This document shows, piece by piece, positions 1 to 64,000 of a stretch of DNA of 64,000 nt. The position numbers and the translations under genes are program-made. This stretch comes from Sabellastarte sp. h YS-2021 (taxonomy: Eukaryota; Annelida; Polychaeta; Sabellida; Sabellidae), in NCBI GenBank assembly GCA_964017235.1, contig OZ024936.1, positions 33,688,040 through 33,752,039 of the forward strand, given 5' to 3'. Positions within the stretch are counted from its first letter, which is position 1. Each line of letters starts with the position of its first letter. The notes under the pieces are model-generated. The model was given only the letters and a program-made list of their open reading frames with translations, searched no databases and was not told the DNA's origin.

Positions 1-187
1 CATATCATGACGGGTATTTTTATGGGTAGAGGAAATCAGTACATACAGTTGGTCAAGGTTCTACACTGTAAACTGCCGACCAACGGCAAGCAACTACCAG
101 CTCTCCCACTTGAGGTCGGGCCGCGAATTGAACTCCGATCTCAGAGGTGGGAGGCGAGAGTGTTACCACTCTGCCACCGAGGCCTCA
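1..187 (-). mobile_element. tRNA-derived SINE (family 1), 3' part cut by window edge
   Basis: Read on the minus strand it begins GGCCTCGGTGGCAGAGTGG, which contains a good Pol III A box (TGGCAGAGTGG). About 40 bases later comes a B-box-like GAGTTCAATTC. The same sequence, including the non-tRNA body, recurs at 22204-22436, so this is a dispersed SINE and not a tRNA gene. A long reading frame through it on the plus strand has no coding support. Confidence 0.75.
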
Positions 188-1752
188 TGAAGGGAGGGGG
201 AGAGGGAATTGTATTTTTGCAAAGGGTGGGATCTAACCATAGCTTGATCCTCCTTAATGAATTGGTCTGGACCCAGATCTTCATCATGAAAATAATGATG
301 TACTGCTAAAAACATATAAAACCTACATATAATAATGTTATTACTATTGTTAGGTAAGTACTGTTACACTATAATAATTTATTATTAGATGACTGTCATA
401 TTATATTGAAAGTTGAATTGTCAAGTTGTGTTATCTTTCAACAATAAAATCATACATTTCTACAAAAATAAAGAACCTTTCACCAAATTATAATTTTTTT
501 TAAAAAAAAAAGTCATCCCAATCAAAATGTATAATATTGTGACATCACATAAGCAAAAGACTATGGCACCATGATGTCTTATAGTGACATAGTTATAAAG
601 GGTCTTGGAGGTGTTTGCTAGCTAATTTCTACTAAAACAAGTACTGGTTTTTGCATATATATTTTTAAAAATAGCTTGACTAATAAATTCTATCTATCAC
701 TTGAAGGCTAATTCCTATTCTCGTTTTTGTTTAGTTGAAATCCATGCAGTAATAAGGAAGATATCATAAGTTGAAAATTTCAAGTGAGTGTTAAATATTT
801 GTAAACAATACTTGATGAGAGCTATTAATGGTTTAGTTCTCTCATTAACAACCCACCACTACGCGAAGCTTAAATTGTACTGCTTTAACACATATATAAA
901 GTATCAGTAACATGCTAGTACTGCACACCTATCTAAATTAATGGCATTTGATCACTTGATCACTTGATCTCACAGATATGTAGTTGTGGGTTGGAGCCCA
1001 GCTCATGGCGACTGTAGAATACACTCGGTAATCTGTCTAATATGACCTCGGTTGATGATAGTGATGTAAAACCGCAGCCATGACCTTTACTTGCTGTGCG
1101 ACTATGGTTATAGCTTACATTATTGACACCCTTCTCTTTCAACATCACCAACTGTCGCCTTTAAAACAGCTTTTTATGATAAAACATTTTAAAATTGTAG
1201 ATCGGTTAAGGTTATTATTATATGTATCCATACTACTCTCTTTCCATTAAGATTTTAAATATACAAAGCGACAATAATTTGTAAGATAAAGTCATTCTTC
1301 AGGCCAATATGACCTGTGTTTCATTCTGGTTTCTGAGGTATGAAGAGACTTCAGAGTTTTTCTACCACTTACACAGGTGCCAGTCAGTCACAGGTTTAGC
1401 CTCCCAACTAGTGTCAGTACCCATTTGTACTCTGGGTGAAGAGGGATACATGTGTAAAGTAATAAACTTGTTCCAGAGTACAATGTCAATGACCAGGCCA
1501 AAGATCAAACCCAAGACCTTTCCCTCCAACACCACAACAACAAGGTAACAGATATCATAAATTGTACTCTGAGTATAATTACTTGGCAAGCTATACACAC
1601 ATGGACATGGCCTGAATGTATTTTACAATCTCCAGTCTGTACTGTGATATCATGGAAATGACTTTTTGAAAAAAAGGAATTTTAGAACATTAACTCATTC
1701 AACATGAACCAGAGAATGTTTGGTTCACTTAGTGAAGGATAATCTCTTTAAT
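188..1752. other. non-coding AT-rich stretch
   Basis: No gene seen. Two weak tRNA-like fragments may be SINE remnants: GGGTTGGAGCCCAG near 990 (plus) and a segment around 1480-1540. Neither has both Pol III boxes in good form. Confidence 0.4.
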
Positions 1753-1915
1753 GTAAGTTCAAGGTCAAAGTTTGGGTTTTGCATCCCTGACAACGTTTAC
1801 AGTCATACAAGGACAGGCTGTCAGTACATCCCACATGTTAGCTGGGTTTGAACCCACGACCACAGAGGTCAGAGTCAAGTGGTTAAACGGCAGACTTGTT
1901 AACCAGTCACTTGTT
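1753..1915 (-). mobile_element. tRNA-derived SINE (family 2), diverged copy
   Basis: On the minus strand it has a good B box, GTGGGTTCAAACCCA, followed by the tail found in the 23.6 kb copy: AAAACCCAAACTTTG then GACCTTGAACTT. The A-box end is degenerate. Homology with 23606-23770 and 29283-29412 defines a three-copy family in this window. Confidence 0.7.
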
Positions 1916-2461
1916 AAAGTAGACCTTATCAAAAAGAGGAAAAAAGTTACGGAACTTATGAACACACATTACACAGATAAGCCTCACACTACCTTAAAGA
2001 TGACAAGTTTGAAAAGCATAAGAAAAAAGTACAATACACCCTACATAACTAGAACCATCCATAGGATCTAGTTGTAATTATCTCTGGCTTCCAGTCCTCT
2101 TGCCACACAATTACTGCATTTTCTAATGTTGGGATATCAAATCAGGCTCCACCTGAACGTTAATTCCACTTATATCCATTTCCACCTGTACCGAATCTAC
2201 ATTGTACTAAAATTACTCATACTGTAAAATATACCGTAATGCAAGTATATGTGTCGGTGCACAGAAAGAAGTTGAAATATATGACAGTAAGTAAACAAAC
2301 TTAAACTAAGGCAAAAACATACTAGGTCATTTTAAGTTTGTTTAGTATTCCTCTTAAGATGTCTTCTTAAAATGGAACAAATAAAAATCACTTGTGCTGT
2401 CCTATTTTCACGGGCAAAAAGAGTACTTAATATAGTCTCAAAACATAGTTCCTCCTAAACC
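1916..2461. other. probable 3' flank / distal 3'UTR of the minus-strand gene
   Basis: No repeat or reading frame recognised. It lies downstream of the proposed stop codon and polyadenylation signal of the minus-strand gene. Confidence 0.3.
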
Positions 2462-2467
2462 TTTATT
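2462..2467 (-). promoter_or_regulatory. polyadenylation signal AATAAA
   Basis: TTTATT on the plus strand reads AATAAA on the minus strand, 135 bases beyond the proposed stop codon at 2602-2604. Further AATAAA-like hexamers lie nearby. In AT-rich DNA the hexamer is common, so the call leans on the terminal exon being real. Confidence 0.4.
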
Positions 2468-2601
2468 CAGGACAAATAAAGTTTGAAATAAAATATCTGT
2501 AAGTTTACCTTCAATCGATTCTATTGCAAATTTCTCCATTTTTCAGATTAAGAAATCATAAAATTTCAAGATCATGACTATGGTGTGACGTGATAAACAA
2601 A

Positions 2602-2681
2602 TTACAAGTTGATGGCCACTTCTCCAGCCCAATATTCAATGTTTACCAAGACATTTGCTGATCTCCTCACACAGATCCCCT
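2602..2681 (-). CDS. probable terminal coding exon of the minus-strand gene
   Basis: On the minus strand a strong pyrimidine tract ending CTTTTCACACAG is followed by an 80-base open segment ending in TAA. The exon enters in phase 1 (two bases complete the split codon), which is the phase required by the donor at 8947. Joined there, the split codon is GAG (Glu), followed by GICVRRSANVLVNIEYWAGE and a short AINL tail before the stop. The residues are mixed and not low-complexity. A GTAAAC inside the segment could be an alternative donor, in which case the gene would continue further. An AATAAA signal lies 135 bases beyond the stop. Acceptor quality, phase match and signal agree, but each alone is weak; transcript evidence would decide. 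The 6.3 kb intron upstream contains the 44 bp minisatellite and the first MITE. Confidence 0.5.
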
Positions 2682-3066
2682 CTGTGTGAAAAGAAATGAA
2701 AAACAACAAACTTCTGAAGATGGCTGTTTTGTTTTTAACCAGTGACAACAACTTCAGAACTTGATAGCTGTATGAAAGGCAAGGTGTCATGGGTCAAGCA
2801 GGCTTGTGATGAGTACCAACTATCACCCAGCAGAGAAACAAGAGAAAAACATGGTAATATTAAAACCTCTGCCTACACAGTATTGGGTCAATGAATGAAC
2901 AGTGACGATTTGACAAGATACAATCAAATCATACAGTTGGAACTTGTATAATATAGCTAGGCTGTGTGTACCAATCGATCACATGATATAATACAAACCA
3001 TTACAAAACTACCATTTTGAAGAATTCTCCAACTTTTATTGGATAGGTATCACCAGCATATGAAAA

Positions 3067-3695
3067 TTACTCTTACATGAGCAGACATATCACACTATAT
3101 TAAGTCAGTTTGGTGTCTACATGAGCCAACATATCGGGCTGTATTGGGTCAGTTTGGTGTCTACATGAGCCAACATATCGGGCTGTATTGGGTCAGTTTG
3201 GTGTCTACATGAGCCAACACATCAGGCTATATTGGGGCAGTTTGGTGTGTACATGGGCCAACATATTGAGATTGAATTTGGTTGGTTTGCTGTGTACATG
3301 AGCCAACATATCTGGCTATATTGGGTCAGTCTGATGTGTACATGAGCCAACATATCGGGCTGTATTGGGTCGGTTTGCTGTGTACATGAGCTAACATGTC
3401 AGGCTGTTTTGGGTCAGTTTGGCGTGTACATGAGCCAACATATCGGGCTGTATTGGGTCGGTTTGCTGTGTACATGAGCTAACATATCAGGCTGTTTTGG
3501 ATCAGTTTGGTGTGTACATGAGCCAACATATCGGGCTGTATTGGGTCGGTTTGCTGTGTACATGAGCTAACATATCAGGCTGTTTTGGATCAGTTTGGTG
3601 TGTACATGAGCCAACATATCGGGCCGTATTGGGTCGGTTTTCTGTGTACATGAGCTGACATGTCAGACTGGGGTGGATTGGTTCGGTGTGTAACA
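3067..3695. repeat. 44 bp minisatellite, about 14 units
   Basis: Units carry TACATGAGCCAACATATC and GGCTGTATTGGGTC at 44-base spacing. The left half is a simple series. In the right half, two variants alternate (CATATCGGGCTG.ATTGGGTCGG and CATATCAGGCTG.TTTGGATCAG), giving an 88-base higher-order unit. A reading frame on the minus strand through it is an artefact of the unit length. Confidence 0.9.
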
Positions 3696-5020
3696 ATCAC
3701 ACCATTAATATAAGAGCAAGTGGTTATGGGAAAAAACATTAAATTCATATTCAAAAGCAGGTACACAGTAAAATTGGCTTAAACTATATCTATTTACATT
3801 GCTATATTGAAACACAATCATTTAACAACAGTTAACATTGTCAAGTTCTTCAGTTAATATATTTAAAATGCAAGACCATCTGCATCCAATACTGGCTCTT
3901 TAGTGTTGACGTCATGTAACTAACTAGGTTGATGATGCTTTAAACACAATGTATAAAGGGACTTCAGGGTTCAATTCCAACTTATACTAACATGTGGGAA
4001 ATTATTTAATATTATTTATTTTATTAAAATGACAAAGTATACTGCAATTGGTGCTACATAATATAAAATATTAATGACACACAACCCTAAAGACTTATTA
4101 GTCATCATGAAACTAGTGGTAAGACAGCTTTTTTGGAGGATTTTTTTAAAAAACTAATTGAAGAAAGTTTTTTTCTTAGCATAACACCACAGTTTATATA
4201 AAGACTATTTCTACATTTCCAGAGATCATACACCAAAGTTAGTAATAGCTCTATATTTTCATGACACACAATACTCTGAAACTCTTCCAGAATACCTTCA
4301 CACTTTTGTTAATATTATATTAAGTATATGATAGTACCTCCAAATATTTGTTTAAATTGGACAAACACACAAGAAATGGATTCCATCTACATAACCCACA
4401 TACTCTTTCATTAAGTTTTTTCTAATAAAAACTTCCTGCTTCAATTTCAAGTGTAAGTATACCAATTTGTAACTGGCAAAACGCAGATCTCTTATGTTTT
4501 GGAAGGTAGAGAGTAGCACAAGCTTTGGTCATTAATTTCATTGTTAAATAACGAACAATACTGACCTGTCACGGTATGAAATTTTGTGCAGTTGTACGTA
4601 TAAAAAATAATTTGATGTAAATAACTTAAAGTCATGTCATATATAATGGGCAGTTTTCTATTTGAGGAAATTATGCATACCATTTAATGATTTCTGTAAT
4701 AGAAAATCACTGACCATTGGCTTAAGTATCTTGTCATTTTCATCACTTCGTGTATCCCTAACATTGGTTACCGTTGCACAAATAAAAGAACCAAATTGGT
4801 CATAGTTTTGTTTTTGATTCTAATACATATATATATGAACAGAATGTAGCCAATAAGACACTCAACCATTATCTGCTACTTGGAAGTTGTCACACCTGAA
4901 CCTCAAAATGCACTTGTTTTGATGACCATAAGATTGATTGATTTTTGTTTTATTCTGATTTATTTGTATTCTAAGAATAAGACACTGTTCTTTTAACAAG
5001 ATATAACAAGGAAGAAGTCC
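3696..5020. other. non-coding intronic stretch
   Basis: AT-rich sequence with no gene, RNA or repeat structure I can support. It lies in the proposed intron between 2681 and 8947. Confidence 0.4.
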
Positions 5021-5094
5021 ATTCATTGAATAAAACTTATGCCGTACATTAAGATATATTCATTGAATAAAACTTATGCCGTACATTAAGATAT
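5021..5094. repeat. perfect 37 bp tandem duplication
   Basis: The 37 bases at 5021-5057 (beginning ATTCATTGAATAAAAC) are repeated exactly at 5058-5094. No mismatch is visible, which suggests a recent slippage event. Confidence 0.9.
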
Positions 5095-5120
5095 ACAACA
5101 AAAGGTTTGCTGTAACTAGA

Positions 5121-6225
5121 AATGTCATGCATAGAATATTACCATAAGTAGTGTCACCTAGTCTTGAGTCTCGCTCCATAATTAAATAATACATAAAGAT
5201 TTTTTAATAACAGTCATAGAAAATGTTAGCATAAAGATATTTGCATTTTGGAGAGTTAGAATGAATGTATTTAGTAAAGTTCAATATTTGAATATTACAA
5301 AGTAGGATTACAGAGGATTCTACAAAGATGTTGTGAACCAAATGAAGTGTTGTTGATTTTGTATGATGTGCAGGACATTTTTAAAACTAGTAGTCAAATG
5401 GTGCAAGTGTTCACTGACCAATAATACAATGACCGAATCACAACTAATGACAGTTTATACAATTAACGTAACTTTGGTTTGTAAAAATATACAAATGAGT
5501 ACAAAAACTGATTAGAGTAAGAAATCTAAAATTCGCCAGGAATCTAAAATTCGCCACCTCTAAAACCTTAGTTAATTTTATGAAGAAAATGATGTTTTTG
5601 TCTAAAAATTGGTATATTTCAGTTCAAAAAGCCATAATTTACTATACTTTCAACAAATCTCACCATAATTCATTTATTTTGTTAGTATTTTCACATGTGG
5701 CGAATTTCAGATATGTGGCGAATTTTAGATTTCTTACTCTATGTCAACAGATCACGGAGTCCCACCCTGTAATGAACTACAAAATGTCATGCATAAAATA
5801 TTTTCATAAGTAGAAATCGTTTAACTAGTCTTGAGTCTTGCTACATGATTAAAGAACAAATAGAGGTTTTTAAGTAATAGTCATACAAAATGTTAGAATA
5901 AAACATCTGCATTTTAGTGAGTGAAAATGAGTTTATTTAGTAAAATCCAATTTCAGACATTAGAAGGTCAGATTGTAGAAGTTTCTACAAAGGTGTCATG
6001 AAGCAAATGGACCGTTGTTGATTTCGATTTTGCATGGTGTGTGAAACATTTCTAAAAATAGTAGTCAAATGGTGCAAGTGTTGAGTGACCAATAATACAA
6101 TGACCGAATCTCAACTAATGAGGGTTTACACAATTACTGTAACTTTGGTTTGTAAAAATATACACACGAGTACAATTATTATAACTGATTATGTCAACAG
6201 AATGAAGTCCCACCCTTTAATGTAT
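5121..6225. repeat. 0.45 kb tandem duplication, first copy interrupted by a MITE
   Basis: Copy A (5121-5780) and copy B (5783-6225) share the same order of motifs: AATGTCATGCAT, CTAGTCTTGAGTCT, TAGTCAAATGGTGCAAGTGT, CCAATAATACAATGACCGAA and TGTCAACAG. They have diverged by substitutions and small indels. Copy A alone contains the 225 bp MITE at 5515-5739. Confidence 0.85.
5515..5739. mobile_element. 225 bp MITE with TA target site (copy 1)
   Basis: Ends are inverted: GAGTAAGAAATCTAAAATTC at the left and its complement at the right. The AATCTAAAATTCGCCA block is doubled within the left arm, with a matching doubled GTGGCGAATTT..AGAT at the right. TA flanks both ends (5513-5514 and 5740-5741). 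The empty site in the neighbouring duplicate (ACTGATTATGTCAACAG, 6184-6200) has a single TA. A TA duplication is typical of Tc1/mariner-mobilised elements. A short reading frame at 5580-5813 running through it is fortuitous. Confidence 0.9.
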
Positions 6226-7119
6226 TTCTTGATGCTTTGGCAACTAATTGCATGTCAGCAAGTATGACAAATACACATTAATTAGCAGCATTGATTATCA
6301 AAACTGTGGTTGTACAGGTCTGTAATTATCAAGCATACTCAAAGTGATTTCTTTATAATATCCAATTGATATTTAATGTGTTTGTATAACCTCAGTCTCT
6401 GATTATTAGTTCATGTTGACAATATCATTAGCCAACATAGAAATAAATCTATGTGATATGTATAATATTTGATTGATTGTCAATGGTTTTGCATAATTGT
6501 ACTCCCTCGATCATTACTATATTATGTAAATAAATATAATTTTGTACCTTGGTAACCAAAAAACCCAGAGAGACAGACTGGCTGTTACAAAAAAGTTTCT
6601 AGAGTGGCCTACTGTTTTAACAATAAAAATATTACACATTTCATATGTCACCCTTTTTGAGAAACTGTTCCAAGAGAGTAATACCTATTTTTACTGTCCT
6701 TGCCATACTAAACATTCTTTAACAAAGACACTAAATAAAATTAATTAAAAATATTATATTTATTATCAGTCACAACGAAAATCTTTGGGGCTTTATAGCT
6801 TCAACATTTCAAATGAAACATTTTGAAAATAAATAAAATCATAATCTGTGACACTTCTGAAGGCCAGGGTCCGCAGATTATGAAACGCCTTCTGTGTGGG
6901 GGTGGGGGCATGTGTTTGTGCATGCATGCATGCATCGGTTCATTACATTTATTCAGAAACCTTTGTATCTCATTCATTCATTTATATCTTCATCAAAATT
7001 GCAGAGAAAGTTAATGACTATGAAAACATGTCTGTGAAAATATTTGGTCACATTGTTCAAAAAGCATTAACATGTTCTAAAACTTAAAATATTAAAGCTA
7101 GCTTCATCAAATTTACGCA
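6226..7119. other. non-coding intronic stretch
   Basis: No gene. Contains a short (CATG)n-like run near 6919 and a G-rich run near 6898. Nothing else supported. Confidence 0.4.
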
Positions 7120-8110
7120 AAATGTAGCTGGCTATGAAAGCTTGCTATAAATAATTTTGGCCTTCTTTTGAAAACAAAATGGCCACCATATCACATCTTT
7201 AAGGGTCAAGTAGGTTTCATCATATTAAAAAGGCCTAATGTCTCCCTTATCAATTTGGTCCTAGGGGTTTGGAATATATAAAAACAACAAACAGGAAATG
7301 GTCTATGAATCTTCTCAACATGTCTCATTTAACCTTTGACCCTTGCTTCATGGTCAAGAGGGTCATCATGCTGAAAAGGTCTTATATCTCCCTTATTATT
7401 GGTCCATTGGTTTGGACAGATGAAAACAATCCATCAAAAGTCATGGCCTGAGACTCTTTTGCAAGTGTCAAATTATTCCCCTTATCATTGGTCTCAAGGG
7501 TTGTAAATGTGAAAAGACCTATAGGATGTTATGCACTGCTAATCTTTTACAAGTGTTGAATTTGACCTTTGAACCTAGCTTCTTCAAGGTGAAGTGGAGT
7601 CATCATTCCAAAACAGCCTTATATTTCCCTTATTATTGGTTCTAGGGCTTCGAAATGTGAAAACAACTTGTAGGAAATCATGGCCCTCAAATATTTTACA
7701 AGGTCAAGTGGGGTCATCATACTACAAAGACCTAATATCTCTTATATCTCATTTATTTATAAAGATATCTTCATCAAATTTGTTTATGGCTATAATAACA
7801 TGTCTGTACAAAATTTCAGCCTTATTTTTGAAAAAAAAAATAGCCATCATAGGCAATTGTTTAAAAAATATTAAGACGTTCTAAAATGTAAAATATTACA
7901 ACTAGCTTTATTAGAATTGCACAAAATGTATATAGCTAGGAAAGATTGCCTGACAGTAATTTGGCCTTGTTTTGAAAACAAATTGGCCACCATATCAAAT
8001 GTTTAATGGCCAATAGGGATCAATTATTTTAAAAGGGCCTTGTATCTGCTTTTTTATTGGTCCTAGGGCTTGGAACTCTTTCAAGGTCACACTACCATTT
8101 TTACTGAATA
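7120..8110 (+). mobile_element. diverged relic of repeat family 3
   Basis: Repeated blocks such as TTTTGAAAACAAAATGGCCA, TCTCCCTTATTATTGGT and GGTCCTAGGGGTTTGGAA match the family 3 repeats at 24.6-25.9 kb. The module around 7150-7290 recurs near 7940-8070. Unit boundaries are eroded and no terminal hairpin is visible. Confidence 0.6.
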
Positions 8111-8946
8111 CTCGGCTAAAGATAACCACCATTGTTTTACAGCAAACAAGACACAAATCTGTTGTTTGTCTGTGTCAGTCCTTATTTTATATATTCTCAG
8201 CTCCGTTATATTCTAGTTTATAATAATATTCAAGTAGTTTCATGTTTGATATCTTTCTAATTTTGACACAATATAATGATTTCCACATTACACACATTAG
8301 TAAGCAAGAACAATAAATTAGGCCTTGTAGGCTGCAGGCCTTGGGACATCCTCCAGAGACATGCACAAAGGTCAGTTTTCATTATTTAACCGCAAGGGTC
8401 TATATTGGCCTTTTTCGACCAAGCCTTATGGTGTTTAGCATCGCATCGGCGGAGTCACATTTTGCAAAATTGCCACTGGTGGCCATGTTTTTTAACAACT
8501 TTGTCCAAATTCAATAGGATTCCTCTGGTAAGTAATATCAATGACTGTACAAAGTTTCAAGACAATCAATGAAAGCAGTCTGGACTTAGGGCACACACAA
8601 ACTTTAAAAACGGATGATGGCCATCTTGGAAACAAAATATATTGGAAAAGTATAGTGCAGGGGGAAAAAAGGAGAAAAAAATTCCTAAAAAGTTCTACAA
8701 ATAAGTAAAACATTTACAAATACTAAAGTACCTAGAACTTATAAGTTTTCCAAGGACTGTTCTGCATCTCAAAACTTTAAAATATATATTTTTATAGAAA
8801 ACTTTGCACCCTCAGTGACATTAATACTATGACGATGTTAATTTAAAACCACCAATCTATGCCTTCCTTTCTATTTTCAATACGCATATTATGACAGCAG
8901 TTAATGAAATATTGTATATTTTATGAGGGATGGACCGATGACTTAC
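8111..8946. other. intronic stretch with possible repeat remnant
   Basis: 8420-8660 contains GCATCGCATCGGCGGAG and GATGGCCATCTTGGAAAC, reminiscent of the hairpin-ended families, but too diverged to assign. No gene. Confidence 0.35.
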
Positions 8947-9408
8947 CATCTTGTATGGAATTCCAGAGAGGTTCCACATATCTGGGGTTAGTGCGTATAT
9001 GTTTCGGTGTCTCTAGCAAGATCCGCTGCCAGTTTTCCTCATGTTCATCATCACCCAAATCCTGGGGCCAGTATGGGCCATAGGGCCAATATTGTATATC
9101 AGGAGGTGGTGCTCTATGCTTGAATATATAGGTCTCCAATTCTTTAGTGTAGCTCACAAATGTCCTGATAAGTGTATCTGATCGACTCAAATTTGGCTGG
9201 ACATTAGGCATAGCAGGTAAACTCTGCGACAGCCCAGGTTTGTTAGTTCCATGAGGTTGCGAGATTGATCTCAGGGTATGTCTTGGTGATGTCATCAATT
9301 TGGGCTGTGATGTCATCAAATGTCGAGGTGAGTGGACCATACTGTGTGGGGCGGGAAGCATGTGGTAAGGTGAGGACAAAAACTTAGCCTGAGAGGTTGT
9401 CATTCTTT
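8947..9408 (-). CDS. coding exon of unrecognised minus-strand gene (462 bp)
   Basis: On the minus strand the acceptor is GATTTACAG and the donor is ATACAAGATG|GTAAGT, a strong consensus. Entry and exit are both phase 1, so the exon joins in frame to 42832-42180 upstream (split codon GAA) and 2681-2602 downstream. The 154 encoded residues start with a Ser/Pro/His-rich, probably disordered segment with repeated LMTSPRHT/LMTSQPK-like phrases. Then comes a compact region: IRTFVSYTKELETYIF, then PPPDIQYWPYGPYWPQD, then NWQRILLETPKHIRTNPRYV. The GPYWP motif resembles GPFWP in the exon at 54 kb, which supports one gene. The Met at 9401-9403 could in principle be a start, since the frame is open upstream of the acceptor, but the phase match favours an internal exon. 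Family not recognised. Confidence 0.75.
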
Positions 9409-12400
9409 CTGTAAATCGGTCTTCTTCTTGATAGTTTTTTCCCTGCTATGAATTTCATTTCTTTTCTATAGTCTTAACAAAATTTTTACATTACTACAAG
9501 AGTGTTGCTGCGAGGTCAAGTTTCCATTCTTTCCACAAGGATCAGAGAATAAGAAAGATTCATCCTCTTGAAGCAGATGTTTTTGTATATACTTCAGTTA
9601 CTCTGATATTTCAACAATATAAACATAATTTCTTTCACCGCAAATTTCAGAAAATAAATGTAAAATGGAAGATATTATTCCACAGGAATATCCAATATGA
9701 CAATATTATTATCCAGACTAATACCACTTTCCCGCCTTCAAGATGTTTTGCACAATTAATATTTCACCATGCCAAAAGGTACAACAACAGACTTTCAATA
9801 CCTAGTTTCTGAAAATACTGTGACAAATGTCACTCTTTCAGAATCAATTCAAACGTTATAAAAAATCAGTAGCGTGTAAAGTATCACTAATATGAAACTT
9901 TAAACTTCCATTTAATGATAGTTTGAATCAAGTACTGCAAACTTTGTTAGTTTTTCTGTAAAAAAGAAACAACAAAATGTGTAATTTGCAATGATCACTG
10001 TATATATAATACAGGCTAATCCACATTATTCACTGGCATTATTGGTTTGACATTAGTTTATATGCTGTTCTTATCATTAAAACAACAAACTCTTTGTCCA
10101 GTCTCTATTTGCACCACTGAAAAACTTGACGAAATAGCTACCGTTTACCTTTCTATTACAGAATCATATCCACTTAATTATCTTTATACAAACTCTTGTA
10201 ATAACTGTATCAAAAGTTAGCACTTTCACATGGTTATCACACAAACTTCTCCAAACTTAAGATTTTCATATTGTGAGTACTTCTGAGAGAGAAATGTTTT
10301 ATGTTATCAAGATCCAGTTGATTATTTCACTCAATCCATTACCAAAATGATTACATGTTCAACCAAATGATGTTTTAAAAAAATTATAAAAAATCCTCTC
10401 AAATTTCTTTTTCATTTTGCTGATTACATTATAACTTCAATCCCAATTTTAGATTGTAAAGAAATGACCTTGTCATAATGGAATATGCCATTTCAATTAT
10501 GGTAGCTCCAAGCCAAAATCTGCAATGGATAGCTTTAGTTCAAGTCCATTAATCCAGCCATCCCTTCTTTTACATCAATGCAGAAATATGACTGACAATG
10601 TTCTAGCACTTAACAGAGATTGTCACACGAAAACCCTGCAGAGAAAATTCACAGTCTGACAAAAAACTCTGGACCAGACAAACAACTCAATAATGATTAT
10701 AATCAATAGTGTGGAAAACCATAAAAGCAAAAATGCTTGCAGTATTTTATTGTCTGAAGTACAAATACATGTGTTCTCCAAAATGCAGATATAAAAGCGT
10801 CCAACCCAGTTAGTAAGTCAATATTAATTACACTCTACACAGATTACATAAAGCATGAAAAACAGAATTGCTCTCACGCCTGTTAAAATTCTGTCCTCCC
10901 CACATTCTCACTGGGGGAGATTTCTTTTGTGAAGGCATTGAGTGGCACACTCTTACTTTTCTCACACTAATCAACTTGTAAGTTTATGATCAAATCAATC
11001 CATGTGCAAACACCACATAAAATACCCATTCTGAACCGTATAGGCTTCTATATAATGCTCACTAATCCCTTACCCAATACACATGACCACATAATTGCCT
11101 GCTTTTCTTTGAGGGCCCAAAGGTGATGCTTTCTTCTGGATTTGTTGTATTTCACAGCCCTGCAGGTTCTGTAACTGGGTACTTCTGTTTAAAGCCTATG
11201 ACTTAACTGTATTCAAATGTAATCTGAATATTATACAGCTTAATCTACTTTCAAGCAGATTGCCAGGTTAAAAACTATGATCACTGTTTCCGAGTCACAC
11301 AGCCATTTGTTCAAGCATGCTATTGACCATCATTAGTAAACACATGTATATAAATAACAAATAGTGAAAGTATTCTTCTGTCGGGTTACATGTCATAAGT
11401 GACCTACTTTGAAGTAGGTCGCATCGGTAAGGTAAAAACAAAACTAACCAAATTTAAATTTATTTCCTAATTTATTCCTCTATTTAAAGCATTAATTCTT
11501 ACAATATAAATGGGTTTATATACAATACCCACATAAATTAATTTTTGGTAATTTCCTGGTTTCTCTGTCACAGATGTGGTTTGTTTTCATTTGAGAAGGA
11601 AAGGTCCCAGATTTGCCGGACGGAAGAATCAAGGGTAATGTGAATCAGTCAAAACACTTGCTTTGATGATAAATGGACACACTGTGTACATGTGCGCGGA
11701 ACCACATTTTGATAATACTAGTGGATTTTTGATTGATTTTTGATCAGTTTTAACATTATACTTTCAACACATTGCACAGGTTTAAAACAGTGCTTACCCC
11801 AAATCATTGAATCAATCAAAAACTCACCAGTACTTCCCCTAATTTATGTGTTTTTGCACACAAACATAGCCTAGTGGAACACAAAATTCAAAGACTCATC
11901 TTTGAAATGGTTTTTGCTTCTGGCTCAGGCCTGCATTTCTGCATTATTGGAAATTTTCACTCTGCACTCATTTTATCTATTTTAGCTGATAACCCTAGAT
12001 AATGAAAATTATTTCCTACTGAAATGTAATATATATTTTTATCTCTTCAGTAGAAACTGACCATTAGTGAAAATTACTTTAAACAAATTTCATAAAAGTT
12101 GAAAATTAGTGAACATTTATTGTAGCTAAATATTTCACTTATACAGTATTTTTAAACATCATTACCCAGAGATGTGTACTCAAAACATTTTTTATCTATT
12201 AACTATAAATAAACAAAAATTCTTGAAATTTTTCTATTTGTATGTAAAGAGCTGTTCAAAAGCTTTAAAACTGTTCTTTTTTTCATTTTGAGAGTCTGTG
12301 CACTTGTTCTGCAAATTCTCCTTCTTAAATTTTTCTAGAGTAGGTACTTCTGTTGAAAGCTGTTCTTTCATTTTTAGAGGAGGCACTTGTCTTGGAAACT

Positions 12401-13902
12401 GTTCTTTTTTATTTTTAGTTTAGGCAATTGTCTTGGAAACCATATATTTTTTATTTTAGTGAAATCTGCTGGGTTTTTTAAAATTTTTAATGTACCTGTA
12501 CATGTGTATGTCCCTTGAAATAATAATAATGACAATTGTAAATTGGCTTTTATATAAAATATAAAACAAAGAGCCATTATCTAATATAACTAAAGAATAT
12601 TCTTTACAACTTGAGAGAAATTCTTTAAAATGAATAAAGAGTCTCTCAAGACGTTGCAAGTTACACATAACCACAGTGTTCAGGCTTTCATTAAAAGTTT
12701 GATAGATACAGGTAAAGAGTTGTATAGGAGCTATGGCACTGCAGATTTAATGGGTAGGATTTAACAGAGAAAATATCCCCAAGTCATGCATGTACAATTA
12801 GCATTTACTCACAAGAACATGTTCAGAAATTCCTTCTTAGTACATGGTGTCAAAATATTGGATATTTTCATACGTTCTATGTTCATAAGATCCTACATTC
12901 AGCATGTGTATCGGAATGTTTGCCACCCTCTGGTTATTCATATTTTAAATTTATATATTTGTGGATACTGTCTCTTTCAAAACAATGTTCAGGTTGTTAT
13001 CATGATGTGTAGTTCTTAAAGAGTGGAAAAAACAAATATTCAGTGGTTCATAAGTTTTTTACCACACCTTTTCTAAATTTCCACTGGCCAAATGTCTGCC
13101 TTCCAAATGTCCCGGATTCAAAAAAAGTATATAACATATGAAGAGGATAATGTACTCTTGCCACAAGTATAATACTGGTCATATATACAATAAGGGATGT
13201 TTTACTTTTACTTTTTAATTCAATTTTTTAGGAGCCAATTTCATCAAAACACCAGGTCTGTATTTCTCCCAATTGAAGAAAATACAGCCTTGAGGGGGTA
13301 ATAAAACATATACACCCAAAATAAAACAGTGTTATATCATTTAAAGTAATGAAAGACATTATTTGTGTTTTATATTATCAATGAAGAAATTTAAACACTG
13401 TCAAACTGTAGAAAATATAATTATATAGAAATCAAACAAGGGTAAATTGTTGAGGGCCAAATTTTATCTTGATATATTTGAAGTATATAGGTCACTGAAT
13501 ATTCGTTAAGGCTCCCCATCCTCTAAGAGTTATTGGCCCAGCTGGCCAACTCCATCTTCCAACCCGTCTTTGCGCCTCTAATTTATTGCTATAAAAGTCT
13601 GATACAATTAGTGTGTAGAGCACTAGGCATCCTCCAGCAAAGGTCAGGATCATGATTTTAGGCCACAGGAAGTGAGTACATTAACCACCATACCGCCAAG
13701 CTGTTAACCAAGGTTACTAGCATTCATAATAAAATCTAGATTACTCAAACATGGTCATTTAAACCAAAACAACATTTTTGGGAAAAAATTAAAAAATTTT
13801 TCAGTGTTTTTTCATCACTTTTCACAACTGTGCTCAAATGGACAAAAAGCTGACATGAACAAATGCAGCAGAAACAAAAATGTACTCATAAAAATACTAT
13901 TA
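9409..13902. other. start of the 33 kb intron, mostly unique AT-rich DNA
   Basis: No exon supported on either strand. 13066-13105 (CCACTGGCCAAATGTC, then CAAATGTCCCGGATTC) matches a segment at 30812-30852. 13600-13720 resembles a decayed SINE on the minus strand. The rest shows nothing. Confidence 0.4.
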
Positions 13903-14126
13903 GAGTAAGAAATCTAAAATTCGCCAGGAATCTAAAATTCGCCACTTCTAAAACCTTAGTTAATTTTATGAAGAAAATGATGTTTTGTCTTAAAATTGGT
14001 ATTTTTCAGTTCAAGAAGCCTTAATTTACTATACAGTCAACAAATCTCACCACAATTCATTTATTTTATTAGTATTTTCACATGTGTCGAATTTCAGATA
14101 TGTGGCAAATTTTAGATTTCTTACTC
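13903..14126. mobile_element. 224 bp MITE with TA target site (copy 2)
   Basis: Near-identical to the element at 5515-5739 across its whole length, including the doubled AATCTAAAATTCGCCA arm, and again flanked by TA (13901-13902 and 14127-14128). Several substitutions separate the copies. Confidence 0.9.
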
Positions 14127-15840
14127 TATCAGTGTAAATATCTACCCAGGCTCTTACATTTTAGTTTCTTTAAGTAATTCCATGATGAATTTTGTGGAAT
14201 TGATAAAGCACCAAATATACAGAAAGGCTCTAAGGTTAAAAGGACATTCAGTGTTTTGTTATGTTTTTTTCCTGGAAAAACTCAAATACAAAGAATACCA
14301 TTACAGTTCTCAGTTTCCTGGTGTTTTTGTTTTTAAAAACTACTTTTATACACAGATCACATTCGAATTCAATTTACAGAATAAAGAGTATCAAAAGAGA
14401 CAATGTCTGTTATGTCATTAAAAATATATTTTCATTGTCCCTTTACCCATGCAAGACCCTATACATTATATGCAGGGCTGAAAGGGTTTCAGGATAGCTT
14501 TTGAAATCAAGAATAGTGTCATTTGTTTTGAGTGAATGAAAACACATTGTGTTTATCTTGGACAAATATTAATTGTGGCCTATGAAGCATCAATATATTT
14601 GTTTATATATTTTTATTTAAGAATTATTCAAATGAAGGAAGGAATAAGATGACACCAAAGCGTACGTAAAGACAAGGAGTTCAACATGCAGATGAATCCC
14701 TCTAAGTTTTTTCATAAGTTGAAATGTTATGGGTTTACCAAATACAATATTTTTTTGCTAGACATTTCAAAGCATTACAGGCAATACAGCGTGAAGAAAG
14801 AAATGCCTATTTTAAATCAGCCAAAGGAATTGTTCATGAAGACTTTTTTGATCAATAATTTTCTTTAATTGCCAACAAAATATTTTCCATTACTAGATAT
14901 TTAGTCACTCTTAAAAATTAATGTGTAAAGTTGTTATATTTGCATTCTGTTGACCTTCAAGATGATGCTGGTATGATATCCCAGCATTTTCACATGCTGC
15001 CATAAACCGCAGTCAAACCCATGGCTATAGGGATAAGGGACAGATGTTTGTCACAAATAAGGTCTGCAAACTCCAGGTTAGTTTTGTGTTATACAGGGAA
15101 TACGAAACCCCTCTTCACTTTCTCTTTCATTGGATCATGCACAGTTGATTTTCTACCATTCAGATGCCTCAATACCAGCTAATGTACACGAGTAACCTAT
15201 ATGTGATAATTACCCCTACCTCCAAAAGGAGAGTGTTGTGAGTATTCTGATCAAGTTCGTCTATCTGTCTGTTTGTCTGCACACCTAACTAAAAAAACTA
15301 CACATAGCAAGAACAGACTCCAGAATTTTTGAGGGATTTTTTAACAACATCTATAAAAATTTGAAGTAGACTGTTTGGAATTCCAAATTCATATTTTGAA
15401 CTCCAAATATGTATGTGGAATTCTCAAAATCTCAAAAACTATTTATCGCATTGGGGTCTTGTTTTCATATAACAGTGAGGTCTACCTTTGGCTCAGTTCT
15501 CCTTAAAGATGATCTGAATTTGCATTGAGACTACAGTATTTTTTAGGTATTTCTCACCAATATCTGGTTCCAGATCCCTTTGTGAGGGTTTCTACCCCCT
15601 CATGTATTGCTTATCTACCCATTTCCACCCTAGTGAAAAGTTTGTACACTCTTTCTTAATGGGATAATATCTCTGATTTTAATAATGCAAAACTTTGTTT
15701 ACATTTTTCCCAACAAACTGCATTAAATTTACATTAAAAAAAATTTAGATTGGAAATTTGTACTATGCCAATTTATGGTGTAATGGCTGTACAAGAAGTT
15801 CAAACTTTGACGCTTTTTTGTTGTTGTCAAAAGCATGATA
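14127..15840. other. non-coding intronic stretch
   Basis: No gene. 14940-15080 has tRNA-like/SINE-like pieces on the minus strand (CCATGGGTTTGACTGCGG) too weak to call. 15240-15290 has a TCTGTCTGTTTGTCTG run. Confidence 0.35.
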
Positions 15841-15924
15841 TAACAAGACCACTGCCGCGGTGTGTATCTCCCGCCGAGCATTAAAGGGGAAGAAATACCT
15901 TTTCCGAGATATTCACAATGATTT

Positions 15925-16545
15925 TATAGGTGAAGGTCACTACAGCAAGGGCAATGGTCAAATCAAGGTCAGACCATGACGTCGCACACCTACACCCCCT
16001 AACCAATGTCCCTACCAAGTATCAACTTCCTACACCTTACAGTTTCTGAGATATAGCCCGGACAAGATTTTTTAGGTCAAGGTCGCTACAGCAAGGTCAA
16101 AGATCAAATGAAGGTCAGACCATGACATTGCACACCTACACCCACTAACCAATGTCCCTACCAAGTATCAACTTCCTACACCTTATGGTTTCCGAGATAT
16201 AGCCCGGACAAGATTTTATAGGTCAAGGTCACTACAGCAAGGTCAAAGGTCAAATCAAGGTCAGACCATGACGTTGCACACCTACATCCCCTAACCAATG
16301 TTCCTACCAAGTATCAACTTCCTACACCTTACGGTTTCCGAGATATAGCTTGGACAAGATCTTCAAAATTGGGTCTCTGCGGCAAGGTCAAAGGTCAAAT
16401 CAGGGTCAGACCATGACGTTGCACACCTACACATCCTAACGAATGTCCCTACCAAGTACCAACTCCCTACACCTTACGGTTTGTGAGATATAGTCTGGAC
16501 AAACTTTTTCCCGCCACCTGCCCGCCCACCCGCCCATCGGGACAC
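15925..16545 (+). repeat. 146 bp tandem repeat, about 4 units, with nuclear-receptor half-sites
   Basis: CCATGAC.TTGCACACC recurs near 15974, 16120, 16266 and 16411 (145-146 spacing). Each unit has CTTACGGTTTCCGAGATATA and one or more AGGTCA half-sites. A perfect DR1, AGGTCAAAGGTCA, is at 16240-16252 and 16385-16397, and TCAAGGTCA is at 16223-16231. It ends in a C-rich CCCGCC/CGCCCATCGGGACACCATGG segment, as does the 53.3 kb copy. Confidence 0.9.
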
Positions 16546-16559
16546 CATGGGCTGTCGGG

Positions 16560-17367
16560 TAAAAAATAGATGAACAACATATTTGAGAGAAATTGTGTAG
16601 CTGCAATACTTTTGAAGATATAAGCCATTTACTCATTACGGTTATCATTAAAAATTGACAAAGTAGCTCTTACTCACTTAGCTATGGAGATACACTTACA
16701 AACTACTGACCATGTTGTAGCTGTGGAGAAAGTAGCTGAACAACATATTGGAACAAAATACTCTAAATGTAATAGTCTGAAAGTTATAAGCCATATAATT
16801 ATATTAGGTAAAGTGCTATTACTCAAATGTAGGCCAAAGGTCACCAAATCCAGTACAATAGGATACTCTTGTACTGCCCTGTGGGTCAAAAATTCGCTTG
16901 AAATTGCTCTATCTCTTACAGTTTGCGAGATATTTGTGATTTTTCACATTTTCACTAAAAGTAGCAATAAAGTAGCTATTACTCACTTGTACATTGAGCA
17001 ACAGTTGTGAAACTTAAACATGTTACAGTTCACAAAAAAGTAGATGAACAACATATTTGAGAGAAATTGTGTAGCTGCAATACTTTTGAAGATATAAGCC
17101 ATTTACTCATTATGGTTATCATTAAAAATTGACAAAGTAGCTATTACTCACTTAGCTATGGAGATACACTTCCAAACTACTGACCATGTTGTAGCTGTGG
17201 AGAAAGTAGTTGAACAACATATTGGAACAAAATACTCTAAATGCAATAGTTTGAGAGTTATAAGCCATATAGTTATATTAGGTAAAAGTGCTATTACTCA
17301 GTCAAAAGTAGGCCAAAGTTCACCAAACCCAACAGCATAGGATACCGTTGTACTACCCTGTGGCTCA
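16560..17367 (+). repeat. 474-480 bp tandem repeat, left block
   Basis: The module GCTATGGAGATACACTT..CAAACTACTGACCATG starts near 16681 and 17155. Within the unit, two subparts (GTAGATGAACAACATATTTG and GTAGCTGAACAACATATTG) are homologous. A third (TCAAAAATTCGCTTGAAATT then TTTGCGAGATATTTGTG) resembles the 170 bp repeats at 60 kb. Reading frames through it are repeat artefacts. Confidence 0.85.
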
Positions 17368-19143
17368 ATACTTTTAAGAGATAATTCGCATTTACTCATT
17401 TTGAGTAGGTGAGTAATTACCTACGGGTCTGAAACTTCACCATGTGAAAGCTCTCCCAAAAGTAGATGAATGAGCTATTTGATAAAAATTGGGTATCCGC
17501 AATACTTTTAGAGATAATTAGTATTTACTCATTTTGAGTAGGTGAATAATTAACTACAGGCCTGAAACTTCACCAAGTGAAAGCTCTCCCAAAAGTAGAT
17601 GAATGAGTTATTTGAGAAAATTTGGCTATCTGCAATACTTTTAAGAGATAATTTGCATTTACTCATTTTGAGTAGGTGAGTAATTATCTACGGGTCTGAA
17701 ACTTCGCCATGTGAAAGCTCTCCCAAAACTAGAAGAATGACTTATTTAAGAAAAATTGGCTATCTGCAATACTTTTAGAGATAATTTGTATTTACTCATT
17801 TTGAGTAGGTGAGTAATTACCTACGGGTCTGGAACTTCACCATGTGAAAGCTCTCCCAAAAGTAGATGAATGAGTTATTTGATAAAACTTGGGTATCCGC
17901 AATACTTTTACAGATAATTAGCATTTACTCATTTTGAGTAGGTGAATAATTAGCTACGGGTGTGAAACTTCACCAAGTGAAAGCTCTCCCAAAAGTAGGT
18001 GAATGAGTTATTTGAGAAAAATTGGCTATCTGCAATACTTTTAGAGATAATTCGCATTTACTCATTTTGAGTAGGTGAGTAATTAGCTATGGGTCTGAAA
18101 CTTCACCATGTGAAAGCTCTTCCAAAAGTAGGTGAATGAGTTATTTGAGAAAAATTGGCTATCTGCAATACTTTTAAGAGATAATTTGCATTTACTCAAT
18201 GACATTTTGAGTAGGTGAATAATTATCTACGGGTCTGAAACTTCACCATGCGAAAGCTCTCTCAAAAATAGATGAATGAGTTATTTGATAAAAATTGGGT
18301 CTCCGCAATAGTTTTAGAGATAATTAGCATTTACCCATTTTGAGTAGGTGAATAATTAGCTACGGGTGTGAAACTTCAAGTGAAAGCTCTCCCAAAAGTA
18401 GGTGAATGAGTTATTTCAAAAAAATTGGCTATCCGCAATACTTATAGAGATAATTTGCATTTACTCATTTTGAGTAGGTGAGTAATTAGCTATGGCTCTG
18501 AAACTTCACCATGTGAAAGCTCTTCCAAAAGTAGGTGAATGAGTTATTTGAGAAAAATTGGCTATCTGCAATACTTTTAAGAGATAATTTGCATTTACTC
18601 ATTTTGAGTAGGTGAGTAATTATCTACGGGTCTGAAACTTCGCCATGTGAAAGCTCTCCCAAAAGTAGATGAATGAGTTATTTGATAAAAATTGGGTATC
18701 CGCAATACTTTTAGAGATAATTAGCATTTACTCATTTTGAGTAGGCGAATAATTAGCTACGGGTCTGAAACTTCACCAAGTGAAAGCTCTCCCAAAAGTA
18801 GGTGAATGAGTTATTTGAGAAAAATTGGCTATCTGCAATACTTTTAGAGATAATTCGCATTTACTCATTTTGAGTAGGTGAGTAATTAGCTATGGGTCTG
18901 AAACTTCACCATGTGAAAGCTCTTCCAAAAGTAGGTGAATGAGTTACAGTATTTGAGAAAAATTGGCTATCTGCAATACTTTTAAGAGATAATTCGCATT
19001 TACTCATTTTGAGTAGGCGAGTAATTATCTACGGGTCTGAAACTTCACCATGTGAAAGCTCTCCCAAAAGTAGATCAATGAGTTATTTGATAAAAATTGG
19101 GTATCCGCAATACTTTTATAGATAATTAGCATTTACTCATTTT
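17368..19143 (+). repeat. 133 bp tandem array, about 13 units
   Basis: Unit landmarks are AAAGCTCTCCCAAAAGTAG, TTGGCTATCTGCAATACTTT, ATTTACTCATTTTGAGTAGG and GGGTCTGAAACTTCACC. The array replaces about 25 bases of one 480 bp unit: the left unit breaks after CCCTGTGGCTCA and the right resumes at CTCTTACGGTTTGCG. Units differ by clustered substitutions that recur in an alternating pattern, suggesting higher-order structure. Confidence 0.92.
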
Positions 19144-20520
19144 GCTCTTACGGTTTGCGAGATATTTGTGATTTTTCACATTTTCACTAAAAGTAGGAAT
19201 AAAGTAGCCATTACTCAATTGTGCATTGAGCAACAGTTGTGAAACTTCAATATGTTACAGTTCACAAAAAAGTAGATGAACAACATATTTGAGAGAAATT
19301 GTGTAGCTGCAATACTTTTGAAGATATAAGCCATTTACTCATTATGGTTATCATTAAAAATTGACAAAGTAGCTATTACTCACTTAGCTATGGAGATACA
19401 CTTCCAAACTACTGACCATGTTGTAGCTGTGGAGAAAGTAGCTGAACAACATATTGCAACAAAATACTCTAAATGCAATAGTTTGAGAGTTATAAGCCAT
19501 ATAATTACATTAGGTAAAGTGCTATTACTCACTCAAAAGTAGGCCAAAGTTCACCAATCCCCTTAGCATAGGACATTGTTGTATCAACCTGTGGGTCAAA
19601 AATTCGCTCGAAATTGCCCTATCTCTTACGGTTTGCGAGATATTTGTGATTTTTCACATTTTCACTAAAAGTAGCAATAAAGTAGCCACTACTCACTTGT
19701 GCATTGAGCAACAGTTGTGAAACTTCAATATGTTACAGTTCACAAAAAAGTAGATGAACAACATAGTTGAGAGAAATTATGTAGCTGCAATACTTTTGAA
19801 GATATAAGCCATTTACTCATTATGGTTATCATTAAAAAGTGACAAAGTAGGTATTACTCCCTTAGCTATGGAGATACACTTCCAAACTACTGACCATGTT
19901 GTAGCTGTGGAGAAAGTAGCTGAACAACATATTGCAACAAAATACTCTAAATGCAATAGTTTGAGAGTTATAAGCCATATAATTACATTAGGTAAAAGTG
20001 CTATTACTCACTCAAAAGTAGGCCAAAGTTCACCAATCCCCTTAGCATAGGACATTGTTGTACCACCCTGTGGGTCAAAAATTCGCTCGAAATTGCTGTA
20101 TCTCTTACGGTTTGCGAGATATTTGTGATTTTTCACATTTTCACTAAAAGTAGCAATAAAGTAGCCATTACTCACTTGTACATTGATCAACAGCTGTGAA
20201 ACTTCAATATGTTACAGTTCACAAAAAAGTAGATGAACAACATATTTGAGATGAAATTGTGTAGCTGCAATACTTTTGAAGATATAAGCCATTTACTCAT
20301 TATGGTTATCATTAAAAATTGACAAAGTAGCTATTACTCACTTAGCTATGGAGATACACTTCCAAACTACTGACCATGTTGTAGCTGTGGAGAAAGTAGC
20401 TGAACAACATATTGCAACAAAATACTCTAAATGCAATAGTTTGAGAGTTATAAGCCATATAATTACATTAGGTAAAAGTGCTATTACTCACTCAAAAGTA
20501 GGCCAAAGTTCACCAAACCA
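19144..20520 (+). repeat. 480 bp tandem repeat, right block, nearly three units
   Basis: The GCTATGGAGATACACTTCC module recurs near 19386, 19866 and 20346. The last unit breaks at CACCAAACC and passes into the right-end segment with CACGCACGCACTCACCC before the terminal hairpin. Confidence 0.88.
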
Positions 20521-20668
20521 AAAAGATTTTGAAGAGTGTAAAAATTCATTAGGACAAGTAATTTACCAAAAATGTGTAACTGTAGTAGTTTCAGAGAAAA
20601 CTGCATGACCCACTCACGCACGCACTCACCCACGCACGCATGTACGCACACACATGGTGCAAATTATA

Positions 20669-20697
20669 ATCTCCCGCCGGCAAGCCAGGCGGGAGAT
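20669..20697. repeat. terminal hairpin of family 1 element
   Basis: Stem ATCTCCCGCC / GGCGGGAGAT, ten of ten pairs, loop GGCAAGCCA. A 3' hairpin is the expected termination signal of Helitron-like replication. Confidence 0.8.
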
Positions 20698-20702
20698 AAT
20701 AA

Positions 20703-22203
20703 CAAGGGGAAGAATTATCCATAATTTCTTGAAACAAGTACCAACAAGAAATTTAAGGTTGTCAGATGAACTTTATCGTGGTTATACATAGTAGGCAGAA
20801 AACCACTTTAAGGTGGCAAGATATTTATAAAATACCTGTACAGTGTTCCACAAATCAACCTTTAAAGGACCAAACAGCATTACATAAGCGATGAAAAAAT
20901 CTAATTCAAGTTTTTATAAACATAATGAGGTTTTCAGCACTTAATTATCACATGAAAGAGAATTGAATGAAATTTGTATGGTAGGTCACACAATGCAATA
21001 AACTGAAAACGTGACTCGATTTTATCAATTTTCTATAGCCATGGATTAAGAATGATGAAACCCACTGGCACACAAAATCCACCCCACATGAATTTAATCT
21101 CTGAATAGTATAAAAAATAAGTAAACTCGTATAAAAATACAAACATTGTGTAATACAAACATTGTGCATCATAATAACTAAATAAACACTCACAAAAGCT
21201 ACAAATTTGGCAAGAATTTTGCATAAATAAACTAGAAACAAGAACGTTATCGCAGCAAAAAATTTCAAATTTGGCAACAAATGTCATCAACTGTACACTG
21301 TTGCACTCTGAACAATAAATATCAAATATATAAGTAAACTAGGTTTGGAATGGCAAACTGGTGTACTTTATATCTGGTAAAAGCTATCAGAAATCATGTT
21401 AAAAAGCCTTGTATAAGTTAAATCACCTGTATAAAAGGAGTAACTGCATAGAATTGTTCTTTGTTCCACATAAATTCCATACTTTTTAGGGTAATTCTTG
21501 GATTACAATGTGTAACAGGAATTGACAAAGATAGTTTTATGTTTCAGGAACATGCCGCTTGAGGGTTGGGAAAACTTTGTTTAAATGCTTTCTATTGTGT
21601 TTACTGGTAGATATGACCATTAAGCATCACATTTCAATAGTAGATGACAGAATACAAACATAATAAAAGGATTAATGGTTACACTAATGGCAGCATTCTA
21701 TGTGTTTATATTTCTTGTGACAAAACACAGCCAATCAGGCAGAAAAAAACTCAAATTCTGTGGCCACTTTCACTCAAAGTTTTGCTCAGTTTATGTTTAA
21801 CTGTAAATGATGATAAATTAAAAATAAGCAACCTGTTTCCACTGAACTTATGGTTTACATACAGCCAAGACCTATTAAGTAGAATTTCAGTAGACTTGGG
21901 TTGGTACTCTGAAAAAAAACTCAAACTGAAGTCAAATATAATTCCTATTAATCTAGGGTTTCAACTTTAAATTTTAGTTTGAGTATGTACGTAGGTGGGT
22001 CTTTACTTGAGAATTCCAAACCTGAGTTTACACTTATGTATGACTGAGTGTGAGACTGAGTTTGAGATATTACATGAATACCAACCCGACAAAATGCTTC
22101 CATGAAACTAGACTTTTCAGATAAAAGGCTAAACGACAATAATTTTAAAAGACCCTCTACAGATTTTTATTTATGTCCGTGTGAAGGGGAGACTTCTACT
22201 GAT
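20703..22203. other. non-coding intronic stretch
   Basis: AT-rich, no repeat recognised. A 110-residue frame at 20948-21280 (minus) is rich in Phe/Leu/Ile/Tyr as expected from AT-rich noise. Confidence 0.4.
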
Positions 22204-22436
22204 CACTTATTTATTTGGATTTTTACTTCACTTTCAATGCTGTACAGGTCATATCATGACGGGTAGTTTTGTGGGCAGGAGAAACCAGTATATACAGTTG
22301 GTCAAGGCTCTGTACCGTAAACTGCCGACCATTGTTAAACAACTACCAACTTTCCCACATAAGGTTTGGGTTTGAACCGCTGACCTCAGAGGTGGGAGGC
22401 AAGTATATATATGTTACCACTGCCCCACCATGGCCC
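22204..22436 (-). mobile_element. tRNA-derived SINE (family 1)
   Basis: On the minus strand: A-box region GGTGGGGCAGTGGTAAC, an inserted TATATA stretch, the shared GCCTCCCACCTCTGAGGTC, and B box GCGGTTCAAACCC (22368-22380). The body matches 1-187 and the 3' tail is AAATAAATAAG-like. Confidence 0.85.
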
Positions 22437-23605
22437 ACTCCACTTCTCTACTGATCAGCACAGTGTAGAACATTCTTACTGCAATTTTAATACAAACACT
22501 GCCTAAGGGATCACAAACACCCAGCCAGGGACCTGGAGCAAGATACTGGTAAAAAATACCTGAAGAAATTCTGGAGTCTCAATACAGGTCAGAGTTATCT
22601 CTGAGGAGGACCAAACCTTGTGTGAAAATATGACAACAAATTGGAGGTATGGTTGTACAAACAAACAGACAATTGGACATAGATACAATACCCTCACCAC
22701 CCCTCGGGTGACAACTCTATAGGTATATTTTAAATAAACATTTACTTCAGGTTAGTATCTTTCAATGTTTAGGCCATATTTTATTAATATTTTATTAATA
22801 AGACTCCAGAGTTTGTTACATAAATATACTATACTTCTTTGTCTCATCAAACCAAAAGTAAAATTTTAGATGATTTAACTAAATTAATAATGCTTTTATA
22901 CTTCAAATAAGTAAAATTTGGTATCTGGTAATGTCACTGCCATTATAATTTACAATTTCTTAAGATTAAACAATTTTTTATGTTTTTTTATATTTCTTAA
23001 TATTTGTTACACATAATACCATTGCGAAAGATCGGAGTTAAAATCTCATGGACACTTTGCCTATTTGCATGACAAATGCTATAATACTATTTTCAATCTG
23101 GTTAGATAATAAGAAAATCCTTCAAAAGGTACACTAGAAGAAAGGATCATCAAAAAGAAAAATTATCTTTATCAATTTAATTTAAATCAGATAACTGAGA
23201 CAGAGAACCAGTTACAATGAACTCAGAACCCTAAATATGCACAGGATTTCTTTCCTTCATAAGCTACAAAAATGACACACAACACAATCTAAAATGTAAA
23301 CTAAAGTTGTAAGACTACAAAATCCTATTGACCTAAATGCAAATATAAATTTTCTCAAGATATTCAAATACTGAAATAATCCTAAAGCCAATTAAAATAT
23401 GCAACAACTACTTACACATGTTTAGTAAATGTCAAAACTGTCAATTGTTAAACTACAAATGAATTAGAAATCTCTACACTTAAATAATATCAAAAAATGT
23501 CATACCATATAATGAGATGATGTCTACATGATGTGTGATAATTGATAACAGTTGCTGATTTCCTGATTTACAACAATATTATGACGGCCAGTCCCTTATA
23601 TTTTC
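22437..23605. other. non-coding intronic stretch
   Basis: AT-rich; no gene or repeat supported beyond a TATTTTATTAA duplication near 22780. Confidence 0.4.
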
Positions 23606-23770
23606 AACAAAACAAAGTTCAAAGTTTGGGTTTTATGTCCTGTTCAACAGCCAGGGTCATATTGGGACAGGTCCTCAGCATTCCCCGTTGCCACTTGTGG
23701 GACTCGAACCCACACAGGTGAGAGCCTGTGATTAGATGCCAAACTTGCTAACCATAGGCCACTGAGGACC
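23606..23770 (-). mobile_element. tRNA-derived SINE (family 2), best-preserved copy
   Basis: On the minus strand it starts GGTCCTCAGTGGCCTATGG. An A-box-like TGGCCTATGGTTAGC is followed by a perfect B box, GTGGGTTCGAGTCCCAC. The body has GAGGACCTGTCCCAATATGA and the tail ends AAAACCCAAACTTTGAAC. No intact tRNA cloverleaf is needed to explain it. Confidence 0.88.
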
Positions 23771-24411
23771 TCTATACTTTCGACAAGACATTAATTTCTG
23801 TACTGGGACCTGATAACTTATTCCACTTTCAATTGAAGTGAACTTACTAAATGCACCCATTCTAGTTACAGAGTTACAACGTTCTTAATAGACATACTTA
23901 TTTGACTGTCAAACTGCTAAATCCTCCAGAAGATTCAGAGAAACCTTTGTGGCCTCCTTTCCAGTGTTCTCAGAATTGATTCACTGGATTGATTTTTATG
24001 CTTACACATTTCAGCATTGATGTGATTTTCTTTCATATGGAGTTTTCCTCCTTGCTACATTTTTTGCTGGTTACTGTAGAAGTTATTCATGCATAACATT
24101 TTATACAAAGAGGTCAAAGCTACATTTTTTACATTCAGCAAGTAAATTACATTTTTTTTCCACAATGAAAAACTATTTTCTTTGTTAAGACTTATTCTTC
24201 TCCAAGGTCATTTGGATCTTGTCGTAAGATAATTCACTTAATTTTCCTGATGGAAACTTGAATTGATAACTTTAAAAATTTTTGCTTTGCTTTCAAGGAT
24301 TATATTGCAAGAAATCAGTGACATCAATTAGTTTAGTGTAACTAATACCAGTTGTATGGTTAAAACACAAAAAATGTTCTATAAGTGTATATATGTATGT
24401 AAATGTATAAC
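23771..24411. other. non-coding intronic stretch
   Basis: Nothing supported. Confidence 0.35.
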
Positions 24412-25992
24412 AGACGTCTCCTATCACCAAATGTAATTGTATCCACCGGATAGCATCCATTGGATACTATGGATTTGACTTTGTTACGCCTATGCCGCCG
24501 CCGCCGCCACTGTGTGTAGAGAGATTTCACTGTTACCGCTCTAACGAAAAAAATATTATAGCTATCCTTCTCAAATTTGCAGGATATATTCATAGCCATA
24601 AAATCTTGCCTGGGAATATTTTTGACCCCATTTTGAAAAACAAGATGGCCGCCACGGGCGTTTTTTGACTTTAAACAAGGACTTTTGGTGGCCCTCTAGA
24701 GCAATGGGTATTATAGGTAGAGATCTCAAATTCGCAGGATATGTTCCTCATTATAAAATCTTGACTGGGAATATTTTTGGCCTCATTTTGAAAAACAAGA
24801 TGGCTGCCACAGGCGTTTCTTTGCAGTCATGAAAAGTGCTTATATCTCCCTTATTACTGGTCCTAGAGGTTTGGGATGGTAAACCAACCTATAGGAAATC
24901 ATGGGCTGGGAATCTTTTGGTGTGGTCGGATTTGACCTTGGACCCCTCCTTCAAGGTCAAACGAGGATAGCCAAACTTAAAAGTGCTTATAACTCGCTTA
25001 TTATTGGTCCTAGAGGTTTGGGATGGTAACCAACCTATAGGAAATCATGGGCCGGGAATCTTTTGGTGTGGTCGGATTTGACCTTGGACCCCTCCTTCAA
25101 GGTCAAATGGGGATAGCCAAACTTAAAAGTGCTTATAACTCGCTTATTATTGGTCCTAGAGGTTTGGGATGGTAAACCAACCTATAGGAAATCATGGACC
25201 GGGAATCTTTTGGTGTGGTCGGATTTGACCTTGGACCCCTCCTTCAAGGTCAAATGGGGATAGCCAAACTTAAAAGTGCTTATAACTCGCTTATTATTGG
25301 TCCTAGAGGTTTGGGATGGTAAACCAACCTATAGGAAATCATGGGCTGGGAATCTTTTGGTGTGGTCGGATTTGACCTTGGACCCCTCCTTCAAGGTCAA
25401 ACGAGCATAGCCAAACTTAAAAGTGCTTATAACTCGCTTATTATTGGTCCTAGAGGTTTAGGATGGTAAACCAACATATAGGAAATCATGGGCTGGGAAT
25501 CTATGGCTGTGGTCGGATTTGACCTTGGACCCCTCCTTCAAGGTCAAACGAGGATAGTACACAAAATCATGTGCTGGGAATCTATTGCTGTGGTCAGATT
25601 TGACCTTGGACCCTCCATCAAGGTCAAACGAGGATAGCCAAACTTAAAAGTGCTTATAACTCGCTTATTATTGGTCCTAGAGCTTTGGAATGGTAAACCA
25701 AAATCTAGGAAATCATGGGCTGGGAATCTTTTGGTGTGATCGGATTTGACCTTTGGCCCCTCTTTCAAGGTCAAATGAGGATTGCCAAAATTAGTGTTTA
25801 TATCTTGCTTATTCGTATTCCTAGAGGTTTGCAGTGTCACACCAACCTATAGGAAATCATGGGCTAAGAATCTTTTGATATTGTCAGATTTCACCTTGGG
25901 CTTCTCCTTCAAGGTTAAGCGATGTTAGAATGGCTTTGGTGAGTTTTCTTCTGGTGGATACAATTTGCATCGGTTCTCCGATGCGATAGGTC
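24412..25992 (+). mobile_element. hairpin-ended element, family 3, about 1.6 kb
   Basis: The left end AGACGTCTCCTATCACC..ATTGTATCCACC is inverted at the right: GGTGGATACAAT..GATAGGTCT. The right end has a 7 bp hairpin, GCATCGG (25967-25973), TTCT, CCGATGC (25978-25984). The interior is about eight 147 bp tandem units marked by GGTCCTAGAGGTTTGGGATG and TTTGACCTTGGACCCCTCC. Two longer left modules contain AAAACAAGATGGC.GCCAC. A GCC-triplet run lies at 24494-24508. No coding frame. Confidence 0.8.
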
Positions 25993-28900
25993 TAGTTTGT
26001 AATTGTAATTGTAAATTTTAAATACAAATATGTAAATATCTTATTCAATAAAAAGAGTTTTTAAAAGTAATCTTTACCAAATTTGAATAAAACTGAAATA
26101 ATGAATAAGATCTAAGATACAAATTAGGTGTACATAGATAGTCAGAAGGAGATTCAGTCTGATTCTGGGAAATGTCTTCAAGTTTTGGAGAGAGAAGACA
26201 GTAACTATATGCATATCGACAAATTAGTGGCTTAATTGCTTCCCAGTAGCATTTTTATGAAAAGAATGAACCGATTAAACGTGGTCAGATATCAATATCA
26301 GTGTGTGTACACGCCGTAGTGTCTGTAGCACCATATCAGTTAACATCAGCCTCAGAGCCACCCATTGTCCACATTGTTTGCCAACCCTGAAACTGTTTGT
26401 TCCAGCCATCAGTGGAAACAATTATACCAATCATTTGAAATGTTCCAATATTTGCCAGTTAGAATAGCTTTTTGATGATTTTGTTTACACATTTCTTCAA
26501 ATACAATATGAAATATCTACAATACACAAACTCCTACAATTAAATGAACGAACAAAAAGTCTAAAAATTTCCTAGAATTTGACAATGTATAAATAAGATT
26601 ACAAATAAGATAGTTATTTAAAAAAACATATCAGAAGCTGTGAGGAAATTACCTCCAAATGGAGAAAGTTTCACATTTTTTTTTTTTTTGCAAATTTGGG
26701 GGTCTGTTGCTGAGGTTACTCATCAGCATAAAAGGCATAAATCTGGTACAAACCAATGTCCACTTACAACATTCACATTGTTGTCTTTGCAACAGAATTA
26801 GACCTAGTGAACAAGCACAGAACTTTCTCTAGAGAACATCCTTTTGAGGGCATGAATGAAAGCCCCCAATTTCTTAAAATTTTGATCACAATTAAGCTAC
26901 TGAATCAAGTCTGAAAAAGAATAAAAATACATCTACTCAATAAGGATTTCTAAATGAAAGTGTTGACACTAAATACAATGAGAAAGTCCTATTACACCCA
27001 TCATGTATTTGCACATTGTCAAGTAGTTGAAAAATGAGTGTAATTTACCAGTCATACTGGAAGTGTTATACTCTATATTATGTTTAGTGCTGAGTTCCCT
27101 CTCCAAATCTGTCCTACTAGTTTTCTCACCCTTTTGGTCACAGAATATTGTTGTATTTTTGTCTGTTAATTTTTGCAAAAATTAATGTCCACAATGAATA
27201 CTAGCAATAAACACCAATGACAGAATTTTGTTAAACTTCGTCTGAAATTATTTAAATGTTTTTGTCCTTTGTAGCGCTCTGTCTAACTTTCATTTATCCT
27301 ACAAGCTTAGTTTGAAGCCTGCTATCAAGTATAATGTACAATTGTGAACACACAGAGCAAAGAAAAACTTCTAAACATATATTTTCTTGGATGACATTTC
27401 CCAACCACTTCAAAATCAAGATAAAATATACATATTTGTTGCCAAAATAGAACTTGAGTAGTGAGAATTAATTTTCAATAATATCTTACATTACTGTTTA
27501 TTTTATCTGACAGGACAGAATTTTTTCCATGTAATTTTTTGTCATCTGTATTGAGGACAGTGTATTGTGTAGGCTTACTTATTATAATGTACAGTAAGAT
27601 GTGTAAAATCTGCTACAGTATGTGAAATTCACCACTTAAAATTAAGATAAAAGTAGAAAAATTCACTTAAATTCTGTACTGAGTAAATAAATGCTTTGCA
27701 ATTGTCCCACTAAAACACAAAGTTTGTGAGAATTTCTCACAACTAAAAAAGGAGTAAAACCCTTCTCATCTCGGCGGTAGTGTAAGGCCGCAATTTATGG
27801 TCGAAATTCACAGACGACCTTGATCTCGGAAACATACAATAAAGGTCAGCTTTACCTCAGTGTGAGGTGGTCAGAAGTGATTTTCAACAACTAGACAGAA
27901 GTTTTGAACATAACCAAAGTTTCCATGGCAAGGACAAATGCAGGGAAGGTAGCTAAAGGTAGAAGGCGGAAGTATAAGATTTAAAGGAAATATTAGAAAG
28001 GTTTGGAGACGGCTTTATTACTGTCATTTGCCATCTATTGAAAACGTGTATATCACAGGGTGGCATGAGCAGCAGTGTCTGACGAGGTACAAACCCTCAC
28101 CTACAGGAAGTGCTGACAAAATGTGGATTTTGAATCCAGATTAGGATCAATGTTTATTTAGACCAAGCCATGGGTAGACTCAACCTTGTGTGAAGAAATA
28201 ACCCTGATGTGATGTATACTGTTAAACTATGCATGCATATATTGCCAAAAAAAATCACAAAAACAATTTTGGATTTGAATCAAATCATCTTTGAAGAGGA
28301 CAGAGCCACAGAAAAAAAGGACCTGATGTATAGTTTTAGAGTTAAACACACGGACAAACAAACAGATGTGATTACACTACCCTAAGCCCTCTCATTCAAG
28401 TGGGGTGGGGTGGGGAATGAGGTTAATAAAATTGTCTCATCCATGGTGAATTTCTGAGACTGTGGTGAATTTTACATGTTTTACTCAAACAACTGTAACT
28501 ATATCTACAGCACATATTGATTGTGCATTCCCAAGAGTTAGGCAGGGTAAATGATGCATAGTTATGAGGACAATGATTACTTTATTGTATTTATCTGTTC
28601 TCGTGTTACACTTCTGAGATGTGGTACACCTAATTGAAAAGATTTTTTTTTGAGATGTCTAATAACTTTCATGTGTCTTTTTTCACATGAAATGGTTTGA
28701 TATAGGAAGTAATGAGGGAGCCATTTGAGGTGAAAGGGTTTTAACATGGACCTTGTTTCAATATGTATATAGCTATTCTAATTCTAATTTGACTTTTATA
28801 GTGCTTCATCTCTTCAACATGCAGATTCTTAACGATGCAACAAATCCACAAGTGTGAGTCCAAGAAAAATCAAATATCTGGTGACATGGAAACGGGGAGT

Positions 28901-29282
28901 AACCATCGAGACACCAAGAACGAACAGGAAGCTAAACCTTAGTGAATAGCTATGATTTCAGTTCAATCTAAACAATCTGCTAGCTATCAACTATTTATGG
29001 TAGCTATCAGCTTTAACATATCACTATTTATTAATCCATGATTACAATATACAATAAACGGCAGGGTTTTATGAAAAAATGATGGAATATACTGGAATCT
29101 GAGAAATAAATGTATGAGTATTATACAAATGTTTCACACAGCAGTGAAACTGATGCACATCTTATGAAGCAATATAAATGCATGACTGGAGAATCATTTA
29201 ACCATTTGGTTCAACAATCAACTTTGACTACCTGGTCTATCTTTGACAAACCTTATCTGAGATGTCAAAAGGTTTAGCGAAA
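25993..29282. other. non-coding intronic stretch
   Basis: No exon or recognised repeat. A poly-T run lies at about 26673-26687. 27753-28100 is less AT-rich but shows no frame or RNA structure I can support. Confidence 0.4.
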
Positions 29283-29412
29283 GTCAAAGTTGTGATTTTA
29301 TGTCCCTTTCAATAGCAAAGGTCATATCTTGACACACTCAGTTTTATGAGAACTGACTGATTAAATGCCACACTAGTTGATCACTTGGCAAGATGGCAGT
29401 GGCAAGGTCTCA
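29283..29412 (-). mobile_element. decayed SINE (family 2)
   Basis: On the minus strand it preserves AGTGTGGCATTTAATCAG (compare AGTTTGGCATCTAATCAC at 23.7 kb), GGTCATATCTTGACACAC on the plus strand, and the tail GGGACATAAAATCACAACTT. Its B box is lost. Confidence 0.55.
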
Positions 29413-30623
29413 TGAATAGCCACAACAATGAGTCATGTCAATCCTCAAAGATAATGCAATAATGGAAAAAGTAAAAAAGGACAGAAAAAGATGGACAGTG
29501 AAAACTTCATCATTCTCCAGAAAAAAAATATAAATGTATATTATATAAAAATACCAGTTAAAAACACAGTGAATCAAACTAAATGGTGAATAATATTGCA
29601 AAACAAGACTTGAAAATTACGGGTTTGTTTTTTCAACTATTTAGGTCACCTCATTCATGACTGTCCACTGGTTTTGTAGTCTTTAAAGTCTGTGACTGGT
29701 AAGACCAAACACACTTCTTGACAGTAAAGGATCTGCTTTCATTTTCATCTGGTCAACCAGAAGAGGTGGGGTAAACACATGGTTTTATTTGGGGTCACTT
29801 GGTCCATTAGAATAGTTCATGGACCAGTTTTAATGGGATTCCAATCAGCATTGTGAATGGAGTGCTGTTCCCAGTATGCTCAGGAACAGATCCGAGTGTT
29901 TCAGATATTCTGAATTGTATCTGGATTCAACTCCTTCCCTTTCTCCCTGCATATGAATTAGTCCAAAACCCAATGTTTGGTCTAGAAGTTAGTCACATTA
30001 TTTTTTTTTAAATCGGGGTGTCTTGTGATTCAGAAGCCAGTTATAAAGATCATGTGTACAAAAACATAAGTATGTCAGGGCACACAACACCATAAAGTGT
30101 GAGTACTGCTTAAAACATTTACCAAGTCTATACAACTACATTGGATTACTTTGAAACTTTATCACTGACACACCCTAGATGGTATTAATTCAAAAAAACA
30201 AAACATATGGGCTCTTTCTCAGGACTCTGTTGACAACACCGTTTTGGCATTGTCACTTCTTGGTACATGCTTATGTAATTTGGTAAACAATGGCACTGTA
30301 ATGTAATACACAGTCCATCTGTGGCAGTATGAGCTCTCTTCTTTCAGGTAATAATAAGCAAACCCTAGATAAACTTCAATACAGATGTTTAAACTCACTA
30401 CTCTATAACATATAAGTCCATGAGAAGAAAAAAATGGAAGCCAGTAATATGTTTTAACCTGCTTTTCTGGAATTTTAGCACAATTTTTTTAAATTCTGGA
30501 ATTATTAAGAGCTTGCCAATCATTTACCAAACATTTAGCAACCATTATTATAAAAATTCATTTTGTTATGAAATTGCAAATTTTCTCACAAGTACCTCGA
30601 GGGTTTATCTGACATGATTTATG
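29413..30623. other. non-coding intronic stretch
   Basis: Nothing supported. Confidence 0.35.
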
Positions 30624-30860
30624 TTATTGCTGTATTTCAGTGGGCAGGTGGTCAGTGATCATTTTGTCAGTGAACAATTTATTACTAGGTAATTCACACA
30701 TGGAAGTAAGGTCAGTGGACATTTCACTATCATACACTAGTTCAGTGGACACCAAGTCAGTGGAAAATTTATCAGCATACATGGTCAGTGGTGAGGCTTT
30801 TTGGTCATGAGACAATTCCACTGGCCAACTGTTGCCCAGCCAGATGTCCCAGATTGTTTC
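30624..30860. repeat. irregular GTCAGTG(GAC) repeat block
   Basis: GTCAGTG followed by GAC, AAC or ATC recurs at uneven spacing at least seven times between 30640 and 30795. On the minus strand it gives a frame of STDL/STEL phrases (30624-30887), which I treat as repeat translation. 30812-30852 matches 13066-13105. Confidence 0.55.
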
Positions 30861-31017
30861 AACAGGTGCCTTTGGAAGTGAATTCAAAAGGCTGCCTTGA
30901 ATTTCATTTTTCTTTCTTCAATATTTTGAAAACTTAAGCAAAAAAAATACTGTGGAAAGAGTTGACAACAGATAATCTAATGTAGTCATGAAATATTTTC
31001 TTTGAATATCTGTTTCA

Positions 31018-31700
31018 AAAATAGCATCAGAGACGCCCATTCCTCCATGTCTGAGGAAACTGTACAGGACACCATACAGAGATACAGTGATGCAGAAGAG
31101 GTGAAAAGGTACAACTGATCAGATTTCTGGCAGAACAGACAGTTTAAGTTTTGTAAGAGTACAGGAGAAATAACTCACAAGAAAGGGGAAATGTGTGAAG
31201 ACAAAGAATCAAAAGAAGACAATTTAAGAGCAAGCTACAAGGAGAGATTAATTTGGAAACTAGAAGTTTATAAACTGTAAAATTCATTACTTGGAGTCAA
31301 AGTTTACTGTCCATAGAGATAGTACAACTAGGTATAAGTACAATGTTTAATAATCAATTACAGCAATCCGAATAGCTTTATGATAGGTGAAATGTGTCTG
31401 AAATGTACTATTAGAAACCATTCTGGCACAGCCAGGCTTAGTGGACACCAACCACCAAGATCACCCCATGATATTGCTCGACTACATTTCCTGAGGAACA
31501 ACCCTGCAAAGGTTTGACATTCTACCTTACAGTTGTTGCAATCTGCAAAAGATAAGACTTTCAAGTCCAAAGTCGGAAATGTTTCAACTCCATGGTCACT
31601 GAGCCTAGGTCAAAGGTCACACCAAGGATACACCATGATGTTGTACAACTACATCCCCCAAGCAGTAGTCCCTGCTAAGTTTCAACTTTTTTATCTTTTC
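31018..31700 (+). repeat. dispersed repeat shared with 52160-53220 (diverged copy)
   Basis: AAATAGCATCAGAGACGCCC opens both copies. Both continue through GTGAAA.GTTCAA-type sequence, AATTATAAATCTGTAAAATT-type sequence and CAGCTGAAGCAATCC-type sequence. Both then reach the AGGTCAAAGGTCACACCA and CCATGATGTTG.ACAACTACA module of the 146 bp repeat. Here only about one 146 bp unit remains. Confidence 0.65.
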
Positions 31701-31822
31701 TAGTGACCTGGCCTGGACAAGGTTGGCAGCCTTTTTAGGCTGTGGGGTGAATCCATCAGTTAATAGAAAACTGTTGTGTGACTTGATAAGATACGCATTC
31801 ACTGATCACTCAGCTGGACTTA

Positions 31823-31848
31823 ATTGCCCATTTTATGAAATGGGCAAT
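31823..31848. repeat. near-perfect palindrome, hairpin A
   Basis: ATTGCCCATTT, loop TATG, AAATGGGCAAT: eleven paired bases. A GTATGAAA..TTTCATGCATA second hairpin follows at about 31852-31881. Confidence 0.7.
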
Positions 31849-32243
31849 ACCATGTATGAAAAAGAAAGTTTCATGCATAAAAATAGTTCATTGCATTAAT
31901 ACCACAGTAAAAATTTAATTCAACCTTATTTTTATATTTTTATGAAAACAACAAATTTTACTGTAAAAAATGTTATTTCTAGTATTAGAAACATCATAAC
32001 ACAGTACATAATACCCACAGTAAGTCATTAAGTAATTCCAATAAAAAACACATCCTTTATTTAACTGAAATATCAAATAGACATTAAAATAGATATTTAT
32101 TGTTTCTAAACAATATTGAAATAATATAATAAGTGTTTATGATTTACATGTCAGGGTACCTTAACCAACCTTCACTACATTAACCAACTGTGAATACTCT
32201 GGTGACTTTTTTTTGCAAAACGTGATTAAAATCACTGCTTCAT

Positions 32244-32612
32244 AATCTAATCTAATGTAATCTACTGCTTTGCAAGTGCAATATCTTCCCCAGAAAGGCA
32301 AACTCAGTGTTACTAAACAAAATCATTATCATAGAAAGTGTCCAGGGGTGTTTAAGGTCAGTAATCCAGGATTGTGGGTGTGACCAGGAGGGAAGAAAAC
32401 TATGTTGGGAAACTAGAGCTGAAAAGGTGGGTTTTGAGGTGCTCCCTAAAAGATGCAACAGAGGGACTGTTTCTTACATGATAGGGGAATGAGTTCCAGC
32501 ATAGTGACTGAAGGAATTAGAAAAGTGTTTGATTGATTAGTGAACTCTACAATCGAAAGTGGGGGTTTGAAGGAACTTGAGTTTGGGGGTACTTCGCCTT
32601 GTATTTCTGGAA
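32244..32612 (-). pseudogene. L2/CR1-like LINE fragment, extreme 3' end
   Basis: Closely matches 37192-37575. On the minus strand it encodes remnants of the reverse transcriptase C-terminus (NTRRSTPKLKFLQTP) with stops, then a 3'UTR ending in TAGATTA-type short repeats. 5' truncated, as is normal for this class. Confidence 0.75.
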
Positions 32613-32873
32613 GGCCAACTTTTTCTAAAGTTTTTACAGAAATAGATAACCAGTACTATGATCGCAGACCCAGCTAAACATTTGTAGCCACAGTACCCAA
32701 TTGTCATCACACCTCGAAATATTTTTAGCAATTCTACCATTGTCTAATGATTAATTGCATTCTTGTAACTAAGACCGAAAAAACATCATTTACTTAACTC
32801 TCTTTTTACCTTTATCTTTTAAAATAACACAGTTTCAATCTTTCTTATATATTTGTAGGCCTTCTGTAACATA

Positions 32874-33066
32874 CCGTATTTTTCCAAAATATGGCCCGGG
32901 CGTTAATTATTTTCAAATGGTTATCAGACCAGGCGTTAAATTGAACGAGGCGTTCTTTTGAAGTATAAAAACAGTGTCATAAATTGTAAACAGTGTGCTT
33001 GGTACCCAGACGTTAATTTGAACCAGGCGTTTATTTGAACCTGGGAGTTATTTTGGAAATTTACGG
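32874..33066. mobile_element. 193 bp TA-flanked MITE
   Basis: Inverted ends CCGTATTTTTCCAAAATA (left) and TATTTTGGAAATTTACGG (right), flanked by TA at 32872-32873 and 33067-33068. The interior repeats GGCGTTAATT/GGCGTTTATTTGAAC. A TA target suggests Tc1/mariner-type mobilisation. Confidence 0.8.
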
Positions 33067-33127
33067 TACTGCACAATAGAAATTTTTATAAAGGTGTTGG
33101 CAAAGCTTTTCTTTTATCCGTGTATGA

Positions 33128-33240
33128 AAATATAATTTTCATGCATAAGATTGCCTATTTCATGAAATAGGCAAGTCACAATTGAAAAAAATTCATGAAA
33201 TAGGCAGGACAGTGAACTATTTCATGAAATGGGCTTAACA
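33128..33240. repeat. hairpin cluster B
   Basis: A perfect 24-base palindrome at 33151-33174 (arm TTGCCTATTTCA) is preceded by TATGAAAATATAATTTTCAT and followed by two more TTCATGAAATAGGC / TTTCATGAAATGGGC half-sites. It resembles hairpin A at 31823-31881. Confidence 0.7.
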
Positions 33241-33759
33241 CATACAAAAAATAAAATAATCAATGATAAAATTAAAGCTATCTTCCATCTGTCAAAAGCC
33301 ATTGAGAAGAAGACTATTCTACCCTTGAGTAATCCGAGCCCTATCTTCAAAGACAACACTTACAAACAACATTGACTGAAGTGCTAAGAGCCTTGTTGAC
33401 CAAACCTTTCTTTGTATGGAGATCACTGACCCAATTCAGAACTTGGTAAATATAATGGCCATTCTCCTGTGAGTGAGCTGATATTCAGTTATGTCAATTT
33501 TTGTTTGTCTGCCATCACTCAAAGATAAATATCTTCTGTGGCATACACATCAAGTTAATTTGTTCTTTGTGATGAAGAAGAGTTCTAACAATGCTTGATA
33601 TAAGCCTGAAGATGTCATTAACTGTCATTCATTAACTGAACAAAACTAAATTCAAAGTCTGAAGACTGAGCTTTTCTATCTGGTTTTTCTTCTATTTGAT
33701 AAATCATAGGATTACTTTTAGCTGATAGTCAATCTTTTAGTGTGTAAATTTAGAATCCA

Positions 33760-34675
33760 GAACATTTGCCCACAGGATCTTTGCCCACACAGACCTATGC
33801 CCACAGGACCTTTGCCCACAGGGACCTTTGCCCGAATCACACCTTTGCCCACAGCAAATTTTACAGGGTAGGATGTTTGCTCACAATACTAATAAATATT
33901 TTTTATGAAAGCATAAACTTTGTCTGTTACACAAATAAGTTATCTTTAGTACAATTACAGTCCAACAACTGCTTTTAATTAGAAGTTTTCAGTTTTAAAA
34001 GAGACTAAGAAAAATACACACTTTACAAAAAAGTGAGTGAGTGATTTGTAACATTTAAACAATATCTATATAACTTTTTAAGATATATAGATTTAAAACA
34101 GCAGTAATTGCTTTTCACCCAAAGGTTCCTTTTTATTATTACAATTAGTATTGCCTTAGATATCTACTTAGGTCACATAGTTGTAAAATAGATCACACAT
34201 TCAAAAGATTTCACTAAAGACTTCCTTTCCATTATCAATATTATAATTAGTACTGCCTTAAATATCTACTAGTGCAACTATCAGACCTAACTAAAAACAC
34301 TAAATGCAGTAGACTAAGGTGCTTAAGAAGTATTGTTTAAAATTACTGATTGTGCTTCAACTAAAAAACTTAACTAAAACACTGATAAAATGCAGGAACA
34401 AAAGTGCTTAAGAGTTTCTGTTTAAAAGTTCACGATTGTTCTTCAGAGTTATTGCTTATAAGTTACAGATTGTTTTGATTGGTCATTATACTAACCAAAA
34501 GTTGATCTGAATGTTGTAGAATAATGTAATAAAAAAAATAAAAATGTTAGTGACCTTATTTTATTAGTATTGTGGGCAAACGTCCTACTCCGTAAAAATT
34601 TGCTGTGGGCAAAGGTCTTGTGGGCATAGATATGTGTGGGCAAAGGTTCTGTGGGAAAACATCCATACACCGAAA
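33760..34675. mobile_element. foldback element with TTTGCCCACAG repeats, about 0.9 kb
   Basis: The left arm (about 33760-33896) repeats TTTGCCCACAGGACC at short intervals and ends CACAATACTAATAAA. The right arm (34556-34675) is its inverted copy. The left arm has an extra GGGACCTTTGCCCGAATC step. The roughly 660 bp between contains its own diverged direct repeat (TTAGTATTGCCTTAGATATC near 34146, TTAGTACTGCCTTAAATATC near 34248). Confidence 0.82.
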
Positions 34676-35223
34676 ATTTGATACAAATATCTGAGATATG
34701 TGAAAAAGGTCATCATTAAAGTTCATCAATTTGAAATTGCAGCATCCATGGCAAAACAACATCTGTAAGACTGTGTCTAGTTGCATAATATTTAAATTTG
34801 TATATCCAAACAGATCTCTGAACCAAAATATCTGACATAGAATTCTACTTTTAAGTATTAAGTGAATGAGTTCAATGGAATCCTTGGTATTAATATTTAT
34901 GCTTTTCTCTGGAAATCTTTGTTAAACAAAAGTACACCATTGGTCCAGTGTACGATGATGTTATACATGAAACTGGAAAAAGCTATTGTTCAATAAGATG
35001 TTGATTTTTCATAAGTAAACTTAAATGAGTACATTGTGTGATAGCAAACCACTGAATTCTGTTGTGCATGCTGTGAAGAGTACTCAGTAACTCTGAAACA
35101 CTAGCGTATTTAATTATTACAAAAATAGAGTATTCTTATCTTGTTTGATACTGACATATTTTCCAAATATTCTGATAAAATGGACTTCAAATGAGTCACT
35201 TATGTAACTTTTACATTGAAATC

Positions 35224-35880
35224 TGGGCCTGTATTCACAAAGAATTAGTCTTATTCTTAAAATTTTTCTTAGAATTGTTGTTTTTCTTAGAATAATTCTA
35301 AGAATAAGAATTTTCCTATTCGCAAAGATACTTATTCTTAGAATTACGCTTGGTCTTAGAATTTTTCTAAGAATGGTTTCTATTTTTACAATTTTTCTAA
35401 GAATAAGAATTTTCTATTCACAAAGATTCTTATTCTTAGAATATTCCAAGAATTGATTTAAATCTAAGACTGACACACAGCATGCTTAACTTAAGAAAAA
35501 TAGTTGTTTTGGTGATTTTTGTGAAGCAACTGATTGCAACTCGACATCCAGAACAGAGTGTTACATATTAAGTTGTATATTGTGTGTACTGTAATGAAAT
35601 GCAGCCTCTTTATATTATTTCAAAATTTCTAGCTTTCTGTTCACATATTGCCAAAATCTGTATTCTTAGAATTTTTCTTAGAATTACACTTAGTCTAAGA
35701 AAAATTCTAAGAATTGCATACATTTCCTTTTATTTCTATTCTTAGAATTATTCTTAGCTAAGAATTTTTTGGTAAATAGGATTTTCCTCTAAGAATAAGA
35801 AAATTCTTAGCATAGAATTTTTCTCAGATTTAGGTGTAATTCTAAGAAAAATTCTAAGAATCTTTGTGAATACAGACCCA
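35224..35880. mobile_element. foldback element with TTCTTAGAATT repeats, 657 bp
   Basis: TGGGCCTGTATTCACAAAG at the left is matched by the inverted TGGGTCTGTATTCACAAAG at the right, 18 of 19 positions. Both sides are built from self-complementary TTCTTAGAATT / AAATTCTAAGAA steps, so the whole can fold on itself. The centre (about 35460-35660) is unique. Confidence 0.85.
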
Positions 35881-37191
35881 GGAAAAATTGGCTAATATGT
35901 TAACAAAGAGCATTTGTGAGAATAGGAATAATGGTAAAGTGTGTTCATGTAAAGAGTTGAAAAATATATAACTTTTAAAAAAAAAATATTTAAAAATTTG
36001 ATTTTATTGACATAAGAAATTTTTTTTTCATAAACTGATGACTTTTTTTTCACTTTTATTGACAAGGCCAACAAATATTACAAAGAAAGAAGGAATAAAA
36101 TTATTATTTTAGCATTTAGGTATTAAAAAAATAATAAAAGAAAGCTATCACAATATTTGCCAAATTACAAATTTAGTCAGTTCAAATGTATTTTATAAAT
36201 TACAAATTTATTTACAATTCAAACACTTTCAAAGAAACACCATTGACTAAGATACCTGTACAAAATCTTCCACTGGTTCCTGTGCTATATGCTGTATACT
36301 TGTGCACAGTGTCAGAAGTGAAAAATCCTGTTTTAGTTAGCAGTAATATATGTCCTCATATATACTGTGTGAAAAATACATGAGGACATTGTAACCATGT
36401 TTGAGGTTCATGTGAATTCAATAAAAATCTGACAGATTTCAGTGTGTTCATATTTACTTGGTTTATCAGTGTTCAATAGGTGCTGTGTCATTTTATCTGT
36501 TATTGTGCACTCATGTATCTCACCTAATTTATTTTGTCACAACAAGTATTGAGAATAGTTGATTAGTAATTTTAATCTCTGGATATCAGTGAGAAGATAG
36601 AGACCAATCAAAGCGATGAGTCAAGGATGCTAATTTCTAATTAATATATCATACTTATGTATCACCAGTAAGCAAGTTTCAGGGGTTTTTTTTTGTTTTT
36701 ACACAAAGTGTGCATATATACCCGGTATGTGTTGTGAACTTATTGAAATGAGCTGGTACTTTACTCTGTCACAGCAACTATTTGAAAAAATCTTGCACAA
36801 TCTTCATCATCTGGTAAAATCTCTTTTCAGCTAGTTGGTTTAGTTAATATCTGTTCTGTAAATATCAACTTATTAATAAACAGAACTTCTGAGACTTAAA
36901 CTAAATTTGGCCAAATTTTGGCTATCAGTTGAGACCTTTTATGAATCTGGGTCAAGTTCTGTGTATATTTTGCCATTTTCAATAGTCATTAACAATACTT
37001 CCTATTTTTTCACTAAAAGTATAACAAATACCCCTACACTCGATGATCCTATTTATAATGCTGCTTGGAAGCATATCATGGCACATACTTCATACAGGAA
37101 GTAAAGACAGAATATGTATTGACAATTGGATGTCATAGCAACACGCATGCATTCTGGGGGACCTATGAATACCATATAAAGTAGCTAAAGT
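35881..37191. other. non-coding intronic stretch
   Basis: Very AT-rich; nothing supported. Confidence 0.35.
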
Positions 37192-38050
37192 GATGATCTA
37201 ATCTAATCTACTGCTTTGCAGGCGCAATATCTTCCCCACAAAGGGGAACTCAGTGTGCTAATTAAACAGAATCATTATCATAGAGAGTGCCGAGGGGCGT
37301 TCAAGGTCAGTAATCCAGGATTGTGGGTGTGACCAGGAGGGAAGAAAACTAAGTTGGGAAACTAGAGTTGAAGAGGTGGTTTTTGAGGTGTTTCCAAAAA
37401 GATGCGACAGAGGGACTGTTTCTTACTTGAAAGGGGAAAGAGTTCCAAAGAACTGGGGCATAGTGACTGAAGGAATAGAGTAGTGTTTGATTGATTTGTG
37501 AACTCTATGGTCAAAAATGGGGGTTTGAAGGAACTTGAGTTTGGGGGTACTTCGCCTTGTGTTTCTGGAAGAGGTGTAGGGGTGAATTAATTCTCTTAGG
37601 TAAACTGGTTGACCTTGGTTGAGAATTTTGTATGTAATGAGGCCAATTTTAAATTGTACCCTGTATCTAACTGGGAGCCAATGTAGCTTTTTTAGTTGAG
37701 GGTTAATGTGAAAGAATTTAGAGGAACGGGTGACAAGTCTGCAGAGTGAGTATTGGACTAACTACAATTGCCTTAACTCAAAGTCAGTGAGTGATAGGAA
37801 CAGTGAATTGCAATAATCCAATCTGCTGCTCACCAAAGCATTTCTAACAGAACTGATGTTTTAAGGTCTAGAAGGGGGCAAATTCTGTCGAGGGCTCTCA
37901 CATTATCTCTAGTGGACTTTATGACCTGTGACACATGGTTTGAAAAATTGAAATTGGAGTCGAACACCACTAAGAGGTTCCTAACACTTTGTGCTGGTGA
38001 GACCTGATTTCCCAGAATATTGATGGACATAATTTGATTTCAGGTATTTC
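37192..38050 (-). pseudogene. L2/CR1-like LINE fragment, reverse transcriptase C-terminus and 3'UTR
   Basis: On the minus strand the frame holds VVFDSNFNFSNHVSQVIK, then after a frameshift SRLDYCNSLFLSLTD and LHWLPVRYRVQFKIGLITY. These are hallmark phrases of the C-terminal part of non-LTR reverse transcriptases of the CR1/L2/Jockey group. At least one frameshift (near 37833) and later stops break it. The 3' end is TAGATTAGAT-like, as in the copy at 32.2 kb. The catalytic YxDD region is absent. Confidence 0.88.
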
Positions 38051-39179
38051 TGTATGCAAATGCTGCCAGGTTGGGGTGCTTATTCCAAGAAGAAATTGAA
38101 ATATTACCCCTTAAAAAGCACTGTAAAAGATTAACTGATTTCATTTGATAATGATTAAGTAAATGTTTATTACTTGCACTTTTGTGAATGTATATTTTAA
38201 TCAAAAGAAATCTATGTCACTACACTTCAAACAAGCAAAAATAAAGTTTTCAGTTCAAAGACAAATTATAATTATTTGTGACACTTCTTTTGAAGAAAAA
38301 TTGGTTGTGTATTCCCTATTATGATAAACTGTTATGAAGAGTAGATTTGAAGTGCTGAAAAGAAAACTTCTGCCATAAAATTAAAGATTAAAAAAATATC
38401 CAACCAAGTACTTAAGCTAAAAAAATATCATATTGATATAATTTTGAAATATAAGTTATTGTTGTTTTTAACACTTTTGTTTGAAGTAAATTTGTGGAAT
38501 ACCATCCAACATATTTCATTTTCTTTTTTTCTCATTTTTCCTGTTTTTTTCCAGGAAATCAGTATGGACTGATCCACTTTACCACCAAGCACAACAGGTT
38601 TTAGTATCTACCAGGACAAGTCTCATGTCATCAGCCGCACAAAGGATAAAGAACTCGGCAGAAATGGAATGCAAATGGTGTGGAACTGGAAAAGAAATGC
38701 TTGTCAAAGGTTTAATTGCCCAGAAGTACAGTAGGATCTCTATTGTCTGACTGTGTTTGAAAAGCAAGATTTTGGTTGGACAATAAAGGAGTCATAAAGC
38801 ACAGGAGGTAAATATAGGACATGCCAATGAAGAATTACAAATTTAGGAGACTGGATGTGAGGTCATTAATGAAATATTCAGATAATAAAAGGTTTACAAT
38901 ACCATTGTTATTCAAAGTTAAAACTACACAATTTTAACTATTAACAACAAGAAACAGATGCACATAATTTGCACAGTATCAAAAAATATGATTCAACAAT
39001 CTCTCCAAAATTTCGTAGCTAAATTACCAACATTGTACACATCCATATTTGAATGATAACATTGTGTGAATTGTTTAATGCAAATCATTGATAGTGTTTT
39101 TGTAACTTATACAAAGCAATTACAAAATGTTAAACTTGTCACCTTTACAATGATGTTATAATACAGCTATATTAGAGTG
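38051..39179. other. non-coding intronic stretch
   Basis: No supported gene. A good pyrimidine tract and CAG at about 38530-38555 (plus) precedes a short open segment, see rejected items. Confidence 0.35.
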
Positions 39180-39295
39180 CAACAAGGCCGAAAGGTGTTT
39201 CAGTCCCCTAGCATGAGCGCAAAGCCATCAGAGACAAGAGTAGTGCACTGCAGTGGTAACCCATCCCAGTACTAACATAGCCCATCGCTCCTTAA
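39180..39295 (-). pseudogene. 5S rRNA-derived fragment
   Basis: On the minus strand, GTTAGTACTGGGATGGG then TTACCACTGC aligns with the universally conserved 3' half of animal 5S rRNA (GGTTAGTACTTGGATGGG then AGACC). It is preceded by an AAGGAGCGATGGGC block comparable to AAGCAGGGTCGGGC. The 5' half of 5S is missing, and what follows (CAGTGCACTACTCTTG) is not 5S. This fits a 5S-derived SINE or a decayed pseudogene. Confidence 0.6.
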
Positions 39296-40626
39296 GTTCT
39301 GTAAAATACAGTGATTGTGGCTATGCCACAACTTCTGTAAAAGACAGTCATAGTGGCCATGCCACAAAAGTGACCTCTAGAACAAATAAATTTGAAACTT
39401 TGCAGAGGACAAGCATTAACTTGGTCTGGCATTCTGTCTCCATACTGTTTTCATATATTAAGTTTGTTGACATGGATAAAAGCTTTAAAATTAAATGAAG
39501 ACAGTTTGTAAGAAATATGAACTTTGTGCCTCTGGTGATATTATGTATTTATATACCACAATGTCAGTTAAGTTGGCAATTTTTAGCTGGTGATCAAAGC
39601 CAAAAGTAACTTCAAGCAAGTACTACAAACTATGACACTTAATCTATAAACTATGAACTATTATGACTTATTGTCCAAAATGTAAAACAACAAAAGTATT
39701 CATTTCCACCCCACAATTACAGCAACTTGGTATCAAATTTACACTGGTTGAGAACACAAGAAAACTTGTTTCTGCTTAAATTAAATTCCAACATTTCCAA
39801 TTCAATCTTTTCTGTACTTCATGAGAGAGAAATAGTCCAAAAAACTTTTTTCATTTAACAAATTTATTGATTGTTACCATATTGATAGTATATACATATA
39901 TCTTTTGAATATGTCCTTCACAAAATTTTAAATATACTAAATCAAAAGGAAACATTGATACTGTAACAATTTGAACAGGGGAGACATATTTGTTACACAA
40001 AAATTGACCCATTTCACTAACTTTTTTTTTTCAAATGTTTTTCAAAGATTTGGTGCTACAAACAAGGTATGTATCAAGTATTGGTGTGATGTTACTGGTA
40101 TCTCCTTCTTCTACAAGTCTGCCAAATATGAGATTACTATAAAATGTTTCCTACAACATTGAAATATACATGAAAAATCAACCAACTTCTTACTAACACT
40201 TGTAGCTTCTTCTGAAACAAAACTTGAATGATGTTCAAATAGCTACTGCAAAGAGTTGCCTGTATATTTTTCCAGAATATTATACTGCATTATACATTTT
40301 TATGCTGCAACGACCATTCACAAATTTCTGTATCAACAAAGTTACATACCGTATTTGTGGCATGTAAATAAATTAATAGTCTGTCTACGTGGAAAAAGTT
40401 TTCAATAAACATTAGTATATGATTCTGTCAGATAAAAAACACCTCCAATGCAGTCAATAATCTCTACTCTTAGAGGGCTGTTCCATTACTGTGATTGTGT
40501 CCCAGATTGGAATATGATCCATCAATTTTGTTGTTTGGGAGGTCCATCTTTTCAATCAGAATAATCACACAATTGGGACAATCAGGTTCAGAAGTACCAG
40601 TGTAAGCCTCCAGATTACTTTTATAC

Positions 40627-40765
40627 CCAGGTAGATTCTAGGAGGGCTAATAACTATTAAGTAAGTAGAAGGGGTAGATTCTGGGAAGCCTCCTAGAATC
40701 TACCCCGGGGTGTAATGTGGGAGGATGCAGTAGATTTTGGGAGGCCATCAGAATCTAACCGGGTA
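40627..40765. repeat. small inverted-repeat element with GTAGATTCTAGGAGG arms
   Basis: GTAGATTCTAGGAGGGC (about 40631) is inverted as GCCTCCTAGAATCTACC (about 40687-40703). A second pair, GTAGATTTTGGGAGGC and CAGAATCTAACCGGG, follows. It is similar in style to the larger foldback elements. Confidence 0.6.
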
Positions 40766-42179
40766 CAAAATGAAAGGGGGTATACTTTTAGAGTTTACTT
40801 TGGTACTTCCCAAGTATTTTCTGATAAGATACATTCAAAGTATATTGGAAATAGTTTACAGCAATATCAAACTGTTTGAATTTATCATAAACTGCTCCTG
40901 ATCCTTATCAGATCTTGCAATTGGGAATCCATCTTAAACCTATCTTACTGTTCGAAAAGTCACCCTTTTTATTTTACAGTCATCTTAAACCTATCTTAAC
41001 ATCCACAAAGCAATTTTTCCCATCTTAAGTCAACATTTAAGGTTTGTAAACCAGTTGGATGGATTGAGAAACAATCGCTCACTATAGTATTCAGGAACGT
41101 ATTGGAAGACGTCTTGAAGTAATTGCAGCATTAATCGGAAAAAATAACTGGAACCTATCTTAAACTACACACATGGATCAAAAATGTTTTCATTCTTTCC
41201 AATTAAGAAGTAGGTTAACTTTGCGATCAGTTCACAATACTGGAACAGCCCCATAATAATCTGGATGAGTGTACCAGGTTTGCTCAAAACCTCTCTACCT
41301 CTTATAGTTTCTAACATAAATGTGATTTCCATGTTCCATAAACATTCAAGATGACTGCAAAAATTTGTAATAGTCGAAGTTTTCAGAAATTTTAAATGCA
41401 ATGTTGTAGCATCTCTTGTGGCTCCAAAATTTGCTTGAAATTATTCTATCTTGTACATTTTCAGAGAGAAATACCATTTTTGACAAGAAATTGTTTTGTT
41501 GTATTCATTACTAATATTTCAACAGCCCAGTATTTACATCACAATTTATTTATATAATTTGTGGTATTTCAATACCCTATGGATCCAAAATTTGATGTAA
41601 CTTGCTCTAGCTGTTTAATGGTTCTGAGACATGGGTATTTCAATTTCTGTCAAAGTTAAGGATGGTAGCCAAAATTTTACAGAAGCTTGATAAATTATAT
41701 TTTTACATCCCATTGATCCAGAATTTGCTCTAAATGTTTTAATGATAATAACCACAAAATAACATATACATGTAGAAATGATCCAAGCTTAGTTGTAGGT
41801 GGTTTCTTTTCATACACTGAATTATCACAATGTCTTACTGAAAAACTTCTCCACATAGATCAGATGTGGTGTTCATTTTTACCATGTCTTACTTTGAATT
41901 TTACAGAATCTATCTCTAAATCAAAAGCACCTGGCTTTAGTCTGAAATATTAAAAATTAAAGTTATGTCTGTATTACTATTCCACAACTGCACAAATGGT
42001 TACAGTTCATTTGTGTGAGTTTATGCCCTCTTATTTTACCCTTGATCCAAGCGTCCTTGTATTCATTGTCACAGCTCTGTACTTTTTAAAGTCCTGATTG
42101 GAATATTCCAGTTTAACACACAAATGCCCTGATTCTCATTGATCAAATGCAGATTTAGTCCTATAATACCCAGCCTTAC
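40766..42179. other. intronic stretch next to an exon donor
   Basis: No gene or clear repeat. CATCTTAAACCTATCTTA recurs a few times between 40930 and 41165. Confidence 0.35.
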
Positions 42180-42832
42180 CAACTGTCACCATAGTGTCCG
42201 TACTATCACCCACACCTGGCGTTTTACTTCTGGCTTTTCCAGAATGGCTGACTCTTCGTGGAGTCACATGGCCCACACTCTTTGTTGTTTTGTTATTTTC
42301 AGTCCAGCTGTGTCGCGGATGGTAAACACTGCTTGTATAGGGTCTTGTAAGTCTGCTGCTATCTCTCAGATAGCTGTTGTATTGGAAATCAAAGGAACTG
42401 ATGCTTTTGATTTTGTCAGAACTTTCAGTACCTTGAACATCTATGGCTGGACTAGATTTGGAAGAAAATGCATCTGCATGACTAGATTTATCCCGACCAT
42501 GATTGTCCTTATTCAATTCACAGAATGATGATTCATTTCGATACTTCAACCCATTGCTGTCCTCAATTTGCAGGGAGCGCAAGCAAACTCCTGAATTATC
42601 ATCAGTATCACTATCAGCCTCATTCTCTGCATTGCTATGCTGAGATTGTCTACTTTCTGACCTTGAAAATGATGACCTTTTCAAGTAGAGATGAGCCACC
42701 TGCATGCGTGACTTGGGCCTGGCAATGCTTGCATGTGGCTGGTCATCTTGGAAATATTGTACTACAATACACTGTTTTTTGGTAGTTCCCGCAGAATCGG
42801 GTCTAAACTTGGCAACACTCATAGCCATAGTC
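42180..42832 (-). CDS. coding exon of unrecognised minus-strand gene (653 bp)
   Basis: On the minus strand the acceptor is TTGCTTACCCAG and the donor is GACAGTTG|GTAAGG. Entry is phase 2 and exit phase 1; the exit fits the acceptor at 9408, 33 kb away. About 217 residues are encoded. The start is KKQCIVVQYFQDDQPHASIA followed by a basic stretch (RPKSRMQVAHLYLKRSS). Then comes a long Ser/Asp/Asn-rich, probably disordered region with acidic ENEADSDTDDNSG. The end is basic and Ser/Thr-rich (TPRRVSHSGKARSKTPG), suggestive of phosphorylation sites. An ATG at 42828-42826, four bases inside the exon, could be a start codon (GACTATGG context), making this the first coding exon of a separate gene. Phase mismatch with the 54 kb exon allows that or a missing exon. 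No catalytic motif or signal peptide. Plus-strand frames over it are shadows. Confidence 0.7.
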
Positions 42833-45620
42833 CTGGGTAAGCAATATCAGCATTTCACTTCAACAATCACCAGTGTTAGAAGTTTTATGATCCATATATT
42901 CATATATTGCAACTGTGTATATATGGCCACTTTCTGAAATTGCTTTTATGAATTCTTCTGTGCATCATAAATTGAACTACATCCTTGGTCCTTGCAATGT
43001 GTAGACAATGTGAGCTGTTTCCTTTCATATAAATAGTCAAAGGTTTGGATTATAAAAATAATCACAATAATTTATAGATTACTGAACACAACATAAAATC
43101 TAATGAATATTCTCCATATTAAGTTCCTGTTTTTTATAAATGCCACTGTCATGTTATACCTCCATATAAAACCATGCAAAGGTGATCACTTTAATCTCTT
43201 TTATATCACAAGAATGAACAATCCATGGCACTGTATACAACTAGTTTAAGTAAATTTTATCTTAAACTCCTGGATAACTACATATACATATATGCTCACA
43301 TATAACATTGTTAAGTTTATCAACAATTGTCAACAAGAACCAAAACAGATCCAATCACATAAACATTTATGAAAGTGAAAGATGTCAGTTACTTCACCTC
43401 TAATCAATTTATAACAATTATAGCTCTGTCTCACAAGACTCCTAATCCAGTTAGCAGAGGTGTAAGGTTCATTTGAACAAGCTTATAAAGTAGAATCATC
43501 GATAAGCTCTCAGTCTAGTTTTAATATTTATAATTCCTCTGTCATCGACAACTCAAGTAGTTTCTTCTCACTACTATAGGCAGTCCACATGTTGACACAG
43601 TCACAACACTTTACCAATGTCCACAATAACCCAAGACAGGATCCTGCACTGCAATTGACATCTTTAAGAGACAGACTGTTTAATAGAAAACTCTCAACAA
43701 TTCAGTAAATATCCTTCATGTTGACACAATGCTAAAGAGGACATTTGCAAAGGACTTTACTTTCAAACTCATTCTTCATGACCTCACAATGCTGTTCTTA
43801 TCTGCTCTTTTACTTCTTTTGCTAATCCTTCTTTGGCATCATTTACAAAATAGCCAAATATAGGATGGTGAAAAACACCATCCCATTCAGAGGCTTCTGC
43901 TTTAACTTCTATTCCCACAGCAGAAAATTACATTCACCTGTGCATAAATTAATGGTCACTCTATTCATTTTAGTTCTATAAAGAAATCTGTTGTATCTTT
44001 ACACTGTATGTACTTCATGGTATGTAGACCTTATCTACTACCTTTTTGCAAATTGCTATTTGTGTCATTCTTATATTCCTTTACTGCATTAGTGAGCACC
44101 TATTAATTTACTTTATTGGAGTGAATGGCGTTCTGTGATATCTGTAACTTATCCTTTAAAACTGTTACATATACAATATAAAAAATACACTTTATATCTG
44201 ACCGTGAGATAGCTATGTAAATATAAGGAGTTCCTAAGATTGCAGTCCCTCTGGCAAAAGGTAACCATTATTATGAGAAAGGTGGATACAATGCTATTCA
44301 GTCAAAGAAAACATGAAAAGTCCCGTAGATCAATTCATCAAACGATTTCTGCCTTTTGCAATATCAAACAATGGCAAACAAAAACATTTATTTTGCCATA
44401 AAAACACCAATTTTCCTTTGCATAGGGTATGCACCAGCCACTTCATTATGCACAGAAAATTGCAAAATTTTTTCCGCTTAAGTGACAGGAATTGTTTGGC
44501 ATTAGTTTCAGGGAAATTACCTCAAATAGAAACTGTAAATATTACACTGGTAGTAACAGCAGAAATATAAACAAATTACAACCGCTTGGTGTTATGTTTT
44601 GGAAAGTTTATTTATTCCTTTTGGGCTTCAGTATTGTATTTAAAACCAAGAATTCCACATAATATGTGATTTTGAGTGGAAAGTGCCCTCTGATGAATTC
44701 CTACATGTTTCAAATTAATAATTCTTATTGTTCTAACAGTCAACACAAATATCACTCAAAGAGTGCAGGCCACTGCAACCAAATGATGGTGGCAGACTTC
44801 TGATAAGTACTGGTATCATAACTAGCCTATGTATTTGGAAAGATGGATTATTTACACATTTATTGATTTATTATAGACAATGGCTTGAAAAGTATTATAC
44901 AAAGAAGACTTAGTAAAAGGAACAAGATGTAAAAAAGTCTTATGTTTTACATTCAGATGATAAAGCTGTTTTCTGTTGTATACTAAAGTTACTCAGCAGT
45001 TCATTAAAATTGCCACTTGCAAAACATCTATAGCTTAGTGACTCAAAACTTCAGAAGTGCCTATCTCATTTCCCAATTAAATACTTGATAATAAAAATGT
45101 TCCTATAATCTTCTATCTCCTTACTCCTCCTCCTCTCTTCTATCTCCTTCTATCTCCTACTGAACTACTGGTTTCAAAATTTCTGGTGAATCAGGTTTAT
45201 CAACTGAATAACTTGTGTAAAAATAGTTTTAATTAATCTTTTGACAAATATCATTTGTTATGACATGGATTGATAGGCAGTGCCCTTTTTATCAATAACT
45301 TTCTGTATAGTAGTATTTGTTATGTTAATCTCAAGGAACTGAAAAATGCTTCCAATATTTTAGGTAACAGAATCCTTTTCAAGGAACATTTTACAATGAA
45401 AGGCCAGATACTTTTGGAGACAATCAATTTTTACTAGTACTTGGTTAATTCAATAAAGTTGCAATATAAATGTTTGGGAATTATTGACAATTAACAATTT
45501 TCACACCTAATAGAACCCTGGTAAGTTGAACCTGAAAACACCAGGTAAATACTTCCATTTTGCCAGCATTCCAGATAACAGGACAAAAGTCAATGGAACA
45601 AAACCTCCACACAAGGATCT
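42833..45620. other. intronic stretch, exon(s) possibly missed
   Basis: Nothing supported. A small perfect hairpin, GGATGGTG AAAAA CACCATCC, lies at 43863-43883. A pyrimidine-rich CTTCTATCTCCT repeat is at about 45105-45165. Confidence 0.35.
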
Positions 45621-45623
45621 GAA

Positions 45624-45880
45624 ACCATATTCACAAAATATATCGGGCTCAAGAGAAGCCAAGATATCAGCTAAAAAGTTGAGCTAAAATTGGATCAGGA
45701 TAATGTTTGTGTGCACAAAGAATTTGACCTGTGTTTTGGCTCAACTTTTGGCTTAATTTTGTTCCACCTGTCAGCAAGGTTGAAATATGGTTGAATCCAC
45801 CTATCAACATAACCTAAAATATGGTTGAAACTTCTGCACTGAATCCAATGAAATTAAGCTTGACTTTGTGAATACAAATT
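45624..45880. mobile_element. small foldback element with GGCTCAA/TTGAGCC steps
   Basis: The left end CCATATTCACAAAAT and right end ACTTTGTGAATACAAAT are inverted. Inside are GGCTCAAGAGAAGCC, AGTTGAGCTAAAATTGG and the inverted TTTTGGCTCAACTTTTGGCT. It has the same TATTCACAAA end as the 35.2 kb element but a different interior. Confidence 0.6.
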
Positions 45881-46562
45881 TGCGCCAAAGATTAGCTGAC
45901 CCATTTTCTGTAAAGTTTAATTATCTTATTTCTGTCGCAACTTAAATTATTTAGAATCATTTGAAGCATTCACAATGTTTATATTAATGAATCCAAATCT
46001 TTAAAAAAAATTTTTACGTCTTTTATTTGGGAGGGATGATTATATTAGCTTTCTGTTCAAACACAGAATTGTAGATTCAAACCAAAGCCACAAATATCCT
46101 TCAATTCTTGATTACTGGACTGTAAAACAAATCTAATCAATCAAAAAGAAATATTTCCTAAACACCAATGAACACAATCGTGTATATTTACAACTAACCA
46201 TGAGAAAGGCATGCGAATTTATGTTTAAACAAGCCACAGAATAAATCAATTCTCATATTACTAGTACGTTGACAATGTCACATTATTTTGTACTGGAGAC
46301 TTACTTTCCATTCAATATTGGGGAAAAGTAGGAGTAGAACTATTTCCATACACAACTGTGTGTACATTTATTTATTGTCAACAAACAAGAGATGGGCACA
46401 TACACATATAACAATAAAATCTCGAATGTTATTGCCAGCATGTCTGTGACAAATTTAAAAGATAAAGTTTTCATACTCACTGGGACCAAAAATGTTATCA
46501 ATTTAAATCTTAAATACATGTACTTAGAAAATAAAATTTTATTTCATAAAAATGTAATATAC
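45881..46562. other. non-coding intronic stretch
   Basis: Nothing supported. Confidence 0.3.
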
Positions 46563-47159
46563 CCTACCATATGAAAACACTTGGGTTAAGCTTGGCTTGG
46601 CGTCCGGTGACCGCCACGTACACCGTACATAAAACTTAAAATATAAGGGGAGACCCTCTTTAAACCTATGTACTTGCTACTGTTTGACCCCTAGTGACCA
46701 AATTCACTCTGCCATGCGCAGTAATACAAAAATAGTTCATTCTTTTTGTGGTGGTTGAACTCTCAACAGGCATTTTTGCTACCTACATTAAGACCTGCAT
46801 ATACACATTTTTGGTGCTCTTTAAGTACTCTTAAGCTGTTTTATTCACTCTTCCTCCCTTTTTATTTACCTTTTACTTCGATTTCTGGTGTATTTATTGT
46901 CTACTTATTGTGCAATATTTTTACGTATTTTTCAACATTCATATTATTGCTCATCTGGTCACGTGGTGTCAGAAGGTGGAATTTCCTTTGGAAATAATCA
47001 TTTCTGCAGTGAATTAATTCATTTATTCACTTCTACTGCCAATTTACAGTTTCCCATCATTCTTTTTACGAAATTCTTCATTTCACCACGTATTCTGACC
47101 TTATTTTGGAGCTTCATATGAATCCAAACACCAGGTCACATGACTATGATGTCACATCC

Positions 47160-48180
47160 AAAATGGAGGTCAACCGATCGGTTGTCAGAAAATATTCATT
47201 TTCTCAGTAAAATTTTTGAGAATTGAGCAGAGTATCTTGCATATATGCCATGTGGGCCAAAAATTTCGCCGAAATCACTCTATCTCGCACGGTTTAAGAG
47301 ATAGAAGCAATTTTACGTTTTACCATTTTTGTCAAAAATTCGAAAATTCAGAATGGCCCCCATTTTTGGAAAGACGAAAATTTTTTGATATTTGAGCAGA
47401 GTATCTTGCATATATACCGTACAGGCCAAAAATTTCACCGAAATCACTCTATTTCGCACAGTTTAGGAGATACAAGCAATTTTAAGTTTTACCAATTTTG
47501 TCAAAAATTCGAAAATTCAAAATGGCTGCCATTTTTGGAAAGAGGAAACATTTTTGAGAATTGAGCAGAGTATGTTGCATATATACCCTGTGGGCCAAAA
47601 ATTTCGCTGAAATCACTCTATCTGGCACGGTTTAGGAGATATAAGCAATTTTAAGTTTTACCATTTTTGTCAAAAATTCAAAATGGCCGCCATTTTTGGA
47701 AAGAAGAAAAATTTTTGAGAATTGAGCAGAGTATCTTGAATATATACCCTATGGGCCAAAAATTTTGCCGAAATCACTCTATCTCGCACGGTTTAGGAGA
47801 TATAAGCAATTTTAAGTCTACCATTTTTGTCAAAAATTTTAAAATTCAAAATGGCCGCCATTTTGGGAATTTCAAAGAGGAAACATTTTTGAGAATTGAG
47901 CAGAGTACCTTGCATATATACCCTGTGGGCCAAAAATGTCGCCGAAATCGCTCTATCTCGCACGTTTTAGGAGATACAAGCAATTTTAAGTTTTACCATT
48001 TTTGTCAAAAATTCGAAAATTCAAAATGGCCGCCACTTTGGGAAGGAGGAAAAATTTTTCGAAAATTGAGCACAGTATCTTGCATATGTACCCTGTGGGC
48101 CAAAAAATGGCCACCATTTTTGGAGAGAGGAAATTTTTTTGGAAATGAGCAGAGTACTTAACAGAGATGTGGGTCAAAAA
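47160..48180 (+). repeat. about 169 bp tandem repeat, about 6 units
   Basis: GCCGAAATCACTCTATCTCG recurs at about 169-base spacing, together with CGGTTTAGGAGATATAAGCA, AAAATGGCCGCCATTTTTGG and GAGCAGAGTATCTTGCATAT. It is a sister of the 170 bp repeat at 59.8-61.0 kb. A 164-residue frame through it (47667-48161) results from a unit length compatible with reading through and encodes only the repeat. Confidence 0.9.
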
Positions 48181-48354
48181 TTTAGAACGGTTTAGAAGTT
48201 ATTAAGGGATTTGTATTTTCCTCGTTAATAAAAATTTTAATGATTAATTAATTAGCCATTTTTTAATGGAAGTCTACCAAAATCTAATCATTTGCAGATC
48301 TTTATACCCTGCATCCATATATCAAATTTCAGGCGAATATTCTAAACGCTTCTT

Positions 48355-48612
48355 ATGTTATCATCCGGACAAGCAAAATCCTGTTTTTCGTCATGTGACT
48401 TCTCTGATTGGTTGAAATGTCATGGCACCAAATTCAGAAAATTTTCCCAGGGCTACTAAATATATGTGCCAAGTTTGAAGAAATTCCATCCACTAGTAAA
48501 GACGCTATAGGTAGGCAAACTTGCGGAGCCGGCAGATACGGCGGAGCCGGTGGACCCTTCCGCGAGAATTCCTCCCATATGCAAACAAGCGTCCCTCGCG
48601 GGATGCTTAATA
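48355..48612 (+). repeat. family 2 3' module with terminal hairpin
   Basis: TTATCATCCGGACAAGC, CTCTGATTGGTTGAAATGTC and GGAGCCGG-rich segments match 60990-61256. It ends in hairpin AAGCGTCCC (48587-48595) TCGC GGGATGCTT (48600-48608), one G-T pair, just before the right TIR at 48613. Confidence 0.82.
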
Positions 48613-48989
48613 AGGTCACTAGGGGTCAAAGGTTAGCATGTATATAGGTTTAAAGACGGTCTCCCCTTATATTTTAAATTCTATGTACAGTGTACATGGC
48701 GGTCACCAGACGCCAAGCCAAGCTTAACCCAAGTGTTTTCATATGGTAGGTATATACACTTTTCTTCATAAAAATGTATTTTACATTTAAAAATATGAAA
48801 ATTAAGCAGCTTCTGATTACACCACACTTATTATTTACCAAACATAACCCATACCTAGCAACCTATAATTTGTTATGGTTATGTAATCATACCTCTTAAC
48901 AAAAGTTCAGAAAATGCAAAAAACTCAAAACAGTATGCTGGAGAGGCAGGAGTGGCTCTGTTTAGCCATCCCTGTACACAACAGAGCAA

Positions 48990-50196
48990 GGGCCCGTATT
49001 CACTAAACCTCCTTTATGCCAAGGAACCCTTAAAAAGTAAGGATTTCCTTTTATTTTTTGCCCCTTCCTTTGTTTTTGTATTCATTAAACTTCCCTCAAA
49101 CAAAGGAGCCTAACTTTTTTCCTAGACTTTCAAGGAAACCTTAAAAATCTAGGAAATCCTTAACTTTCAAGGGAATCTTGAATTTTGATATTCACTAACC
49201 TTCCTTTACTGAGGAATCCTTGGTTTTTTCCCTTAATTTTCAAGATAAGTGTGTGACTACCTTTATGATAAAGGGGAGTTTTGGTGGTTTGATTTTTTAA
49301 GTAAAAATTGAGGTAATTTGTGAAATGTTATGACATTTGCACCTTTTTTTGTCCATACTACATCATTTATATCACCATACGTCTTTCTTTGAAATTTTTG
49401 GGATATTCAGTTAATATGTCGTCAAACCCAATGAAAATGTATTTGACGTGTGTCACAATATCGGTGTGAAAAGTGGCTATTACCACAATAGGAAAACTTC
49501 CCGAATGACTACCATTTTTCTGTGTATGTCTGATGAGGGATGTTTTATTTTTATTATCCATCATTTTGTACGATTTATGGGTTAAAGTGTATGAATATTT
49601 AATGAGAGGATGTGAAAAAGCATGTCAAAAAGCATGGCCACCAGTGAATATAAAAACTGCAATCTTTAACCTGCAATATCCCAGTCATTTCTGCATGAAT
49701 TTTAATGTAACAAACATGAGCAGAACTGCTATAATACAACCTTTCTAATGATATATAAATAAAATATATCCTCCTCCGTATTTCCCGCTATTTGGGTCAA
49801 ATAGTATTAGCCTACGGTGGATAATAAAATATAGTATGCAATACAAAAATCTTTAAAAGTTAGATATTTATTTCTTAAAATATGAAATATCATCTTAAAC
49901 TGCAATAGAAAACACACCACAACACTAATCTTAAACAAATAATAAACATGGAAAGAAGAAAATACAAAAGTAAGGAAAAGATAAAGGAGCCTTTATGAAC
50001 AAACGTTTTTAACCAATCAGATGACTGAATGCACTCCTTTAATAAAGGATCCTTTATTTAAGGTCTCCTTTGGCAAGGAAACCATAAAGAAGGTTTAGTG
50101 AATAGCATTTTAAAGGTCACCTTACCAAAGGATATTTTTCACCTTCCTTTAATAAAGGGACCTTAAAAATATAGGAGGTTTAGTGAATACGGCCCC
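48990..50196. mobile_element. foldback element with AAGGAAACC/CCTTT repeats, 1.2 kb
   Basis: GGGCCCGTATTCACTAAACC at the left matches the inverted GGGGCCGTATTCACTAAACC at the right. Arms are built from CCTTTAATAAAGG-, AAGGAAACCTTAAA- and TCCTTAACTTTCAAGG-type self-complementary steps. Internal TATTCA(C/T)TAA half-ends recur at about 49080, 49190 and (inverted) 50095. The centre (about 49280-49960) is unique. Confidence 0.85.
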
Positions 50197-52149
50197 AGAT
50201 ATAGTCACATTTTCCACCTCAGAGCAGCTCTGGATTCTATAAATTATCCACTGATCAAAGTAGTATTATATTTAATTTAGCAAAAGAAGCTATAAATTTG
50301 AGAAAGAAGTTAAAACATTTCACAATTTGTGCACAATCTTATTCTGTGTCCAAAACTATTATAAGAAATGTTTGTTTGAATTTCTACAAGCAGACCAATA
50401 TTGATGCATAAATACACTATTTAGCTCAAATTATAAGACTTTTTTTCTTGGTGCCTATTCTCATATTTTTCATGTGCATTATGCTCATACATAGACTTTC
50501 ACCAAGTCCTTTTGTCTTTTGTGTAATATATGGGTATTGTATGACTTTTGGAGAAACAACCAGCCCTGACAAAAGTTTTGTTTTTTCAGAGACTATATCC
50601 CCCATACTCCAGATTGCTTGTGGTATAATGAACTCCTGTAAAAAAAGTTTCCAATTTAAATTTAACTGTTCTGGCTACTGATGGATACAAATACAAAGAC
50701 TTGGAGCAAGTCTAGCTCATACACAATACACTATGCATTTCAGGTTGTGTGGTTTCTTATACGAGGTCATTGTGGATTTTAAGAAGTTGCAAATGCATAA
50801 ATACACATGTATTACACATTATTTTATAAACATTATTATAAGAGAACACAATGGATCTGTTCTAATGGCTGTATGGTACACTAGTATTAAAATAGCCTAA
50901 TTTTATGGTTGTTGGTTGTTGAAAATATGAAACTACTCAAATATTAAGTAAAAGGTCAAGAAATATCAATATATTATATCAACTTGTATAACTAACCAGC
51001 AGACTGATCCCATGATGTCTAGGACTGCATGCTGTGACATACTGAATTGGAAGTGCCAAATACAATGCATGGTACTATGTTATTTTAACAAGAGCTGCTG
51101 GATGAACTTTGATCAAGTGAAACGTGGAAATATTAAGATTGCCTAGGCAACCAGTATGTTCTATCTAACATTTCGCATTAATATGAAGCCATGTCACTGC
51201 TACTACATCATACATTTTAAATTAATTATATATTTTTTTTCAATCTCGAAATATGGGCGCATGTACTGTTGGTTACAACATAGACACAAATCAAAGCCAT
51301 AACCAACAACTTAAGAAGTGGTTCCCAATCAAGGAAAGAATCAAAACAATTTGGTATGCATCAAACTCAAAGATGCATATTTTGTACAGAATTATTATGC
51401 CGGAAATATGACAACTGTACAGTTTGTACAACAAAAAAGGATTAAGTATATATATAGAGAGCCCCTCAATGGATGTCTTCATATAAAAGCAACATAAACT
51501 ACAATTATTTGTCTTCATACTGATATAAATATCATATTTCTAACTTTAACATGCAACCATATAACACCATTTTCAAGCAAAATCCTGCCAAGATACTATC
51601 TTGAAGATAGAGGGTTGATTGGTGCTCATCTTTTGAAAATATTTTAAAAACCATCTGAGTCACAAATATATCCATTAAAAGGTATTTAAACAGTGATTGT
51701 GCTAATGCCTTATTGCATTAAAATCTATCCACAAAATAAGAAAGAAAACATATTCCAACTAAAGTTTATGAATTCTGTAAAATATATATATTTTAGTGCA
51801 TGTCTTTTGGCTATATTGTAATGGCTTGAAAGTCCAAACACAAATTGTATAGTCTGGATCTTTTTGGATATACCTGCTTGAAACAAATAAAAATGTTTCA
51901 ATTTCTTATCCTAGCAAGAGCTGTTTTGAAGTTTTGAGAGTGCATCTTAGATGTGTCAACAACTCCATTTTTTTAGTAAATTCCTCACTTTTTAAAATGT
52001 TACAGAAACTTATTTCTTTATTCGAGCAATGGAATCAATGAAAGAACAGGATATTTTTCAGTTAACAGGTATTACTCTACTGTTACAGGTTTCCCTTCTA
52101 TGTGCATAGTTATGATCCCTGTAAAGGTGCTGAAAATGTGACCATAATA
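50197..52149. other. non-coding intronic stretch
   Basis: Nothing supported; short frames are AT-rich noise. Confidence 0.35.
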
Positions 52150-53345
52150 TTGCAATTTCAAAAAATAGCATCAGAGATGCCCGTACACCACGGCCCTGGG
52201 GAAACAGTTTTCAACACCATGAGATACAGAAGAAGTGAAACAGTTCAAAGATCAGGACACTTTCAGAGTAAACAGTGTCAGCTTTGTGAAGGTCCAAATA
52301 ATATTTAAGCCAAGAAGATAATGTTTAAGAAAGACAACATTTATGTAAAGATAAAGTATTACAATGAAAATTCAATAGTAAGCTGATGGCATTAATCAGT
52401 AAACTAAAATTATAAATCTGTAAAATTTATTAATTGAAGTATACCTGTCAATGAAAATAGCACAATTAAGTAAAAGTACATTTCATAATCAGCTGAAGCA
52501 ATCCACATATCTCTGTGATAAGAGAAATATGACTCAAAGATGGCAGGTCAACACACTTTGACAGAGCCAAGGTTACAGGTCACACCATGATTGTGCACAC
52601 CTACACCCCCTAACCAATGTCCCTACCAAGTATCAACTTCTTACACCTTACAGTGTCTGCGATATCGCCCACACAAGATTTTAAGGGGCAAGGTCACTAC
52701 AGCAAGGTCAAAGGTCAACTCAAGGTCACACAATAATGTTGTACACCTACACCCTCTAGCTAATATCCATATCAAAATATCAATTTCCTACACTTTACAT
52801 TTTATGAAACATAAAACAGACAAGATTTCCAAGCTTAAGGTCACTATGGCATGGTCAAAGGTCAAATCAAGGTCACAGAATGACGTTGTACAACCTACAC
52901 CCCCCAATTAATGTCCCTACCAAGTATTAACTTCCTAATCCGTATGGTTCCTGAGACATAGCTCAGACAAGATTTTAAAGGTCAAGGTCACTACAGCAAG
53001 GTCAAAGGTCAAATCAATGTCACACTATCATATTGCACACCTACACCCCCAACTAATGTCCCTACCAAGTATTAACTTCATACGCCTTACAGTTTATGAC
53101 ACATAGCCCAGACAAGATTTTCAAACCCAAGGTCACTATGCCAAGATCAAAGGTCAAATCAAAGTCATATCATGACGTTGCTCACCTACAACCCCCAACC
53201 AATGTCCCTACCAAGTATCAATTTCCTACACCTTACGGTTTCTGAGATACAGCCCGGACAAACTATTTCCCGCCGCCCACTCGCCCATCCGGACACCATG
53301 GGTGAAAACAATACCCAGACAACCCTTAAGGGCTGTGGGGTAAAA
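52150..53345 (+). mobile_element. dispersed element ending in 146 bp nuclear-receptor-site repeats
   Basis: 52160-52560 is homologous to 31018-31440. It is followed by about five 146 bp units (anchor near 52585, 52731, 52879, 53025, 53172) of the kind inside the family 1 element. DR1 AGGTCAAAGGTCA is at 52705-52717. It ends in CCCGCC..CGCCCATCCGGACACCATGG and an ACCC-TTAAGGGCTGTGGGGT foldback near 53320-53341. Confidence 0.75.
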
Positions 53346-53798
53346 AACTGTTATCAGGCAAATGTGAAGCTGACAGTCAATCAGGTGAGGCCAAATTCAC
53401 AGTAACTGTCATAAAACATTGTCAAACTCAGAGTTAAATTTCCACCAGGCAATGTCAAACTGAGAGTAATTGTCAACAGGTATTGTCAAACTCACAGTAA
53501 TAGCTGTGGCGTAAAAATCAGTATCTGGAATTGCTATGTCACAGGGTGACATCAATCCCATATAAAAACTGGCACAGAATACGCAATGAAAGTTGGTAAA
53601 ATTTGCAATTTTAAAATAAATGGCCTCAGATGTAGATCCATGTAGATTCACAAATTAAATCCGGCAATTTTAAATCAAATGTATTTTACAACAACCAAAA
53701 GGCTGGGCTTTTCCTTTTTTGTCATTTGACAAGACACTTTAACCATTGTAAAGTACTCTTGTGTCTTTGTGGTGTTTTCATTACAGCCAGTGACTTAC

Positions 53799-54433
53799 CT
53801 GAGTTAAGAGTATCAATGACTGGTTCCAGCCTGGGGAAGCCATTCTTTATAAATGCAGGAGCAGCAAAGAGTGGTCCATTTTCATGTGGCCAGAATGGCC
53901 CATGTTCATCCCGCACTATACCATAACGATCAACAAACTTCCCCTTGTCATTTGTCATGAGTTCAGAACCATCTGGAAAGCGTCCTATTTGTATGGCTTC
54001 TTTAAACCCATTCTTTGTAAATGCATAAAAGAATTCAAACCGTTCTACTGTGGACAAGGAGCCAAAGTTCGACTCTGCCTTTTTAGTAATCTGTGCATAA
54101 TGTGAATGGGACTTGATGCCTCTTGTCAAGTTGCTGAAGAATGATTTTCCACCTTCCTGGTTGGGCGAACTTCTTCCCCCATACTGTAGTAAATCAGTGT
54201 CCAACATATAGTCCCCTGCTGAAAGCTCGGTTGCCATTGGTGCCTGACCGGGCCTGTTCTTCATCAACCGGCGAAGTTTGCGCTCTGTCTGTATCAGCTG
54301 CCATTGCTTCTTGGTGAAATGCTGGTCACGTTTACTTTGGTCAAAACTAAGGTGTGAGTTGAGACGTTCAAGTTTTCCTATTCCTTCTTTTGTTCTGATC
54401 TCTCCATCTTCATCTTCATAATCATCAAATGGT
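53799..54433 (-). CDS. coding exon of unrecognised minus-strand gene (635 bp)
   Basis: On the minus strand the acceptor CCATATTTCAG and donor AACTCAG|GTAAGT are both near-consensus. Entry is phase 2 and exit phase 1. About 211 residues are encoded. It opens acidic (PFDDYEDEDGE), then a charged, probably helical stretch rich in Gln/Lys/Arg (KRDQHFTKKQWQLIQTERKL, then RRLMKNR), then a Gly/Ser linker (YGGRSSPNQEGG). The second half looks globular: VERFEFFYAFTKNGFKEAIQ, GRFPDGSELM, GKFVDRYGIVRDEHGPFWP, PLFAAPAFIKNGFPRLEP. The residue mix and clean splice sites make this the best-supported exon here. GPFWP recurs as GPYWP in the 9 kb exon. No signal peptide or membrane segment. I do not recognise the family; the upstream exon, which must exit in phase 2, was not found before 64000. 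Confidence 0.82.
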
Positions 54434-55970
54434 CTGAAATATGGACATAAGACAGTGTTCACAATATGTAACTTAAGAATTCGACACAGAGCCTGAAATG
54501 ATCCAACTGGGGACAACCCTTTATAAGTAAGTCAAAATTATCAAAAGTTGTGCCAATTTTTATCACTACAGAACAGAGGCTGAATATAAAATAAAAAATC
54601 ACAATTTTAAAAGAATTACTCACAATTAAAGAAACTGCATATAAATCTGACCATAACAATTATAACCATAACAAATTTCACACTTCCAACTTGAATAGAA
54701 AACTTAATGTACTAGTTAACTACATTTTAATCTTGTTTAGTCAATCTTCAGGGATCAGAATTTTCTTTATTTACACATAATTTTCTTGTGTTTTAACAAG
54801 AAAGACTCAAGTTTACAACAAACAGCTGAGCAAGTTGAAGTTTTGTTTGCTAATCTTACAGTCACTATAATAAATCTACTGTTAGTTACCTTAACGATTT
54901 AAGTATACCCATATACCAAAAATAAATTGAATATGTTAAGTTACTTCTATTTCACCGAACTTTAAGTGGTAACCTTAAAGTTTTTATAACAAATTTTGTT
55001 ACAAATATATACAGACATCTTAAGCTAGGTGCCTTTCCAGTGTCTAGCTAAACCCGCACACCAATGCTGAATGAAATTCATGCGGTAATTGTTGAATATT
55101 CATCCTTTCTATGGTAACCTCAAAGTCAACTGAATGAAGTTATTGTTGGGAGTTTAAACATTAAAGCAGATTTCTGGTCTTTAATACAGTTTCCTATCAT
55201 TTTGTAATGATTGTCCATAAAATAAAATGCAATACACAGGTACAAATACACCACTACATTATCTACATTTTATAATCTCTCGGTTTGCAGGAGAAAATAA
55301 TTTTTGAACAAGACTACAACTGGAATTTAAAACACAGATAAATCAAGAGCTACAATAACAGATTTCAATTTTACAAAGATTTTGTATGCTATATGAATGG
55401 GGTCACTAAGCAAAACTAAATCATAAAGATTGAATAATAAAGGACAATATAAGAGAGTCTAAGAGAATATCTTTGGTAATGCTCAGTGAAAAAAAAATGT
55501 GAATGAATGCACTGATTGTGTTGAAAACTTTTTGATGATTGAATCATCTGTCACAGGTGTCCAATTGATAAAACCAACTTATAGGAAATCATGGGCTTTA
55601 AATTAAATGTTTTACAGATAATCATAAATCGACTGAAATGAATGCACAGAAGGTGATTCATTAAATCATCTGTTTGTTTTACTGGACATCTTGATTTGAT
55701 TTAAATTAATGCTTATTATAATAGTGCTTGAATACAATTTTTACTAGATATTGCATCTCAATTCAGTGTATCCCCGGACGGGACATGGTTGAAGCGTGAC
55801 ATACAGAGTATTATGGTTGACACAAATATACCCCTGTTGGGAGGGGGCATAAGTGTTTATGGGAGCAAGTTGTACTGACACTAAGTAAACAAAATATTTG
55901 CTGAATGAAAGATACAAATGTAACTAGAGGATCGCTCGCAAAAAAAAAAAGATAATGTTTTTGCATAGCA
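54434..55970. other. upstream intronic stretch
   Basis: No exon, promoter or repeat supported. Poly-A runs near 55490 and 55940. Confidence 0.35.
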
Positions 55971-56044
55971 AAAACAAAGCGTCCCGAAAAGGATATAAAG
56001 GTGAGTGCTAAAGTATTAAGAAAATGCTTCGTTTCTAGCCTTAT

Positions 56045-56337
56045 ACTGTTGTGGCAACCAAAGTCAGCGCAGTCTGCTCTATCTAGCACGGTTTTCACGA
56101 TATAAGCATTTTTGTGTTTTGCAAAAAATAAAAAAATTAAAAATATCCGCTATATTTGGCGAGACAAAAATATTTTGAAAATTGGCATGGCTACTCTGCA
56201 GAGATACCCAGCAGGTCCAAAATTTTGTTGAGTTCGCTCCATATAGCACAGTTTTCGAGATATAAGCATTTTTGTGTTTTGCAAAAACTTTGAAAATTCA
56301 AAATGGCCACCATTTTTGGGGAGACAAAAATTTTTGT
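56045..56337 (+). repeat. 170 bp repeat, left two units of split array
   Basis: Units contain CTATCTAGCACGGTTTTC, GAGATATAAGCATTTTTGTG and AAAATGGCCACCATTTTTGG. The array breaks in the AAAATTTTTG stretch and resumes at 59767. Confidence 0.85.
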
Positions 56338-56427
56338 CAAGACCACTGCCGTGGTGTGTATCTCCCGCCGAGCATTAAAGCAGAAGAAATAGCTTTTCCG
56401 AGATATTCACAATTTTTCATTTTCGTG
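56338..56427 (+). repeat. family 1 left end inside family 2
   Basis: CAAGACCACTGCCGTGGTGT, then TATCTCCCGCCGAGCATTAA, matches 15844-15905 with few changes. It leads directly into the 133 bp array. No family 1 right-end hairpin is found at the other side. Confidence 0.85.
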
Positions 56428-59400
56428 TGTGAAAGGTCTTCCAAAAGTAGGTGAATGAGTTATTTGAGAAAAATTGGCTATCTGCAATACTATTAAGAGA
56501 TAATTCACATTTACTCATTTTGAGTAGGTGAATAATTATCTATGGGTCTGAAACTTCACCATGTGAAAGCTCTCCCAAAAGTAGGTGAATGAGTTATTTG
56601 AGAAAAATTGGCTATCTGCAATACTTTTAGAGATAATTCGCATTTACTCATTTTGAGTAGGTGAGTAATTAGCTATGGGTCTGAAACTTCACCATGTGAA
56701 AGCTCTCCCACAAGTAGATGAATGAGTATTTGATAAAAATTGGGTATCCGCAATACTTTTACAGATAATTAGCATTTACTCATTTTGAGTAGGTGAATAA
56801 ATAGCTATGGGTCTGAAACTTCACAGAGTGAAAGCTCTCCCAAAAGTAGGTGAATGAGTTATTTGAGAAAAATTGGCTATCTGCAATACTTTTAGAGATA
56901 ATTCACATTTACTCATTTTGAGTAGGTGAATAATTAGCTACGGGTCTGAAACTTCACCAAGTGAAAGCTCTCCCAAAAGTAGGTGAATGATTAATTTGAC
57001 AAAAATTGGCTATCTGCAATACTTTATGAGATAATTCGCATTTACTCATTTTGAGTAGGTGAGTAATTAGCTATGGGTCTGAAACTTCACCAAGTGAAAG
57101 CTCTCCCAAAAGTAGGTGAATGAGTTATTTGAGAAAAATTGGCTATCTGCAATACTTTTAGAGATAATTCGCATTTACTCATTTTGAGTAGGTGAGTAAT
57201 TAGCTATGGGTCTGAAACTTCACCGAGTGAAAGCTCTCCCAAAAGTAGGTGAATGAGTTATTTGAGAAAAATTGGCTATCTGCAATACTTTTAGAGATAA
57301 TTCGCATTTACTCATTTTGAGTAGGTGAGTAATTAGCTATGGGTCTGAAACTTCACCGAGTGAAAGCTCTCCCAAAAGTAGGTGAATGAGTTATTTGAGA
57401 AAAATTGGCTATCTGCAATACTTTTAGAGATAATTCGCATTTACTCATTTTGAGTAGGTGAGTAATTAGCTATGGGTCTGAAACTTCACAGAGTGAAAGC
57501 TCTCCCAAAAGTAGGTGAATGAGTTATTTGAGAAAAATTGGCTATCTGCAATACTTTTAGAGATAATTCGCATTTACTCATTTTGAGTAGGTGAGTAATT
57601 AGCTATGGGTCTGAAACTTCACCAAGTGAAAGCTCTCCCAAAAGTAGGTGAATGATTAATTTGACAAAAATTGGCTATCTGCAATACTTTATGAGATAAT
57701 TCGCATTTACTCATTTTGAGTAGGTGAGTAATTAGCTATGGGTCTGAAACTTCACAGAGTGAAAGCTCTCCCGAAAAGTAGGTAAATGAGTTATTTGAGA
57801 AAAATTGGCTATCTGCAATACTTTTAGAGATAATTCGCATTTACTCATTTTGAGTAGGTGAGTAATTAGCTATGGGTCTGAAACTTCACCAAGTGAAAGC
57901 TCTCCCAAAAGTAGGTGAATGATTAATTTGACAAAAATTGGCTATCTGCAATACTTTATGAGATAATTCGCATTTACTCATTTTGAGTAGGTGAGTAATT
58001 AGCTATGGGTCTGAAACTTCACCAAGTGAAAGCTCTCCCAAAAGTAGGTGAATGAGTTATTTGAGAAAAATTGGCTATCTGCAATACTTTTAGAGATAAT
58101 TCGCATTTACTCATTTTGAGTAGGTGAGTAATTAGCTATGGGTCTGAAACTTCACCAAGTGAAAGCTCTCCCAAAAGTAGGTGAATGAGTTATTTGAGAA
58201 AAATTGGCTATCTGCAATACTTTTAGAGATAATTCGCATTTACTCATTTTGAGTAGGTGAGTAATTAGCTATGGGTCTGAAACTTCACAGAGTGAAAGCT
58301 CTCCCAAAAGTAGGTGAATGAGTTATTTGAGAAAAATTTGCTATCTGTAATACTTTTAGAGATAATTCGCATTTACTCATTTTGAGTAGGTGAGTAATTA
58401 GCTATGGGTCTGAAACTTCACCAAGTGAAAGCTCTCCCAAAAGTAGGTGAATGAGTTATTTGAGAAAAATTGGCTATCTGCAATACATTTAGAGATAATT
58501 CGCATTTACTCATTTTGAGTAGGTGAGTAATTAGCTATGGGTCTGAAACTTCACCAAGTGAAAGCTCTCCCAAAAGTAGGTGAATGAGTTATTTGAGAAA
58601 AATTGGCTATCTGCAATACTTTTAGAGATAATTCGCATTTACTCATTTTGAGTAGGTGAGTAATTAGCTATGGGTCTAAAACTTCACCAAGTGAAAGCTC
58701 TCCCAAAAGTAGGTGAATGAGTTATTTGAGAAAAATTGGCTATCTGCAATACTTTTAGAGATAATTCGCATTTACTCATTTTGAGTAGGTGAGTAATTAG
58801 CTATGGGTCTGAAACTTCACCAAGTGAAAGCTCTCCCAAAAGTAGGTGAATGAGTTATTTGAGAAAAATTGGCTATCTGCAATACTTTTAGAGATAATTC
58901 GCATTTACTCATTTTGAGTAGGTGAGTAATTAGCTATGGGTCTGAAACTTCACCAAGTGAAAGCTCTCCCAAAAGTAGGTGAATGAGTTATTTGAGAAAA
59001 CTTGGCTATCTGCAATACTTTTAGAGATAATTCGCACTTACTCATTTTGAGTAGGTGAGTAATTAGCTATGGGTCTGAAACTTCACCAAGTGAAAGCTCT
59101 CCCAAAAGTAGGTGAATGAGTTATTTGAGAAAAATTGGCTATCTGCAATACTTTTACAGATAATTCGCATTTACTCATTTTGAGTAGGTGAGTAATTAGC
59201 TATGGGTCTGAAACTTCACGAAGTGAAAGCTCTCCCAAAAGTAGGTGAATGAGTTATTTGAGAAAAATTGGCTATCTGCAATACTTTTACAGATAATTCG
59301 CATTTACTCATTTTGAGTAGGTGAGTAATTAGCTATGGGTCTAAAACTTCACCAAGTGAAAGCTCTCCCAAAAGTAGGTGAATGAGTTATTTGAGAAAAA

Positions 59401-59766
59401 TTGGCTATCTGCAATACTTTTAGAGATAATTCGCATTTACTCATTTTGAGTAGGTGAGTAATTAGCTATGGGTCTGAAACTTCACCAAGTGAAAGCTCTC
59501 CCAAAAGTAGGTGAATGAGTTATTTGAGAAAAATTGGCTATCTGCAATACTTTTAGAGATAATTCGCATTTACTCATTTTGAGTAGGTGAATAATTGGCT
59601 ATGGGTCTGAAACTTCACCATGTGAAAGCTCTTCCAAAAGTAGGTGAATGAGTTATTTGAGAAAAATTGGCCATCTTGAATACTTTTAGAGGTAATTCGA
59701 ATTTACTCTTTTTGAGTAGGTGAGCAATTAGCTATGGGTCTGAAACTTCACCAAGTGAAAGCTCTT
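56428..59766 (+). repeat. 133 bp tandem array, about 25 units
   Basis: Same unit as at 17.4-19.1 kb, spacing 133 bases (for example GGGTCTGAAAC at 57075, 57208, 57341). Units are much more uniform than in the first array. A variant with GATTAATTTGACAAAAATTG and ACTTTATGAGATAATTC recurs at about 57000, 57655 and 57925, indicating duplication of multi-unit blocks. Confidence 0.95.
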
Positions 59767-60990
59767 TGGGATAGCTGCTCTGCAGAGATACCCTGAAGAT
59801 AAAAAATTTCGTCGAAATCGCTCTATGTAGCACGGTTTTCGAAATATAAGCATTTTTGTGTTTTGCAATTTTTGCGCAAAAATTCGAAAATTCAAAATGG
59901 CCGCCATTTTTGGCGAGACAAAATTTTTTTGAAAATTGGCATGGCTACTCTGAAGATATACCCTGTGAGTCAAAAATTTCGTCGAAATCGCTCTATCTAG
60001 CACGGTTTTCGAGATATAACCATTTTTATGTTTTGCAATTTTTGCGAAAAATTTGAAAAATCAAAATGGCCGCCATTTTTGGCTAGACAAAATTTTTTTG
60101 AAAATTGGCATGGCTACTCTGCAGAGATACCCTGTGGGTCAAAAATTTCGTCGAAATCGCTCTATCTAGCACGGTTTTCGAGATATAAGCATTTTTGTGT
60201 TTTGCAATTTTGCGAAAAATTCGAAAATTCAAAATGGCCGCCATTTTTTGCGAGAAATTTTTTGTTTGAAAATTGGCATGGCTACTCTGCAGAGATACCC
60301 TGCCGGTCAAAAATTTCGTCGAAATCGCTCTATCTAGCAGGGTTTTTGAGATATAAGCATTTTTATGTTTTGCAATTTTTGCGAAAAATTTGAAAATTCA
60401 AAATGGCCGCCATTTTTGGCGAGACAAAATTTTTTTGAAAATTGGCATGGCTACTCTACGGATATACCCTGTGGGTCAAAAATTTCGTCGAAATCGCTCT
60501 ATCTAGCAGGGTTTTCGAGATATAACCATTTTTATGTTTTACAATTTTTGCGAAAAATTCGAAAATTCAAAATGGCCGCCATTTTTGGCAAGACAAAAAT
60601 TTTTTCAAAATTGAGATAACTACTCTGCAGAGATACCCTGAGGGTCAAAAATTTCGTCGAAATCGCTCTATCTAGCACGGTTTTCGAGATATAAGCATTT
60701 TTGTGTTTTGCAATTTTTGCGAAAATTCAAAATGGCCGCCATTTTTGGCGAGACAAAATTTTTTTGAAAATTGGGAAAAGTACTCCGCAGAGATATCCTG
60801 CGCATCAAAAATTTTGTCGAAATTGCTCTATCTAGCACGGTTTTTGAGATATAAGCATTTTTGTGTTTTGCAATTTTTGCGAAAATTTCGAAAATTCAAA
60901 ATGGCCGCCATTTTGGGCGAGACAAAAATTTTTTGAAAATTGGGAAAACTACTCCGCAGAGATACCCTGCGGGTCAAAAATTTCGTCAAG
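59767..60990 (+). repeat. 170 bp tandem repeat, about 7 units
   Basis: GTCGAAATCGCTCTATCTAG at 169-170 base spacing (59811, 59981, 60150 and on), with ACGGTTTTCGAGATATAAGC and AAAATGGCCGCCATTTTTGG in each. A 121-residue frame (60028-60393) and its neighbours encode only the repeat and are not genes. Confidence 0.93.
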
Positions 60991-61256
60991 TTATCATCCG
61001 GACAAGCTTCCCCATCGAAAAAAGACATTTTTGGTCATGTGACCTCTCTGATTGGTTGAAATGTCACTGCAGCATATTCAAAAAAATTCCCCAGGGCTAC
61101 TGCCTAAACCTGCCAAATTTGAAAAGAATCCGCCTAACGGTTACAGAGTTATAAGGAAAACAAAATGCGGAGCCGGCGGAGCCGCAGGAGCCGGCGGAGC
61201 CGGCGGAGCCGGAAGCTCTCCCATACACAAACAAGCGTCCCGCAAGGGACGCTTAA
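60991..61256 (+). repeat. family 2 3' module, GC minisatellite and terminal hairpin
   Basis: Matches 48355-48612. At 61168-61212 a 9-base GC-rich unit (GGAGCCGGC) is repeated about five times. The terminal 9 bp hairpin follows, then GCTTAA. Confidence 0.85.
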
Positions 61257-62853
61257 CTAGACCTAGCACTTCGGTGAACCAATGCAAATTGTATCCACAA
61301 GAAAGAAAACTCACCAAAGCCAATCAAGCATAACTTAACTTTAAAGGAGGAGCCCAAGGTGAAATCTGACCACATCAAAAGATTCTTAGCCCAAGATTTC
61401 CAATAGGTTGGTGTGACATTGCAAACCTCTAGAACCACGAATAAGCGAGTTATAAGCACTTTTAATTTTGGCTATCCTCATTTGACCTTGAAAGGGGGGC
61501 AAAGGTCAAATATGATCACATCAAAAGATTCCTAGCGCATGATTTCCTATAGGATGGTTTGACATTACAAACCTCTAGGACCAAGAAAAAGCGATTTATA
61601 AGCACTTTTAGATTTTGCTATCCTCGTTTGACCTTGAAGGAAGGGCCCAAGGTCAAATCTGACCACATCAATAGATTCCCAGCCCATGATTTGCTATAGG
61701 TTGGTTCACACTGCAAACCCCTAGGACCAATAATAAGTGACTTACAAGCACTTTTAAGTTTGGCTATTCTCATTTGACCTTGAAGGAAGGGTCTAAGGTC
61801 AAATCTGACCACATCAAAAGATTCTTAGTCCATGATTTCCTGTAAGATGGTTACCATCCCAAACCTCTAGAACCAATAATAAGCGAGTTATAAGCACTTT
61901 TAAGTTTGGCTATTCTCATTTGACCTTGAAGGAAGGGTCTAAGGTCAAATCTGACCACATCAAAAGATTCTTAGTCCATGATTTCCTGTAAGATGGTTAC
62001 CATCCCAAACCTCTAGAACAAATAATAAGCGAGTTATAAGCACTTTTAAGTTTGGCTATTCTCATTTGACCTTGAAGGAGGGATCCAAGGTCAAATCTGA
62101 CCACACCAGAAGATTCCCAGCCCATGATTTCCTATAAGTTGGTTTACCATCCCAAACCTGTACGACCAATATAAGCACTGTTTGTTTGGCTATCCTCCTC
62201 GTTTGACCTAGAATGAGGGGTCCAAGGTCAAATGTGACCACATCAAAAGATTCCCAGCCCATGATTTCCTATAAGTTGGTTTACCATCCCAAACCTCTAG
62301 AACCAATAATAAGCGAGTTATAAGTACTTTTATGTTTGGCTATCCTCGTTTGACCTTGAAGGAGAGGTCCAAGGTCAAATGTGACCACATCAAAAGATTC
62401 CCAGCCCATGATTTCCTATAGATTGGTTTACCATTCCAGGATTTCAAAATGAAGCCAAAAATATTTCCAGTCAGGATTTTGTAATCTGGAACATATTCTA
62501 CAAATTTGAGATCTCTACCTATAATACCCTTTGCTCTAGAGGGCCAACAAAAGTCCTTGCTTTAAGTTGAATAAACATCTCTGGCAGACATCTTGTTTGT
62601 CAAAATGAGGCCAAAAATATTTCCAGTCAAGATTTTGTAATGCGGAACATATTCTGCGAATTTGAGATCTCTACCTATAATATCCTTTGCTCAAGAGGGC
62701 CAACAAAAGTCCTTGCCTTAAGTCGAATAAACGTCCCTGGCAGCCATCTGGTTTTTCAAACCGAGGCCAAAAATATTCTCAGGCAAGATTTTATGGTTAT
62801 GTGCAAATTTGAGAAGGCTAGCTATAATATTGTTTTTTGTTAGAGCGGTAACA
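61257..62853 (-). mobile_element. hairpin-ended element, family 3, inverted copy
   Basis: Reverse complement of the 24.4-26.0 kb element. The ACTAGACCTA end abuts the family 2 hairpin at 61256 without a gap. The terminal hairpin is decayed (GCACTTCGGTGAACCAATGC). About nine 147 bp units follow, then two longer modules and a GTTAGAGCGGTAAC stretch where homology stops. The far terminal segment present at 24412-24530 is missing. Confidence 0.82.
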
Positions 62854-63430
62854 GCCAATAATAAAGGAGGTATATGGCTTCACAGTCTTATATAGGCATA
62901 TATATGCAGTAAAAGGTACCAATTTGAGTCATTTTAGAAGGCCTAAGGTGACCTTGAAAACAAAGATCAACAAACTGGATGCTGGTACTCCATCATGTAC
63001 TCAACCTCCAAAGCCATTTTCAATGGTTGCCATGCAATATAGTCAGCATTAAGTGTGAAAATATCGCCAAAAAGGCCAAAAAATGGTCTCGGTGAGGTAC
63101 TTTGGTGGTCTGTGGATGACCTTCAATGAAAAGCTTCAAGGTCAAATTTCTGGTTGCTTACAGAGGACATATATATGTATTATATATACCACTCATAGGA
63201 TGATTTAACTTTCTGTATATGAGAACTGGGCCAAAATGTGAAAAAATGGCCAAAACTGACCTTCAAGAGGCCACCAGTGACCTTGAAATTGAAGGTCAAG
63301 GTCACAAAACAATAGCGTTCGTGGCATTGCCCATATATACCCACATACCAAATTTGAAAAGTCTAACTAAAATACTTTTTAAGTTATCGCGTCCGAAAGG
63401 AAATCTCGGTGGCGGCGTGACTGTACTGAA
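62854..63430 (+). repeat. GGTCAAGGTCA-rich repeat-like region
   Basis: GGCCAAAAAATGGTC, GACCTTCAATGAAAAGC, TGACCTTGAAATTGAAGG and GGTCAAGGTCAC recur, in the style of the other half-site-bearing repeats, but a unit cannot be delimited. A 153-residue plus frame starting at 63219 begins in this repeat and I do not accept it as a gene. Confidence 0.5.
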
Positions 63431-64000
63431 TCCTAAGTATCCCCGACTTTCGTCTGGGGATACAAAAATTGTAAACAATTTAAATTGGTCACACATCTTA
63501 GATTTTTTTGTCAAGCAAAGAAGACTATATGCTGTCATGTCAGAATCATCTGTAAACACTTGCCAAAATCCAAGTGAAGTATGTGGAAATGAGATAAATA
63601 TGGCAGTTTGTACAAAACATCCAAAGATTTGCAATATGATGCTGTGGCAATTCTTCAATGTATACATTTTCATAACATAAATATAAACTGTTAATCTAAA
63701 GCTACTTTGCTTCTTGGATGCACATCATCTTCATGCAAGTGAGATTCTCGCTTGATGTCATCTGTCTCGAAAAACTGGACTTTCTGGCTTTGATACCAAC
63801 AGTTATTTTAAATATTTATTTCTTTGTTTTCTCTCAGAACACCTTGTTGTGAGAAGTCCTATTAAAGTTATAGCCATAGTTAAATGTGGTTACATAGTGG
63901 CGTAAATTATGTATAAGCTCTCTTATGCGTGTTCATACTTTGGTTCATGTTATTGCTAAATTTTTGCTGTACTTTTGGCATAGTTCCCCGAGCAGCATCC
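63431..64000. other. non-coding stretch to window end
   Basis: No exon with splice sites or repeat recognised. Confidence 0.3.

Follow-up and report, generated by a model that had tools for sequence, protein, structure and literature searches.

A HINE-like element of Sabellastarte sp. h YS-2021 with satellite-like arrays, probably composite through a second HINE lodged within it

The elements closest to the locus described here are known from bivalves and from the Helentron literature, and we compare them on the features given in excerpts of the cited sources. The Cg_HINE elements of Crassostrea gigas (Vojvoda Zeljko et al. 2020, PMC7492417) have a 5' subTIR, an IR and a microsatellite at one end, and a 3' subTIR and a palindrome at the other. 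Their arrays run in one orientation, with monomers mostly of 140-180 bp, and two arrays are present in 2 of 11 elements. The bivalve Pearl elements CvA, CvE and CvG, which we liken by description, carry short arrays of ~160-bp repeats (PMC7492417, PMC11136912). Helentrons and HINE-Mo/DINE-1 (Thomas et al. 2014, PMC4067079) are marked by subTIRs, a 3' palindrome and T-rich targets. In the ‘shuffled’ Helitron/satDNA loci of C. gigas, according to the excerpted review (PMC12628747), truncated elements lie inside others and array types are mixed within an element. Composite HINE loci have already been reported in oyster, and the present locus is of a known kind.

We studied a 64-kb stretch of the genome (the window; 64,000 nucleotides) and within it an element, F1, that runs from 20702 to 15844 on the minus strand and that we read as non-autonomous and Helentron-type. 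F1 has the ends of Cg_HINE, if with a weak 3' palindrome, and, like it, arrays in one orientation; beyond Cg_HINE as excerpted it has a composite 478-bp unit together with the 5' module and array of a second HINE, and the likeness is one of architecture. It shares subTIRs with the Helentrons named above and, less clearly, their 3' palindrome and T-rich targets; its 3' subTIR lies 21 nt from the end, compared with 38-60 nt in the Helentrons of the excerpt (PMC4067079). It resembles the shuffled oyster loci both in its truncated guest and in its mixed arrays, and differs from them, as the review describes them, in that its junctions are given base by base for one locus. Our preferred reading, which we hold with a probability of roughly 0.77, is that F1 is a HINE with satellite-like arrays, composite through a lodged element (HINE A) and through interleaved 478- and 133-bp repeats.

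The anatomy of F1 can be observed directly. The 5' module (20669..20702, minus strand) consists of TTAT, the subTIR TATCTCCCGCC (20688-20698), a 9-nt spacer and the inverted IR GGCGGGAGAT (20669-20678), and includes a microsatellite-like segment of TGCG/TGAG units at 20611..20653, minus strand (TRF period 12, 3.6 copies). The 3' module (15844..15919, minus strand) contains the matching 11-bp subTIR GGCGGGAGATA (15865-15875), the palindrome ACCGCGGCAGTGGT (15848-15861), in which one pair is lost, and a terminal CTTG (15844-15847). The string ATCTCCCGCC is found at 15866-15875, in the hairpin arms at 20669-20678 (plus strand) and 20688-20697 (minus strand), and at 56360-56369; these four exact matches in the window compare with none in 100 shuffles. 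The first-pass annotation had located this string 22 bases inside the left end (that is, counted from 15844) and had described, for the right end (20669-20697), a perfect 10-bp hairpin formed by it; both descriptions are borne out. When we scanned for GC-rich hairpins with an arm of at least 8, a loop of 3-16 and a third copy of the arm at most 8 kb away, the window gave three hairpins (six start positions), that of F1 among them, compared with a mean of 0.1 and a maximum of 2 start positions in 60 shuffled windows. We also computed 12 single-stranded DNA folds in total, across F1, F1b, F2, F2b, F3, F3b and A. The F1 5' hairpin has z -6.42, with 0/200 shuffles equally stable; the palindrome by the 3' end is present with a weak fold, z being -0.34 both in F1 (75/200) and in its second copy, F1b (66/200).

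The left boundary of F1 is set by homology with 56338-56413 (94.7%, 76 bp), which ends at 15844 and is the only recurrence of the 3' module within the window. The right boundary, the outer 5' edge, is placed by architecture alone, and no second copy of the 5' module was found within the 64-kb window. An 11-mer, TTCTTCCCCTT, stands 5 nt ahead of the 5' subTIR and 8 nt ahead of the 3' subTIR, with a weak alignment score that was equalled by 5/2000 shuffles and by 11/2028 window 63-mers. As for polarity, F1 had earlier been read on the plus strand, probably backwards, since its hairpin has the form of a minus-strand 5' module. We rejected the plus-strand reading because the microsatellite comes after the hairpin and because the 3' end of F3, another HINE of the window, gives the opposite polarity. 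Comparison with F3 and with published HINEs suggests that the minus strand is most likely the element strand of F1, with the hairpin as its start and the left end as its 3' module.

Several features bear on the class of the element. F1 has a 5' subTIR near its terminus with an inverted IR (20669-20702), a matching 3' subTIR, and both a microsatellite and central tandem repeats (TRF), features that some HINEs have. Canonical Helitrons have a 5' TC, a 3' CTRR and insertion at A/T, whereas F1 starts at about TTAT and ends in CTTG; an end of the canonical type, CTAG, is present in F3. It is very unlikely, in our judgment, that F1 is instead a cut-and-paste MITE, bounded by short inverted repeats and flanked by a target duplication. 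T stands on both sides of F1, yet CTTGTTAT is present at both of its ends, as such a duplication would have it, and some elements of this sort were once classed as MITEs (PMC4067079, as excerpted); but the inverted repeats of F1 are subterminal rather than terminal, and asymmetric (~4 nt and 21 nt from the ends), and CTTG, which is element sequence in F1b, ends that copy also, where the flank differs. The region is rich in repeats, and a chance mosaic of satellites with accidental end motifs might be suspected; we regard this as extremely improbable, since the counts of ATCTCCCGCC and of the hairpin scan exceed those of shuffles, and F2 and F3 repeat the plan.

Both of these elements have the plan of F1 in different sequences. 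F3 (24437..25995) lies in the opposite orientation, on the plus strand, with subTIR GTATCCACC at 24439, a GCC microsatellite, a 147-bp array and subTIR GGTGGATAC at 25953, followed by an 18-nt palindrome, 11 nt ending in CTAG, and TT. This 3' end resembles the canonical one in the excerpted description of PMC4067079. The 3' palindrome of F3 folds with z -4.10 and its 5' end with z -2.74 (5/200 shuffles equally stable); the hairpin scan, with its minimum arm of 8, missed F3 because the arm there is shorter than 8 bp. F2 (55956..61256, minus strand; outer 3' end approximate) carries a 169-bp array. Its 5' subTIR/IR at 61233-61254 reads AAGCGTCCC TTGC GGGACGCTT, followed by a GGCTCCGCC microsatellite, and its 3' part has subTIR GGGACGCTT at 55977-55985 and a 21-nt stem-loop at 55956-55976 (z -7.02 for the 5' fold, -6.14 for the 3' fold). 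For the hairpin at 61233 the scan also gave a second partner, at 53978. The remaining folds of this group are F3b 5' (z -4.46), F2b 5' (z -1.95) and F3b 3' (z 0.16; 101/200). A partner at 55768 for the hairpin at 63437 was dropped as a 3' module because it is wrongly placed for that element.

No autonomous Rep/helicase/endonuclease ORF was seen within the window, a difference from the Helentrons of the excerpted PMC4067079. The 11 complete stop-to-stop ORFs of at least 120 aa in the window gave no Pfam match above the cut-off, and the window has no Rfam match and no tRNA. Viral and prokaryotic contig collections gave zero matches, which says little about an animal element because of what those contigs are. 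Neither of the motif strings GAGATATAAGC and ATATCTCG was found in the literature, among the matches listed.

Between the ends lie the arrays of 146, 480 and 133 bp that had been noticed at first pass, all of them present by TRF and on the minus strand, the 480 measuring ~478 bp. From left to right these are the 146-bp array (15915..16502; 4.0 copies by TRF), which we assign to HINE A; the left part of the 478-bp array (16567..17365; ~1.7 copies by blast); the 133-bp array (17366..19144; 13.3 copies by TRF); and the remaining 478-bp array (19145..20516; 2.9 copies by TRF). Positions 16561-17368 and 19267-20078 are 93.2% identical (blast), and the 133-bp array interrupts a 478-bp unit, taking the place of ~23 bp of it. 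The 478-bp unit is itself a composite trimer of 166-, 162- and 150-bp monomers, phased by a common motif. Its monomers a and b are related (z 10.4), and the one 133-bp monomer compared gave z 9.3 with a and z 9.8 with b. Monomer c is related to the 169-bp unit of the neighbouring F2 (z 7.2); it is only weakly akin to a (z 3.9), with no clear kinship to b (z 1.9; 9 of 300). These similarities would be better explained if the 133-bp monomers and the composite 478-bp unit formed one repeat lineage. The earlier description, of three distinct arrays within a single element, fits less well: the 478- and 133-bp units are akin, and the 146-bp array carries the 5' module of another element. The proposed HINE-like assignment stands as regards the ends and arrays, which match the excerpted Cg_HINE plan (PMC7492417) and F2 and F3; it appears to fail as regards polarity and also as regards the unity of the element, because the 146-bp array brings a foreign 5' module and the other two units are related.

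The second F1-type copy, F1b (56338..59765, minus strand), consists of 25 x 133-bp units and an F1-type 3' module, has no 5' module, and sits inside the 169-bp array of F2. Its edges are directly visible: with F1b taken out and the two flanks put together, the 169-bp array runs on in phase, short of 6-7 nt. This site is not clean, with those 6-7 nt missing and T on neither side. The 3' palindrome of F1b, ACCACGGCAGTGGT, is complete, in contrast to its F1 counterpart.

The 146-bp array of F1, together with a 5' module of its own, may be read as part of a second HINE, A, lodged in F1. This module (16503..16560, minus strand) comprises ACCCGACAGCCC and a GGGCGGG microsatellite, and it starts on a T6 run of the minus strand (16561..16566) that the intact 478-bp unit also has, reading CATCTACTTTTTTGTGAAC there. 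Positions 15914-16551 align with 52672-53302 at 80.8% identity. That second locus (52577..53347, minus strand) has T6, ACCCCACAGCCC with an IR, a microsatellite and a 146-bp array; a third, decayed locus (31591..31748, minus strand) has ACCCCACAGCCT with the IR AGGCTG and a partial 146-type unit, and is without T6 run or microsatellite. The start ACCC[CG]ACAGCC, followed by a 146-type repeat, is thus found at three window loci (F1, 53.3 kb and 31.7 kb), two of the three starting at T6, and by alignment the copy in F1 is without the IR of the other two. The 5' folds of HINE A are not clearly more stable than shuffles (z -1.89 and 12/200 at 53 kb; z -1.24 and 28/200 in F1). No 3' module of HINE A was found in the window. 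A lone candidate at 52185, with 2 mismatches, is by our estimate near chance expectation.

Two other accounts of the arrays must be weighed against this one. F1 might belong to one stable HINE family in which three arrays are fixed, the mid-element segment of ACCC and microsatellite included. Every array does sit between one pair of matching ends, and two-array families are known in oyster (PMC7492417, as excerpted). The mid-element segment is, however, the start common to the 53-kb and 31-kb loci, and where the 3' module recurs it joins a 133-bp array, not a 146-bp one; we find this account improbable. Alternatively, F1 may have become composite through array-to-array recombination, or through rolling-circle template switching at shared motifs, with no insertion of HINE A. 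The string ATATCTCGGAAA is common to the 146-bp unit and the F1 3' module beside their junction, at similar spacing, and the junctions of F1b and of the 133-bp array in the 478-bp unit are likewise near in phase. Against this, the start of the A block is one that two other loci share, and it falls on a T6 that is also in the intact unit, so that we consider such an exchange rather unlikely, while giving it some weight.

Under the preferred reading of F1 as a HINE with a lodged HINE A, we infer the order of events and the mode of transposition as follows. A Rep/helicase made elsewhere would nick the T-flanked 5' end of F1 beside the subTIR/IR hairpin. One strand would be displaced and copied through the arrays, copying would stop at the 3' subTIR, palindrome and CTTG, and the single strand would insert into T-rich DNA. 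The arrays may afterwards have lengthened and homogenised by unequal exchange or slippage. HINE A would have inserted at the T6 run in a 478-bp unit and then lost its 3' part, a loss that would have joined its 146-bp array to the F1 3' module. There would thus be three arrays because the resident repeat has 478-bp and 133-bp forms and because HINE A inserted.

A motif of ~20 bp, GCTTATATCTCGNAAACCGT (element strand), occurs in the same orientation in the 146-, 169- and 478-bp units of otherwise unlike HINEs; weaker matches occur in the 133- and 147-bp units and in the 3' module. All in-element matches (72/72) lie on the strand defined by polarity, which favours that polarity, although the agreement is in part circular, these arrays being the source of the motif. 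The source windows were chosen by eye, and 2/9 (146 and 3' module) have no exact counterpart in the tested stretch. Among 11 stretches tested, four had 0/400 shuffles as good, and the rest had 4, 5, 31, 58, 69, 118 and 395 of 400; in the F1 3' module the best match was something other than the motif. It is conceivable, although we think it unlikely, that the motif is a working site (a replication pause, a binding site for Rep or a host protein, or an exchange point) by which unrelated elements trade arrays, and this would account for the composite F1. If it is indeed an exchange or replication site, this would help to explain the spread of such satellite arrays.

The F1 locus makes it possible to read, in one place, how multi-array HINEs may arise. 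The route in view is that of an element landing in the array of another at a T run, and of mutual interruption between a composite repeat and a monomer array. To this F1b adds the case of a copy that has 25 monomers but no 5' module and sits inside a third element.

The first-pass annotation of F1, a proposed HINE (non-autonomous Helentron), placed the sequence ATCTCCCGCC near its left end, a perfect 10-bp hairpin of the same sequence at its right end, and arrays of 146, 480 and 133 bp between them. Ends and arrays are indeed present. The sequence ATCTCCCGCC has four matches in the window (0 of 100 shuffles): one near the left end, two in the arms of the right-end hairpin, and one at 56360. 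TRF resolves the arrays as 4.0 copies of 146 bp, 13.3 of 133 bp and 2.9 of 478 bp, and blast locates ~1.7 more copies of the 478-bp unit to the left of the 133-bp array. A blind scan for GC-rich hairpins with an arm recurring within 8 kb yields three hairpins in the window (20669, 61233 and 63437; six start positions), whereas 60 shuffled windows average 0.1 start positions and never give more than two. The 11-mer TTCTTCCCCTT, weak by alignment score, has just two occurrences in the window, each on the minus strand: at 15884-15894, 8 nt before the 3' subterminal inverted repeat (subTIR) of F1, and at 20704-20714, 5 nt before its 5' subTIR.

The hairpin had been taken as the 3' terminus on a plus-strand reading; it fits better as the start of F1 on the minus strand, from 20702 to 15844. 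As described in excerpts of PMC7492417, oyster HINEs carry on their left side a 5' subTIR, a complementary inverted repeat (IR) 1-12 bp away and a microsatellite, and on their right side a subTIR and, beyond it, a palindrome. Read along the minus strand, F1 presents TTAT, TATCTCCCGCC, 9 nt, GGCGGGAGAT and a TGCG/TGAG microsatellite, and thereafter the arrays, GGCGGGAGATA, CACACCGCGGCAGTGGT and CTTG. Since this order matches the oyster plan, the strong hairpin (fold z -6.42; 0 of 200 shuffles as stable) fits a 5' start. The 3' palindrome is weak (z -0.34 in both F1 and F1b, its partial second copy). F3, a neighbouring HINE with a 147-bp array (24437-25995), shows on the plus strand an identical order of parts. 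Downstream of its palindrome (z -4.10) come 11 nt that close with CTAG, with TT directly beyond, an end resembling the canonical 3' end in the available part of PMC4067079. Its order and 3' end lend further support to the minus-strand polarity of F1.

On the strand so defined we find all 72 of the 72 in-element matches to a repeat motif, while three matches lie outside elements and five shuffled windows give 0-1 apiece; the test is in part circular, since these very arrays were the source of the motif. Under leave-one-out, the link of the motif to the 147-bp unit of F3 is weak (31 of 400 shuffles as good); compared pairwise with two 169-type units, that unit scores 30 and 36 in the same orientation, against shuffle maxima of 22 and 25 (25 shuffles each). 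The 478-bp unit comprises monomers a, b and c (480a, 480b and 480c) of 166, 162 and 150 bp, each opened by the shared motif. Monomers a and b are related (z 10.4; 0 of 300 shuffles), and the 133-bp unit is related to both (z 9.3 and 9.8, respectively; 0 of 500). Monomer c is nearest to the 169-bp unit of F2, another neighbouring HINE (z 7.2); its relation to a is weak (z 3.9) and to b not clear (z 1.9; 9 of 300 shuffles). The 133-bp array breaks into one 478-bp unit, ~23 bp of which is replaced. The repeat motif may, by description, be one of the two common conserved motifs that excerpts of PMC5139131 ascribe to the large BIV160/Cg170 satellite family.

The 3' module of F1 has a second copy at 56338-56413 (94.7% over 76 bp), with homology ending at CTTG. 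In F1b (56338-59765, minus strand) this module runs into 25 units of 133 bp, which stop at 59765 flush against a 169-bp array. When the flanks of F1b are joined, the 169-bp array continues in phase, short of 6-7 nt, and both edges thus have the look of insertion edges. The site, though, is not a clean one and no T flanks it, and F1b lacks a 5' module; one-sided truncation is rather frequent among oyster elements, according to a portion of PMC8268682. For the outer edge of the F1 5' module, the window contains no second copy.

The 146-bp unit resembles the F1 and F2 units at the motif only: with the motif removed, z is -0.2 to 0.8 against 480a, 480b, 480c and the 133- and 169-bp units, and 2.5 against the 147-bp unit of F3 (0 of 300 shuffles). 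At 16503-16566 (minus strand) its array is preceded by TTTTTT-ACCCGACAGCCC and a GGGCGGG microsatellite, the proposed start of a second element, HINE A. The same order, plus an IR, runs from 53347 to 52577 (80.8% over 641 bp). A third locus, at 31748, is decayed: it shows ACCCCACAGCCT, an IR and a partial 146-type unit, with neither T6 run nor microsatellite. That is, the start of A is found at three loci in the window, with 146-type sequence behind each. Exchange between arrays at the common ATATCTCGGAAA is a less probable origin of the 146-bp block. An intact 478-bp unit has, at the F1 junction point, CATCTACTTTTTTGTGAAC, a T6 run. The simplest history is insertion: HINE A would have landed in the T6 run of a 478-bp unit, and subsequent loss of its 3' part would have brought the 146-bp array up against the F1 3' module. 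The 5' fold of A is only weakly better than shuffles (z -1.89 at 53 kb and -1.24 in F1), and the window yielded no 3' module for A.

F2 (61256 to about 55956, minus strand) has a plan like that of F1: AAGCGTCCC-TTGC-GGGACGCTT (z -7.02), a GGCTCCGCC microsatellite, the 169-bp array, GGGACGCTT again and a 21-nt stem-loop (z -6.14). F3b (63466-61257, minus strand) adjoins its start, and its 3' palindrome is no better than shuffles (z 0.16). F3 and F3b have their arrays and 3' module in common; their 5' modules differ in sequence and are similar in layout. The strongest case for the importance of this plan is that F1, F2 and F3 share it despite their unlike sequences.

Inverted repeats of 172 bp (46528-46699 and 48614-48782; 88%) flank an F2-like HINE 5' module with a 169-type array (46704-48612), as if this HINE sat within a TIR element. 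Other repeats in the window are a 243-bp dispersed repeat with inverted ends of ~53 bp (5500-5742 and 13889-14129; 94% identical), which looks like a MITE, a ~370-bp dispersed repeat (32250-32613 and 37196-37571; 87% identical), and a 44-bp tandem repeat at 3074-3670 (TRF; 13.5 copies, 83% matches). None of the 11 complete ORFs of at least 120 aa in the window has a Pfam match above cut-off, and scans of viral and prokaryotic contig collections gave no matches; a 269-aa open frame at 53722-54531 (minus strand), likewise without a Pfam match, is coding-like by eye.

Elements with two arrays have already been published (PMC7492417), and passages of the review PMC12628747 describe, for C. gigas, elements that are truncated and lodged within others, as well as single elements with differing array types. 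Given these two-array, nested and mixed-array oyster elements, F1 would belong to a known kind of element.
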